Assembly: GCA_030248065.1 (NCBI GenBank)
Contig: JASAMV010005458.1
Span: 1 to 64,000, forward strand
Source of the DNA: Rhynchonema sp. JSB1_4
Lineage: Eukaryota; Nematoda; Chromadorea; Monhysterida; Xyalidae
Length of the DNA: 64,000 bases
Reading direction: 5' to 3'
This document shows, piece after piece, positions 1-64,000 of this stretch. The notes below the pieces were generated by a model. The model saw only the letters and a list, made by a program, of their open reading frames with translations. It was not told where the DNA came from and did not search any database. Every line of letters begins with the position of its first letter. Position 1 is the first letter of the stretch. The position numbers and the translations under genes were made by a program.

Positions 1-470
1 CCCATCTACCGTAACCCAACTACCGTAACCCAACTACTGTAACGTACCGTAATCCTCCAATATCTACACAAGTTAACACAATACACTGAGGCTGCAGGTA
101 GACGTGTGATACGGTAAGGGGACTGTGTGATACCGTATCCCTACTACCGTATCCCTTAGGCTTATACCTAAACATCACTCTAGAGTGCGTGACAGGTTAC
201 TTGCGTGACAGGTCACCCCACTGCGTGACAACTCGCCTATACATTGCCTATGCTTATACACTGCCTATGCTTATACACTGCCCCCCAGGTCCGGGCGGCC
301 TATCCTTATACACTGCCTATGCTTATACACTGCCCCCCAGGTCCGGGCAGGATCGCCTATTCTTATACACTGCCTATCCTTTACACTGCCCCCCCAGGTA
401 GGGCGCCTATCCTTATACACTGCCTATGCTTATACACTGCCCCCCAGGCAAAGGCGCTTTTTGAAGCCAC
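1..470. repeat. Short-period and ~58-bp tandem repeats at the window edge
   Basis: Bases 1-60 hold direct repeats of a CTACCGTAACCCAA-like unit. From about 236 to 450 a longer unit repeats about four times. Each contains CTTATACACTGCCTATGCTTATACACTG followed by a C-rich CCCCCCAGGTCCGGGC-type block. The array lies beyond the 3' end of the minus-strand gag ORF and could be its downstream flank or an independent satellite. No coding signal is believable here. Confidence 0.7.
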
Positions 471-474
471 CACT

Positions 475-519
475 CGGGTAATGTACCTGGATCGCTTTGC
501 GATCCAGGTACATTACCCG
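475..519. repeat. Perfect 21-bp hairpin with TTT loop
   Basis: An exact inverted repeat starts CGGGTAATGTACC and closes on a three-base loop (21 + 3 + 21). It lies about 366 bp beyond the gag stop, between a tandem array and an A-rich stretch. Possible roles are an RNA 3'-end structure or the core of a small foldback element. No protein is associated. Confidence 0.75.
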
Positions 520-884
520 AACCATTTGCACCTAAAAAAAAAAAAAATAAAAACGCTCAGGGACGCAAAACGGTTAGGCATCAAACACCTAAAAAAAACA
601 GGCCGGCCGCCCGCCGCTCAAAAAAAAAAACAAAACCACCGGCACGTCGGAAGCTCTGCTTCCCTACCAACCACAAACGAACAAAAAAAAACATATACAA
701 CGACAACAAAAAAACACACAACGCCAAAACAATTTACACATCACAATCACAAACAACATCGGCATCACTCGGCAAGCCTCAAACGCATAAAACATGACGA
801 TCACGTAACACGTAATACATATGAGTAAAACGGGTTAATAATGATGATAAAATAAATATGTACAATTACGCTCGGCCAACATCA
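520..884 (-). other. A-rich 3' flank of gag with 13-bp motif shared with pol
   Basis: The stretch is rich in A runs on the plus strand, so T runs in the gag sense. AATATGTACAATT at 855-867 (AATTGTACATATT in the gag sense) starts 18 nt past the gag stop. The identical 13-mer lies at 58803-58815, also 18 nt past the pol stop. No ORF is supported. Confidence 0.6.
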
Positions 885-3800
885 TTAAAATTCGCTCGGT
901 TCAGTCGCGCGCAAATGACAGCGTTTATCTGCGCAGCGACTGTGTTTGTTCAGTATCTTCATTCCGAACTTTTCCGCTTCGAGCTCGTTAGCGACGGTAT
1001 GACCGTCCCAACTTCGGTCATTGTCCATTTCATCGTATCGCACCTCACCGTAGGTATCGGTTATTGCCCGCACCAAACATGTGATATACTCGGTTACATC
1101 ACAGTAATTCTTTCGGGCAGCATCATCGAGTACCGAGTTCAGTTTCAGTCTCAATCGCTTGAGCAAGCGGTCATTGGACTGATGTTTCACAGCTTCAGTC
1201 TCGGCGTCACGCACACAATCGACAGACTTAGACTTACTGAACGATGACGGCTGTTGTTCATGGACAACAGTCGATTGCTTGTCACGTGACTTTGTGGTTG
1301 TCACTTTCTCGGTTTCGGTTCGCGGCTTCATTTTTCGTTTGTCGTCCATCATGCCACGTTTGCCGCGTTTGGCACCTTTCTGTACGGCCGTAGCGAAATC
1401 GTCACGATTTACGGACGTCACACATTTGATTGACGCTTTAGCCGGACTTTTTGAGTTCCGTTGGCCAATGGTCTTCAATTTTCGCGCACGTCCATGAGCA
1501 ACAAGCCCACACTGACATGGCTCCTCGTATGGACACGTGACACAAAACTCGTAGTCCTGATCGGAATCGGACAGTTGTGTCTCAATGTGCACGTGCTTTC
1601 CAGTGCCAATCGGCCGTTGTGCTGCGGGCGCCACATTGTTTGCATTGGTCTCAGAAGTGGACGCCTGCGGAAACGTCACTTCTTGTTTCATTTGACGTTT
1701 CGGGCACTGATTCGACATGTGGCTCGGGTCACCACAAATGAAACACGCTCGCGGACCATTGAATGCACCGTTTTGTCGTTGGAATCGATTGTTCACCACC
1801 ATACCACGCTGCGAGCCTGCAGTCAACTGCAATGGATATTGCTGCTGCTGCTGTGGTGGTGGGAACTGTTGTTGCGCCTCATGACCATATGGACAGTCAT
1901 AGGACCGATGACCCGTTTGCTTGCACGAAAAGCACGTGTGACCACCATCGGGTACAGGTCCACGTCCGCCACGTTGTTGTTGCTGCCAAGCATTACCACG
2001 GAAACTGCCTCGTGGTTGAAATGCATCTCGACCGGACCGAAAGTTCTGATCGACACCGTTATTGTTGAATCGGTTATTGAACGGACGTGCATATCCGCGA
2101 CCATGGCCTCCACCTCGTGGCTGTTGTTGCCACGGGGGCTGCGTTTCGACTTGCTGGTGCTGCTGGCTAGCATTGTGACTTTGCATGGTTTTGGTTGGGT
2201 TCAGTGTTTTGTAGTCCCAAGTCACACCAATGCTTTCCTGTGCCATGATGAAAGCACGCAAACACGACACCATCTCGGTCACACTTTCCGTGTTGATACG
2301 GTTCTGTGCCAAGTGGGAACGGAACAGCTGCGGCAAGCCTTGTCGGAACATCATTGCCGAGTGCAACGCGAATTGGCTTGATGTTGAGCGCGGGAAAAGC
2401 TTTGCTGCAAACGTGTTTGACCGCTGCAGATAGCTATCAATCGTGTCACGTCCAGCGATCCATTCAAACTGCGACATTTGCAAATCGACCGTGTATGAGT
2501 GCGTATCTGCACCAAACGCTTGACTCAGTTCGTGCACGGCCTTGCGATAATGAAATCGGCTCGGGCCCATGTTGTGCCAGATATTGCGCGGTTCTTGTGC
2601 CAACAATGAGTAAAGCACAAACGCAGCTTCTTCATTCGTGACTGCACCAACATGACCACACAATTCACGACACTGTCGTTCGAACGCAGTGAAGTGCAAT
2701 CGTGTTTCATTGCCCATGTAAATCGGGTATGCACCTGTCTTTCGATACACGCCAATGCTTTTCGTCAGCTCGGTTCTGCGTGCGACAGACAGTGCCCAAT
2801 CGGTTTTTCCACTGGTCTCAATTCGAATGCGTTCAGTGGTGACAGGGTCACACACACTTGGCTCGAACAGGTCACCATCATTTGTCTCGGTCCAGACAGG
2901 AACCACGTGGTCACGTGACCTGCTGTTGTTGTTTGGTGGCGGCGGTGGCGATGGTTGTTGTGTGTTATTGGCTTGTGAGCCACCACCAACTTGAATCGGG
3001 CCGTTCGCACTCATCAAAGTCTGAGCACCTTGTGGTAGCGAAGCGGGATTGACGTAATTTGCCGTTTGCGGTGGTACTGTGCCGCCAAAGGAAGCGGTAT
3101 GCATCAGCACTGGGTGACCGTGTCGCCCAAGACACACATTGCACAAACAAGGACTGCGGTCGGGTATGTACCATGTAGTACCAGGCACTGAGCCCTGTAC
3201 CTGTATGCCCGTGCAACCTTGATTCGGCGTAGAAGTCAACAATGGACCGGTAGGTGCCGGCACAGTATTTGTCGATGGATTGCCGTTAGGCTGCGAACCG
3301 GTATTGCGACCTGCCTGCGTGGACGCACTTGGTTGGTTCGGATTAATTGTGGTTCGATATTGGCTGCGTTGTTGACTCTGCACCACAGATACAGGCGTCT
3401 GTACAATAGGTTGCACGTTTGACGTGACAACAGGCGGTGGCTGCGTTTGCTGCTGTGTACACATGCTTTGCGACACAACACTTTCAGCTTGCTGTGCGTG
3501 CGCTTGCATAAACGTCACTGGTTGTTGTTGTTCTTCGTCGTCAGTCTGTGCCTGATTGTCAGGTTGACTGGTATTTGCGGCTGCATGTTCATACTGCGCG
3601 TTTTCCAACGCGTGCTGTTGTCTGCACACGTATTGCCGCTCGAAATCACCCACAATTTTTGCAAACGCAAACTGGCTCATCTCGACTTCGGGCAGCTCGA
3701 TTGCTTTGTACCAGTCACACATGTCCATTTGGTGCAGTACCCAATCTGACATGTCCGTGTAGTCGATTTCAGGATTCAGACGCACCAGAAATCGTTGCAG

Positions 3801-4571
3801 CTGACGAACTTGCACAGGTGCGCTATCAAACCACTCATTGACATCGAGGCTAATGTAGCCATTCACAAGCGGTCGAATAATCAAGCGCGGGCCGGGACCT
3901 GACGCGCTGGCACCTGGGATCGGACCCGGGACCGGGATGGCAATATATTGCATATCGTCATCCGGACCATACAGTGTGGAAACATCATCGGGTCTGGTCA
4001 CAATAGGCACCTGAGGTTCATTATTCAGGTCGATCAAGTCCATATCGATAGATTGTCGGTCCGAAACATCGACACCAAATGGCTGGCCCTCAGCCAAATG
4101 CCCATCATTCAGTCGGTCACCCTCAGAAGGACCGGGTGCATTGTCCAAGTCAGCGTCTGCGATCGCATGCACTTCAATTTCGGGTGTTCTGAACGTGACA
4201 ACCGGCTGGGGTTGACCAGGCGGCATAACTGCTTGCAATTGTTGTTGGTTGGCCCTGCTAGTGCTGGCAACATTATTTTGCAAACCCACTTGCGCGGGAT
4301 GCTCGTCATAAGTAGCCAGATTTTTGTGCAAACGAGCGACATTTCGATCACTAGCAGCAGCAGCCTGTATTTGCAGCTGATTTTCATCCAACATCGGGTT
4401 TGACCGTGTGGAACGCTGCCAAAATCGACTGATAATACCGCCCCCTGTTGCAGCACCTCGTCGTCGTGTCTCACGCTGCACATTCAATGTATTCAACGCC
4501 GGTTCGGTCGGTGGGCGCTCACCATATGGCTGCAACCCACTCACATCAGGTTGTTGAGCGTTATTCGACAT
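885..4571 (-). CDS. Ty3/gypsy-type Gag polyprotein with a Pol-like C-terminal tail
   Basis: This 1228-codon intact ORF is a retrotransposon Gag, which would form the particle and bind element RNA. The first ~560 residues are Q/P-rich and look disordered. A retrotransposon-gag-like helical region lies at about 600-780. Two CCHC zinc knuckles follow: CFSCKQTGHRSYDC (~880) and CFICGDPSHMSNQC (~943). No protease, RT, RNase H or integrase follows. Instead the last ~200 residues resemble non-catalytic parts of the Pol at 58833-62525: an LVAH linker motif, a VRD...RLRLKL segment, and a C-terminal tail LRATEPSEF matching LRGTDASEQ. ATG at 4571 opens MSNNAQQPDV and is the natural start. Inference: a Gag-only derivative created by in-frame loss of the catalytic Pol domains. 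No flanking LTRs could be recognised by eye. Confidence 0.85.
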   Translation of the reverse strand: MSNNAQQPDVSGLQPYGERPPTEPALNTLNVQRETRRRGAATGGGIISRFWQRSTRSNPMLDENQLQIQAAAASDRNVARLHKNLATYDEHPAQVGLQNNVASTSRANQQQLQAVMPPGQPQPVVTFRTPEIEVHAIADADLDNAPGPSEGDRLNDGHLAEGQPFGVDVSDRQSIDMDLIDLNNEPQVPIVTRPDDVSTLYGPDDDMQYIAIPVPGPIPGASASGPGPRLIIRPLVNGYISLDVNEWFDSAPVQVRQLQRFLVRLNPEIDYTDMSDWVLHQMDMCDWYKAIELPEVEMSQFAFAKIVGDFERQYVCRQQHALENAQYEHAAANTSQPDNQAQTDDEEQQQPVTFMQAHAQQAESVVSQSMCTQQQTQPPPVVTSNVQPIVQTPVSVVQSQQRSQYRTTINPNQPSASTQAGRNTGSQPNGNPSTNTVPAPTGPLLTSTPNQGCTGIQVQGSVPGTTWYIPDRSPCLCNVCLGRHGHPVLMHTASFGGTVPPQTANYVNPASLPQGAQTLMSANGPIQVGGGSQANNTQQPSPPPPPNNNSRSRDHVVPVWTETNDGDLFEPSVCDPVTTERIRIETSGKTDWALSVARRTELTKSIGVYRKTGAYPIYMGNETRLHFTAFERQCRELCGHVGAVTNEEAAFVLYSLLAQEPRNIWHNMGPSRFHYRKAVHELSQAFGADTHSYTVDLQMSQFEWIAGRDTIDSYLQRSNTFAAKLFPRSTSSQFALHSAMMFRQGLPQLFRSHLAQNRINTESVTEMVSCLRAFIMAQESIGVTWDYKTLNPTKTMQSHNASQQHQQVETQPPWQQQPRGGGHGRGYARPFNNRFNNNGVDQNFRSGRDAFQPRGSFRGNAWQQQQRGGRGPVPDGGHTCFSCKQTGHRSYDCPYGHEAQQQFPPPQQQQQYPLQLTAGSQRGMVVNNRFQRQNGAFNGPRACFICGDPSHMSNQCPKRQMKQEVTFPQASTSETNANNVAPAAQRPIGTGKHVHIETQLSDSDQDYEFCVTCPYEEPCQCGLVAHGRARKLKTIGQRNSKSPAKASIKCVTSVNRDDFATAVQKGAKRGKRGMMDDKRKMKPRTETEKVTTTKSRDKQSTVVHEQQPSSFSKSKSVDCVRDAETEAVKHQSNDRLLKRLRLKLNSVLDDAARKNYCDVTEYITCLVRAITDTYGEVRYDEMDNDRSWDGHTVANELEAEKFGMKILNKHSRCADKRCHLRATEPSEF

Positions 4572-6462
4572 TGTGTTTTGTTTTATTTTACCAAAATTTT
4601 TACAAAGTCAAATTATAAACGGGCGAAACAGCGACTTTTATTTGCAGGAAGGTCGGCCAAACACACACAACGGCTTGTCTCGTCTCACTGGGTAGCAGCG
4701 ACAAGAGCAAGACAACGACAACAGCAAATAATAAAAGTCCACAGACAAGGTTTGATTGTCTGCCACGAAAATAGACACCGTTTTATTCGTTCGTTCTCGT
4801 TTTCTTTTATTCACACACACAACATGGGTGTAAGTGAATCAAAATACAAATACTGGCGATTTATGTTCGCCAAGATTGATATTTTATGATGGACGGCACG
4901 TTAACGAACGAAGCACAAGATCAAATTATCGTTTCAGCCACAGCACGCTATGAGCGGCTCGGCTACAGGTACAGTTCACGTTCGGTGTCGAATTTTCAGC
5001 ACAATTGTTCGCTTGTTTGCCCTCAGCAGCCGTTCAGAGACTCTGAGCCCGATGGCAATAAAATAATTCACAAGTTCAATTTAATCGGACAGCGGCAACT
5101 TCAGTTTTCAAGCCAATTTTCGGTTGCGGTTGAAGCAGCCGGTCGTCGTTTGGCTGGAAAAACTATGTCCGAAAATTTTTGGGAAATTTGGCCAGGGGTT
5201 CCCCGGCCCAGGCGTTTTCTGGGTTGGCGAAGTGCTCAGGGTGCACTCCAAACCACAACGGCACAACCAAAAGTCCTCGAAGAAGCTAAATCTCGTAAAA
5301 TGCACAGAACAGCAGAAGGTTTTGACTCTCCCTGACGGCCCTTCTGTTCGAACGGAAATTTATGGAGTTTTCGTGCGGCCCGGTCACTTGTTAGGGGTTC
5401 GCCCCGCCTTTTGAGCAAGTACAAACCCGGTCCAAGATCCCTTTTGCTACACTAGACTCCAAACACGACGGGTGACCGTAAAGTCCTCGGTCTCGAAGGG
5501 TCGGTTGAAGACCCTTTTAGTGGATAAATTTACTGGGAAAGTGCCCCCCTGTGACTGCACACAAACGAGACGTCGCTACTATAAGGACAAGCAAACACTC
5601 GACTCGATTCACTCGACTCACTTTCGATTCAATCACCCCCAATGTCGGCCCGGATTTTTCGAACACGCACAATCACCGAATTCGGGCGTCGATTCGATCG
5701 TTTTACCGCCCGATTTGTCGAAGCTCACCAACACACGCTCGAACGAAACGAAAACCTCAATAAAATCAAACTTTTAGCCACGAAAACAACAATAAAATGA
5801 ATGAAAAATGCCCCAAAACGCTCCCCCCAAAACTATTGCGTCAACCCAATCTCCGTTTCGGTCGAAGGTTGCACGTGCAGGCAATAGCAGATCACGTCGG
5901 GCTCACCAGATGAGATCCTGCGAGCCCAACAGGTATCTACTAGTGCTTGCAGAACCGGAATCGTCAACCGAGCCAAATCAATAGAAGCCAATATTCGGAA
6001 TGCTCGTTTCGTGCGTTTTCGGGATTCGGGAATGCAATGTTCGTTCGTTCACTCGCTCGTCAATCAGCCGACTCGCTCGTTCACAATATAGTTTTTATAA
6101 TAACAAAAGGGAATAACCAAAACAATAGGAAGCGCAACCGCGCACACGGGGCACACACGTATTTCCGATAACAAACACAAACGTAACCGGCCGAGATTCA
6201 GAGATTCTTCCTTCAACAGAATTACAGTAACCCGTTCTCTTACATTGGAAAGACCAGACAGGTAATAAGATTTGGAATGGTTAAAAAGAGAAATAGGGAG
6301 GAAATAAAAACACACAAAAGAGAGGGAGAAGAGAGAAGAAGAAAGAAAAAAGAAGAAAAACAAAAAAAAAACAACAAAAACCACAAAACCCACACAAACA
6401 AAAAAAAAACAAACAACAAAATAAAAATTTATATTAAAAATAATAAGAAAAAAATATTACAT

Positions 6463-6465
<3 letters not shown>
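4572..6465. other. 5' flank of gag; no gene recognised
   Basis: This should hold the leader or promoter side of the minus-strand gag element. Several short ORFs are present but none resembles a known protein. GACCGTAAAGTC near 5475 also occurs near 58480 in the pol 3' flank, which is weak evidence of shared element sequence. From 6280 to 6465 the strand is an A/G-rich low-complexity run leading into a GT microsatellite. Confidence 0.4.

Positions 6466-6542
<77 letters not shown>
6466..6542. repeat. (GT)n microsatellite
   Basis: About 38 uninterrupted GT units. ORFs reading through it (alternating Cys/Val) are artefacts. Confidence 0.97.
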
Positions 6543-6545
<3 letters not shown>

Positions 6546-6715
6546 GCTGGCTGTGTGTTGTGGGTAATACATTGTGCGCTTTATGAATCAGGCAACTACG
6601 TAGCGTGCACTAATGCATTGTTGTGTGTGTTTGAGCGTCCATTATGGCTCTTTTTGAGCTGAAAAACATTTAACCAATTGGAATTAATATATGTTTACGT
6701 AACAACGAATAAAAA

Positions 6716-7885
6716 CGGTGGCCGGACAATTGAGCAAAGCACATTTGAGCAAGACCACTTTGAGCAAGTGAAAAAGAGCAGGGCCAAAAGAGCAGAGCAC
6801 TTATTTTGTTCCAATGGCTTAGGCTTAGGCTGATTTTGGTATCAGGCTTAGGCTTAGGCTTAGGCTTACACTTAAGATTAGAGTGGGGAATCCTATAAAT
6901 AGCATTCCTTTCTTGTATTCCATTGATTCCATACCTTATACCGATAAACAAACCATCTTACTTCAACTGGTGGACCTGCGGGGTATCGTGTCCCCTATAT
7001 CCTCGCGCAGTGCCCAAAAAATTACCGTAACCCTACGTCGTGGTCTCTGCTGATATTTTGTCCAATTATGGCCAAGCTGCCTGGACATTAAATTATTATC
7101 TTTGACTCTCGCCGACTTTGCCGTCATTGGGCCATGGGGAGCCCCCGATGTGGAATTGGGCCATGGAGTAGCCCTGCGCCGTGGAGTGCGCTGATGTTTT
7201 GCCGTCGCGCCGCCAAGAAAAATTCGGACCAAAGCGTCGTGGAAGCAATTTGAATCAAGAAAAGTTTGGACCAAAGCGTCGTGGAATAAATTTCGATGAA
7301 GAAAATTTCGGACCGATCGCGTCGTGGACAAAACTTTGATGAAGCGAGCCGATGTGCCGCGTTGATGATGTGTCGAGAAGATGAAGACTGTGGGTGGAGT
7401 ACGACTAGCCGGAAAGATCTGCAGCTTCGAGCGTTGATGTTGGCAAGGACAGTGAGAGAAGAAGAATTTTGAAGTGCAGATGGTAATGTGATGCAAGCCA
7501 CACGATGAAAAAAAGATTTTACGGATATTTTAAAACAGTTGAATTAACACTAATCTGTGATCTGTGATAAGCGCGTAATACAGTGACCCATGAAATGTCA
7601 TTTAAACCCGTCATTTTCTCCCCAAAACCACTTGTCCTAGGCTCCCTGGCGGGGGGAGGAGTGGGGAATCCTATAAATAGCATTCCTTTCTTGTATTCCA
7701 TTGATTCCATACCTTATACCGATAAACAAACCATCTTACTTCAACTTCAGTTTTGTGTTTGGGCTTAGGCTTAGGCTCAGGCCTATTCGTTTTTAGGTTC
7801 TGCTCTTTTGGACTCTGCTCTTTTTCACTTGCTCAAAGTGGTCTTGCTCAAATGTGCTTTGCTCAATTGCCCGTCCGCCTTAAAA
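6716..7885. mobile_element. Foldback element with TTAGGC-bearing arms (repeat J)
   Basis: The left arm (GACAATTGAGCAAAGCACATTTGAGC onward, ~6725-6880) is the inverse of the right arm ending near 7880. Both arms carry runs of GGCTTA, the nematode-type TTAGGC telomere unit. The interior is occupied by the miniature LTR element at 6883-7746, so this is a nest: foldback outside, LTR-type element inside. A related fragment (GGCGGACGGGCAATTAAGC) lies near 32580. Confidence 0.65.
6883..7746 (+). mobile_element. Miniature LTR (TRIM-like) element, copy 1
   Basis: Two direct repeats of ~85 bp (6883-6968 and 7661-7746) start GTGGGGAATCCTATAAATAG and end TTCAACT. The CTATAAATAG in each resembles a TATA box. 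A primer-binding-site-like GGTGGACCTGCGGGG follows the left repeat. A purine tract (GGCGGGGGGAGGA) precedes the right one. The ~690-bp interior has no coding capacity. Length, layout and lack of genes fit a terminal-repeat retrotransposon in miniature. A second copy at 33667-34833 has clean 5-bp target duplications; here TTAGA/TCAGT flank, only partly matching. Confidence 0.65.
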
Positions 7886-7914
7886 ACACATATAACCGCT
7901 GATTTTGGCTTTAG

Positions 7915-8215
7915 AACCATACTTTCTGTACAAAAAGTCTAAGTCATGGTCTGGAACCGTTCATACTAAAAGTTACGAACTCTGCGATAGCACCACCGTG
8001 TTTCTCGAGTGCGAAAACCACATAAACAACTTTAATAGTTCTGGTAACCCAACTTTTCGGCGAAATTTTACTTCGGGAAGCACACTTTACATACAAAAAG
8101 TCGTGGTCATGGTCCGGAACCGGTCTCAGTCGTGGAGTTACGAAGTCGGCGACAGCACCATCGTATTTCTCGTGTGCGAAAACCCTATATTAACATTTCT
8201 GGTGCTCAGTAACGT
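7915..8215. repeat. Diverged tandem duplication, ~170-bp period
   Basis: Two units, from about 7918 and 8088, share ACAAAAAGTC, TCATGGTC(T/C)GGAACCG, GACAGCACCA-type and GTGCGAAAACC blocks in the same order. A 176-codon ORF runs across both (7905-8435) but resembles nothing known and is probably incidental. Confidence 0.5.
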
Positions 8216-8486
8216 CTGGGCCCTGACTAGTTTTTTGTGGAAAAAAGGGAAAGAACGTTTTTACAAAAATGACAACTGTATCTTGCCCGCGATTGCGCGT
8301 GTGGGCACGCAGCGGGATGAAATACTGTGTAGACCTAGAAGTCCACGCCGTACAAGTTGTGTGCAAGTTTGGGCTTCTCAAGTTAAGTCTTGTGAAAATG
8401 GCATGAGTTTAAATTTTTCAACTCACGCAATATAAGGAATGAACCATATGTCGCTTAGCATTACAATGAAATTCAACTCCGATACA

Positions 8487-8518
<32 letters not shown>

Positions 8519-8526
8519 CATAAAGT

Positions 8527-8707
8527 AAAACTACGCCAACACGAGCCCGATTTCGGAGCTGGCAAAATGGTGAAACATTCATGACGTGGCTGCTGATTTG
8601 GGAAACGTTACACGTTGTGGCATACAACATGGAGCATGATGATTTTCTCTTTCTTTGCGTTTTGCAAGTTCACCACCTCCGAAATCGGGCTCGTGTTGGC
8701 GTAGTTT
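8527..8707. mobile_element. Foldback MITE, family M, copy 1
   Basis: Arms AAACTACGCCAACACGAGCC and their inverse flank a short core carrying GTGGCTGCTGATTTGGGAAA. It sits beside a CATA microsatellite (~8481-8520), so the duplication cannot be read reliably here. Confidence 0.75.
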
Positions 8708-8739
8708 GCCTATATGTACATACATACATACATATGGGC

Positions 8740-8917
8740 AAACTACACCAACACGAGCTCGATTTCGCACCTGGCAGAATGGTGAAACATTCAAACGTGG
8801 CTGCTGATTTGGGAAATGTGCCAGGTTGAATAATGCAAAATGAGTCATGATGATTTTCTCTTTCTATCCGTTTTGAACACACGCCACCTTCGAAATCGGG
8901 CTCGTGTTGGTGTAGTT
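8740..8917. mobile_element. Foldback MITE, family M, copy 2
   Basis: A second copy of the same element lies ~30 bp downstream of copy 1, separated only by a TACA/CATA microsatellite. Arms AAACTACACCAACACGAGCT are slightly diverged. Confidence 0.75.
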
Positions 8918-9550
8918 GGGCTTTACATACATACTCTACTATATACTACACCCATGGTAGGGTTAGGTGATGTGAAGTACCAATTTTTATGCAAAAATAG
9001 CACTTTTAGACAGTGTTCGAACGGGATGCCGAACGGCAAAAAAATAGAGAAATTTTCCAATTTTGAAATAATTTAATTTTTTTTACTTTTGGAACGAATT
9101 TTTTAGAAAAACCACTTGGTGGCACCTGTAATGTACCACTGCATGCTACTTCACACATGTATATACTGTACATGTGTGCAGGTTTTGTGCAAAATCTAAG
9201 TAGTAGCAGTAGTAGTATCGACCATTGGATAGCATGGTTTTCGTATCACCTGTGCTTTATGTGCACTTAGAACACATTATGTAACGAAAATTCCCCTATT
9301 TTGTACTTGAGCGCTCTTTTTTTATCGTGTTGGGCAGATTTTGGCTGGAATTAAAAAAAATTTTAATTAAAACAATTTTTTTTAAAAAAATGGGGTTCGA
9401 ATAAATCTTTTTTATTGACGACTGGACGGTACAATGATGAGAAATAAGCATTTCGAGCAATATTTATGCGGGCTGATCAGGTAATCTCGAAACAACGTTG
9501 CAAGGTTCTGGCGCCAGCTCAGGGAGGTCGCACCCCAACAAGCCTCACCA
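8918..9550. other. No recognisable feature
   Basis: AT-rich DNA with short homopolymer runs. No ORF, RNA or repeat could be supported. Confidence 0.5.
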
Positions 9551-9835
9551 ATACCACATCAGTTTAGTATTGGTCGCACAATGACTATATAAGAATCCAT
9601 CCAAAAATTTTCCTGAATGGTAAGGCACGTCTCGCTGCAGATCACAAGCGTTCTATTTATATTTTTTCTAAAACATTTCTGCCGATATCACGCTCACTGT
9701 GTTCAAACAGCTTCACTGTAATATCGCCAGAAATATATGTTTGATGTTGCCGGGATGGCAGTGCCGTGATGCAATCATGTTGTTGTGTGTCTTTGAGAGA
9801 CGAACAGCACCAAATTCCAATACACAGAATATATT

Positions 9836-9873
9836 GCCGAATTTTCGACACTCAATAGTGTCCTCGTCAGGGC
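9836..9873 (-). ncRNA. Hammerhead-ribozyme-like motif, copy 1
   Basis: On the minus strand: GCC, then CTGACGA core, one extra G, stem II GACACT/AGTGTC closed by ATTG, then GAAA, AATT, C and GGC. GCC/GGC would close a short stem I. The palindromic AATT would make a minimal stem III, as in small dimer-dependent hammerheads of Penelope-like elements. Activity is not shown by sequence alone. Confidence 0.6.
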
Positions 9874-9917
9874 TAAAATCAACAAAAAGAGAGATAGGAA
9901 CCGGTTGTCACAAGACA

Positions 9918-10268
9918 TCATTTCAGAAAACGCAAACAAGGTGCAAAACAGTCAGATAAACAAGTGGCATTTTGATACAGATATTGGCTATTGTTGGGTT
10001 TCAGTGCTCTGTTGATGTATGGATTGCGAGCGAGAATAAAGGCCGACTCCATAACACGCAGTTGTTTTTCTGTGTTACAGTGGTCTAGCACCTTTACCTT
10101 CGCCAGAAATGTTTTGGAAAAAATACAAATAGAACACTTGTGATCTGCAGCGAGACGTGCCTTACCATTCAGGAAAATTTTTGGATGGATTCTTATATAG
10201 TCATTGTGCGACCAATATCTGCCGTAACCAGCATGCAAACTGGCACAAAGAAACTCCGCCTTCTTCAC
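9918..10268 (-). pseudogene. GIY-YIG endonuclease C-terminal fragment (Penelope-like)
   Basis: A 116-codon ORF contains VLDHCNTEKQLRVMESAFIL followed by ARNPYIN. This resembles the end of Penelope-type GIY-YIG nucleases, where a conserved Arg/Glu helix (R..ES..I) precedes a KP.LN-like turn. The catalytic GIY and YIG motifs and the whole reverse transcriptase are absent, so it cannot act in transposition. The reading extends into the element's terminal repeat, so its first ~40 residues are probably not protein-coding by descent. The family call rests on pattern memory, not a search. Confidence 0.45.
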
Positions 10269-10270
10269 TC

Positions 10271-10950
10271 TTTGGGCAAGCGTTAGTTGCTGCTAAAAAC
10301 GTTCCTTTCCGGATAAGGAGTTGCTAATGTACTTTCCGCTAATTTCGGTGGAGAACTGATTGAAGATCTGTTTACTAAAGTTGCCGGTGTTTTCCACTGC
10401 CGATTAACTTTTCAATTCGGCTTCTACGCCATTAGATTTCCCATTCAACTGGAACGCAGAGACACGGTCGTGAGCAACTAGAACAAGCAGTATCGCACAA
10501 AGGGATTTCGACTCAGCTTTTGGAAAACTCAGTTCAAACCGGGTATGTCACGCAATGCTCGGACTGTTGACATGTGTCGCACTGCAATATGCGCGGTCAC
10601 GGTCACAAAATGATGTGATAATTCGTTGACGAACTGTTAACAATTGGTTAAAAAAGCAACCAAAAATTTAGCCCAATCACCTACATATATTACTAAATAT
10701 AGTTGACCCTGGCTATAATGAATCGGTCGGAACATTCTATTCTGTTCGTTATAATGGATTACCATCTGCACGGTTCGGGATGTTCTGACGGCAGTACCAT
10801 GATCCCAAATCTAGGCCAAACCGTTTTTCTTTTAAAATTATGCTCAGTCTAACGCATGTTTTGCGATGCATTGGTTCACAACATGGTGTCGTTAATCCAC
10901 CTTGCAGACGTGGGTCGGCTATGAGAAGCAAAACTGTCGCCAAGTAGTTC
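10271..10950. other. No recognisable feature
   Basis: Single-copy-looking DNA with only short ORFs. No motif could be supported. Confidence 0.5.
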
Positions 10951-10956
10951 ATTTAA

Positions 10957-12213
10957 AGGGTCTCCGCCATATATATTCGACCAAAACCAATCTCAATGAA
11001 ACTTGGCACGGTGACTGGGTTTGGTCCAAAACACTGACGGCCAAGAAAATTTTTTCCCACATCAGCTCCCTGTCTGAGCCCGAAGGGTTGAAACGTAAAA
11101 AATTTTGACCCTACCACCGCACCCAAATAAAATACCGATCTGTTTCGCATGTTCTTAATGTGCCGTTTAATCACAAATGTTTCATAAACGCCTTGGCTCT
11201 AATTTAAAATTATACTCACTTTTTTGGCACTACCACAGTTCGCGCTACTTTGCCAAAACCACGCTAATTTTAGAAAAAAATTTTCCGTTGTATTTTTGGG
11301 CCACATAGACAGCACACAGAGCTTTACTATAAAATAGGAAACAAAGCCCATTTATCGCGCTATTCAAGCGATCAAAGACCAATTTCCCATCGCTGATAAG
11401 TTTCGACAAAAGTTCGCTCAACTGTTGTGAGCCTCAGCTTTTTGGCCCTTTTCTGGGGACCCCAAGCACACTTCTATGTCATAATTTCCTATTTTAACAA
11501 CGATGTACCAAGGTGATATATGGCATGCCAGATAGTAAAATACAATTGTTGTTAATTATGTGCAAAACTATGTTGGTTCATCTGCATACTTGGAGGTACG
11601 AGCAAGAAATGAATTTTACACAAAATTCATAATTTTAGCAAATTTTCGCTTCCGTCATATTTATAGCCTACCCGCAGTTGTGATGGAAGTGTGGTATTTA
11701 CTGTTCGATGAAGCCCCAACGTTATTGTTGTTTATCGATCAAAATCCAAAATTCTAGCTCTAACGTATCTTTAGAAAAATCGTGATCATTGAGGTCCATT
11801 GGACTTGGAACTACAACCGGGCTTGTAACCGGACCAGCGTCTACGGTGCCTTTATTTGAACGACTTCTGCCCAAGATACGTTAGAGCTAGAGTTGTAACA
11901 ACTATTACAACTAACAACTAAATTAACAACAACTGTATTTTTACTGTCTGGCGTGCCATATATCACCTTGGTACATCGTTATTAAAATAGGAAATTATGA
12001 CATAGAAGTGTGCTTGGGGTCCCCAGAAAAGGGCCAAAAAGTTGAGGCTCACAACAGTTGAGCGAACTTTTGTCGAAACTTATCAGCGATGTGAAATTGG
12101 TCTTTGATCGCTTGAATAGCATGATAAATGGGCTTTGTTACCTATTTTATAGTAAAGCTCTGTGTGCTGTCTATGTGGCCCAAAAATACAACGGAAAAAT
12201 TTTTTTCTAAAAT
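10957..12213. mobile_element. Long-TIR element, family A, copy 1 (right arm truncated)
   Basis: The left arm begins TTTAAAGGGTCTCCGCCATATATA and runs ~800 bp. The right arm is its inverse from ~11870 but stops at CTAAAATTAGCG, where the (TAG)n tract starts. Fuller relatives are at 27443-29848 and in part at 62555-63420. No transposase is visible. Confidence 0.7.
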
Positions 12214-12217
12214 TAGC

Positions 12218-12553
<336 letters not shown>

Positions 12554-12655
12554 CTTGCTACTAGTGTTCGAACGGGATTCAGTGTTCCAGCTCGACTTGT
12601 TCGCGATTGGTGGTGCTTGCGGTTTCATCACGCTCGGAATCAGCAGCACCTCTTA

Positions 12656-13005
12656 GGGGCGCGGCCACGCAAACACGGTTGTGGGCCGCGGGTCAGCAAT
12701 AATTATATGTCCAATGACCGCTCCGCGTTTGCATGGCCGCACTTGCGGGTCGCGGTTTGCGGGTCACTTGAAACATTTATTTAGCTATCACACACAAAAA
12801 TGAACCAAGCAGCGCTGTGCTACGCCAGTCTGCGACGTTGGCTGGACGCGGATTGGTTAATTTTTGTGTGTTGCAGCTAAACAAATGTTTCAAGTGACCC
12901 GCAAACCGCGACCGGCAAGTGCGGCATGCAAACACGGGGGCGGTTGTTGGACATATAGAGTATTTTTCTGACCCGCGACCCGCGCCAGCGTTTGCATGGA
13001 CGCGC
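12656..13005. mobile_element. GC-rich foldback element, family B, short copy
   Basis: Ends read TTAGGGGCGCGGCCACGCAAACACGG and the inverse. The arms carry CCCGCGACCCGCG blocks, and a 120-bp core separates them. The full-length relative is at 18902-20097. Confidence 0.65.
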
Positions 13006-13069
13006 CTTTACAACAGCTTGGCGAATTATAATTGCATAATTTTTTACTTCTTGTTCTCAAAACTTAATC

Positions 13070-13195
13070 CCGATCCCGGTACTTTTTTTGAGCGGGATCG
13101 GGATCGGGATCGGGATTGTCTTTTTCAAAATGCCGGGATCGGGATCGGGATCAGAAAAAGGGCCCGGGATCCCGGGATCGGGATCGGGATCCCGT
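13070..13195. repeat. GGGATC tandem repeat
   Basis: Runs of CGGGAT hexamers in three short blocks, separated by TTTTTCAAAATGCC-like spacers. The Gly/Ile/Ser-repeat ORF through it is not a gene. Confidence 0.85.
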
Positions 13196-13204
13196 TCGAA
13201 CACT

Positions 13205-14030
13205 GGTAGCAAGTTTTATCGTTTCAGAGACACGATAAGGGTGATGCATCAAACAACCGCACAAGGCGTGACACAAGTGATATAGCCTGGGAAATTACAG
13301 TGTAACCCGGTGGTGATTACTTAGACGGAAACATGATGATAATAGAAGCGAGCACACAGGACAAAAAATATGATGAGCACACACGGCAAATAATAAAGCA
13401 TGGTAGTCTAACAACACAATGACACAATTGAGGTTTTATGGAATCGCAATTTCTCCAAAAAATAATCCAATGAAACACGAGCTTTGATCCATTTCAGGGT
13501 TGATTCAAAGTTGTTTCGAGATCACGTTATCAGGCCGCGTAAATGTCTGGCAAGCGCGGATCCAGGGAGTTCACACGGGCCATGACCCCTAAAATCGCAC
13601 GACTTTCAGTTTGATGCACATCGCGCGCTTCGGGCCTTAGATAAACCCTTTTTCAATGAAATTTGGCCTTCGCGCGCGTAAAAAGTGCCAAAATTTCGGG
13701 AACCTCGCGCGCGTTGTCACATTTTAATATTTGCCAATATTTAAACCGGGCAACCGGATATCGCATTTTTTTTATTTCTGGCACCGTCAATCAAATAGTA
13801 TGATTACAGAGGCGCGGCCGGAGAAAATTTCACATGCGGCCGGTATGATGCACGTACTGGTACAATTTGTATGAGTCTTCAAAGATTTCTTTCAATGTAA
13901 TGTCACAGCCCTTTTTTCCGAATCCGGCCTTTCGCAATAAAATGTGACTATATACGATGAGTGATCACAAAAACATCGTTCAAACAAAATGAAATGAGTG
14001 TAAATTGTGAGAATTAATTTTTAAAAATTT
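13205..14030. other. No recognisable feature
   Basis: Mixed DNA with CGCGCG patches near 13620-13715. No coding or repeat assignment could be supported. Confidence 0.5.
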
Positions 14031-14263
14031 GCTTTCGGGAACAAACTCGAGCTTGTGCCGACTTACGCTCCCCCTTTTGATCAGGCAACGGCAGAACATT
14101 TAGTAGAGAATCCAACCAGCTCGTCAACGAACAGCCACGTGTGAAATGTTTCACAAAGGTTTCATCTGTCAGCGAGCTGGTTCTTGTCTCAGTCTCACTA
14201 CCTTTCATGATCAAAAGGGTGAGCGTAAGTCGGCACAAGCTCGCGTTTGTTCCTGAAAGCAAC
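14031..14263. mobile_element. Foldback element, family T
   Basis: Arms TGCTTTCGGGAACAAACTCGAG and the inverse, each extending through GTGCCGACTTACGCTC and CTTTTGATCA, flank a ~110-bp core. Single copy in this window. Confidence 0.65.
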
Positions 14264-14440
14264 TTTTCAAAGACAAATTCTGACAGTTTTAACGTGGTTC
14301 ATCTCGTTTGATCGTTGTTTTTGTGACAGTTGGACATAAACAGTCTAACTGCGTAGTAAAAAAAGCAAGCATGAGATATACGGTTTCCCGCTTTAAAGTG
14401 CCACTGCCAACCAAGCGTCATCAAATTAATTCGTGTCACT

Positions 14441-15823
14441 ATGTTTGTCAGTTCATCACAATTGTCCCGTTTTTTTCACAACCGCCCTGAAGATAACGTG
14501 AAGAAAGCGTTCAAAACGCCGTACTTTGATCTGATGCTGTTTATTGGGTTGAACGACGTAACGCAACTGACCATGTACAGCATGCAATACAGCCTGTTTA
14601 TGGTGATCATCAGCAGAATTGTGAGTTGTAAATGTGCTCCGTTGGGTGCGCCGTATTTTGTGATGGGGTTGACTCACTAATTTTCACCAGTGTAAAAGTG
14701 TTGCGGGACGGTTCAGGCCCGGGGCACAGCCCGTAAATGTGTCAAGTATGCTGGTCCTGAATTTGACGGGCCTGAAAAAGTGGGCTTGAAAAGGTCGGGG
14801 CTGACCTTCCGGGACTGAAAAGCCGCTTCATTATGCTTGATGAAGATATTTCACGCTGTTCGAAATTAGTGAGTCAACTCTATGACAAAATATGGCGCAC
14901 CAAACAGTTGCACGCACCCTACTTTCGCTAACTATTGTTCTTCATGAAATGTGCGCCAACTGTGGTTGATAACATCAACCGAAGTCCAAACACCAGCTCA
15001 TGAGACGCCTGTTACTGTTTTACGTGCTTCGAAACATTTTCAAAACAAAAGAAAGAGAGAAATGTTTCAACCGCGACCAGCGCAAAAGTTATCCCCGTCC
15101 TCGTTTATAGCTGGGTCGGTCACACGATAAAGACTACAAACGACTCGAGCCTATTTTTCAATAAAATGAACGTACAGCATAAGCCAGCACGTTCGTTTAC
15201 CGTTGTCCAGGAGTCGCTGGCGTGGCTGTACAACTACACCTGGGTGTATGACTACTTTGGCTCGTGGATTTGGCAGTCAATCACATTCAGCACTTACCTT
15301 TTGTCAGCTCTAGTCGCATTCAATCGCTACACGGCCGTAATGAAATGCGTAAAACACGCGCATGTAAGTGTTTGGTGGTCATTTTTTATTTATTTAAAAA
15401 AACACGTAGGCTGTGAGCAGATAAACGCGGAATGGCAGATTTCTGCATTCCGCATTCCGCGTTTATCTGCTCACCTTTGCGGAATTCGGCATTTCTGCAA
15501 GTAAATTTATGCTTTTGGTCAAACCTCTCAGTTGCTCTTTGCGTTAACACGCAACATTTTGAGGTCAGCACGCTGGAAGTTGTCATCGTCACCCAAGTAC
15601 GCACAATTCCGCAAAAAGGTGAGCAGATAAACGCGGAATGCGGAATGCAGAAATCTGCCATTCCGCGTTTATCTGCTAACCAATTTCCGCATTCCGCGTT
15701 TATCTGCTCACAGCCGTAACGTCTAAGTTGTTGAAAAACCGCGATGTGTCCATGCCCGACAATGGCCTCAAACATGACTCGGTCGCCATTAGGTCTGTCA
15801 GAGTGCTTTCCAACGGTGTATAA
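14441..15823 (+). CDS. Candidate three-exon membrane-protein gene (serpentine-receptor-like)
   Basis: Three plus-strand exons share reading phase 0. Exon A 14441-14620 ends at AGAATT|GTGAGT. Exon B 15178-15363 lies between GTACAG and CAT|GTAAGT. Exon C 15728-15823 ends in TAA. The predicted product is ~153 residues. Exon A encodes two hydrophobic stretches. Exon B encodes FSTYLLSALVAFNRYTAV, resembling the third membrane helix and DRY-like NRY motif of nematode serpentine chemoreceptors. Exon C encodes a polar tail. A seven-helix receptor needs about twice this length, so exons are missing or unrecognised, or the gene is broken. Both introns hold foldback insertions (14644-14909 and 15409-15715). 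The exon calls are my inference; no expression evidence exists. Confidence 0.33.
14644..14909. mobile_element. Foldback element inside first intron of the receptor candidate
   Basis: GGTGCGCCGTATTTTGTGAT...GACTCACTAATTTTC is repeated inverted as GAAATTAGTGAGTC...GGCGCACC. The core holds diverged GGGCCTGAAAA-type repeats. Confidence 0.55.
15409..15715. mobile_element. Foldback element, family U, with GTA duplication
   Basis: Ends GGCTGTGAGCAGATAAACGC and the inverse. GTA precedes it (15406-15408) and follows it (15716-15718). Extra inverted GCGGAATGCGG blocks lie inside each arm. A related fragment is at ~26270-26352. Confidence 0.7.
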
Positions 15824-16142
15824 TACTGTGCCCTGCCACCCTTCCTACGGTTATGCCCCGAGCCCTTTAAACGTTGCCGCGTAATGCCAGTTTGAACTTC
15901 CTTGTCAATTCAGGAAAAGTTTTGGACGGATACTCATATAGTCATTGTGTGACCAATACCGACGATGTGCTTGTTGTGTGCAGCTGGTTAAACATACGGT
16001 TGATTTCGAAGAAAACAGAAATGCATGGCGCGACCGTTGATGGCGATGGCGCTTTGAGAATACAGCCCTTTGTGTCACCACAGTAAGATAATCCCGCCCG
16101 ATGCCCCCCACCACCGAGAAAGCCCCAATGGAGAAGTATTTG

Positions 16143-16477
<335 letters not shown>

Positions 16478-16534
16478 TGTGAATCATTAGCCTGTTTTTT
16501 GTGCAGTTTGCAGCAGTTGTTCACTTGCATCGTC

Positions 16535-16866
16535 GAGTCAGATATTGGTCGCACAATGACTAATGGAGAATTTATCCAAAAGTCAAAGGATGGACCCTGA
16601 TTCAGGAACTGCCACGCTCAGCCACTGTTAACCACTCAGTTACTTGTATTTCTCACGAAACATTTTCACCTGAAAATAACCAGTAAAACAACCACGTTGC
16701 TGTCAGCTGGCGGTTGTTCTGCTGGTTTATATTTTCAGATGAAAATGTTTTGTCGGACATACAAGTAGCTCAGTGGTTAAACAGTAGTTGAGCATGGCTG
16801 AGCCTGAATCAGGGTCGATCCTTTGAATTTTGGATAAATTCTCCATTAGTCATTGTGCGACCAATA
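16535..16866. mobile_element. Inverted pair of tRNA-derived SINE-like units, family L
   Basis: Both ends carry TATTGGTCGCACAATGACTA. The right arm reads outward with an A-box-like TAGCTCAGTGG (16766-16776) and a B-box-like GGGTCGATCC (16812-16821), then TTGGATAAATTCTCCATTAG and the shared end. The left arm is a diverged inverse. The terminal block matches the Penelope-like remnant at ~9573 and ~10215. A similar pair is at 46625-46905. Confidence 0.55.
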
Positions 16867-17133
16867 TATGCCTGCTTGCCCTGGTTTCTTTCCATTTCTT
16901 ATGCATTGAGCTGGGTTATTGCATTCTGGGCTGAAAATGCGATAGCCACGGATTGTTATTTTGTAGGATCAATTAGATTCTGTTTTTTACCCACGAAGTT
17001 TTTTTCGTTTATCTTTTATCTTAGTTATCTTTTCGATCAATCTTCAATCGAAAGCTTCATCAAATCCCTTCCCATCCTAACTAACTACAGTAAACTCTAC
17101 CAAACTCGTCTGCCGATCGTACCCAGGGTAGGT

Positions 17134-17625
17134 CAGGGTTGGGCAAAAAACGTTTTTTGGGCAAAAAACGTTTTTTAAAAAAAAACGTTTTTTTTAAAAC
17201 GCCCAGATGACCAAAATACATATGCCCACAAAAAAATTGGAAAACGCTCATGTTGAGAAGAAAACGTGGTTAAATGAAGTAATTCTATGTGTTCTGAGAC
17301 AAAATAAACGGGTTTCAACCCTTTTCTAGCGAGTTGTTAGGATCCCATATCAGACTCGCATCATGGGACCAACTTTGGCCGGGGTCATCACTGAAAGTCA
17401 AACTCCGTATATCGACGTACCTCGACAAAGTAAAAATTGGTCGAAAATTTTTTGAAAAAATGGGACAAAAAATTGATTTTCATTGAAAATCAGGGTAGTT
17501 TCCCTAAAAAATCAGGGAAAATCAAGGAAATTCAGGATAAAAAAACGAAAAACGACCCAGACGTTTTTTTAAAAAAACGTCGTTTTTTTAAGAAAAAACG
17601 CCGTCGTTTTTTTTGCATAACCCTG
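17134..17625. mobile_element. hAT-type MITE, family F, copy 1 (8-bp TSD GGGTAGGT)
   Basis: Ends CAGGGTTGGGCAAAAAACG and ...CATAACCCTG. GGGTAGGT flanks both sides exactly (17126-17133 and 17626-17633). An 8-bp duplication with CAGGG ends is typical of hAT elements. The 492-bp interior has no transposase. Confidence 0.85.
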
Positions 17626-17714
17626 GGGTAGGTACGGTGTTTTTTGTGAAAACTGTGACACCGAAAGTGAAACTACTAATTGTGCTTGTAACCAACTGCT
17701 GCAAAGTACACTGA

Positions 17715-18326
17715 GGGTGGCATTTTCGAAACGGTGTAAAGCTCAGTTGGGTGTAAAGGTCGGTGTAATGGCGAACTTAGGTTGAACATGGAAACCGGAA
17801 CACGGAAACAATTTCATACAAACCAGTTTCGTGGATTTCCGTGCACGGAAATATTTCCGTGGCACGGAAATATTTCCGGTTTCCGTGTTCCGTGTTTTTT
17901 TATTTTCACGGAACACGGAAATATTTTCGTGTGAATAGTTGTTGCTGTTTGCGTCAACACGCGGGCTTTTGACGTCAGCACGCTGGCTTTTGTCATCATC
18001 ACTGCAAAAGCATCGTTTGCGTGCCTGAATCATTGCCGTGTTCCGTGGCACGGAAATATTTCCGTGTTCCGTGATTCTCCAAAACATTCACGGAACACGG
18101 AACACGGAAATATTCCCGTGTTCCGGTTTCCGTGTTCAACCTAAGTCCGCCCTAAGCTCGGTCGAAAGCTCGGTCGGTGTCAGCTCGGTGTAAACATAAA
18201 ACATTCCACGTTAACAGCAGGCAATGTTTCATGTTTACACCGAGCTGACACCGGCCGAGCTTTCGATTGAGCTTACACCGACCTTTACACACAACTCACC
18301 TTTACACCGTTTCGAAAATATCACCC
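17715..18326. mobile_element. Foldback MITE, family D, copy 1, interrupted by element C
   Basis: Ends GGGTGGCATTTTCGAAACGG and the inverse, flanked by TGA on each side. It is split by the 384-bp insertion at 17769-18152. The uninterrupted copy at 37479-37703 is 225 bp and shows the original layout. Confidence 0.8.
17769..18152. mobile_element. Foldback element, family C, nested in D with TAA duplication
   Basis: Ends TGGCGAACTTAGGTTGAACA and the inverse of GGGCGGACTTAGGTTGAACA. TAA lies immediately on both sides (17766-17768 and 18153-18155). The arms are full of CACGGAAATATTTCCGTG palindromes. A 3-bp TAA target fits the PIF/Harbinger style, but no transposase is present. Confidence 0.8.
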
Positions 18327-18329
18327 TGA

Positions 18330-18900
18330 AAGCAGCAAATGATTCCGCAATGCACACACACGCATCTTATAGCTGGCGTGGCGCATGTGTGGGGGATAGT
18401 TCGTGTCGTTTCACCATTAGGCCGGCCCGGGTTGGATTTTATAAGGTCACACCATTTAGACATCGTAGATTTAAAGATAATAATTATTTTGCGTGGGCAC
18501 TACCGACATTTACATTTTTGATTTTCGAGCGTTTTGTATCTTTTTCTTCGTAATTCAGGGTTGATGCCGATTTCAGATCGGATGCTATGCTTGGCCTACC
18601 AGAACTTGTGCTCACATTTGCAAGACTTTTCAAAAATAAAAAAGTTATGGTCCATTTAGAATTTTGACACGGCGCTTTTCTTAGCAAAAATTTGATCGGA
18701 AATTTGTCCGTTTTATCGACCAAAAATGCGATTACGGGCCATATCCTATCACGGGCGCCACGGGCGCAACGGGCGCATTACGGTTTCAACTACAGCAAAA
18801 CAGCATTGCGTCCGATATGGTACGCCACACAGGGAAAAGTCAATTCTTAGCGCTCCTTAATGTTCCGAACATTAAGGAGCATTAAGATCGCATTAAGGAG
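18330..18900. other. No gene; short GGGCGC repeats
   Basis: CCATATCCTATCACGGGCGCCACGGGCGCAACGGGCGC at ~18738-18775 is found inverted at ~25140-25190. Whether the two mark the ends of one 6-kb element cannot be decided, since only ~55 bp match. Confidence 0.4.
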
Positions 18901-18901
18901 C

Positions 18902-20097
18902 ATTTAGGGCGCGGCCATGCAAACGCGGGCGCGGGTCGCGGGTCAGAAAAATATTCTATGTTTTAGACCCGCTCCGCGTTTGCATGGCCGCACTTGCGGG
19001 CGCGGGTCGCGGGTCAGAAAAATATTCTATGTCCCAGACCCGCGCCCGCGGTTGCATGGCCGCACTTGCGGGCGCGGGTCGCGGGTCAGAAAAATATTCT
19101 ATGTCCCAGACCCGCGCCCGCGTTTGCATGGCCGCACTTGCGGGCGCGGGTCGCGGGTCAGTCGAAACATTTCTTTGGCTGGGCTTGTAGCGCGCGGAAA
19201 CTGTAGAGTTTTAAAGGGGGCCTTTCGCATTTCAAACCGCCTTCAAACTTTGCACGCATTTGAATATTGTTCAGGGCGTTATTAAACTCTCACGCACCAA
19301 GAACCCAATCTGCAGCATGCGACCAGGAGATGCACTTTAAGAAGAACATCCGGGAACAAAGTGTGCGGCGGACCAGCCCAATTTATACCTGCGCATTCAG
19401 GCAAACTGCTTGATCAAAAAGGTGTCAAGGCGAATGAATGTTTCGCATGAAACGTGCAACGCCACTAACTATGGAATTTCGCTTTTCTTTAGATTTCGAA
19501 TTTCAACGAATTGTTCCAGCGCGACAAGCAGACCTTGAAACATTCAAGGTCACGACGTTCACTAAACAACACGTTATCTCCAACAGCCACGTAAATATGC
19601 CAGCTCACAAACCAACCACAGCCCGACTGACACGTATCACAGCAAAACACGCGTACGTGGGAATGTTTCATGATATTGGTGGCAGGCAACAGGGAAGGCT
19701 TAAACATCACTCTCTAGCCAACAGCCGGCATAATGCACTGCACTAAAGAACAGAATTTATTGTGGCGACTAGACTAAACAGTTCGTCTGCTTTAAAACGT
19801 GGTTTTCGCGCGCTACAAGCCCAGCCAAAGAAATGTTTCGAGTGACCCGCGACCCGCGCCCGCAAGTGCGGCCATGCAAACGCGGACGCGGGTCTGGGAC
19901 ATAGAATATTTTTCTGACCCGCGACCCGCGCCCGCAAGTGCGGCCATGCAAACGCGGGCGCGGGTCTGGGACATAGAATATTTTTCTGGCCCGCGACCCG
20001 CGCCCGCAAGTGCGGCCATGCAAACGCGGAGCGGGTCTAAAACATAGAATATTTTTCTGACCCGCGACCCGCGCCCGCGTTTGCATGGCCGCGCCCT
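18902..20097. mobile_element. GC-rich foldback element, family B, full copy
   Basis: Ends TTAGGGCGCGGCCATGCAAACG and the inverse. Each arm holds three to four tandem ~72-bp units (GCGGGTCGCGGGTCAGAAAAATATTCTATG plus CCCGCGCCCGCG). The arms (~18902-19190 and ~19820-20097) enclose a ~600-bp core without a recognisable gene. The ORFs along the arms are repeat-driven. Confidence 0.75.
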
Positions 20098-20639
20098 AAG
20101 AATTTGAGCACCTGGCGTGACCCTGGTTTTCAGCTTTAATGAGCATTAAGAATTGGTAGTTGAATCTGATTATAGACTACATTACGGATGACGAGCATTT
20201 TCTTCAGTTGTGATGCCTTTGGACTGTTTGTCGATTGCACATGTGTGTGTATGTTCAGATAAACCGACGATATACGAATATCTTTGAAATCTGACGAAAC
20301 AGTACACGGTGTGCAGCCAGTGCTGTGCGCCCGTGACAGCTGTAGGGCTGCAGGGCTTTGGTTTGAACGATATATATGATGCACACGGATACAAAAGGGC
20401 ACAATCAGTTTCTGTTAATGCTCCTTCATACGAAATACATTTGCACGGTAATAAACTTGTATTATTCATAGTATAGATTGGTGAAAATTCATCCAGACTT
20501 GAACCCAGCCAATACAATTAACGCAAGAAAATGCAAATGGGTACATTAAAAAGCACAATCCGTTTTCTGTTAAATGTTCCTTCAACTGTGATAATGTTCA
20601 CACTCAATATCTGTGCAGCATACTGTAGTCGTAAGGCGA

Positions 20640-21010
20640 GGCACCTACCTGCACCTTACGATACGGCCTCCTGCAGACACTTGGAGACCCGGCCACGGCA
20701 CGAACGGGCGGGCCTAAGCTGGAAGCACGGGGTTTAACATACAAACAACACTAAACTCAAACCTCACAAAAGGCCCCGCCGAGTGCCACTGGCCACTCCG
20801 GGGTTGCGTTTCACGCAGACTTCTTCACGAATACGATCCCGCGGGTTCTTTCTTCTCGATGCTTTATCACTCGACGGTTATTGACAGTCTCACAATACTG
20901 GGTTTCACACACAAAGAACACAAAAAACACAAGAGACTCTCTCTAAAAAAAGGGGCGCGTAATCTCTTCCAAATCGACAAATCATGTGTGGAGGAGTGCG
21001 TGAAAGCCGG
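20640..21010 (-). mobile_element. LINE 3'-end fragment
   Basis: Shares with 24310-24670 the block AAAGGCCCCGCCGAGTG...CTCCGGGGTTGCG and flanking order, including a GCCGGC block. In the other copy that block encodes the end of a LINE reverse transcriptase region. Only the 3' part remains. Confidence 0.5.
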
Positions 21011-21013
21011 CCA

Positions 21014-21690
21014 CAATACTATCTCTGTATTACATTCAAAAAAAAATAAAAGCGCACAGTTTAATGATTCCTAAAAACGCCGTGAAAGCACAGCGACAAC
21101 GCAAAAGTCTGGAAGAAAAATAGGAAGAAACAAAACGGAACAAGCACAAGAGACACAAATTACGGTTTTCACGCTAATCTCTGTTTTACATACAATTAAA
21201 AATGTCGCGCACACTTTGATGATTCGAAAATACGCCGCGAACGTACACAAAGTTGAGCGACAAACAAAAGTCGGGTACAAAAAATAGAAAGAAACAAAAC
21301 GGAGTAACCAGAAAAGACATAAATTATGGCTTTCACGCTAATCTCTGTATTACATACAAATAAAAATGACGCGCACAGTTTATAATTAAAAAACGCCGCG
21401 AAAGCACACGAAGTTGAGCGACAAACAAAAAGTCGGGAACAAAAATAGAAAGAAATACAGACGGAATAACCAGAAAAGACACAAAATATGTTTTCTCAAT
21501 ATAAATCTCTGTGTATTAATCGCTTTCACATTAGTCTGATAAAAATAAAATAATCGCACACAATTTAATTATTCATGAACAGACCGAAAAGGAACAAAAA
21601 AATTGACGAAAAATTGGGAACAAAGAGGGAAATAAACGAACACAGAAAAACCACAACGAAACAACAAATGGCTACCACTTTCTTACGGTG
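21014..21690. repeat. Tandem repeat, ~160-bp period, about four units
   Basis: Each unit holds AATCTCTGTATTACATACAA, then GCGCACAGTTTA, an AAACGCCGCGAAAGCACA block and ACAAAAGTCGGG. Units start near 21014, 21171, 21336 and 21497 and are diverged. Confidence 0.7.
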
Positions 21691-21838
21691 ACATGCTTGG
21701 GTCGTCGTTTTCCGACGGCCTGCCGTTGTTTTCCTCGTCAATGGGTCGATGTATTTTCGGTAGTCGCAGCCAAATATATTGAACAGTCTCAGCAGCACTT
21801 TTCGTTTGTCATTTGGACTCGTGTTTCCAATGTAAAGT

Positions 21839-22019
21839 AAAACTACGCCAACACGAGCCCGATTTCGGAGCTGGCAAAATGGTGAAACATTCACACGTGG
21901 CTGCTGATTTGGGAAACGTTACACGTTGTGGAATACAACGTGGAGCATGATGATTTTCTCTTTCTTTGCGTTTTGCAAGTTCATCACCTCCGAAATCGGG
22001 CTCGTGTTGGCGTAGTTTT
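21839..22019. mobile_element. Foldback MITE, family M, copy 3
   Basis: Nearly identical to copy 1 (AAACTACGCCAACACGAGCC arms, same core). No clear target duplication here. Confidence 0.75.
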
Positions 22020-23940
22020 GCCTTACTCGGTGGCGTTGTGCATGTATATTGATACCCATTTGTGTTTGTCGCCAATTTCTTCTTCGTCCACCAGGTGCAC
22101 ATACGGGTACCTAAATTCAAATCACACTTATTTTACGTTACCTTATCTTTCACCATGTGATATCATCAGTTTCCGTACTGTTTAAGCGCACATTCGTTGT
22201 TGCAATGCACCACTTGTAGTTTGTGCTGCCACTGGCCGTCTTTGATCGTGCTTTCTTGTATGACGAAAGGCCATCGGTATTTCCTTTTTTCGGAAGCTTG
22301 TCGGTGTTGCGCAAAAGGAATTCCTGAGTACAATTACAATTCCAATTACAGAGAAGTACATGTTTATGCACCGGACGATGTTATGTATCATTGAAACGTT
22401 GCAGTTAAAAGCGTGTGTACCTTGCACGTCGCACAACGAGCCAGCAGCACTTGCATCACTGTGATTCCAGGGTAGTAGCGAGATTCGAATTCCAAATCGT
22501 CGTGTTTGATTTTCTGGGTGACCTGGGACTCAACCGTGTTTTCTCAATGTGTTCCTTGGTAGCTAATTAAGATAGTAGTTTGCAACAAATAGCAACCGTT
22601 TTGTTGGCGCACGTACGTCACCTGTTCGTCGCTATCTGTCGTCGGTTCTTTGCCTGCTTTGATGGCTTTGTTCTTCAATAGAAACCCGTCAAACAGGGTC
22701 AGGGTCAAAGGCCACTCTGAGTTCTCCGCTGGGTTGTTTTGACATTTCGATAATTTCATCGGTCACGTCTGAAATACTGCATTCCTTAGTACTGTTGGCG
22801 CATGTTTTTCGTTATTTTCAAATTTGCCTCCGCTCATTGTGCAGAACGCCATGTTTGGCCGTTTGTGCCTGTCCGCAACGGCTCTGTTTGGTCACATTGC
22901 GGAATTATCATGCGGTTGACCTTGTCGGCAAGCTCAAATCGGTTGAGACGGATGGCGCTTAATGCAACCCATTCGCGTCGTCGATGGAACAAAGAATGTG
23001 TTGCGCCATTTCTTACAAATTTGTGTAACTTACCTGTTCTCATAGATCTCTCGTAGATTGACATTTCTGCCAGTTCTGGAGCGGATTACTTGAGTTCTGC
23101 GAGATTGTTAGTCTCCAGAACGCAGTCAACGGACCATCCGGTCCCTTCAGCGGTTTCCCCATTGCGGTATCTCCAAGTCTTTGTGATAGATAACCAAACT
23201 CTGCCGGTTCAACGATTCCAACTGCTCCATAACATCTTGACGCATGACCAAAACTGAAAGCCGGAATGCAACGAGTAGCATGTACCATTTTGGCCGACCT
23301 TTTACAAAAATGGCCGAAACCGCTTATTTATGAGAAGGCTGGTAGCCTAGTACAACACCGGAAAAAATGTTCAAATTACTAACCCGTATTTGTCAACACA
23401 CACACCGCCGGTCGCATTTTCGAAGTTGTGAGCATTATCAACGTGTTGACGTTTTTAGGCAGCAGGGCGAGCGTTGAGGCCACTCCGTTGCGCCGTTTTC
23501 GAACTACGCCTGGTAGGCTCTAAAACACTGCTCGGAAACCATTATTGAATCCGTGAACACACGAAATCAGACATTCACCCCAGGACTATGGCACCAGCTT
23601 AGTATATTAAAACCACCAGTCCAACTTTTTGTAAAACGGTATTAATAGCATTCTGGGCAGGTTTATAGGGACAAAACGGCACACACACCCAAGCGTTTCC
23701 TTTGGTCTCCGACGCAGCATCACGATCACCACTACTTGGTGAAGATAATCCGACAGTCAGTTTTCAGTGCAGTTTATTGGTGTTTACCCTGGACATATGC
23801 AATAACGTAATAAAGTGTCACGACACCAAAGATGCAATGTGCCAGTTGGAATTGCAAAAAGAACTTAAAAGAAAGGATAAGTAGTATGAGTATGGCAATT
23901 TGAAAGCTGAACTTTTGTACAATAAATAGTGTGTCAGACA
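22020..23940 (-). other. Unassigned; possible host exon remnants on the minus strand
   Basis: On the minus strand, splice-like junctions include CTCGCAG|AACTCAAG (~23100) and GAGAACAG|GTAAGT (~23035), with open codons between. A 76-codon ORF at 22834-23064 looks protein-like but continues through that donor. No family was recognised, and downstream frames contain stops. The rest of the stretch shows nothing clear. Confidence 0.2.
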
Positions 23941-23945
23941 CAGTG

Positions 23946-24335
23946 TTAGTGCAGACGGTTTAAATAGATGCAACTAACACAATTTTTGTCGCGTAATTTG
24001 ATAGACGAGAACACACATGGTAGAATGTTGGATCCAACGATACCGCCTTTTTTAACCATTTTAGTGATGGTTTGTTTATGAGATTGAGGTAGCACGTTGT
24101 ATGCAGCAGTCGACATAAAATCTGGACGTGCTTCACGCCAAGCAGTCTTAGCACGCGGTGGCAGAACAGCACAGTTATGATTAGTCCTATAACTAACACG
24201 CACACCAGTATCCGATAACAGATTCGCAGTTCCACTGACATAATGAAGCTGGTTATGAGAATACAAATACATGAGCGACAGTCGATTGGCAAATTTGTAG
24301 GGCGAGGCGGCACTCTGCACGGCTGTCCCACCCAA
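23946..24335 (-). pseudogene. LINE ORF2 C-terminal fragment
   Basis: The 129-codon ORF contains LPPRAKTAWREARPDF, then a YNVLPQSHK segment. This matches the usual end of non-LTR retrotransposon ORF2, where an R-rich stretch leads to a W/YN.LP motif. The catalytic RT and nuclease domains are absent. Together with the fragment at 24564-25022 it marks a broken minus-strand LINE, interrupted by the shared 3'-end block near 24340-24640. Confidence 0.45.
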
Positions 24336-24563
24336 CGATGCGGCCTCTCACGACACAGAGAGGCCCGACCGGCGTGACTGGCGACGGGACGCTGCTGCCT
24401 AAGCTTCAAACACGGTCAAACACACAAAGCACTCAAAATCCAAACCTCAACAAAAGGCCCCGCCGAGTGACGCGCGGTCAACTCCGGGGTTGCGATTCAC
24501 GCCTGTTTCAGACACAGATCGATCCCGCCTGTTGATTCTCGATATCACGTTTATCGAACAGGG

Positions 24564-25022
24564 TTAGCGCAGTCTCACAAGATTCAAAACACACACGGAA
24601 AAACACCAGAGACAACCTAAAAAATCACGAGCCAATCTCTTTCTTTCATTTCCTCTGCCAGGGGAGGACTTTGTCGAAGCCGGCCACAAATTCCTGGTGA
24701 TACAATGGCGTCCAATCAAGCAATGATAACAAATTGGAATATGAAACATCACGACTCCAAATGTTCGTAATACAACGCACAGCAAGTTTTTGCACTCTCT
24801 CCAGTTTGATACGATTTTGTGCCCTATTCGGATAACAAACTTCCGCAGCATGCAATCATACACACCGGAACAACTCAACTCAGCGCCCGTCATCATGCAA
24901 CCTCGCACACCAGATGACTTTGTCACAATGTTTTCATGGGTCCTACAATGAACGTTCACAGCCGCCAACAGAAACTGAACACATACAAAGAAAGCCCGCG
25001 ACACACATACATACAATCTCAC
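24564..25022 (-). pseudogene. LINE RT-thumb region fragment
   Basis: In the frame of 24646-24855 the minus strand reads IKLERVQKLAVRCITNIW, then SYSNLLSLLDWTPLYHQEF. This is the pattern just after the RT domain of jockey/CR1-like LINEs (I..LERVQ..A.R...., ...LL..L.W.PL..RR). No catalytic motif remains. The following ~250 bp match 20640-21010, so they are probably the family's 3' region. Confidence 0.5.
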
Positions 25023-25451
25023 CCATATAATGCGCCCGCAGCGAGTGTTAGTTAGCGTGCGATAGTTACTAAACTGTAGCGACTCATAGATGGTCGGTGC
25101 TGTCGCTGCTGCATTGATATTTGCACACCCTGTACTGCGCCCGTTGCGCCCGTACTGCGCCCGTTGCGCCCGTGGCGCCCGTGATAGGATATGGCCGATT
25201 ACGGATCACGCTCCGGAATACACTTTATCAGTTAGCAATAAAGCTTTTTGTGACACAAAATCATTTCGTTATTTCCGAGCGCTGGAACCAGGTGCCAGGT
25301 TGACAATTGGCAGTCTTGGTTTTGCTGCAGATCTGGGCGAAATGCCTCAAGCCATTGGTGTTGTCGGTCTACATTCTGTGTTTTGTGCGTGCAGCCATTT
25401 TGTGGCTACCTGACGGTTTGTTTCTGTTGTTTCTGTGTTGTTTATTCTTAG

Positions 25452-25669
25452 TCTGGCCCTCGGCTATCAAGGTGCATCGCAGTGATGTTGATCGTTTCGG
25501 CCTGTTTTCGCAAACGGGCCATGTGCCAGGCCTCGGCGCTATGAACACCTCTGGCCACGTGACTTGTTCCAAACACAAAGAAAAGAAGCAGGTAACACGC
25601 GAGTTCGCCTTGAAACACCAACCCATTCTTCTTAAAAATAAACGCATTCGGCCTTCTAGAAAAGTTTAG
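25452..25669 (+). CDS. Candidate terminal exon of an unrecognised membrane gene
   Basis: A strong acceptor (pyrimidine run ending TTTATTCTTAG, 25450-25451) precedes an open frame to a stop at 25669. AATAAA follows at once. The exon would encode a polar tail beginning WPSAIKVHRSDVDRFGL. Upstream in the same frame is a hydrophobic stretch (VLSVYILCFVRAAILWL), which may be the previous exon or intron read-through. GAMNTSGH resembles GSMNTSEH at ~38790, which could be chance. No family recognised. Confidence 0.28.
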
Positions 25670-25689
25670 AATAAAAATTACAAAATGCG

Positions 25690-26645
25690 TATTTTAAGTT
25701 AAGGATGGCACTAATTAGGTAAGCACTGCAGTTTTTTGCGCCGACGCAATGAAGTAGCAAGCATGTCCGGTCGTTTTTGGTTATGTAGGTACGTCTAGCA
25801 TATTTCTCGCCATAACAGATGTTTTTTTGTTTTGCACAACCCAACACAGCTAAATCCATATGCTTCAGACAAAATGCGCAGACCGGTCAATATACATACG
25901 TAAGTGCGCGGATGCAAAGACAGGTCCTCAGCTGGGTCGAAAAACGTTTTAGGCTTAGCCTTTGGCGTTCAGCGTTTGAGAAGGTTTTTGTCTATTTTTC
26001 AGCCCGCCCCACAACTTTTTTAAGAAATTCTGCTATATTTTATCTTCCATTACATTTTGAAAAAAATTAGTCTGCAAGATGAGGGTATGCCAGAAGCAGC
26101 CACTTCTAATGAAATCCTCACCATCAAATCTTTCGCCTCTTTTTTCTTTCGTTGCATTGATTTTCCACCCAAAAAATCGACATCCACAATTTCAGTTTTG
26201 TGAACCCTACTTTCTCAGCATCCCAAGCTCCAGCAACCCCCGCAAGCTCACTGCGAAAGTGATTCGATAAATTCGGAACGCCGAATGTCGAAATTCAAAC
26301 TTACGCATTTATCCGATCACCAATTTCCGCATTCCGCATTTATCTGATCACAGTTTTAGGATTAGACTCAGGTGACGGTGCGTGCGCTGCTGTTGGCTGA
26401 GTGTCTGAAACATTGCGATAGCTGCGTTGGGTTGTGCAACACAAAAAACATTGCGGGGGACAATAAATAGAGGAATTTTGTGATCAATGAACAAAAATTT
26501 TGGTTTACCACCGACGCTGGAAATTACACTGGAAGAAAACCTTAACGAAAAAAGGCCTGTTTTTCGAACTTATTACGTTCATTATTCTTTACACATGATG
26601 TTCCATCAGATGTTTTGTGTCACGTTCAACCGCTAAAAATATCGT
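25690..26645. other. No gene recognised
   Basis: Holds a fragment related to family U at ~26270-26352 (CATTTATCTGATCACAG). Otherwise single-copy-looking sequence. Confidence 0.4.
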
Positions 26646-26653
26646 GGCACAAA

Positions 26654-27411
26654 CAGGGTTGGATTAAAAAAAGTAAAAAAATTTTTTTCTAAAAAAAAAT
26701 TAAAAAAAAAGTTGGCCACTTTTTTATTTTAAAATTTTAAAAAGTGAGTCCACTTTTTTTATTATTTTTCCCCTTTTTTCGTTGTTTTCTCACTTTTTTA
26801 AGGTAAAAAGGTATGTTTTCATGCGTTTTATTGCTCATCATTCTCAAAAAATCGCCTGCGGCGCTTATATTTCAGTTTAAAATGGCGTTGTAATGGACTC
26901 ATATAGTTCCCAGACATCCCAACAATCGCTGCATGTGTAATATAGGACACCCCATACCGTATACTGTACAGTTATTGAGCTATCGACGTAAGCTATCGAC
27001 AGACTCCACGTTGCTCGCCTATTTGCAGTTGTGTGGATTTGTCATTTGTTGCTTTTGTCACACAACATGAGTGTGGTGTAAGTCTTTATCTCTTTTCAAA
27101 TTTATCCCCAAATTCACAAACAGAAGGTTGGTCCTCCCTTTGTCATATATGCCCACAGAGTTACCTTCGGGGTTCTCAAAGTTATGACCAAATGGGCTAG
27201 ATCGGAGGTGATCGACATAAACATGCAAGTCAGTGGAGAAGTTCTCTTTAGTGTCACTCAAAACATACCTAAGTAACATGATTTCAGAAATTTCATTTTT
27301 CTAGAAACCAATTTTTCGGGGGTCCGGAATAAAAAAAGTGATTTTTAAAAAAAAATCAAAAAGTTTTTTTTTAAAAGTTCGATAATAAAAAAATTTTTTA
27401 ATCCAACCCTG
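26654..27411. mobile_element. hAT-type non-autonomous element X (8-bp TSD GGCACAAA)
   Basis: Ends CAGGGTTGGATTAAAAAAA and the inverse ...TAATCCAACCCTG. GGCACAAA flanks both sides (26646-26653 and 27412-27419). The 758-bp interior holds no transposase. The ends resemble family F, which suggests one mobilising source. Confidence 0.85.
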
Positions 27412-27442
27412 GGCACAAACACAGGCATTTACACTTAAACAC

Positions 27443-29848
27443 TTAAAGGGTCACCGCCATATATATATGCGACCGAAACCAATCCCAATGAGACTTGGCA
27501 CCGGAAGTGGGCTTGGTCCAAAACACTCACGGCCAAGAAAATCTTTTCCCATATCAGCTCCCTGTCTGAGCCAGGAGAGCTGAAAGGTAAAAAATTTTGA
27601 CCCTACCTCAGCACCTTTAAATTAAAATATCGGTCTGTTTCGCATGTTCCTAGTGTGCAGCTTGATCACAAATCTTTCATAGACGTCTTGGTACTAATTT
27701 AGAACCACGTTCACTTTTTTGGCACTACCACAGCTCGCGCTATTTTGCCAAAACCACCTAAATTTTCGAAAAAAAATTTCCGTTGTATTTTTGGGTCACA
27801 TGGAAAGCACACAGTGTTTTTATATATAGCAGGCAAAAAAGCCCGCATATCATGCTATTCAAGCGATCAATGACCAATTTTCCACCGCTGATAAGTTTCG
27901 ACAAAAGCTCGCTCAACTGTCGTGAACCTCAACTTTTTCCCATTTCCTGGAGACCCCAAGCACACTTCTATCTCAAATCTTCATTTTTTAACAACAATGT
28001 ACCGAGGTGATATATGGTACGACAGATAGTAAGAACGTAATTGTGGTTAATTATGTACAAATTTAGGTTGGTCCATCTGCATCCTTGGAGGTTTCGAGCA
28101 ATTGATGAATTTTACACAAAATTCACAATTTTAGCAAATTTTCGCTTTCGTCATATTTTTAGCCTACTTTCAGTTGTGACGGAATTGTGGCCTCTACAGT
28201 CCGATGAAGCCCCAACATTATCGTTGTTTATCGATCAAAATTCAAAATTATAGCTCTGACGTTTCTAGAGAAAAATCGTGTGTTTTCGTCACAAGCACGG
28301 GTATGCAAGGTAAAGCATAGATGGTACCAAAAAAAACAAAAAAGTACAATCACCAAAAGTAACGAACCGTGTGTTTTCGACTCATCAATCGTATTCGATT
28401 GCGTTCGACTGAATCGTAATCTCTTCATTATCGATTCACTGCTGCTCGCAGCTGCCTTGCTCAGCGCACCTCGAACGGTCAGCGTCGAACGGGTACTAGC
28501 TGTGGAGCTGAGAGTGGAGTTGTCCACTGACGCTTGCCGAATAGCGTGCGGGCTCTGCAAAATGAATTTTAGTTTCGATTTGTTTTATGAAAATTCAACA
28601 TGATTGTAATCATATTTATTTATTTATATGTATACTTGTCATCGAACGGTGAACCAGGCCGCTATATCAAAGTTGGTGGTCCGGAAGGTTCCAAATGGAA
28701 TGGAATGGAACAACGTTGAAATTGTTGAATCGGTCGGGAATGGCTATTCGTAGCCTTTTGGGATATACTGTTAAGTACTCCTTTGAAAGGATCTCAACTC
28801 AATTGCAAAACACACACACACAAATTGAAGTCCATGCGTTGGGCTTGCAACTACAACCGGGCTTATAACCGGACAAGGGTATTCGGTACCTTCAGTTAAC
28901 ACGATTTTTCTCAAGATACGTTGCAACTGGAATTTTGGATTTTAATCGATGAACAACAATGTGGCTCTGCCTGCGTACATTTAATTTCTGATTGCATGTT
29001 GTATGTGTCTGTCTGTCCGTGATTTCGTCCACCTTCTCACCCTTTCCTGTCCTGGTTTTGTATTTATTTTTCATTCCCGTAACTTGCACACCCTGTTTTG
29101 TTTTTATTTTCATGTCCGTAAACTCCACACTCGGTCTTGTAATTATGCTTCTTTCACTTAATCTTCTTATTTATATATTATTGAGTGGGTGTCGACGCTA
29201 TAAACTAAACAACAATAATGTTCGGGCTTTATCGGACAGTAAAGGCCACAATTCCGTCACAACTAGAGGCTAAAAATATGACGAAAGCGAAAATTTGCTA
29301 AAATTGTGAATTTTACGTAAAATTCATCAATTGCTCGTACCTCCAAAGATGCAGATGGGCCAACCTAGATTTGCACATAATTAATAACAATTGTGCTTTT
29401 ACTATCTGGCGTGCCATATATCACCTCTGCACATTGTTGTTAAAATACGAAGATATGAGATAGAAGTGTGCTTGGGGTCCCCAGAAAAAGGGAAAAAAGT
29501 TGAGGTTCACCACAGTTGAGCGAGCTTTTCGTGGTTTTGGCAAAAGAGCGTGAGCTGTGGTATTGCCAAAAAAGTGAATGTGGTTCTAAATTAGTGCCAA
29601 GACGTCTATGAAAGATTTTTGATCAAACTGCACACTAAGAACATGCGCAACATATCAATATTTTAATTTGAAGGTGCTGAGGTTGGGTCAAAATTTTTTA
29701 CCTCTCAGCCCTCCTGGCTCAGACTGGGAGCTGATATGGGAAAAAAATTTCTTGGCCGTGAGCGTTTTATTTGGACCAAGCCCACTTACGGTGCCAAGTT
29801 TCATTGAGATTGGTTTAGGTCGCGTATATATGGCGGAGACCCTTTAAA
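27443..29848. mobile_element. Long-TIR element, family A, copy 2
   Basis: Arms of ~830 and ~950 bp (27443-28270 and ~28900-29848) are inverses. They start TTAAAGGGTCACCGCC and end GGCGGAGACCCTTTAA. The ~630-bp centre is unrelated to copy 1. No transposase is visible, so it looks non-autonomous. Confidence 0.75.
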
Positions 29849-30062
29849 CATTTAGAACAAGCTCGCTTTAACATCGGTTTTCGCTCGTTTACATGCAAAA
29901 AAGTTGCATTAATTTACGCTGCGTTAATTTGCGCAAATGCGCGCAATTAAATTATGCAGTTTTACAGCTTTAGTAATGCAAGATTTTTTTCACGTAAACG
30001 CGCTTTATCATTTACCATTATGTTATATATTTACTTATTTTACTTGGATTGACGTTTAACAG

Positions 30063-30214
30063 ATTTGTTGCGTACCAACGTTGTGCCATTAAGTGATGGC
30101 AAACTGCACCCTCCGAGCGTGGTCTGTGAGAGCATGCGGTATGCGGCCGCAGGCGTGAAACACGTCATTGATTACAACAAAGTTGTCAATCTTACAGAAC
30201 CGAGTGAAGCTGAG
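30063..30214 (+). CDS. Candidate internal exon of an unrecognised host gene
   Basis: A 152-nt segment lies between an acceptor (TTTAACAG) and a donor (GCTGAG|GTGAGC). Read from 30065 it is open for 50 codons, beginning LLRTNVVPLSDGKLHPPSVV and ending TEPSEAE. The sequence is not repetitive and reads like protein, unlike its surroundings. No family was recognised and no partner exon is confidently linked. The DNA beyond the donor is soon filled by a hAT MITE. Confidence 0.35.
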
Positions 30215-30410
30215 GTGAGCACTTGCCCATAAATTGGCGGGATATGTAACAAGCCCGCAGGCTTGGGCTTCAAGGTTTCAATCCATACCAGACTTCTCAA
30301 GGACTGCAACTGCAACCGGTAGCGGTGCTCCCTCAGAATGAAACATTTAACGCTAATTATTGGTTCATGAAACTCGGTTTATCGTACAAAATTGTTTCGC
30401 TCATTGTACA

Positions 30411-30916
30411 CAGGGTTGGGCAAAAAACGTTTTTTTTTGAAAAATCGTTTTTTAAAAAAAACGTTTTTTTTAAAAAAACGTTTTTTAAAGCGCCCAGATG
30501 ACCAAAATATGCCCCCCAAAAAAATGGAAAACGCTCATGTTGGGAAGAAAACGTGGTTAAATGAAGTCATTCTATGTGTTCTGAGGCAAAATAAACGGGT
30601 TTCAACCCTTTTCTAGCGAGTTGCTAAGATCCCATATCAGACCCGCATCGTGGGACCAACTTTGGCCGGGGTCATCACTGAAAATCAAACTCCGTATATC
30701 GACGTATCTCGACAAAGTAAAAATTGGTCGAAAATTTTTTGAAAAAAATGGGACAAAAAATTGATTTTCCTTGATAATCAGGGTACTTTCCCTGAAAAAT
30801 CAGGGAAAATCAAGGAAATTAAGGATTTAAAAAAACGAAAAACGACCCAGGCGTTTTTTTAAAAAAAAACGTCGTTTTTTTAAGAAAAAACGCCGTCGTT
30901 TTTTTGCCCAACCCTG
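30411..30916. mobile_element. hAT-type MITE, family F, copy 2 (8-bp TSD ATTGTACA)
   Basis: Ends CAGGGTTGGGCAAAAAACG and GCCCAACCCTG. ATTGTACA lies exactly on both sides (30403-30410 and 30917-30924). The interior is close to copy 1. Confidence 0.87.
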
Positions 30917-31989
30917 ATTGTACATATGTATAGTAAATTTCCAAATTCGCTGTCGCACAGTAAAATACGCCATATAGTTAATTTCACGTTCTAAACCCGA
31001 ACGCTAAGTTCCCTGAAACATTGCGCACAGCTGCCTGGCTGGCTGGTAAACTGTACGCGCGTCTGTTGCCCGAATGTTTCAAAAGTTGACTTTCAGGTTT
31101 AGAACTTGACATGACATTAAATATTTTTAATTTTACTGTTTACTGTGCCGCAGCGAATTTGTAAATATATTACACCGGAGTTTTCCACCAGAGTTGGAAA
31201 AAACGGTTTTTTTCAAAAAATCGCTTTTTTAAGACACTTTATTTGCCTGAGAAAATCGAACGCTGTTCACACAGTCTGGTCAAATTTGATCGATTTTGAG
31301 TTTTTGCCATAATACCTATCATTCTATGGGTAGGTAATAGCTCACATACAAATTATTTTTCGATAACTCCCTGTCTAAGTCGAGATATGGCCCAGACAAG
31401 GAAATATGGTCAAACGCCATAACCGAGGCAAGGGTAAAAAAATTCAAACTAACATAACTTGCGATAGGGGCCGAATTTTAACACACTTTTTTCAGTGGCT
31501 GATAGACAATCACAGTGGTAAACAAATTTCGTCACAAAAGTCCCTAATCGCTATAGGGTGACCCAAAAAATACAGCAACGTTTCGCTAAAAAAATTGATT
31601 TTTTTGGTCAAATTTACCTTGCGGCAAAACTCAGCCTTCCAAACGAATGACAAAACGGCTAGTGCCCAAAAGTAGCTCAGGCGTTCGCCTTTCTGAAACA
31701 ATAAAAACCTCGCTCACGAGTCAGTAATTATTTTGCGCGCGACCACTTTCAAAACCACAACACACATGAAAAATTACCCCAAATGCTGCGTGTATCAGCA
31801 AGACCTGCTGGAGCGCGCGCGCACGTTGTGTGTGTTTACGAACATGCGCGTTACCTGGCCTGTGCTGTGATTATGAGAAGTAAAGCGTCTTTTTATTGTT
31901 TTGAATAAATATTAATTATTGCTTCTTGCACGTGGAAAATGTGGTGAATTTTTATCACCATTATGTGCTTGTGTTCTTGACACGGCCCG

Positions 31990-32780
31990 GTGCCGTGCCT
32001 GATTGAAAAACAGTTGCTTGATTTTTTTGTGTGCACGTAGTGCGTTTATTTTGTCGACTTTATTCATTTATTTTGTTTTGTCAGTGTTAGTACAATTCCG
32101 AACCTGGTATTGTATGTGCAGTGTTTTAGTAAATGATTGAAAACGAATTAAAAGTGTTTTGTTGTTTTTATTTTCAAAAGCCCAATTTTCTTCCACAACC
32201 GTCTGCGCTACATGTTTTATTTGTGATATATAAACACAACTGTCAAGATTCAGAAGAGTGCAGAGTTGGTTTGGTGAGGATCAGTATGTCATCAAAAAAT
32301 GGAAACAAATAACAAGATCGACGGCGAAATTAAATGATAGCGTAGAAGTGTCGATCGACAGCGAAGCTCAACAAACGCACATGGTGATACAATGAATGTT
32401 CGAATCATGCAACCACATGTTCACGTCTAAGATGCAGATGGCGGCTGCACCTGGAGGCACATGCCCGTGGACGTGAACGCCCTTCTCTCAGACTGCGTTC
32501 GTTCGAAATTTGCAGCAAAGGTTATCAAATTGCACCCAACCACACTACCGAATGACCACCGATCTTTCATGTCTTAATGGCGGACGGGCAATTAAGCAAA
32601 CTGTGGATTACACCTACCATAATATGTGACACTTCAGGCAGCTTGCTATGTTGTCAATACATAGCACAAAGATAGGAGGTCGCAATACGCACGCTGCACT
32701 GGTCGTCCACAATTGTCTGGACGGTGCCTTACTTTAGTGCGTAAAAATAAAGTGCAAAAACATTTTTATGCCAGTCCAAT
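31990..32780. other. Interior of element G; no gene recognised
   Basis: Only short ORFs. A fragment of repeat J (GGCGGACGGGCAATTAAGC) lies near 32580. Confidence 0.4.
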
Positions 32781-32784
32781 TCGA

Positions 32785-33248
32785 AGCCAGTTTCTATTCG
32801 GTGTAGAAATTCTACCCGGGGTAGAATGTAAAATTCTACACCTCAGTTCAAATTTTCTACCCCTGCCCATAGTGAACCTGCATAATTCTACCCCCGTGAG
32901 TTTCTGTTCCAAAATAAAATGTCCAAATTGACCCGGAAGTTGCTCAAAAGTGTAAAATATTTGTACCCACCGACTGACCTGGGTAGAAATGTTTCCCTTG
33001 GGTTTGCGCTGCCGCGGCATAATAGAACCAACCTACCCACCCAAAGTTCGGCATTCACATTTATACAAATGGCGAAACATTTTTGGGTGTGACTGTCGCC
33101 TCACAATTTTTACCCCTCTGGCCCCTTTTTGCACTGGAACGGAGTGTAGAATTCTACACCGACGAGTGGAAACTCAAATTCTACCCAAGTTTATAACACG
33201 TAAATTTCTACCCGGGGTAGAATTCTACACCGAATAGAAACTGGCTCC
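32785..33248. mobile_element. Foldback MITE, family H
   Basis: Ends GCCAGTTTCTATTCGGTGTA and the inverse. The arms contain ATTCTACCCCGGGTAGAAT palindromes, repeated in the core. ORFs over it are arm-driven. Confidence 0.7.
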
Positions 33249-33249
33249 A

Positions 33250-33660
33250 GAGCAGGTGCCGTCCTGCACACACAATTCCACATAACCATCGCAGCCAAAA
33301 GGTTGGTCGACTTTCCCGTCAGTTGCTCATAATTTCTCAGGTGTCAGCATTGCTCTCAAGCAAACAACGTTCGAGTTGCGGACAGAAATTTCACACAAGA
33401 ACGAGACGCGCAGTTCTTGATCACGTCATTATTATACGCGTACGATGTGGTGGACGACATGCACAAACTGCTGCGCAAACCGATTGGTGGACTGCACAGA
33501 AGACTGAATCTACTCGGAGCAGAGCAGCACACCTAAGAACTGGTGCCATTCGATTGTTTATATGCAGCGACAGTGCAACAGGGCCTGTGGTTTGATCGTG
33601 GGTCAGATTACGTTAGCTTTTAGTTGCACGTTACATGCAATGTTATATACAATACAATGA
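33250..33660. other. No gene recognised
   Basis: A 90-codon ORF at 33323-33595 lacks any recognisable motif. Confidence 0.35.
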
Positions 33661-33969
33661 ATATAGAGTTGAAGTATGATGGTATATTTATCCTCGGTAT
33701 AAGGTATGGAATGAATGATTTACAATAAAGGAATGCTATTTATGGGATTCCCCACTCCTCCCCCCCGCCAGGGAGCCTAGGATAAGTGGTTTTGGGGAGA
33801 AAATGACGGGTTTAAATGACATTTTATGGGTCACTGCATAACGCGCTTATCACAGATCACAGATTAGTGTTAATTCAACTGTTTTAAAATATCCGTAAAA
33901 TCCTTTTTTCATCGTGTGGCGTGCCTTTGAGAGACGAACAGCACCAAATCACAATACACAGAATATATT

Positions 33970-34007
33970 GCCGAATTTTCGACACTCAATAGTGTCCTCG
34001 TCAGGGC
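33970..34007 (-). ncRNA. Hammerhead-ribozyme-like motif, copy 2
   Basis: Identical core to copy 1: CTGACGA, stem II GACACT/AGTGTC, GAAA, AATT, flanked by GCC and GGC. Confidence 0.6.
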
Positions 34008-34090
34008 TAAAATCAACAAAAAGAGAGATAGGAACCGGTTGTCCGGTTTCTTGTGACAACCGGTTCCTATCTCTCTTTTTGTTGATTTTA

Positions 34091-34128
34091 GCCCTGACGA
34101 GGACACTATTGGGTGTCGAAAATTCGGC
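34091..34128 (+). ncRNA. Hammerhead-ribozyme-like motif, copy 3
   Basis: Same core on the plus strand. One substitution (AGTGTC to GGTGTC) turns the last stem II pair from T-A to T-G, so pairing is retained. It is paired head to head with copy 2. Confidence 0.6.
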
Positions 34129-35176
34129 AATATATTCTGTGTATTGTGATTTGGTGCTGTTCGTCTCTCAAAGACACACAACAACATGATTGCATTACGG
34201 CACTGCCATCCCGGCAACATCAAAGATATGTGTGGCGTGCATTTTCACATTACCATCTACACTTCAAAATTCTTCCTCTCTCACTGTCCTTGCCAACATC
34301 GACGCTCGAAGCTGCAGATCTTTCCGGCTAGTCGTACTCCACCCACAGTCTTGATCTCCAATCATCATCAACGTTGCACGTCGGCCAATCAACGCGGCAC
34401 ATCGGCTCGCTTCATCAAAGTTTAGTCCACGACTCGATCGGTCCGAAGTTTTCTTCATCCAAGTTTATTCCACGATCCTTGCGGTCCGAAATTGTCTTCA
34501 CGGCACGACGGCAAAACATCAGCGCACCCCACGGCGCAGGGCAACTCCATGGCCCAATTCATATCGGGGGCTCTCCACGGCCCAACAACAGCAAAGCCAG
34601 CAAGGGTCGAAGCAAATTTATTAATGTCCAGGCAGCTTGGCCATAATGGACCAAAGTATCAGCAGAGGCCACGACGTAGGGTTACGGTATTTTTTTGGGC
34701 ACTGCGCGAGGTGGTGGGGACACGATATCCCACAGAAGTCCGCCAGTTGAGGTATGATGGTATGTTTATCCTCGGTATAAGGTATGGAATGAATGATTTA
34801 CAATAAAGAAATGCTATTTATAGGATTCCCCACTATAGGCATTGCTACTTGTTGCATTTTTTGACTTGCATGTTTTACAAGCGCTACATTTACTTGTTTA
34901 ATGCCTCACGACTTTCACGGTAGCCTAGTTAACAGTTGACATAGTCAGATAGCAATTCACGTGTTCTTGTCCACACTGAGCGTACTTGCACCAGCAAAGT
35001 GCAAACCTGCGGATAAATGTTGATTTTGTAGACGACTGTATCTCCAACAATGCCTATGCAGATCTAATCGTTCTCAGGCTTGGTACACGAAGTCCTCACT
35101 TTGCACTGCATGCTATATCTGTTGTACACTCAAACCTCTATACTGCGTGTAAAATTTCTGTGAAGATATTATATAC

Positions 35177-35371
35177 GTAAATGCAATCTACGCCAACACG
35201 AGCCCGATTTCGGAGGTGGCAGATTAGTGAAACATTCATACGTGGCTGCTGATTTGGAAAATCTTACACGTTGTAGAGTACTACGTGGCGGATGATGACT
35301 TTCTCTTTCTATTCGTTTTGCAAGCACACCACCTTCGAAATCGGGCTCGTGTTGGCGTAGTTTGCCTTTAC
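35177..35371. mobile_element. MITE family M, copy 4, 9-bp TSD ATTATATAC
   Basis: Ends GTAAATGCAATCTACGCC and the inverse of TGTAAAGGCAAACTACGCC. ATTATATAC lies on both sides (35168-35176 and 35372-35380). A 9-bp duplication is typical of Mutator-like elements. Confidence 0.8.
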
Positions 35372-36199
35372 ATTATATACTGACAGTGAAGATACTGTGA
35401 CAGCTTATTGGACACATCTCAACTCAATAAAAGAAAGAAAGACAAGCATGAACACGGTAAACAAATCACTAAAACAAACGAGTGTCAAGAAACACAGCTT
35501 GTGATCAATTGTCAGTTTTCAGTATGTTCACACTTTCCACGTATAAGAAGCAATAATTAATAGTTATTCAAAAAACAATAAAAATACACTTTACTTCTCA
35601 TAATCACAGCACAGGCCATGTTCTTAAACACACACAACGTGCGCAAGCGCGCGCCAGCAGGTCTTGCTTATACACGCAGCATTTGGGGTAATTTCATGTG
35701 ACGTGTGGTTTTGAAAGTGGTCGCGCGCAAAATAATTACTGACTCGTGAGCGAGGTTTTTATTGTTTCAGAAAGGCGAACGCCTGAGCTACTTTTGGGCA
35801 CCAGCCGTTTTGTCATTCGTTTGGAAGGCTGAGTTTTGCCGCAAGGTAAATTTGGCCAAAAAATCAATTTTTTAGCGAAACGTTGCTGTATTTTTTGGGT
35901 CACCCTATGGCGATTACGGGACTTTTGTGACGAAATGCGTTTACCACTGTGATTGTCTACCAGCCACTGAAAAAAGTGTGTTAAAATTCAGCCCCTATCG
36001 GAAGTTATGTGAGTTTGAATTTTTTTACCCTTGCCTCGGTTATGGCGTTTGTCCAAATTTCCTAGTGTGGGCCATATCTCGACTTAGACTGGGAGTTATC
36101 GAAAAACAATTTGCATGTGAGCTGTTACCTACCCATAGAATGATTTTATGGCAAAAACTCAAGATCGATCTAATTTGACCTTTTTCGTTCGAAAATAAC

Positions 36200-36665
36200 A
36201 GTCAAGGTGTCGAAACTTTTTTTTGACAAAAAAGGTTTTTTTTAAAACGCCCAGATGGCCAAAATATGCCCTAAAAAGTTGGAAAACGCTCATGTTGGGA
36301 AGAAAACGTGGCTAAATGAAGTAATTCTATGTGTTTTGAGGCAAAATAAACGGGTTTCATCCCTTTTCTGGCCAGTTGTTGACATCCCATATCAGACCCG
36401 CATCATGGGTCCAACTTTGGCCGGGGTCATCACTGAAAGTCAAATTCCGTATATCGACGTATCTCGACAAAGTAAAAATTGGTCGAAAATTTTTTGACAA
36501 AGGGACAAAAAATTGATTCTTCCTGAAAATCAGGTTATTTTCCCTAAAAAATCTGGGAAAATAAAGGAAATTCAGGATTAAAAAAAACGAAAACCACCCA
36601 GACGTTTTTAAAAAAAAAAACGTCGTTTTTTTAAGAAAAACGCCGTCGTATTTTTTTTAACCCTG
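36200..36665. mobile_element. Family F sequence, copy 3 (left end missing)
   Basis: GCCCAGATGGCC through CGTCGTATTTT and AACCCTG match copies 1 and 2. The normal left terminus is replaced by the right arm of element G, so the two share one right end. Confidence 0.65.
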
Positions 36666-36689
36666 TTTCCACTAGGCACATATTCATAA

Positions 36690-38260
36690 TTAAGCGGCTC
36701 GCACCGATTTCCATAAAACTTGGTTCATTAACCAACCATGGTCCAAACACTCACAGGTAAAATATAATTCCGCATGCCAGCTCTCTGTCTGAGCCCGTAC
36801 GGCTGAAAGTTGAAAAGGTGGGAACCGACCTCCGAACAAATATTCCAAATATTTGGCCGCTGCATGAGGTCTCGCCAAACCGATTTATGTTAGATTTTTC
36901 ACAAACGCTTGTGCGTTCGTTTGGCACTTCATTTAACTTGATAGCTGTACCATAGCTGGTGCTATATAACCAAGAATCATCAAATTTGGAGAAAAATGGA
37001 TTCAGGTGTACGTGTTTTAGCCCACATATGACCCCGATAAAGTCAGACCATTAGATGCCTGCAAAACGCCCTATTACCAGCCTAATATTCCGCTATGGTT
37101 TTAATTTTTGATACACAATATTAGTTTTGGTAGAAGTCGTCCTACCTATGACTGGTCCCCCATATTGGCCATATCCTGGTCACCAAATATATTCTTGTCT
37201 GCAGCTTTTATACCTGATGACGATGATATGGAGGTGTGACACAGACAAATTTTGGTAGCAAAAATGGAGCTGTTTTGAACGCATTACATGTCTTCCTAGG
37301 ATTGGCTGTCCCATAGCTCCATGTTTGGTGCTAGCGTGTGAACATTTCCACGCAAAATTCTTAGAAATTCCCCAATGTTTTTAAAAAGGCGTTTATGCTG
37401 CGTCGAAGTTAAAAGGGATCTTGACTTGTTTTGTATGTGTTGAAAACAGCTTCATTTCTGCTGCCAAAATGTGCCTTTGGGTGGCATTTTCGAAACGGTG
37501 TAAAGCTCAGTTGGGTGTAAAGGTCGGTGTAAGTTCGGTCGAAAGCTCGGTCGGTGTCAGCTCGGTGTAAACATGAAACATTCCACGTTAACAGCAGGCA
37601 ATATTTCATGTTTACACCGAGCTGACACCGACCGAGCTTTCGATTGAGCTGACACCGACCTTTACACCTAGCTCACCTTTACACCGTTTCGAAAATATCA
37701 CCCATAGTCATGCTTCCATAGCATTTTCATCATATAGAAAAGCTGCAGACAAGCGTAAATTTCGTGACCAGAAAATTGATACAAATGGGAACCAGTCACA
37801 GTTGAGGTAGCTTCTCTCAAAACTGATTGTGTATCAAAAATGGAAACCAACGCGAAATATGTATTAGACTGGTAATGGTGCGTATTGCCTACATTGATGG
37901 TTTGACTTTCTCCGGATGATATGTGGGCTAAAACTACATCTGAAACCATTTTTCGCCAAATTTGAGGGTTCTTGCAATATAGCACGAGCTATGGTAGTAC
38001 CTAATTTGGGTTGAATAAGATGTTAAACAAAAGCCGTGTACCGCTCGTGAAAAAAACAAATTTAAATCGGTCTGCGAGAGCTCATGCAACGACCAAATAT
38101 TTTGAATTCAATGTGTGGAGGTAAGTTCACCACTTTTCAAATTTTGGTCATCCGGGCTCAGACAGAGAGCTGGCCTGGGAAATAATATTTGCCTGTGAGT
38201 GTTTTAGTCGAAGCCTGGTTAATGCGAAAAGATTCATGGAAATCGGCGCGAGTCGTTTGA
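36690..38260. mobile_element. Long-TIR element E, related to family A, with a MITE inside
   Basis: GCACCGATTTCCATAAAACTTGG at the left is the inverse of the right end near 38250. Inner blocks (CAGCTCTCTGTCTGAGCCCG) match too. Sequence at 62700-63420 is a relative of the left arm. MITE D copy 2 sits between the arms. No transposase. Confidence 0.6.
37479..37703. mobile_element. Foldback MITE, family D, copy 2 (uninterrupted)
   Basis: GGGTGGCATTTTCGAAACGG at one end, CGAAAATATCACCC at the other, and TCGGTCGGTGTCAGCTCGG palindromes inside. It shows the empty site for the nested insertion at 17769-18152. Confidence 0.82.
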
Positions 38261-38264
38261 TTGT

Positions 38265-39800
38265 GAATTTTTGCGTTTAAACACCACAACAGTGCAGTCA
38301 CCACGAACCTTTCACTTGTAGTGTCACATAAAATCCGTGAAATATCAACACGGTCAAATATGAAGCGTTTTCTACTTAGACCGCCAAGGGCTTTCCTTGG
38401 GTGAAATATTCTGAACCGAAATACTGATTTTCCTCCATTTTCCGCTGAAAGCCCCAGGGGTTTAAGGGGAAAACTACGTACTACGGTAATGTGTAGCGGG
38501 TTAAAAAACTTTTGATGAAAGTTTACACCGTTTAGATATTCTGGAATACCAAAAATCTATGCGTGATTTTGCGAAAAAGGGGTGATAAAATAAAGTGTGA
38601 TAAAAACAGGGGTAATTATATTTGCCTGACGTGGCACGACTTGTTGGTGCGTTGTGCGTGATATTGGTGCGACCTGACAGTATCCAATGGACCGGAGTCG
38701 ACGTGGGTCACTGCTACCTTAACAATTTTGAAAAATGTTTTAAAACAAAATTTTTTTTTCATATTTTCGGTTTTTCACCCTACCCCGGTAGTATGAATAC
38801 AAGTGAACACGGAACGTAATGTTTGCAAACGCAACCGATTGTTGTTGCAGTCTTTACGAATTCGGGAAATTTAGGGTGTCTGTAATTGTGATTCATATAG
38901 TCATTTATCAGTCAGCCAACAACGTTGGTCCATAGGAATTTTTATTTTGACTGGAGCCACTATGACTGACACCGCAAACGTTTCGTATGGGCGACGTGCG
39001 TTGTAAAGTAAGGAAAAGAAAATGCGAACTCTTTCGATTTCGTGTCATTGACGCAGTTTCGACTTGCCTAGCTTTTAGAAAACCTAATTTTTTTAATCAG
39101 ACCTACAGAAACCTCTTTCCTTATACAAATCTTTGTAAAAATTCAAGGTCGATTCCGGCATGACGAAGTATGAGATCGCGCATCTTGTGGACACCATCAC
39201 CACAAATGTACTGCTGGGAACATTGGGGGAGGATTAGGATCGTGGGCTGCAATTTTTAACAGTTTTTGACTCAGTTTCTATCGAAATGCAATATATCTGT
39301 GTTAAGATGTACAGGGTGTCTGGGTTAGGGCTCGGCCATTGGAAAAAACTATGTTCGATGTCCGCTACCTGACCGAACTTACGGACTGCGGACTGCGGAC
39401 AACGGAAACATTTTTTTGGGTTTGTTTGCTTGTGTGATACAGGGCTTTCAATGTGCAAACTTTACACCCGTGTGTAACACTGTATGGTTCTCTGCTGCGG
39501 TTGTCTGAATTATAAAGGTAGACCAATACTTGCCCATTTTGGGATTGTAGACATAAAGTAGACGCAATCGTTTTCAGCGCCCCTGAAAACCACAGGAAAG
39601 GTGGCATCTCGCCTCAGTGAATCAGTGCCGATCTGAAAGTTTTCTGGCTAGGTCCCTTATATTCCGGGAATGACAAAATTTTGAAGAGCTACGGAAATTT
39701 TCGCTTTAGTAGCTGCTCGTGCATTGGGACGCCTTTTGGGAAGCCCTCACAGTTTTGGTGGAGGAACTGTTAAATCGACAGCTTGAATTTTGACTTTCCT
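38265..39800. other. No gene recognised
   Basis: A hydrophobic 65-codon ORF (38622-38819) is followed by nothing that supports splicing. CGGACTGCGGACTGCGGA at ~39382 has an inverse counterpart near 45535. Confidence 0.35.
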
Positions 39801-39810
39801 TTATCTCAGG

Positions 39811-39865
39811 CAAGGCTTAGGCTTAGCCTTAGGCTTAGGCTAAGGTTTTTATCAGGCTTAGGCTT
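39811..39865. repeat. Degenerate TTAGGC (nematode telomere-type) repeats
   Basis: GGCTTAGGCTTAG and inverse blocks in ~55 bp, in both orientations. Similar runs lie at ~6826-6868 and ~7769-7783. They are too short and mixed for a telomere and are best read as interstitial or element-borne copies. Confidence 0.6.
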
Positions 39866-40254
39866 AGACTATTAGTGTATACTCTGACAATACTTTTGCG
39901 AGAAACTTTTCAAGCGTGTTGCCTGATCCGTAAAGCACACGCAACTGGCGCAGCCAGCTGAGTTTCGTAGCATTTCGCAAATCGCTACGTTAGTCTTGTG
40001 TGTTGAGCGACCGGCAGTCACGTGACTGCTGCAGCTGAAACATGCATAATGAGCTTTACGGATCAGGCAACGCGTTTGAAGTGTTTCTCCTAAAAGTATT
40101 GTCGGGGTATACCTTACGGGGGACCTCCACCCCTCAGGAACTACACTGTTCCCATCCCAATACCCAATATAACGGAATCAAATCTGGAATGGAATGGAAT
40201 TAAAAATAGTTGAAATGGCCGGCAGGCCGGCGGCGCGTTCCGATCTGTGTCTTG

Positions 40255-40750
40255 CGACGATAGTAGAGGTGCTTTTTGGTTCCTACGGCCAAAACTATGT
40301 CCAATACACGTGGGTATAGGCGGGTACTTAGATTATTTTACCCCGAGCTGGCACATAGATTATTTTAATCAGTCAGACTGGCACATACAAGGCTGATGTT
40401 ACAAAGTACATACATGGTACCCCACGTACCTATGGTACCCTATGTACCTACGGTACCCAACATACATGGTACCCAACATGCATGGTACCAAATATACATG
40501 GTACCCAATATACGGTACAATATACAGTCACCATGGCACAGCATGGTACCCAACTGATAAGTATGTACCTATGTATGTATTATTTCTGGTACCCATGAAT
40601 GTTTGTCATCAAGGAAGTGCGTTAGCTGACGCTGGTACGTGCCATGTACGTGTGTGATCAATGCATATTGCGTGTGGATACCCTTCTTGGGGTAGTACCC
40701 CAAGCAGCGGCTTTGTGAAGCGATATAGAAACCTGGGCACTGCAACGGTT
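40255..40750. repeat. Left terminal inverted repeat of the mini-Maverick, with GGTACC array
   Basis: Pairs with 44865-45385. It contains about ten GGTACC/GTACC sites at 12-16-bp spacing (~40415-40560), each with an ACATACATG-like partner. Inside that are CTTGGGGTAGTACCCCAAG and the inner boundary CAACGGTT. Confidence 0.85.
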
Positions 40751-40920
40751 GGAGAAAATTTCATTCACACAATGAATGGTCAGAATCATCAGAATCGCTG
40801 TCAAACATTAAATGAGTAAAGAGTTCCACAGAATTATCACCATGTCCAGCAGGATTTATTGTTCCAACAGCAGGGAGATGACTGGGTCTTTCGAGATGAA
40901 CTTTAGTCATTGTCACTAAT

Positions 40921-41865
40921 TGTTCAGCGTGCACAGGTGTTCCCCTATCAAGCAAGAGAGCCAGCACAGTGGCTAAAGCGTTCGAAGAAATTGTGGCTCA
41001 AAATGATGGCGTGATCCCCGGGGCAATTATAACTGACAGAGGTACCCCTTTGCTGATCTCTGTACCGCAAAACATGACCAAACAAGGAAAAATTTCAGGC
41101 AATGAATTTCTCGATCTTCAAAAGTCACTTGAGAAACGAAACAGAAAACTGAAAATGACAAAATCCGATCAGAAATCTCCTCATTCCGAGCAAGCCATTG
41201 CACGAATACGACGCCTGTACAAAAAGTACCGGGCCTATTCAGGACGGGAAAATTTCAGTGAAGTATTTCCTCAGTTGATCAGTACACTCAACAGCACACC
41301 ATCGTCGTACTCGGGAATAGCACCAAATGATATCAACGCCAGCAATGCCGGACAACATTTTGCAAAAAAGTACGGCGACTATCTTGACAGGCTGTATTAG
41401 CATGCTTATTCCTCGAGTACACGCTATGCTGTTGGTGATGCGGTCCGAGTACGGTCGTTCCATCCGGATGGATTTGACAAGGCAAGCCACGTCACGTGAC
41501 AGGAATGTTGAAAATTTCGCAATTGTCATGGTTTTCAGACACCGGCCAACTCTGCTGAGGTATTTTATGTGAACCAGATTAGACGCACAGACCCTGCGAC
41601 CTATCGAGTTCGTGACCGAAACGGACTAGTCGTGGACAAAATTCAGTACGATCGGAACTTGGTGCCTGCCGAAAACCATGAACGTAACCATCGTGTCACA
41701 CGGGTGCTCGAAACACGTAAATTCGCCAACCTGGCACCAGGGATCGGAAAGCGCTGTTGGATGACGGAAGCGTGGAGTGGATGCAGCAACGTGATTACGA
41801 CAGAGCGCACAGGAATTTCACATGATGAGTCCAGCATCTGGCTTCGACCTTTTACTGCGCGCTGA
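40921..41865 (+). pseudogene. Retroviral-type integrase, 5'-truncated and interrupted
   Basis: This corresponds to the Maverick integrase, which would insert element DNA. An open frame starts within the block before 40969 (PLSSKRAS, then AKAFEEIV) and carries the second catalytic Asp (IITDRG, ~41030) and the Glu (SPHSEQAIARIRR, ~41185). YSGIAPNDI marks the core's end. The N-terminal zinc-binding region and the first catalytic Asp are missing. A TAG at 41398-41400 interrupts before the C-terminal SH3-like part (YAVGDAVRVRSF; EVFYVNQI; TYRVRDRNGLVVD). A probable intron ends at TTTTCAG (~41539). The last codons overlap the penton start by ~44 nt. Loss of a catalytic Asp means no activity. Confidence 0.7.
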
Positions 41866-42615
41866 CACGTCAGACATACACGATCAGAATCGTATTGATT
41901 TGGCTAATTCTTCTGTCACATTTGGTCTACCTGATCCTGTGGTGCTTCCTGCCAATGTTGCTTACACACTTAATCTGAGTCACATTTCGATGTCATTAAA
42001 AGTAAACAACATTGTTCGCCTTAATCATTTCTTTTATGCTTCATTGGATGGTGGTCAATCGTTCAAAGCTTTTTTATTGCCTCATGATTACTTTGAGACT
42101 AATATTGTTTTATTGCTTCGAAAATTCCAACAATTGCTGACTGCCGATTTTGACAACTACATTTCCATGAAGTTTGACAACATAACGGATATTGGTTATT
42201 GAGATCAAGGACGAACGGACTGTTTTAGTACTAAGCGATGATTTTAAGTTTCGCACCCAGGGACGTAAGCTTTGAGAAAGGATTTACATATGGAAGCTAT
42301 CCAGCTGATCTACTTTTGAGTTTTCGTGATTTGTTTGTTCTCATGCCGGGTGTCACAGCATCATCCACTGTCATTTCTAATTATTGCCCCATTGCTCGTG
42401 TTGTGCCAGTTGACAGCGATTTATTGAAAAAGGAAGCAAGGATTCAGCTGGAATTCAACCAACCTTTTCAAGTGCCACTCTATGTAAACACATTGCACCA
42501 TATTGAAATGATTTTACTTAATTCAGATTTCGCAACATTTTCTCTGGATGCCTCTGCACGCTTTGCCTGTATCTTGATGCTACAATGTCGACAGAATCTG
42601 ACCTTGCCGTTCTAA
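41822..42615 (+). pseudogene. Penton-like minor capsid protein gene with two frame shifts
   Basis: Two consecutive ORFs (41822-42202 and 42238-42615) plus a linking frame (~42201-42240) read like one Maverick/adintovirus penton protein, which forms the capsid vertices. The N-terminal part has the expected beta-strand pattern (DLANSSVTFGLPDPVVLPAN, then YTLNLSHISM). The C-terminal part has a DLFVLMPGV segment, a CPIARVVPVDSD segment and a final run of strands ending LPF. Each break shifts by one base, near 42200 and 42240, and no intron borders fit. Combined length (~260 aa) is in the usual range. The first ATG pair overlaps the integrase end. The call is by pattern; profile searching would settle it. 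Confidence 0.55.
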
Positions 42616-42627
42616 TAAACAATAAAT

Positions 42628-42888
42628 ATGGACATTTCGAAATCGTCTGTCCAACGTAAATTCACCAAGCAAGTTGAAAAAGCGCTCTCCGCGCAAATTG
42701 ATCAAGCAAACGCAGCCCCGTTGACTAATCCCGTTGATTTGGGATATTCTCGTGCAATCGGTGGCAATTTTCGGAACTACGAGACAATTCAGTTTACAAA
42801 ACCAAAAGGCAACAAGAAGAAGGCAAAACCAAAGCCAAAGAAACCAAAGTATCAAGAACGAGTCGCCATCGACAATCCTCTGGCATAA
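42628..42888 (+). CDS. Small basic protein of the mini-Maverick
   Basis: An intact 86-codon ORF starts MDISKSSVQRKFTKQVEKAL and contains a Lys/Pro-rich block (KGNKKKAKPKPKKPK, residues ~61-75). It lies 12 nt after the penton stop and ends 2 nt before the major capsid start, so the three form a tight gene cluster. The charge suggests a DNA-binding or core protein, or a nuclear-import signal, but there is no family match and this is inference. Unlike its neighbours it has no frame break. Confidence 0.6.
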   Translation: MDISKSSVQRKFTKQVEKALSAQIDQANAAPLTNPVDLGYSRAIGGNFRNYETIQFTKPKGNKKKAKPKPKKPKYQERVAIDNPLA

Positions 42889-42890
42889 CA

Positions 42891-44414
42891 ATGCCTCCAA
42901 AGAAACGCACCAAGGGTGTCCAGGAAGAACCGGCTGTCACGCAGCCTGTGGCGGAACTGAACTCGTTGAACTCGTCCTCACGTGAAGCAGTTCAAGCATC
43001 AGTGGTCAATCAGTAAACTCAGTACGTACTTCCCGTTAGCCAGTACTCGGCCAATTCGGTGATCGTATTCGAAATCAGTGCCAGTTCTACTCTGTTCACT
43101 GGGCCTCAGTTTTATCTGGAGATTTCTTTGACAATCGTCAATGGCGATTCCACTCCGCTTGACGACAAGGCAGAGGTCGCGCCATGCTCAAACTTTGGCC
43201 AAGCCATGTGGTCAGACATTGAGGTATGCGGACGGTTAAGCTCCATTTTTGCCAACTAATGAAAATCATGAAAATTGAAGTCCGAGCCAACCACATGCTC
43301 CTGACCCAACGTGCCGGTTTGCACGCGTACAAAAGCTGGATTAACACTGCCGTACTGACCAGCGCTGAAGAACTGGAAGGGCTGAACGTGCCGGGCATGA
43401 TCTTCTTGGTCGATCCCAGCATACGCCGAGGGAACAAAGTTGTTCGGACGTTCAAGAACGAATCAGTTGTATTTTATGCTGGACACTGAGATTTCTCATC
43501 AAGGTATGCCACCACTATGTTAAGTTGCGTACTGTTTTGTTATTCGCCCTGTTCCAGATCGCTTGATCCCAAATAACGTCTCATTGACCATCACTCTGCA
43601 TCCATCGTCCCCGTCGATCAGCCTGCCAAGTGGCGTTGACGCGGCGAAACGGAACCAAATTCTCAAAATATCGGATACTCGACTTTATTTTGTGCGATAT
43701 GAGCTCAATCCGTCTCTGTTTTTGCAGATAACATCTCAACTGGCTGTATCACCGTACCGGTACGTGACAGTGGCTGTTTCTGACTGTTTTTAATTGACTT
43801 TTACTCACAGAATCCCTCTACGTCGGCTGGAGTGTCAACCATACCTGAGACAATATGTTCAAATGCGATTCTCCCGACAACGGTCTATGTGATGAGTGTC
43901 CCATCAAAAACGTTCATGGGCTCGTACTCTCGCGAGTATGCACAGAGCAGCACTCTCGGCATGAATGCGATATACATCGTTTCCGAAGGATTGACATTTC
44001 CCGCTACACCTCTGGTGATGGACACGTCAACACCGAAATATGTTCGCAGCTATGCTAATTTGCTCCACGTATGTTTACACAGCAACTATGGCTGACAGGA
44101 ACATCATTCATTTCGTTTACAGGTAGCCGGTTGGACCAATTCAAAAGCTTCGTGCCCAGTGACTGCAAGAGCATTCATGGGTGGGTACTCTGCAGCCGCC
44201 ATAAATATGTCACGACTTGCATCAAACGAAGTGCGTTCGCTTCCCAAGTTCGGTTCCGCTGCCTTGCACATTTCGTACACCGCTGCACCTTCAGAATCGG
44301 TGACGTATGCTGTTTACGCGGTTAGTTTGCAGTGCAGCTTTGTCTTCTTGAAAAATTTTCAAATTTCATGGTTTTCAGGTGTACGAAAATCAGGTCATGA
44401 TTGATGCAAGTTAG
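42891..44414 (+). pseudogene. Double-jelly-roll major capsid protein gene (Maverick/adintovirus type), with introns
   Basis: The ATG at 42891 opens MPPKKRTKG. Signature segments then appear in family order: VFEISASSTLFTGPQFYLEI; PLDDKAEVAPCSNF (43059-43259); HAYKSWINTAV (~43325); SHQDRLIPNNVSLTITLHPS; ILKISDTRLYFVRYELNPS; LPTTVYVMSVPSKTFMGSY; TPKYVRSYANLLH; and a final VYENQVMIDAS before TAG. This is the trimer-forming hexon-like capsid of Mavericks and relatives, annotated in many invertebrates as F54H12.2-like. Four introns fit in phase: 43504-43557, 43776-43810 (or from 43764), 44069-44122 and 44321-44378. Breaks are TAA at 43014, a stop at 43257 with a frame change, and a one-base shift near 43476. 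Confidence 0.72.
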
Positions 44415-44864
44415 AGGTTAGTCTGGTTGTGCCTCTCACCGATGTTCTTTTATTCTTAGATTTTTGGTTTTTTCAGACTGACCGCCAATTTCGATGAAGG
44501 TATAAAAAATTCCAGTTTGGACACACACTCTCGACACAGACACACTCTCTCCTTATCAGTAGACACGCTCAGACTCACATGATTATTCTTGTTTCAGCGT
44601 GACTGTGTTGGTGATGACTCAGAGCTTTTTCATGAGCACCAAAGCCAAATGGAAGAATGTGACACGTAACGCCAGGCAAGTTTCGCAATACATGACAATC
44701 TTGTCGCAGATTGAATGTCATGCGTCGTGCCTTTTCTGGTGTGCAGCATGGTGTTCCCTGGCCGGCTGGTCTTAAAGAAACGTTGAATCTTTTAAATGAA
44801 ACCAGAAATCCTGGTCTTGTCAATCCATTTGTGCCCGTGCATGAGTTGCCTGAATAAAATGTCG
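44415..44864 (+). CDS. Candidate small spliced gene at the element's right end
   Basis: Two short ORFs (44614-44778, starting MTQSFFMSTKAKWKN, and 44720-44857, starting MRRAFSGVQHG) could be joined by a GC-AG intron (CCAG|GCAAGT to GTCGCAG). A further acceptor, CTTGTTTCAG, lies at ~44597. The second ORF ends ...PVHELPE just before AATAAAATG, inside the right inverted repeat border. No family recognised. Confidence 0.25.
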
Positions 44865-45385
44865 AACCGTTGCTGTGCCCAGGTTTCCATATCGCTTCAC
44901 AAAGCCGCTGCTTGGGGTACTACCCCAAGAAGGGTATCCACACGCAATATGCATTGATCACACAGGTACATGGCACGTACCAGCGTCAGCTAACGCACTT
45001 CCTTGATGACAAACATTCATGGGTACCAGAAATAATACATACATAGTTATCAGTTGGGTACCATGCTGTGCCATGGTGACTGTATATTGTACCATATATT
45101 GGGTACAATGTATGTTGGGTACCATGCAGATTGGGTACCGCAGGTACATTGGGTACCATGTACGTTGGGTACCGTAGGTACATTTGGTACCATGTATGTT
45201 GGGTACCATAGGTACTTTGGGTACTACATGTACTTTGTAACATCAGCCTTGTGTGTGCCAGTCTGACGAAGTAAAATAATCTATGTGCCAGCACGGGGTA
45301 AAATAATCTAAGTACCAGCTTATACCCACGTGTATTGGACATCGTTTTTGGCCGCAGGAACCAAAAAGCACATCTACTATCGTCG
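44865..45385. repeat. Right terminal inverted repeat of the mini-Maverick
   Basis: Inverse of 40255-40750, including the GGTACC array (~45050-45225) and CTACTATCGTCG end. It is ~25 bp longer than the left arm because the array carries more units. Confidence 0.85.
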
Positions 45386-45675
45386 TCTTGTATAGCATAT
45401 AAAGATAGCATCTTGACAAACCCTGTAGTGGTAGCACACCAGCTAACAATGCCAAAAATGTTTCGATTGTCGATGAAGTGGGGCCAGGTAAATGCAGTCG
45501 CGGACATCGGACACAATTTTTTCAATGTCTTCAGTCCGCAGTCCGCATGTGGCCGAGCATTTAGTATGGTTTAGCAGTACATCAGATTTACCAGCAAGTT
45601 GTGTCAGCGCATACGCGTTAGTGAAAAACCTTCAAAACTTAAAAATAACAATAAAAGCGAAAAAATCAAGAGTGA

Positions 45676-45924
45676 GTGACTGTCTGGTGCGGTCCCGTCC
45701 GTTCGCAGCAGTACTTCTTCCAGTCAATCCACGGTTTCGTTGTCTTAACTGGGGTAGTTGTTTATACCACCCTGTTCCTGCATTTCAAGAAACAAGCCAA
45801 GGTTGGATTTCATTTCGTTTCATTTGTTTTTTGCACATCCAGTGCCAGGTCAATGCAAACGCCCGAAGGCTATGTGGCAAATCCTGTTAAACAACAAAAG
45901 CCAAGCATCACAGTTTCACGATGA
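45676..45924 (+). CDS. Candidate terminal exon with one membrane helix
   Basis: An 82-codon open frame contains a hydrophobic helix (GFVVLTGVVVYTTLFLHF), then a basic stop-transfer-like KKQAK. The frame continues to TGA at 45924, or can be spliced at AAG|GTTGGA to a CCAG acceptor with a short end. A foldback element begins 14 bp after the stop. No family recognised. It may be a 3' exon of a gene whose other exons lie elsewhere. Confidence 0.25.
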   Translation: MTVWCGPVRSQQYFFQSIHGFVVLTGVVVYTTLFLHFKKQAKVGFHFVSFVFCTSSARSMQTPEGYVANPVKQQKPSITVSR

Positions 45925-45937
45925 TAATGAAACATCA

Positions 45938-46455
45938 GGGAGCACTTTCTATTTCATACAAATTGTAAGTTCTTACAAAAAAACGCTACAATTTGTACCC
46001 AGGTACAAAAGTCACTTCACGCAGTTACAATTGTGAGTGATACAATTGTAAGAAGTTACAATTGTAACTGGGTACAATTGTATCCAGCTACAAAAGAAAA
46101 TTTTGTAACTCGCATTGTAAGAAAGAGAAAAATTGTAGCTAGGTGCACACCGGTGGGACCGTCCTAACTCGATACAATTTGATTGTTTATCCATTATTTG
46201 ACCCGGGCCCGATTTTTTAAATAATGTTTAGCGTCTATAGAAGCAATTTATTTGAAACTAATTTTATCAAACACGTGTTTTCGTGGTTGCCTAAGCGAAA
46301 GAAAATCCTGCCATCGAAACATTTTCAGCTCTGTTGTATCCAGCTACAAAAATTGTAACTGGATACAAAATTATTGTGGAAAGTGGATTTACAATTGTTT
46401 GTAACTTTTGGCTACAATTTGTAAGTTTTTATTGTATGAAATAGAAAGTGCTCCC
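45938..46455. mobile_element. Foldback MITE, family R
   Basis: Ends GGGAGCACTTTCTATTTCATACAA and the inverse. The core and arms are built of TACAATTGTA and GGTACAATTGTA blocks. Confidence 0.75.
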
Positions 46456-46624
46456 AGGACTGTCGAACAACATGAATATGTATTGTAAGCGCCCAAGAAT
46501 AGAATTTGATAATGCAGTGATAATAAGTCCATGAATGTGACTTAACATTGTAGGCTCGCATCCACTCCGTAGAGTGAAGAGGTCAGGTAGCCTGAACCTA
46601 ATTCCGTTAACGTATTGATAGATG

Positions 46625-46905
46625 GTATTGGTCGCACAATGACCATATAAGAATTCATCAAATCAATCCTGATTTTCAAGCTCAGTCACTCTTAACCACT
46701 GTGCTATTTGTGATTCTCACAAAACATTTTCACCTGAAAATAATCCAGCAGATCAACCACGTTGCCGCAGGTCTGAAACCTTCTCTTTACTACATGCTTT
46801 GTGTGCGATCATGCAACGTAACGTCATTGCTCCGTCACTTTCCCTCTTTACGATTCAGGAAAAAATTTGACCAATTCTTATAAAGTCATTGTGCAACCAA
46901 TACAG
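46625..46905. mobile_element. Inverted SINE-like pair, family L, second copy
   Basis: Ends GTATTGGTCGCACAATGACC and the inverse near 46900. It shares CTTAACCACTGTGCTA and ACATTTTCACCTGAAAATAA with 16535-16866. It sits at the end of LINE coding sequence. Confidence 0.55.
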
Positions 46906-47410
46906 AGCCGGATTGCGAACACCTGTCTGTTGAATGGGAGCATCCCGACGGCATTGAGCAAATCATCGTATGGTGTTTCACGCTGCCAATTATTCAGGAT
47001 AGCCCTGCAGGCAAACTTTTGAGTGCGGTTAATTGCTATTTTGTCGCATTTCCTGACTGGATAACTTGAGCCGCACCCGTACAACATAATCTATTGGTGC
47101 AGTGATATATACAGACCTTTCGCAGACTATTTATTGGTACACTGCCACGGAAAACTCTTGTAAGGAAGGCAATTGTCTTTTTAACCATCGCACATACTTT
47201 ATGGCAATGGAGGTTGTAATTTAGATATTCGTCGACCAGTATGCCCAAGTATTTGTATGAATGCACTTGTTCAATGTTTAACTGCTCTTCATTGTTGTAC
47301 AAAGCAGGGATGTTAGATTTGACTTTCCCTTGGACTGCACTGACATGTTGCCAGACTGCACGTTCTTGAAGTCCTTTTTTGAATGTCTTGGTGCGAAGTC
47401 CTTCTTGCAT
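46906..47410 (-). pseudogene. LINE reverse transcriptase thumb fragment (jockey/CR1-like)
   Basis: Two overlapping minus-strand frames (47036-47410 and 46878-47087) read as one LINE segment. HSYKYLGILVDEYLNYNLHC is the post-catalytic strand pattern, followed by AMVKKTIAFLTRVFRG. In the second frame, MLYGCGSSYP, INRTQKFACRAILNNW and PFNRQVFAI follow. Non-LTR RTs have YLG...D...., ..YG...W, and Q..R.I blocks in this order. The frame changes near 47060. Catalytic palm motifs are outside or lost. The downstream end is cut by the SINE-like pair at 46625-46905. Confidence 0.6.
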
Positions 47411-47726
47411 TTACTCTCTAACTTCTTGAGTTGCGCCTTCAGTTTCTTGACGTTGTGAAATTTTGGCGATCATTTGTCTCTTTTCGTTGACTTTAACCAG
47501 TTAGCATAAGCCTGGTTTTTCCTCCATGTTGACCGTTTCAGGTCCCTGGTAATTCATGGTTCCTGCTTTGGTTTGTTCGTTACTGGGAATGTTTTGAACT
47601 GCGTGTTTTCGTTAACATACTTACCACCCTCAATTTGACTCAGGAATGAAAGACCATCAACAAAGTCATTAATGGAACACGATGTAGTACAACGATTTTG
47701 CATTTTCCGACGGTGATTGCCCAGGG

Positions 47727-48680
47727 CCCCCCCCCCCCCTCCTTACTATAGTTTTTCTCCCCTTCATATAAAGAAAAAAAAACCCCCCCCCCCTATACCC
47801 CCCCCCCGTGTGGGGGTAATATCAAAACAACAGAAAAAATAATATCTTCCCCTCCCTGCCCCCCCCCCCCCCACCACAAAAATTATATTTTCTCCCCCCA
47901 CACACCCACACCCCCCACCCCCACCCCCAACATTTTTTTTTTTATACTACCACACCCCCCCCCTCCCTCTCCCTCCTCCCTTCTATATCTAATTTCAACC
48001 CCCCCCCCCCACCACAAGTCCACCCACCCCGCCCCCCCCCTCCCCCTAGCAAAAAAAAAAAAACACTATATTCTTTTTGATATATATTTATTCCCACACG
48101 CCCACACCCTACTCCCCCCCCCCCCCCCCTTCTTTTTTCCTCCCCCCTCCTAAAAAACTACACCCCCTACCCCCCCCCCCCCCTTTTTCCCTTTCCCTTT
48201 CTCCCTCACCTATACAACATCATTCCACATCACCATGCGCAGCCCTCTTTTTTTTCTCCTTTCCCCCCTTCAACTTAATTACTAACCTTTTTTCTCTTAT
48301 TTTATTTTTAGCTTTCATGCCTGCACCCCACCTCTCCTCCCCCCCTTCCTCTCCTCTTTCCTTTGTTGTTTTGTTGTTTTCGGCCCCGCCTCCTCCCCAC
48401 CCCCCCCCCACCCACCCCCCACTCACTCACTTAAACACAGCAACAACTAACCACATCAACAAACTCAATACTCGCACGCCCCTGGGGCTCGGGGACAGTT
48501 AAGAATTTATAACAATATTACATTTCCCCTGCTAACCCCCCCCCCCCCACCCACACTCCCCCCTAATGCATAGCTTGATTATTGGATATATTGTCTGATT
48601 CCCACCCCCCCTCTTCCCCCCCCTCCCCCCCCCTCTCCTTTTCTCCCCTCCCAAAAACTCCAAACCAGGCAACCCCAACC
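47727..48680. repeat. C-rich, nearly G-free low-complexity tract
   Basis: Long C runs, broken by T and A, with very few G over about 950 bp. The complementary strand is therefore G/A-rich with many G runs. ORFs here (Pro-rich on plus, Gly/Glu-rich on minus) are composition artefacts. The irregular run lengths also fit poor long-read consensus. Confidence 0.9.
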
Positions 48681-48689
48681 CACACAGGG

Positions 48690-50520
48690 CCAGAAAACAG
48701 TGGGGCCAGTACTAAGAGCGGTGCGGTCGGGGCGCCCCACCTGATCTGCTGCCGTCCTAGGGAGCTCGTCGACGGGGCAGATGCACTTGAGCACGCCACC
48801 TACTGTCACTCGCCAGACAGTTAGCAACGCGCCCGGACCGACAGGAGTCACGCCGAAGTGACCGTCTCAGCGCGCAAGTCAGCCCTGGACCAAAATCCAC
48901 ACGCCTCGCGATGGCAACTCGGACGGCGCGGCTTGATCCTGGTGACAATCCAGTCACCCGCTTTCCTGCAATAAATGAAGCACAAGCAAACGGTCTCAGG
49001 CACGCAAGCACAAAATCCAATCAAGACAAGCCCAGCAATCTAGCTGGCTGTTTCGCTTCCACGTATTGCACGAAAAGCACCCCGAAGTCGACTTCAACAG
49101 CACGTTTTACGCTATATAACGAATAACGGAAATAAAGTAATGAAAGATAGAAATCGGCAATAATAATATCAAATATCCAATAAAATATCTCGCGACTCCA
49201 AAACGGGCAGAAAACACTCAAAACGAACTCACACGATAACTCTGAATTACGATATTTACGAAACGGGAGAATTTACGATTTACGGGAGAGAAATCAAACG
49301 GCGATAGAGATCAACGCTGAGCCAGTCCATTTGAATTTCCATGCTCAGCAACAGTCAACACTGTCCGAACAGACGACTTTCAGCTTGCAGACGACGATAT
49401 GAAGACGGCATATGTCCAATGTCACATCTCCCCGCACCAGTTCCTTCAAATGCCCTCATTTGATCGAAGTTGAATGAAGAAGAATAGAAGCTGTTCGTGT
49501 CCACCCGGCCATAGTTGGAGTAGGCCTTGAAGAAACCGTCGAACGAATAGGGATCGCAGATGGCACCGACGACGAATTGAATAGCACACCAGCGATTGAG
49601 ATGGAATTGAATTGAATAGAATTGACGTGTGGATATAGCAGTCAGGATACGGGTTTTCACCAGTCACCGAAGTGGGTTTCACCGTACCTTGCCGAAGCAA
49701 GAGGTGTGGGTTACTCACCCCAAATCCCAGACGAACACCCGCAGGTGATACACCGCTCGTACCGGTTTAAGTCCTGACCGATAATAGAGCAGCTGCTAGC
49801 CCATAGGCGCAGGCTGATCCACGATGGAGACGGTTTCGGCAGCGAAGGTGGACGGCAAGCTGGGTAGACGACCAGCCAACCCCTCGAAGGTTGTCACCTC
49901 AGGTGAAGTAGTCCTGTCCGGTGACCGCCAGAACAGCACGACGCCAGCGTCGTAGAAGGAACGAGTCGCGCACATCGAACATTGCATCAACGTTTCGCCA
50001 TCACACAAACGAGCCGTGCTGTTGAATGGTTTTCTGTGTCAAACAGGGAGTCAAACAAAGCGACCAACGCCGAGCTTACATCGCCGTAAGCTAAATGGTC
50101 ATAAACAGGGCAATTTACCTCTTACTAGGCAGGGTCACAATACAAAAGTGTAAAACCGCAGTCAAACTGTGCGAACAAGCACCGGTTTTACCAGGGGACT
50201 GCAGTGTCTCCTGTGCCCCGACCCTGGATGACTTGAAACATCAAACCATTCAAAAGTGTACATTCACCGTACAAAGTCATCACACAAAACGAAAACGCGG
50301 TAATCACCCGCTGACACTTTGTCGCGAGTGAAACATCACAAATCTTACCATAGAAATGTGGAAATAAAATTTGCGCACAAAAAGTCAAACCATAAAAATT
50401 AGAAATGCGGCTAAGAGGCATTATGCACCTCACCATACGCATTATGCACGCATGGATTTATAAAGGGGCCTTATGCACCCCACCACACGCATTATGCACG
50501 TGTGGATTTTCACACCACAC
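48690..50520. other. No gene recognised; possible unassigned exons
   Basis: 48700-49140 is moderately GC-rich and ends in AATAACGGAAATAAAG. On the minus strand, splice-donor-like GGG|GTGAGTAAC (~49710) and a 70-codon ORF (49796-50008) occur, with no recognised family. 50395-50515 carries repeats of GCATTATGCAC just beyond the stop of the large ORF. Confidence 0.3.
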
Positions 50521-50529
50521 AGTCACGTT

Positions 50530-53500
50530 CTAGTGCTGCATGCCCGAGGACATGCCAGCACCACCCTGATCATGCTCATCACGACGACTCTGATGACCAC
50601 CACGTCCAAATCGCGGGTCACGCGACTTTGAACGATCACCACGTTGGTCACGTCGTTTCGCTGAGCTCGGTCGTGCCTCGTCCGGTTCACGCGATGCCGA
50701 CTGTTGTTTGGCACGCTTGCTGCGCCCCATCGCGGGCGGACCCTGAGGACCTTGTTGGCCCCAGCCACTTGGTCCAGCCGCACCTGACACATTTGGCGCT
50801 TGACCAGCCGGCAATGGTTGGTACACCTGTTTCGTTCGGTAACCCGCTGGCGGAAACTGCGCCCGCTGTTGCGGCTGTTGTTGTTGTTGTTGTGGCGGAT
50901 AAATGACTTGCTGCTGTGGTTGCTGCTGGCGCAATTGCTCCTGCAACGAAGCAATCTGCTGCTGCATCTGTTGCATCGCAGCACCACCACCCAGCGGCAC
51001 CAAGTTCGGACCACTCAACGGACCACGGCCGCCGCGACCTCCACGGCCGCCGCCACGACCACCACTGGCCGAACCACCACCTCCACGGGGTTGTCGCGCA
51101 TGCCATGGTTTGCGCGAACGCGACCTGCCACGACCCTGTCCCTTCGCCGGGAACCCACGTCGCGGTGGGATGTCGTTGTCGTCATACATGGCCAGTCCCG
51201 CAGTGGCACTACTCGACGTAGTCGCCACAGTACCGTGGGACGCCGGACGAACTGGTTGTTCTTCACGCGGTCGCTGAACATCGTGCGCCGACTGCGTACT
51301 TGTCGGCCTTCCACCCCCCTCCTGCTCTTGCGACTGACCCAGTCGCAGCAGGTGTGTGAGGAATTTCATGTAGTTCGTCTGGTCCAATTGCGTTGGATCG
51401 ACATGACTTCGATAGTCATCGATCTCAGTCACGAGACGTGCGTCCTCCCAATCAGCAGACTTGGCAACACCACCCAGATAGTCCTCAATGTCTTCGACAG
51501 ACACCCAGTTGCCATCCGGGCGTGTCAGTTTGTCACACGCCATCAGATCATTGCTCGGCCACGGTTCCATCGGTGGCGTGATCTGATAACACGATTCTTT
51601 CGCGTTCCACCACAAATAGGCCGCAAATATGCGCGAGAAATACACCAAGCGCATTTCCGAACCGGCCAACAATCGGTATCTCTGACCACTGGCCCTGTCC
51701 TCATACCACAATTGAGCGTAGAAGTCGCCCCACGGACATTTCGTGTGCGAATGAGCACACACTGCACAAATGCCGATATTCTTGCCCGTCCACGGGTACG
51801 GCAGTTTCGACACAAATGAATCGAGCAGTGTCAGATTTTGATAGTTCAGTTTTGCGCCTCGCAATTTCGTGGGCGCCTCGAGTTTGTTGTCCAAATTGGA
51901 CGTGCCCATCATGACATCTGCCACCTTCACCGGACCATGCCCATTGGTCTCATAGAATTCATCAATCCATGCCTCCAGTTCGTTCAGGTCACCGATCGGT
52001 TTCGGGCTGAGCATGAACGTCAAATGATGATTGCGCTGTCGCAGCTCAATCATCATGTCCACAATGCGGATCAACGCAGTGCGGCATTCGACCATTTTCG
52101 ACGTCCAAACCCCAAGGTAACGGCCCGTGTACACCTGATACCACATGCTACCAATGTTGGCATGACGGGCAGGTGTACCGATCGTGCTTTGGTACTGTTG
52201 GATCGTGCCCTGGAACTGACTGGGCTCAATGACCTCACGCGTGGCATCATCCAGCATGGGTTCATAGCATTGCGGATTGCAACATTCGTCCTGCTGTGCG
52301 TCGTCATTCCAATACACGTCAGCCGTGCAACGCACACAGCACTTGATACTTTGGAACACGACCCAGGGTACGGCGGGCATGTCGTACAGATTCATTTTCA
52401 CACCCGTATTAGGCGGCATTGTCGGGTATTTGGCCATATTGAGCTGCTCTTGCAAAGTCAGCTTGTTCCAACCCGACACACGTTCTTTGGCACTCAAGCC
52501 CTCTTTGTCCGGGTTCAACTGAACAGCGAATTGTGAGTACGGACGGCCCTCATAGTGGCCATGTGTCAAGCCCCGTGACAATGGGTCAACCAGGTTGTAC
52601 TCATCCATCACTCGAATGTAGATTTGCGATCGCGGTTTCAGAAATTTGAGTGACACGCGATATTCGGGTTTGAGTGTGGGGTCGTACCAGACCACATCGT
52701 CAGCCATTTGGGCATAGATCTCTTCATGCAAGGCCTCAAATCCGTCTGAGTCTGAACGGATTTCACCTGAGCCCTGCGATGGTGGTTCATTCACAGAATC
52801 CACGTCATCGGCCTCAGCCTGTGGCAACGGTGAGGCCTCCGGCTCTTCCATAGCCAGCTCACCACCGTGCACCGGTTCATCACCGATCATTCTGCGCTGA
52901 GCCTCAAACGTGCGCAGCTGTTGGTAACTGCGTTGCAACATGTTCACAGTTTCTTGTGGCTCGCAATTCATCAAGTCACCAGCTGACTGCAGCAGCTTGT
53001 ATGCCACGGTCGTGTCATCTTCGGCCTGTGCGCGCACTATCGTTTGGTATCGCTTGCCACACAGCGAAATCACTTGCTTAGCCCAATCACGGACTGGCGG
53101 ACTAGCATGATTCAGCAAGTCGACAATGGTCTGATATGAGGTCGGCACGCCCGGCGGCAAAGCAAATGCCTGGGCCATGTGCATGCCGATCAAGCAGTCA
53201 GCATGGGCCTCAATATTCGATTGAGTTGGTCGGCCAAATATGGTCGGCGTGTTTGGTGCCGACAATGGATCAGTCAACGGCATGGGCTTCAGCCGATGTT
53301 TCATGGCAGTGATTTGCGCATTCAAAATATCACACAGGCGCAACATCTCTTCGCCTTCAGCCTGCCAAATTTCCTTGTCCACAGCCTGAGCCATCATGAA
53401 CACCAAGTACAGATGGTACAGGGTCACTTCTGAACCCGCTGGCTCTGCGGACTGACTGACACGTTCAATCAACGTGCGGGCTTTGTCGACCCAAGCCTTG

Positions 53501-56500
53501 ACGTCCTGTTTTGACTGCGGGATATCGTCCCATTTCAACTTGAACTGTTCGAACGTGACAAGTCCGAACTCGCTTTCGCGCTGTGGCATTGTCTGACGTG
53601 CCTTGCGCAACCGTTCAGCACACGAATCAGCAGCCTGATCATCAGGTTCAGCTGTCGTGAACACGACCTCACCAGCGTCGGTTTTGTTCACCAGAGCCTG
53701 CGCCATCTTGCGCACCGAATAAGCGCTCAAGCCACAGGTCGGCTCGTTCTGTTCATGCCGAATGGAATTGTCGGCCAACGCCAGCGCGGCTTGCAGCGAA
53801 CTGCCAAGCTCCTCCAGTGAACCCAGTGGCAACCTGGGCGAGTCACCAGTGTATCGTGGTGGCCAATCTGTCTGACGATTGAACTGATATGCCGGCAGAT
53901 TTTTCAAGTGACCGGCCAATTGCATGTAAATGCCACACACGGTCACGCGTTTCAGCTCCTCAGTCTTGGCCGGCATACTCATGTAGCCGCGCGACAGTGG
54001 ATTGTGGAGCCGTTTGTGATGACCATAACGCAGGTCATGCAGCACAAAGAAGGCAAAATTCAGTTCCTTCAAGTCAGCGTCAGTGACCACTTTCTGATGC
54101 ACTGCACCACCGGTCTTTTTGTACCATTTCGCGGGCACTTTGGTACGTGTCTGATTGTACCTCAAACGGAACAACTTGCGTTCCTCATCCTGATCAGACA
54201 CCGAATCCTGCTTGCTCGTCGGCACACAGTCCTTCAGCAGACGTGGCTTTTTCATGTGCAACAGATGCACATTGCCGACACTTTGTGGGACCACTGTCTG
54301 GTTGTCATATTTCAGTGCCAATGTTGCATAGGCCAACTGCACCGTCGTGGTGTATCGCTCACCACTCAGAAACGGCAGTTTGGACGTCTCCAAATAGTCA
54401 CTCATGGCATCTGACGCCAGTATCATGGACATGTGCTGTGTGTGTTCGATCGGTTTCATGAAATCGATCTCGGGAACACCAAACTCAACCCGATCATTCG
54501 TGATGGCAGCCGTACGTTTGCTTTCAAGCATGGCTGGTTGTTCGTTCAGTCGGCCCGCAGCCGACGCCAGCACATATGCATTGCCACACACAAGCGGCAC
54601 ATTGATCTCGGGGTCAATCTCGAACCCGGTCCACATGTGCATTTTGTACTCCTGCGCCTGATCCGAAGAACAGAGCGCCACAGCCACGTGATTGCACACC
54701 AGTTGTGTGTAATTCGAGTTGTCAGACGTGGCGAAGTACATGACCGGTGTACTGTCAAACGGTTCGGTCAGACCTTGCGAGTCAATCGCAATGTATGGGG
54801 ACCGAAATTCCTCCACCGGCGCACCACTTCGGTACAACGATCGCTTGTACACGTTCGGCTTCATCACATTCATGTACAGCGGGCCAGCCAATCTCGACTC
54901 GGCCGCATGGTTGAGCAAGGCGAAACAGGCCATCGGGTCCCGTTCACCTGCGGTGTTCAGACTGTCCTCCACGCCCACTGTGCTGATGGGCTGCATCAGT
55001 TCACAACACACGTGCACGCTGCGCAAATAATACTGCAGCATCAGATCACCAGCCTCCAGCAACAACGCTGTGGTAGGCACTTTTGATGGGTCCCTGGTGC
55101 CCATGACTGCGGTACTGATCTTAGCACCAGCCAAATTGCAGAATTCACGGCCCACTTCGACAATACGCAGCTCAACCTGCTGTCGATCCAGTGGCTTGTT
55201 TGTGGCCGTCATTTCGTCTGTCAAGATTTTGGAGAACGATTTTGCACAGTGCAACACTGTGGCCAGCACCAGGTCGACAGGTGCCTCGTTCTCGCGCCAC
55301 GCGATTGGTTGTTGTTTCAGGTCTTGTTTGAAATCATCACGTGCGTTCAGCAGCACATCAGGTGCTTCAACACCATTCATGCACGTGAGTGGATTGGTCA
55401 AGCGTCCACTTTCAACGAACTGCAGCATGGTTTGCAGCGAACCACGCAAAGGACGCATAATTTCGTCATCGTACCGTTTCGGGTCACACACAGCAAGCAC
55501 GTACATGCAATCAATGCCCTCTTGCACGTCTTGTGCGGCATACCAGTACTTGCACTGTGTGGATTCGTCGTTCAAATTGCCCATGTGCATACGGTCCAGC
55601 CAGCCAGCATGGTACATGTCTGCACCCGGCACCTCACCGGCCGTATAGGCAAAATCACACGGTTTATTTTCAAGATACGTGCTGCTCGTATAGCGACGCA
55701 TCTTGTCTTTCTGGGCCTTCATCGTGTGGCTGTCACGCATGATATGCAATGTGCCCAATGTCATCATTTGGTGCGATGGGCCACCATGTTCTTCATTCAT
55801 GCTCATGGACATTGGCAGTTTGCGCGAATCAAACACGATCGCGGACATATCACAGCCAAATGCGCGAGCAAACGCAACCTGATCACCGTGTTTGCGATTG
55901 CGACGGTCCTGATCATGGGTACCGTGCATATAGAACACGCCGGCGTTCTGTAGGTCATTCACCGACGGATCGTCACAAAACAGCTGCTTGAACTCATCAC
56001 ACGGTTCGTCTGAGCCAGGTTTGTTCACACAACCGGCCTCAATGATCCACACGACACCTGTGAAGAATGCCACCTGCAGCAGCACCAGAATGTCGTAATC
56101 ACACCATTCCTCTGTCGTGGTGTGAATCACCTCGTGTGTGGTCCAGTAGGGCAGCACGCCCCACTTCTCCATGCACATGTGCATGAGCAGCTCGTTCGCA
56201 CTTTTGGTCTTCTTTTTCAGTGCCGTGAAGAAGCTCGTGTCGAAATCTGTGGACTGGAAGTGATCGAATTCAGCATCGATCATGGCACCTCCCAGCATTC
56301 GACGAGCTCGCATGGCGATCTTTGTGAACTCGACAAAATGGTCATATGAGTCCACCACAATGACCTGTTTGATCACGCCCAGTGGCCTACGTGCGGCCAA
56401 CATGCACTGATACCAGCTCATGATCAGATTATACATCATCGTGATCTTGGCTGATGTGTTTTGGGCACGCGCACCATATTCCAGCGTGACAATGCCCTTC

Positions 56501-57741
56501 AAGGCAGTCACCATGTATTTGTGCGTGTTTTGAATGCCGATGTAACTGGCTGCCTGTTCCATCTTGTGCAGCACTGCCTGCAGCACTTCAGTCGACAGTT
56601 CACGAGCCGTACACGCCAAGTACAGCACTCGTGTGTTTTCGAACATTTTGGCCATGCCCCGATATGAGTTCGGCACAGCGCACGGCTCATTGGTGTTTGC
56701 AGCATTGCACGCACCATCCCAGCCCGTGCGCATCGGGTCCAACATAGCCAGATGGTGATTCGGCATTCGTTTGTTGACCGAGATCACACCCGGTTTCATG
56801 GCATCGAACCAACCGATTTTGTTGTTCTTGGTATCGCGACCAAAGAAACCTTTTGTGGCCACGGTCATGTGGTCCACTTGTCGCAAATCGGTATTTTTCT
56901 CACGTTCGATCTCACTGAACGGCACTGGCAGCATGTGCCCGGTCGACAGAGCCTCCTGACGCTCCTCATAGCGCCGGCTGATGTTCAAACCGTCAACCGG
57001 TTTGTGGCGTTGTGCGCGTCCGAACAGGTCCACCTGACCAATGTGCAACACTTTGCACAAACGACGCAAACGCAACAACGGGCTGCCTGCAAACACGCCC
57101 CGCAACCAGTCACTGTGGATGCGGTCGGGCTGTTTGTCATTCACCATCACCATTGGTCGATTCAGTGGGTCCGGGTCCCAAAAATTCACCTCTGACGACC
57201 CGGGGGCCCGGTCCATCTTGCGGTACTGTTCCAGTTTCAGACCCAGTCGGTGCAACGGCTCACCGCTGAGCGTCACAGTGCCTTGTGGTGTCTGGAATTT
57301 CATCACACCAGCACCTTGCGAGTTAGCAACACTCGCACCTGGGGCAGGTTCATGTGCCCCGGCACTGGGATTCGGCACCACTTCCATCTGAGTCTCGGTG
57401 CCCGCACTGGCACCTGCGGTCGAACTGGAACTCGTTGTCACCGGGTCGGTGTGGGTGACGGACTCCCCGGCAGCAGCCTGCAGCTGCTCCTGAGTCACTT
57501 CCATGTCAGCCTCTTCACCACCGCCCAACAAAGCCTCTTCTTGCTCTGCAGTCAACCCCGTCTCACCTGGATCTGCGCGTTTTCGAGACCTCGATCTTTT
57601 GTCCCGTTTGCTCATCTCGGCTCGCCTCTTGCTGTCCAACGATGTTGTTGTTTTCACAGCGCTTGACGTCACAAAATCGAATGCGATAAAATGATAGCAG
57701 CAATCGAATTTTGACTCTGCAAAAGTGAAATGAAACATCAT
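50530..57741 (-). CDS. Giant intact 2403-codon ORF of unknown family
   Basis: The ORF is uninterrupted for 7.2 kb on the same strand as, and downstream of, gypsy Pol. The ATG at 57613-57615 (MSKRDKRSRSRK) is a more natural start than the first ATG. Residues to ~150 are low-complexity. A long globular region of ~1400 residues follows, without recognisable polymerase, protease, helicase or nuclease motifs. Two Cys clusters may bind metal: CCVRCTADVYW...CCNPQC (~1800-1825) and GICAVCAHSHTKC (~1990-2003). The last ~250 residues hold an RGG block, a Gln-rich coiled stretch (MQQMQQQIASLQEQL) and an RS-rich end, typical of RNA-binding tails. No signal peptide or membrane helix was seen, so it is not an obvious envelope. 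It could be a structural (capsid or nucleoprotein-like) product of an element or an integrated RNA virus. That is inference; I do not recognise it. Confidence 0.75.
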   Translation of the reverse strand: MMFHFTFAESKFDCCYHFIAFDFVTSSAVKTTTSLDSKRRAEMSKRDKRSRSRKRADPGETGLTAEQEEALLGGGEEADMEVTQEQLQAAAGESVTHTDPVTTSSSSTAGASAGTETQMEVVPNPSAGAHEPAPGASVANSQGAGVMKFQTPQGTVTLSGEPLHRLGLKLEQYRKMDRAPGSSEVNFWDPDPLNRPMVMVNDKQPDRIHSDWLRGVFAGSPLLRLRRLCKVLHIGQVDLFGRAQRHKPVDGLNISRRYEERQEALSTGHMLPVPFSEIEREKNTDLRQVDHMTVATKGFFGRDTKNNKIGWFDAMKPGVISVNKRMPNHHLAMLDPMRTGWDGACNAANTNEPCAVPNSYRGMAKMFENTRVLYLACTARELSTEVLQAVLHKMEQAASYIGIQNTHKYMVTALKGIVTLEYGARAQNTSAKITMMYNLIMSWYQCMLAARRPLGVIKQVIVVDSYDHFVEFTKIAMRARRMLGGAMIDAEFDHFQSTDFDTSFFTALKKKTKSANELLMHMCMEKWGVLPYWTTHEVIHTTTEEWCDYDILVLLQVAFFTGVVWIIEAGCVNKPGSDEPCDEFKQLFCDDPSVNDLQNAGVFYMHGTHDQDRRNRKHGDQVAFARAFGCDMSAIVFDSRKLPMSMSMNEEHGGPSHQMMTLGTLHIMRDSHTMKAQKDKMRRYTSSTYLENKPCDFAYTAGEVPGADMYHAGWLDRMHMGNLNDESTQCKYWYAAQDVQEGIDCMYVLAVCDPKRYDDEIMRPLRGSLQTMLQFVESGRLTNPLTCMNGVEAPDVLLNARDDFKQDLKQQPIAWRENEAPVDLVLATVLHCAKSFSKILTDEMTATNKPLDRQQVELRIVEVGREFCNLAGAKISTAVMGTRDPSKVPTTALLLEAGDLMLQYYLRSVHVCCELMQPISTVGVEDSLNTAGERDPMACFALLNHAAESRLAGPLYMNVMKPNVYKRSLYRSGAPVEEFRSPYIAIDSQGLTEPFDSTPVMYFATSDNSNYTQLVCNHVAVALCSSDQAQEYKMHMWTGFEIDPEINVPLVCGNAYVLASAAGRLNEQPAMLESKRTAAITNDRVEFGVPEIDFMKPIEHTQHMSMILASDAMSDYLETSKLPFLSGERYTTTVQLAYATLALKYDNQTVVPQSVGNVHLLHMKKPRLLKDCVPTSKQDSVSDQDEERKLFRLRYNQTRTKVPAKWYKKTGGAVHQKVVTDADLKELNFAFFVLHDLRYGHHKRLHNPLSRGYMSMPAKTEELKRVTVCGIYMQLAGHLKNLPAYQFNRQTDWPPRYTGDSPRLPLGSLEELGSSLQAALALADNSIRHEQNEPTCGLSAYSVRKMAQALVNKTDAGEVVFTTAEPDDQAADSCAERLRKARQTMPQRESEFGLVTFEQFKLKWDDIPQSKQDVKAWVDKARTLIERVSQSAEPAGSEVTLYHLYLVFMMAQAVDKEIWQAEGEEMLRLCDILNAQITAMKHRLKPMPLTDPLSAPNTPTIFGRPTQSNIEAHADCLIGMHMAQAFALPPGVPTSYQTIVDLLNHASPPVRDWAKQVISLCGKRYQTIVRAQAEDDTTVAYKLLQSAGDLMNCEPQETVNMLQRSYQQLRTFEAQRRMIGDEPVHGGELAMEEPEASPLPQAEADDVDSVNEPPSQGSGEIRSDSDGFEALHEEIYAQMADDVVWYDPTLKPEYRVSLKFLKPRSQIYIRVMDEYNLVDPLSRGLTHGHYEGRPYSQFAVQLNPDKEGLSAKERVSGWNKLTLQEQLNMAKYPTMPPNTGVKMNLYDMPAVPWVVFQSIKCCVRCTADVYWNDDAQQDECCNPQCYEPMLDDATREVIEPSQFQGTIQQYQSTIGTPARHANIGSMWYQVYTGRYLGVWTSKMVECRTALIRIVDMMIELRQRNHHLTFMLSPKPIGDLNELEAWIDEFYETNGHGPVKVADVMMGTSNLDNKLEAPTKLRGAKLNYQNLTLLDSFVSKLPYPWTGKNIGICAVCAHSHTKCPWGDFYAQLWYEDRASGQRYRLLAGSEMRLVYFSRIFAAYLWWNAKESCYQITPPMEPWPSNDLMACDKLTRPDGNWVSVEDIEDYLGGVAKSADWEDARLVTEIDDYRSHVDPTQLDQTNYMKFLTHLLRLGQSQEQEGGGRPTSTQSAHDVQRPREEQPVRPASHGTVATTSSSATAGLAMYDDNDIPPRRGFPAKGQGRGRSRSRKPWHARQPRGGGGSASGGRGGGRGGRGGRGPLSGPNLVPLGGGAAMQQMQQQIASLQEQLRQQQPQQQVIYPPQQQQQQPQQRAQFPPAGYRTKQVYQPLPAGQAPNVSGAAGPSGWGQQGPQGPPAMGRSKRAKQQSASREPDEARPSSAKRRDQRGDRSKSRDPRFGRGGHQSRRDEHDQGGAGMSSGMQH

Positions 57742-58832
57742 TTTGTGCTGTCACGCACAAACATCACAGCAAAATAAACGCGCGAGCGGACAATGTGGGC
57801 TGCCGCAATTCTTTTCACAAGCCGCCTCGACCGGCATAATGGCTTTTTAAGTGCTCCCCGCACAACAGCGTCAGCCACACATCGCGTGAGCGATCTGCAA
57901 GCCAAATTCACGGCTCTCAAAAGGAACGCCCTCTTTCTGGCCTCAAAATGTGGAACTGCAACACTGCAGCCGTTCGTGGCCACAGACAGAACGAATAAAT
58001 GGGTGCCTCAGTGACTGAGACTGCCGGGCCCGGGGGTAGTACTCCCCCCAGAGCCCTTTCAACCCAGTCCTAGGCAAAACACGCCCAAAAATTAATGTTC
58101 CGCCCGTTTTCACAGACTGCCACAGCAGAAATAGCCGTTTTCCTTACAATTTTGAGCCGAAACGTGGGCAAAACGTTCGGGCCGGAGTGGCCAACTCCCG
58201 GCCTTTCGGGGTTTTTCGACCTCGCACGTCTGCGGAAACGAAAAACAGAGCAAAACTCAGCTCCCCCCCCAGTTGCGCAACACCAACGCAACTTTTCACA
58301 GGCTTTTGCGGCATTTCAGTGGCATCGGCCCACCTCTCCCTGCGATCCAGCGGGATTCCTGCGATCTAAAACGTTATTACAAACAAAATGAGAAAAGCAA
58401 AATGCGAAACGAAAAGGAATATTCATCGTCCTTTTTCGCAGAATTTCTCTTTCTTTGTTTTGCAATTTACGGTCCACGGACCGTAAAGTCTCGTTTCGGT
58501 GCGTCACTTTCCATGCGTCTGGGGTCACCACACCTGCAGTGGGGATAACGCATTCGCACATGCAAACAAAACATGGCGCACGTAAGCGCCAACAAAACAG
58601 AACTGAAACATCAGTTAGTTCAACGCAAAAAGGCTCGTTTCGACAGAGCCAACGCAAAATTTAACGAAAATAACAGACACAGCCCGAGCAAAGGGCTGGT
58701 CAAACATAAAATAACGTGGCAAACGCAACAAAATAAAGTCAAACTCAAACATAACGTATAAAATGATAAAATTATAAGCAAAATAAAATGTGTACTATAT
58801 ACAATATGTACAATTTTGCTCCTCCGTCAGAG
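57742..58832. other. Interval between pol and the giant ORF
   Basis: Non-coding as far as visible. It holds the pol 3' motif (58803-58815) and TACGGTCCACGGACCGTAAAG (inverted TTTACGGTCC/GGACCGTAAAG, ~58468-58490). An LTR of the pol element would be expected here, but no partner repeat exists in the window to prove it. Confidence 0.4.
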
Positions 58833-61800
58833 TTACTGCTCCGACGCGTCCGTGCCCCGCAAGTTGTAGCGCGCATTCGACTTTCTGCCGCTTTTCACAA
58901 CTTGCTTCAGCTGAAACTTCTGCGTTTCGGGCACATACACAACCGAGTGACCAGTCCACACCTGTTCATGCGAAATCTCGTCAGCGCAACGCGAGATTTT
59001 ATCGAGATTCACTGTGAATCGCTGGGTATCACCCTCATCCAGCCGATACACCTCGATCGTGTTGTTTCTGAACACGCGCGTCACCATGAACGGACCGGTG
59101 TGACTGCGAGCGAACTTGTAGTCCTCGCCTTTGGCCACTTTCGGGTCATACACCCAGACCCGTTCACCAACCACAATCGGTTTCAATTTCGCCTCGGCTT
59201 TGGCGCTCATTCGTTTGTGCCTGAGCTCGACTTTGTCCAGTCCGAGCTGCACTTCGCGGTAGATTTCGGGAATCGAGCGCACCATTCGGGTCACATAGTC
59301 CGGATTGTCATTGTACTTCTGCAGTACACATTCGTCAAACACCGTGTTGGCCGGCAGACGCATCGGTCGACCATGCTCGACGAAGAACGGACTCAGACCG
59401 GTGCTCACTTGTGGCACGGCATTGTAGTACAGAAGCACCATCGGCAGCACTTCGTCCCAGTCACTGTTGCCAGGCGGCAGCGCGCGCGCCAGCATGTTGA
59501 TGATCGTCTGATTGGCTCGTTCAACCAAGCCATTGGACTGGGGGTGGTATGTGGTCGTCACGTTGTGCTTCACACCAAACGCGACATTTATGCCCTCGTG
59601 CAGTTTGCCTGTGAACTGTGCGCCCTGGTCTGTGACGCACACGCGCGGCACGCCGTGTTCACGAATGTACTGAATGTACATATCAATCACGGTCTCAGCG
59701 GCCATGTCCGGCATCGGATAGGCATTGACGTACTTCGAAAACGCGTCAACCAGGACCAGCAAATAGACATTGCCCCTTGACGTCATCGGCTTCAACGTCA
59801 GAATGTCCATGTGCACTCGTTCGCTCGGCGCGAACGTTCGTTCCAACGAACCAATCGGCGGTTTCAGCCGTCGATGCTGACCCGACACAGTGGCACAGTC
59901 AAAACACGATGCGTAGTGTTTGGACGCGTCCTTTAGCATTCCCAGCCAATGGAACTCGCGCCTCAGCCACATGGTCATCTTATCGACGCCGAAATGACCA
60001 CCCAGTTCATGCACCTCCTTCAGCAGGTCCTGTTGCATGCTTTTCGGCACACACAACTGCACTCGACCACCTTTGTCATACACGTGCCGAATGATGTTTG
60101 TGTCGTCCACAAAGTATTCACCGAAATGCTTTTCGATGTACTTGTCAAATTCGGTTTCCGGCTCGGGCAGCGGTTTCAACGGATGCTCCAGCTTGAGCTT
60201 CAACCGCGCCAAGAATTCATCGCCGGCTTGTTGTTCGATGATCTTGTCACGAACATCGGTACTGACCTCTTCGGTCGTTTTGCCGGTCAGCTCGACGTGC
60301 ATGTCATTCGCGTCAGGCACGTCATCGTTCTCTGGGATCGTCGTCAGCGACGGTGCCTGTTTGATGCGACGTCGACGCATGCCGACTTTCATCACCGTGA
60401 CGTTCTCGCATTCGTCACGCAATTGTCTGAGGTCCGCCTCTTTCGTGATCGGCAGACAGTCACCATCAGACGCGCAGTCACAGCGCACTTTGCTCACGTG
60501 CGCCACGAGATCACCCTCGTTTTCGGCTTCATCGAACAGCTCATCGACGTCAAACTCGATGTCGTCATCGTCAAACTCGTCGTTCGACCAATAATCCGAG
60601 TCACAGTCAGACTCGTCAGCAGCACACGAATTCACAGCCACATCAGCAGGCTCGGCAGAGTTCTTTTCCTGCCATTCGATCGCCTGCTGTTCGGACTCTT
60701 TGATCATTCGATCGATCTCGTTCCGAAACCAGTTGGCACGATCGATCTTGTCTTGCGGATCGTGCAGATCTTTTGGAATTCGGCTGAGGCAGTCGGGCAC
60801 ATGATTGCCACGACCGGGCGTGTACACCACTTTTGGGTTCATCATCGCGATGCTGGTGACCCACTTTTCGACACGCTTGTTGCCTCGCATGCGCTGATTC
60901 ATGCAATCCTGCATGGCAACATGGTCAGTCACGACCAAAATGTCATGTCCACGCAGATAATTGTCGAACTTGTCCAGAGCCCACTTGATGGCCAGACATT
61001 CGAGTTCGGTCGCGCTGTAATTCGACTCAGCGGCGTTGGTGGCGCGTGATGCATAGGCCACCGGATGCAGTCTGTCATCCGAACCGATCTGTTCGAGCAC
61101 AGCACCCAAGCCAGCCGAGCTTGCATCCGTGCGCACCACCCATGGTTTATCCATGTCGGGATAGACCAACATGACGGGTTCACTCGTCAATCTGCGCTTC
61201 AACTCTTTGAACGCTTCATCCTGCTGCTTGGACCAGCGGAATTGTTCATCGACCTTCATCAGTCGGTTCAGCGGCGATGCGATCTTCGAACAGCCGGGAA
61301 TGAACTGTCGGTAGAAGCCGACCATTCCCATGAAGCGACGCACGCCCTGTTTGTTCACCGGCGGCTTCATGTCACAAATTGCCGCCACTTTGTCCGGATT
61401 CGGGCGAATGCCCTCGGCGTCCAACACGAAGCCCAGATATTTGACTTCGGACTGCAGGAAGTTGCATTTCTTCGGCTGCATCAGCAAGCCGGCCTCTTCC
61501 AACCGTTCAAACACACGTTTCAGCACCTCCATGTGCTCCTCGACAGTCTGGGTCGCGACAATCACGTCGTCCAGGTACACGAACACCCGTGTGTCAAAAT
61601 CGCGGAACACACGATTCATGATGCGCTGGAACACCGGCGGGGCGTTCGACACGCCCATCGGCATCATATTGTACACAAATGTGCCGAACGGTGTTGAAAA
61701 TTGGGTCTTGTGTTTATCATCGGGATGAATACGGATCTGATGGAATCCTGAGAACAGATCCATCGTGCTGAAGACCCGTGGCTTGCCAGCGCCAATCAAA

Positions 61801-62525
61801 CCGAGTATTTCCTGCGGTCGTGGCAGGGTGTATTTGTCTTTGATCGTGATCGCGTTCAATTTGCGATAATCAACGCAAATTCGCAGACTGCCGTCTTTCT
61901 TTATGATCGGCACGATCGCGAAGCACCAATCACTGTCTGACGGTTCAATAATGCCGGTGCGCATGGCCTTAACCTCAGGCGATGGGGGTGTCGGTTCAGT
62001 GAACTCGCGTTCGATCGGGTTTCCGGCCCGAATCGACTCGGGATCTGGATTCACGCAGCCGAAAGGCTTGCAGATCGGCACATCACTGCGCACTTTGTAG
62101 TTGTCAGGTGTGTACATTTCGGCATTTCGAGGCTCGGGCATTCGACAGCAGTTGGCGGCCATCATGCCAACCAACTCTTCGGCATTCATTCCCAACATGA
62201 TGTCCATGTCCGAGTCGTTGCGCAGATTAACGGCAAAAGCCAGAAAACTGTATCGAGGTTCGTCCTCGACACCAACGATCACGCGCAACATCACAAACGG
62301 ACCGGACATTTCGCTTGCCATTGCATTGTACGACGTCAAACCGACCTCAGGCAAGTGGTCAAGTCTGGGCACTCGATAGCCCCATTGCCGTTCCAAGTCC
62401 TGTAGTGCCTGATGATTGATGATGATGATATTACAGCCGGAATCAGCCAGCATTCGTGAGGACGTCCCCTCAACGAAACCATGCACATAGGACCGAAACG
62501 CACCCGTGCGTTTAGGCCAACGCAC
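58833..62525 (-). CDS. pol: Ty3/gypsy Pol: protease, reverse transcriptase, RNase H, integrase
   Basis: Intact 1230-codon frame; the start listed is a GTG. The frame is open ~58 nt further 5' (CPPYEQCKW) before reaching repeat DNA, so the true N-terminus is lost. Retropepsin-like LADSGC at ~28 uses DSG rather than DTG. RT (~190-380) has FSTMDLFSGFHQIRI and VYLDDVIV (~316). RNase H has RTDASSAGLGAVL (~467), LECLAIKWALD and VVTDH. After a very acidic linker (~640-665) comes integrase with an HELGGH...CFDC zinc site (~832-878), Asp in MDILTLKP (~904), Asp in VTDQGAQF (~966) and Glu in GLVERANQ (~1003). A GPF-type module (HTGPFMVTRVF) and a basic tail follow. All catalytic residues are present. 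It belongs to the same family as the Gag ORF at 885-4571. Confidence 0.95.
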   Translation of the reverse strand: MRWPKRTGAFRSYVHGFVEGTSSRMLADSGCNIIIINHQALQDLERQWGYRVPRLDHLPEVGLTSYNAMASEMSGPFVMLRVIVGVEDEPRYSFLAFAVNLRNDSDMDIMLGMNAEELVGMMAANCCRMPEPRNAEMYTPDNYKVRSDVPICKPFGCVNPDPESIRAGNPIEREFTEPTPPSPEVKAMRTGIIEPSDSDWCFAIVPIIKKDGSLRICVDYRKLNAITIKDKYTLPRPQEILGLIGAGKPRVFSTMDLFSGFHQIRIHPDDKHKTQFSTPFGTFVYNMMPMGVSNAPPVFQRIMNRVFRDFDTRVFVYLDDVIVATQTVEEHMEVLKRVFERLEEAGLLMQPKKCNFLQSEVKYLGFVLDAEGIRPNPDKVAAICDMKPPVNKQGVRRFMGMVGFYRQFIPGCSKIASPLNRLMKVDEQFRWSKQQDEAFKELKRRLTSEPVMLVYPDMDKPWVVRTDASSAGLGAVLEQIGSDDRLHPVAYASRATNAAESNYSATELECLAIKWALDKFDNYLRGHDILVVTDHVAMQDCMNQRMRGNKRVEKWVTSIAMMNPKVVYTPGRGNHVPDCLSRIPKDLHDPQDKIDRANWFRNEIDRMIKESEQQAIEWQEKNSAEPADVAVNSCAADESDCDSDYWSNDEFDDDDIEFDVDELFDEAENEGDLVAHVSKVRCDCASDGDCLPITKEADLRQLRDECENVTVMKVGMRRRRIKQAPSLTTIPENDDVPDANDMHVELTGKTTEEVSTDVRDKIIEQQAGDEFLARLKLKLEHPLKPLPEPETEFDKYIEKHFGEYFVDDTNIIRHVYDKGGRVQLCVPKSMQQDLLKEVHELGGHFGVDKMTMWLRREFHWLGMLKDASKHYASCFDCATVSGQHRRLKPPIGSLERTFAPSERVHMDILTLKPMTSRGNVYLLVLVDAFSKYVNAYPMPDMAAETVIDMYIQYIREHGVPRVCVTDQGAQFTGKLHEGINVAFGVKHNVTTTYHPQSNGLVERANQTIINMLARALPPGNSDWDEVLPMVLLYYNAVPQVSTGLSPFFVEHGRPMRLPANTVFDECVLQKYNDNPDYVTRMVRSIPEIYREVQLGLDKVELRHKRMSAKAEAKLKPIVVGERVWVYDPKVAKGEDYKFARSHTGPFMVTRVFRNNTIEVYRLDEGDTQRFTVNLDKISRCADEISHEQVWTGHSVVYVPETQKFQLKQVVKSGRKSNARYNLRGTDASEQ

Positions 62526-62554
62526 CCACTTGCATTGTTCGTACGGCGGACAAT

Positions 62555-63420
62555 AGCGCGAGTTGTGATAGTACCAAAAAAATTAATATGGTCCTAAATT
62601 AGAGCCAAGGCGTTTATGAAACATTTATGACCACACAGCACACAAAGAACATGCCAAACCAGATCGGTATTTTAATTTCAATGTGCGGTGGTAGGGTCAA
62701 AATTTTTTACCTTTCAGCCCTCCGGGCCATATATATACGACCAAAACCAATCTCATTGAAACTTGGCACGGTAACTGGGTTTGGTCCAAAACACTTACGG
62801 CCAAGAAATTTTTTCCCCATATCAGCTCCCTGTCTGAGCCCGGGCGGCCAAAAGTTGAGAAGTAGGGAGCCGACCTCCACACAATAAAGTTGAAATATTC
62901 GGTGCGTTGCATGAGTTCTTGCTATACCAATTAACGTAGTTTTTTACAAACGCTTGGGCTTTTATTTGGTGTCACATTCAATCCGATGGCACTACCATAG
63001 CTCGTGCTATGTTGCCAAGAAGACTCAAATTTGACAGAAAATTTTTTCAGGTGTATTTTTGGACCACTTGCCATCCAAATAAAGGTAAACCATCAATGTG
63101 GCCAGAAAGCCCCATTACCAGCCCAATAATTCGTTTTGGTTTCAATTTTTGATGCACGATCAGTCTCGAGAGAAGTTAGCTCAATTGTGACCGGTCTCCA
63201 TTTTTTTGGTCATATCCTGGTCATCAAATTTACCCTTGTCTGCAGCTTTTCTACATGATAATAATGTTGTGAACGTATTACAAATACAAATTCTGGTAGC
63301 AGTAATGCAGCTGTTTTCAGCACAATACAAAACAAACTCGGATCGCATGTAACTTTGATGTAACGGTTCATAAACGCATTTTTTCAAAAGGATCGGAATT
63401 TTCCACAAATTTTTGGCTGT
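62555..63420. mobile_element. Family A/E repeat fragments abutting pol
   Basis: GCGCGAGTTGTGATAGTACC onward matches the arm of family A (compare ~29545-29700). From ~62730 the sequence turns to the E-type arm (ACCAAAACCAATCTCATTGAAACTTGG onward, compare 36695-37480). The junction with pol at ~62553 removes the element's upstream part. Confidence 0.65.
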
Positions 63421-63429
63421 CGGGTATTT

Positions 63430-63677
63430 TTCCCATGCTCACATCAAACATCAGAGATCGGAAACAAGCTAGGTAAAGTCGGACACCGCGGCACCCTAAC
63501 GATTAAAAGAGGAACATTGTCAACAAGGACTTCCCTTCCAAAGCGGTTTCTTCAACCCAACGCAGAGTTGCCAACAGTTTTGTCCCTGTCTCGCTTGGTC
63601 TAACAATGTGGCGAAGTTGATAATCCACATGTACTCATGACCAGCGTTGTGAACTCTGAACCGCCACACCAAACGTA
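63430..63677. other. No recognisable feature
   Basis: Short single-copy-looking interval upstream (plus sense) of the tRNA-like gene. Confidence 0.4.
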
Positions 63678-63760
63678 TGCTCCCGGAAGGACTCGAACCT
63701 CCGACCTCCCAGCCACCAGGCCTGGACAGCCAGTTGCTCTACCAACTGAGCTACGGGAAC
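63678..63760 (-). tRNA. tRNA-like gene with an extended anticodon arm
   Basis: The minus strand gives acceptor halves GTTCCCG and CGGGAGC, D arm GCTC/GAGC, A box TAGCTCAGTTGG, T arm GGAGG/CCTTC and B box GGTTCGAGTCC. Between the D arm and the variable loop there are 27 rather than 17 bases. A weak stem ACTGG/CTGGG would leave CTGTCCA... with GTC as possible anticodon and about 10 extra bases, perhaps an intron or an insertion. Either an intron-bearing tRNA or a pseudogene. Confidence 0.6.
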
Positions 63761-64000
63761 GCGGTCTGGCTGCGGCTCAAAGTTGCACTTATACCCCTGC
63801 AACCGTGCAGACACACACTGCTTTGCACGCCACACGCTACACGTTGCGCTGGCTAGCAGACTTCCAGTCCACAGTTGTTTCAAAAAACAGTGTGTACAAA
63901 TTTAAGTCTGCAGATGCGGCGCGCTCATTCAGAAAAACTTTCAAATTTGTTTCCAGTGTTGGCTTATTTGGGGAACATATTTAGCATTCTCCGGTACGTC

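What the first reader, a model, noticed from the sequence alone, without database searches (positions are those of the whole stretch)
40255..45385. A 5.1-kb miniature Maverick/Polinton that kept its capsid genes
Seen: ~500-bp inverted repeats, TCTTG on both sides, and integrase, penton-like, basic and double-jelly-roll capsid coding in one compact plus-strand block. Known: Mavericks and adintoviruses are usually at least 15 kb and carry PolB, ATPase and protease, and non-autonomous derivatives usually lose genes wholesale. Inference: internal deletion left a virion-structure module under mobile ends, a configuration resembling a packaging parasite or a capsid donor.
Basis: partly seen in the sequence, partly recalled or inferred. 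Interest (0 to 1): 0.88.

Follow-up and report, generated by a model that had tools for sequence, protein, structure and literature searches.

The report
Broken Maverick relic lacking DNA polymerase
A 5.1-kb stretch is the decayed, internally deleted remnant of a virus-like mobile element; its capsid genes are broken, but it belongs to a family that had already lost its DNA polymerase while keeping capsid genes under selection, which suggests satellite-like elements that carry their own shell and borrow replication.

Summary
The outline holds: 40255-45385 has ~0.5-kb terminal inverted repeats, TCTTG on both sides, and plus-strand remnants of integrase, penton-like, basic and capsid-like genes. 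But the capsid genes are not "kept". Allowing for introns shared with relatives, penton and capsid frames are broken, and the integrase is truncated with an in-frame stop. Against a 95%-identical relative in the same genome (C745) the copy lacks about 58 bp and 1.1, 1.2 and 1.2 kb, including the protease and ATPase-like genes. No other scored copy spans these junctions: one dead deletion copy, not a miniature family. The family is the surprise. Its 9-11-kb members carry integrase, penton, capsid, protease and ATPase-like genes but no PolB; at 16 of 18 right ends the last gene runs straight into the terminal repeat (two unread). Capsid dN/dS is 0.11-0.14 in three of seven comparisons, 0.26-0.95 in the others, and some copies are 98-99% alike over 2-3 kb. 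The genome also holds a 22-kb PolB-carrying Polinton with a near-identical tip and a 5-bp duplication. Best reading: non-autonomous Polinton derivative, probably replicated by PolB in trans (inferred).

The parts
40250..40254 (.). left target-site duplication TCTTG
   Evidence: sequence
40255..40764 (+). left terminal inverted repeat; contains a GGTACC-rich tandem array at 40408-40513
40843..40904 (.). left deletion junctions: about 58 bp and about 1.1 kb lost relative to C745 (upstream 201-aa ORF and first part of integrase)
40903..41496 (+). integrase remnant, matching residues ~106-302 of the relative's 302-aa ORF; the conserved Asp76 lies in the lost part; in-frame stop at 41398-41400
   Evidence: rve match of the relative
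41569..41822 (+). integrase C-terminal region, after a proposed short intron; frame broken by a non-triplet indel
41822..42609 (+). penton-like gene remnant (268 aa open in C745); two non-triplet indels here
42628..42888 (+). small basic protein, ORF open, 86 aa
42891..44414 (+). major-capsid-like gene remnant with four proposed short introns shared with C745; two non-triplet deletions in exons
44493..44499 (.). deletion junction: about 1.2 kb (protease and ATPase-like genes) lost relative to C745
44499..44723 (+). remnant of the region after the ATPase-like gene
44714..44857 (+). last 47 codons of a conserved 277-aa late protein (p277), behind a third ~1.2-kb deletion (junction 44721-44723); the right repeat follows directly, where the PolB-carrying relative has PolB downstream
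44862..45385 (-). right terminal inverted repeat; tandem array at 45095-45237
45386..45390 (.). right target-site duplication TCTTG

Best explanation
The feature is a single, decayed deletion copy of a non-autonomous Polinton/Maverick family. Shown: the family's terminal repeats and a 5-bp duplication bound it; its body is 95% identical to a relative in an 11-kb element but has lost four internal stretches; its integrase, penton and capsid frames are broken; and the family itself lacks PolB, the right repeat following directly after the last conserved gene wherever the end could be read. Inferred: the ancestor inserted by integrase (its own then, or a relative's) after its linear DNA was copied from the ends by the PolB of a co-resident full-length Polinton with related ends, such as the 22-kb C4107 element; the window copy was then deleted and eroded, probably in place. 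It makes no capsid and moves, if at all, only by help in trans.
For: TIRs and TSD. 79 TIR matches in the genome, two of them the window's own. Blastn map to C745 with the missing stretches; 1744 + 1888 aligned columns at 95%. No other scored copy spans the junctions. Frame lesions beyond the shared introns. The gene order INT-penton-basic-MCP-protease-ATPase-p143-p257 is conserved in C4107, which adds PolB (PF03175, E 3.7e-12; protease PF00770, E 8e-4, just under its cut-off). Right ends without PolB: 16 of 18, the other two unread. PolB search: 57 matches (55 of 93 candidates scored); 3 of 29 TIR-bearing contigs also hold one, none between a TIR pair that I could define. C4107: 21,980 bp, TIRs 99.4% alike, TSD GAAGC, tip CGACGATTGT against CGACGATAGT in the window. 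A PolB-less member, C3196, carries the outer half of a C4107-type repeat at 84%.
Against: The MCP and penton assignments rest on gene order and homology to other elements of the same genome. PolB help is not shown. Several family copies have tips reading CGTCGTCTAT, not CGACGAT; both ends were compared in three copies (window, C745, C4373) and only the window shows a clean duplication. The assembly holds palindromic copies, so the 18 right ends are not all independent. In C2918 and C1705, which hold PolB, no left repeat could be paired. Four of seven dN/dS comparisons are not low. It cannot be told whether the deletions came before or after insertion.
Confidence: 0.8

Rival explanations
1. The family moves without PolB, by cut-and-paste with its own integrase, like Ginger-type transposons; capsid genes are cargo.
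For: Integrase with a weak rve match and no polymerase inside the readable ends; recent copies at 98-99%. Ginger transposons with a Gypsy-like integrase are described in PMC2836005 (title and start of abstract seen; that they lack PolB is recalled).
Against: Low capsid dN/dS in three of seven comparisons among family copies is not expected of mere cargo; long TIRs and a tip resemble those of a PolB-carrying relative. Excision footprints were not looked for, and one search with a flank found no empty site.
Confidence: 0.15
2. The 5.1-kb element is an active packaging parasite or capsid donor.
For: TIRs and TSD present; one open basic ORF; capsid exons show some constraint relative to C745 (dN/dS 0.26).
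Against: Penton and MCP frames broken, integrase truncated; no same-junction copy among those scored.
Confidence: 0.03
3. The family is half of a two-part genome: PolB sits on a second element with the same ends.
For: Hybrid ends: C3196, C4864 and C59 have outer repeats of the C4107 type together with window-type sequence further in.
Against: No PolB lies between a definable pair of these TIRs (55 of 93 candidates scored).
Confidence: 0.07
4. PolB loss is an artefact of assembly or of one segmental duplication.
For: Palindromic copies in several contigs.
Against: Alignments of the right ends of C745, C2918 and C5044 stop at or before the end of the repeat; C3196 has the same arrangement at a synonymous distance of 0.34.
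Confidence: 0.05

Closest known systems
Polinton/Maverick (polintoviruses)
   Same: Long TIRs, 5-bp TSD, rve-type integrase, adenain-like protease in the family (by homology to C4107, whose PF00770 match is just under the cut-off), gene order of the morphogenesis block
   Different: No PolB in the family; window copy 5.1 kb with broken genes; proposed short introns in integrase and MCP, whereas intact vertebrate Mavericks are reported as intronless with 6-bp TSDs and 12.7-24.6 kb (PMC8097293, passages)
Co-resident 22-kb PolB-carrying Polinton, C4107:28825-50804
   Same: Homologous integrase, penton, basic, MCP, protease, ATPase-like, p143 and p257 genes in the same order, 5-bp TSD, nearly the same tip
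   Different: Carries PolB and about 10 kb more on the right; proteins about 30-60% identical in matched parts
Tlr elements of Tetrahymena
   Same: Capsid genes and rve integrase without PolB; once proposed as non-autonomous Polinton derivatives (PMC4028283, passages)
   Different: Tlr encode a superfamily 1 helicase instead; no replacement replication gene was recognised here
Adintovirus-like and Polinton-like viruses without PolB
   Same: Virion proteins of this class occur in genomes that lack recognisable PolB (PMC11071296, passages); a large fraction of Polinton-like viruses use non-PolB replicases (PMC12220804, passages)
   Different: Those lack the integrase as well or carry another replicase; here the integrase is kept and no other replicase was recognised
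Degraded Maverick fossils
   Same: Frameshifts, stops and gene loss; 96% of vertebrate loci are degraded (PMC8097293, passages)
   Different: Here the PolB-less form is shared by many copies, some 98-99% alike over 2-3 kb

Membership tests
Polinton/Maverick, autonomous | terminal inverted repeats | tested here: met
Polinton/Maverick, autonomous | 5-6-bp target-site duplication | tested here: met
   TCTTG, 5 bp; 5-6 bp is stated for Polinton-like viruses in PMC12220804 (passage), 6 bp for vertebrate Mavericks in PMC8097293 (passage)
Polinton/Maverick, autonomous | retroviral-type integrase | tested here: inconclusive
   family member rve E 2e-4, C4107 E 1.5e-5, both under the Pfam cut-off; the window copy is truncated and broken
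Polinton/Maverick, autonomous | protein-primed PolB | tested here: not met
   no room for it in the window or at 16 of 18 family right ends, two unread; no match between a definable TIR pair
Polinton/Maverick, autonomous | adenain-like protease and packaging ATPase | tested here: not met
   deleted in the window copy; family members have homologues of the C4107 genes, whose own Pfam matches are under the cut-offs
Polinton/Maverick, autonomous | double-jelly-roll MCP and penton | tested here: inconclusive
   homology and gene order only; Pfam, PHROG, PDB and fold tests gave no usable match
Amplified miniature (MITE-like) family | several insertions sharing the same deletion form | tested here: not met
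   no other scored copy spans the junctions (40 of 58 candidates scored, 27 of 27)
Adintovirus | PolB and hexon both recognisable by sequence | tested here: not met
   PolB absent; definition from PMC11071296 (passage)
Ginger-type transposon | integrase-only element without capsid genes (recalled) | tested here: not met
   capsid-like genes present

The most novel reading that the evidence does not exclude
The parent family is a lineage of Polinton satellites in reverse: they carry integrase, protease, ATPase and both capsid genes, kept the capsid genes under selection, lack PolB, and are copied by the PolB of a larger Polinton whose end sequences they share and exchange, much as virophages bring their own shell but depend on another virus. 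The window copy is a dead member.
Probability: 0.4. Interest if true: 0.75.

Novelty: new variant of a known kind. Interest (0 to 1): 0.5.

Why it matters
Polintons are defined as self-synthesising. A lineage that dropped the polymerase but kept a selected capsid module would show that shell genes are worth keeping when replication is borrowed, and would make the question whether Polintons form virions and package relatives testable by sequence. The window copy alone is ordinary genomic debris.

Tried and rejected
Rejected: active 5.1-kb parasite (broken frames, no same-junction copies among those scored). Rejected: that every ORF break is decay; short GT-AG stretches explain the breaks shared with C745 and, at one site, with C4107. 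Rejected: that the similar sizes of the large deletions mean a common insert; the lost pieces are not alike. Led nowhere: protein database searches (0 hits; 2503 and 4077 candidates); four scans of viral contigs with penton, PolB, integrase and capsid alignments (43, 81, 124 and 56 pattern matches, none confirmed); PDB profile searches with four alignments (best E 0.27, 0.42 and 0.52, and no match for the protease); two single-sequence folds of separate window penton pieces, mean pLDDT 41.8 and 36.2, not searched further; the left flank as a route to an empty site (one search found only a MITE). Literature: the eight searches were seen as listings (one found no paper), and passages were read in six papers (PMC8097293, PMC6431247, PMC11071296, PMC4028283, PMC4981718, PMC12220804). 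In what I saw there was no PolB-less Polinton family that keeps integrase and capsid genes, other than Tlr; no paper was read whole, only open-licence papers are held, and two founding papers that I asked for were not held. Not done: host identification.
Full report
What is there. The window is contig C3362 of a 204-Mb assembly with 5747 contigs. At 40255-45385 two inverted repeats face each other over 5.13 kb. Globally aligned, 496 columns are 94.0% identical with gaps left out (K2P 0.063); BLAST, counting gaps, gives 87%. TCTTG lies directly outside both ends, and the tips read CGACGATAGT...ACTATCGTCG. Each repeat holds a GGTACC-rich tandem array. The left repeat has 79 matches in the genome, two of them the window's own; this is a lower bound, as 40 of 77 candidates were scored.

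Relatives. Protein pieces of the window find long-ORF relatives: the penton-like piece is 97% identical to C745:58313-58681, the capsid piece 97% to C745, C2918 and C5044, and the integrase piece 89% to C745 and C1805. The C745 element (55441-66613) reads: repeat, 201-aa ORF, integrase (rve E 2e-4, under the cut-off), integrase C-terminal region, penton-like 268 aa, basic 90 aa, MCP-like, adenain-like protease, ATPase-like, p153, p277, repeat. Part of its penton-to-MCP block is duplicated.

Deletions. Against C745 the window is collinear at 95% identity (1744 + 1888 aligned columns) but lacks about 58 bp and 1.1 kb near 40843-40904, about 1.2 kb at 44493-44499 and about 1.2 kb at 44721-44723. 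These remove the 201-aa ORF and about the first 105 residues of the integrase ORF, the protease and ATPase-like genes, and p153 with most of p277. Searching the genome with the junction stretches gave 72 matches (40 of 58 candidates scored) and 44 matches (27 of 27); apart from the window itself none spans a junction. So there is no sign that the 5.1-kb form was amplified.

Introns and decay. The MCP frame breaks seen in C745 recur in C2918 and C5044, and at one site in the divergent C4107 and C108; conserved protein sequence resumes after a stretch with GT-AG ends, about 50 bp in C745 and longer in C4107, so these are read as introns (no RNA evidence). The window shares them. Beyond the introns it has its own lesions: an in-frame stop in the integrase, a non-triplet indel in the integrase C-terminal region, two in the penton and two in MCP exons. 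Some of these genes have open frames in other copies. Integrase residue D76, invariant in 4 of 4 aligned integrases, two of which are nearly identical, lies in the lost part.

The family lacks PolB. In C4107, a divergent element of the same genome, the same gene order ends with p257 (34% identical to p277, E 2e-37) and is followed by a convergent PolB. In the window's family p277 is followed by the right repeat. Some of the 18 lie in palindromic contigs and are not independent. A search with the C4107 PolB ORF gave 57 matches (55 of 93 candidates scored). Of 29 contigs with family repeats three also hold PolB: C745, outside the element; C2918 and C1705, where no left repeat could be paired. 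No replacement replication gene was recognised.

Constraint. Pooled capsid exons (MCP and penton pieces) of C745 against seven others gave dN/dS: C5432 0.12 (bootstrap 0.07-0.18, 677 codons), C3196 0.11 (0.05-0.20, 209), C5044 0.14 (0.04-0.26, 510), window 0.26 (0.17-0.38, 418), C4748 0.52 (0.16-1.78, 249), C1918 0.54 (0.34-0.86, 237), C2918 0.95 (0.00-1.85; 4 differences in 460 codons). C3196 has the PolB-less right end like C745, at a synonymous distance of 0.34, so the constraint there postdates the loss if the loss happened once. Single genes also gave values near or above 1 between some close pairs, for instance the ATPase-like gene of C4748 (1.05) and C1136 (1.45) and an MCP piece of C5044 (1.74 over 44 codons). 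C745 and C1805 are 99.4% identical over 2.2 kb, and C745 and C2918 98.2% over 2.9 kb, with 94% over the right end; alignments of the right ends of C745, C2918 and C5044 stop at or before the end of the repeats. The C745 repeats are 99.2% alike. So PolB-less copies spread recently, unless assembly palindromes mislead.

Possible helper. C4107:28825-50804 is 21,980 bp, with repeats 99.4% alike, TSD GAAGC and tip CGACGATTGT. Its repeat matches 41 places, its own two included, among them the right end of the PolB-less C3196 copy (84% over the outer half) and C4864 and C59, which also carry sequence like that just inside the window's left repeat. Ends have thus been exchanged or inherited between PolB-carrying and PolB-less elements. 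That PolB acts in trans is inference. Against it, several family copies show other tips.

Prior work. Polintons without PolB are not unheard of in neighbouring groups: Tlr elements carry capsid genes and integrase with a helicase (PMC4028283, passages), and adintovirus-type virion proteins occur in genomes without recognisable PolB and integrase (PMC11071296, passage). What I saw contains no family that keeps integrase and capsid genes and has no recognised replicase.

Verdict. The window feature is a dead, internally deleted, non-autonomous Polinton derivative. The interest lies in its family.

Noticed in passing
39877-40112: A short inverted-repeat element (63-bp arms, 86%) lies just left of the Polinton relic; 39 other places match it over 227-241 bp, a lower bound since 40 of 1311 candidates were scored. 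It sits beside AGGCTT repeats (39813-39867).
   Followed up: partly
58836-62582 minus, with a 2406-aa ORF at 50533-57750 minus: Retroelement pol with RT, RNase H and integrase domains, next to an unusually long ORF without a Pfam match at E 0.01.
   Followed up: partly
888-4607 minus: 1240-aa ORF with zinc knuckles, gag-like.
   Followed up: partly
18925-19161 and 19843-20078: Two 72-bp tandem arrays whose consensus units look like reverse complements of each other, 0.7 kb apart: possibly the ends of another element.
   Followed up: no
12218-12553 and 16148-16476: Perfect (GTA)112 and (AC)164 microsatellites.
   Followed up: no
L057 (C4373:4950-9400); L063/L064 (C2918:82900-104800): Palindromic copies of family ends: C4373 is an inverted duplication of the left end including its flanks, and C2918 shows mirrored ORFs and repeats over about 21 kb; real fold-back products or assembly artefacts.
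   Followed up: partly
C4957:25-21704: Many matches to the ATPase-like gene on both strands in one contig.
   Followed up: no
genome G000: Many divergent PolB genes (57 matches), so several Polinton families seem to live in this genome, some with long uninterrupted PolB frames.
   Followed up: partly
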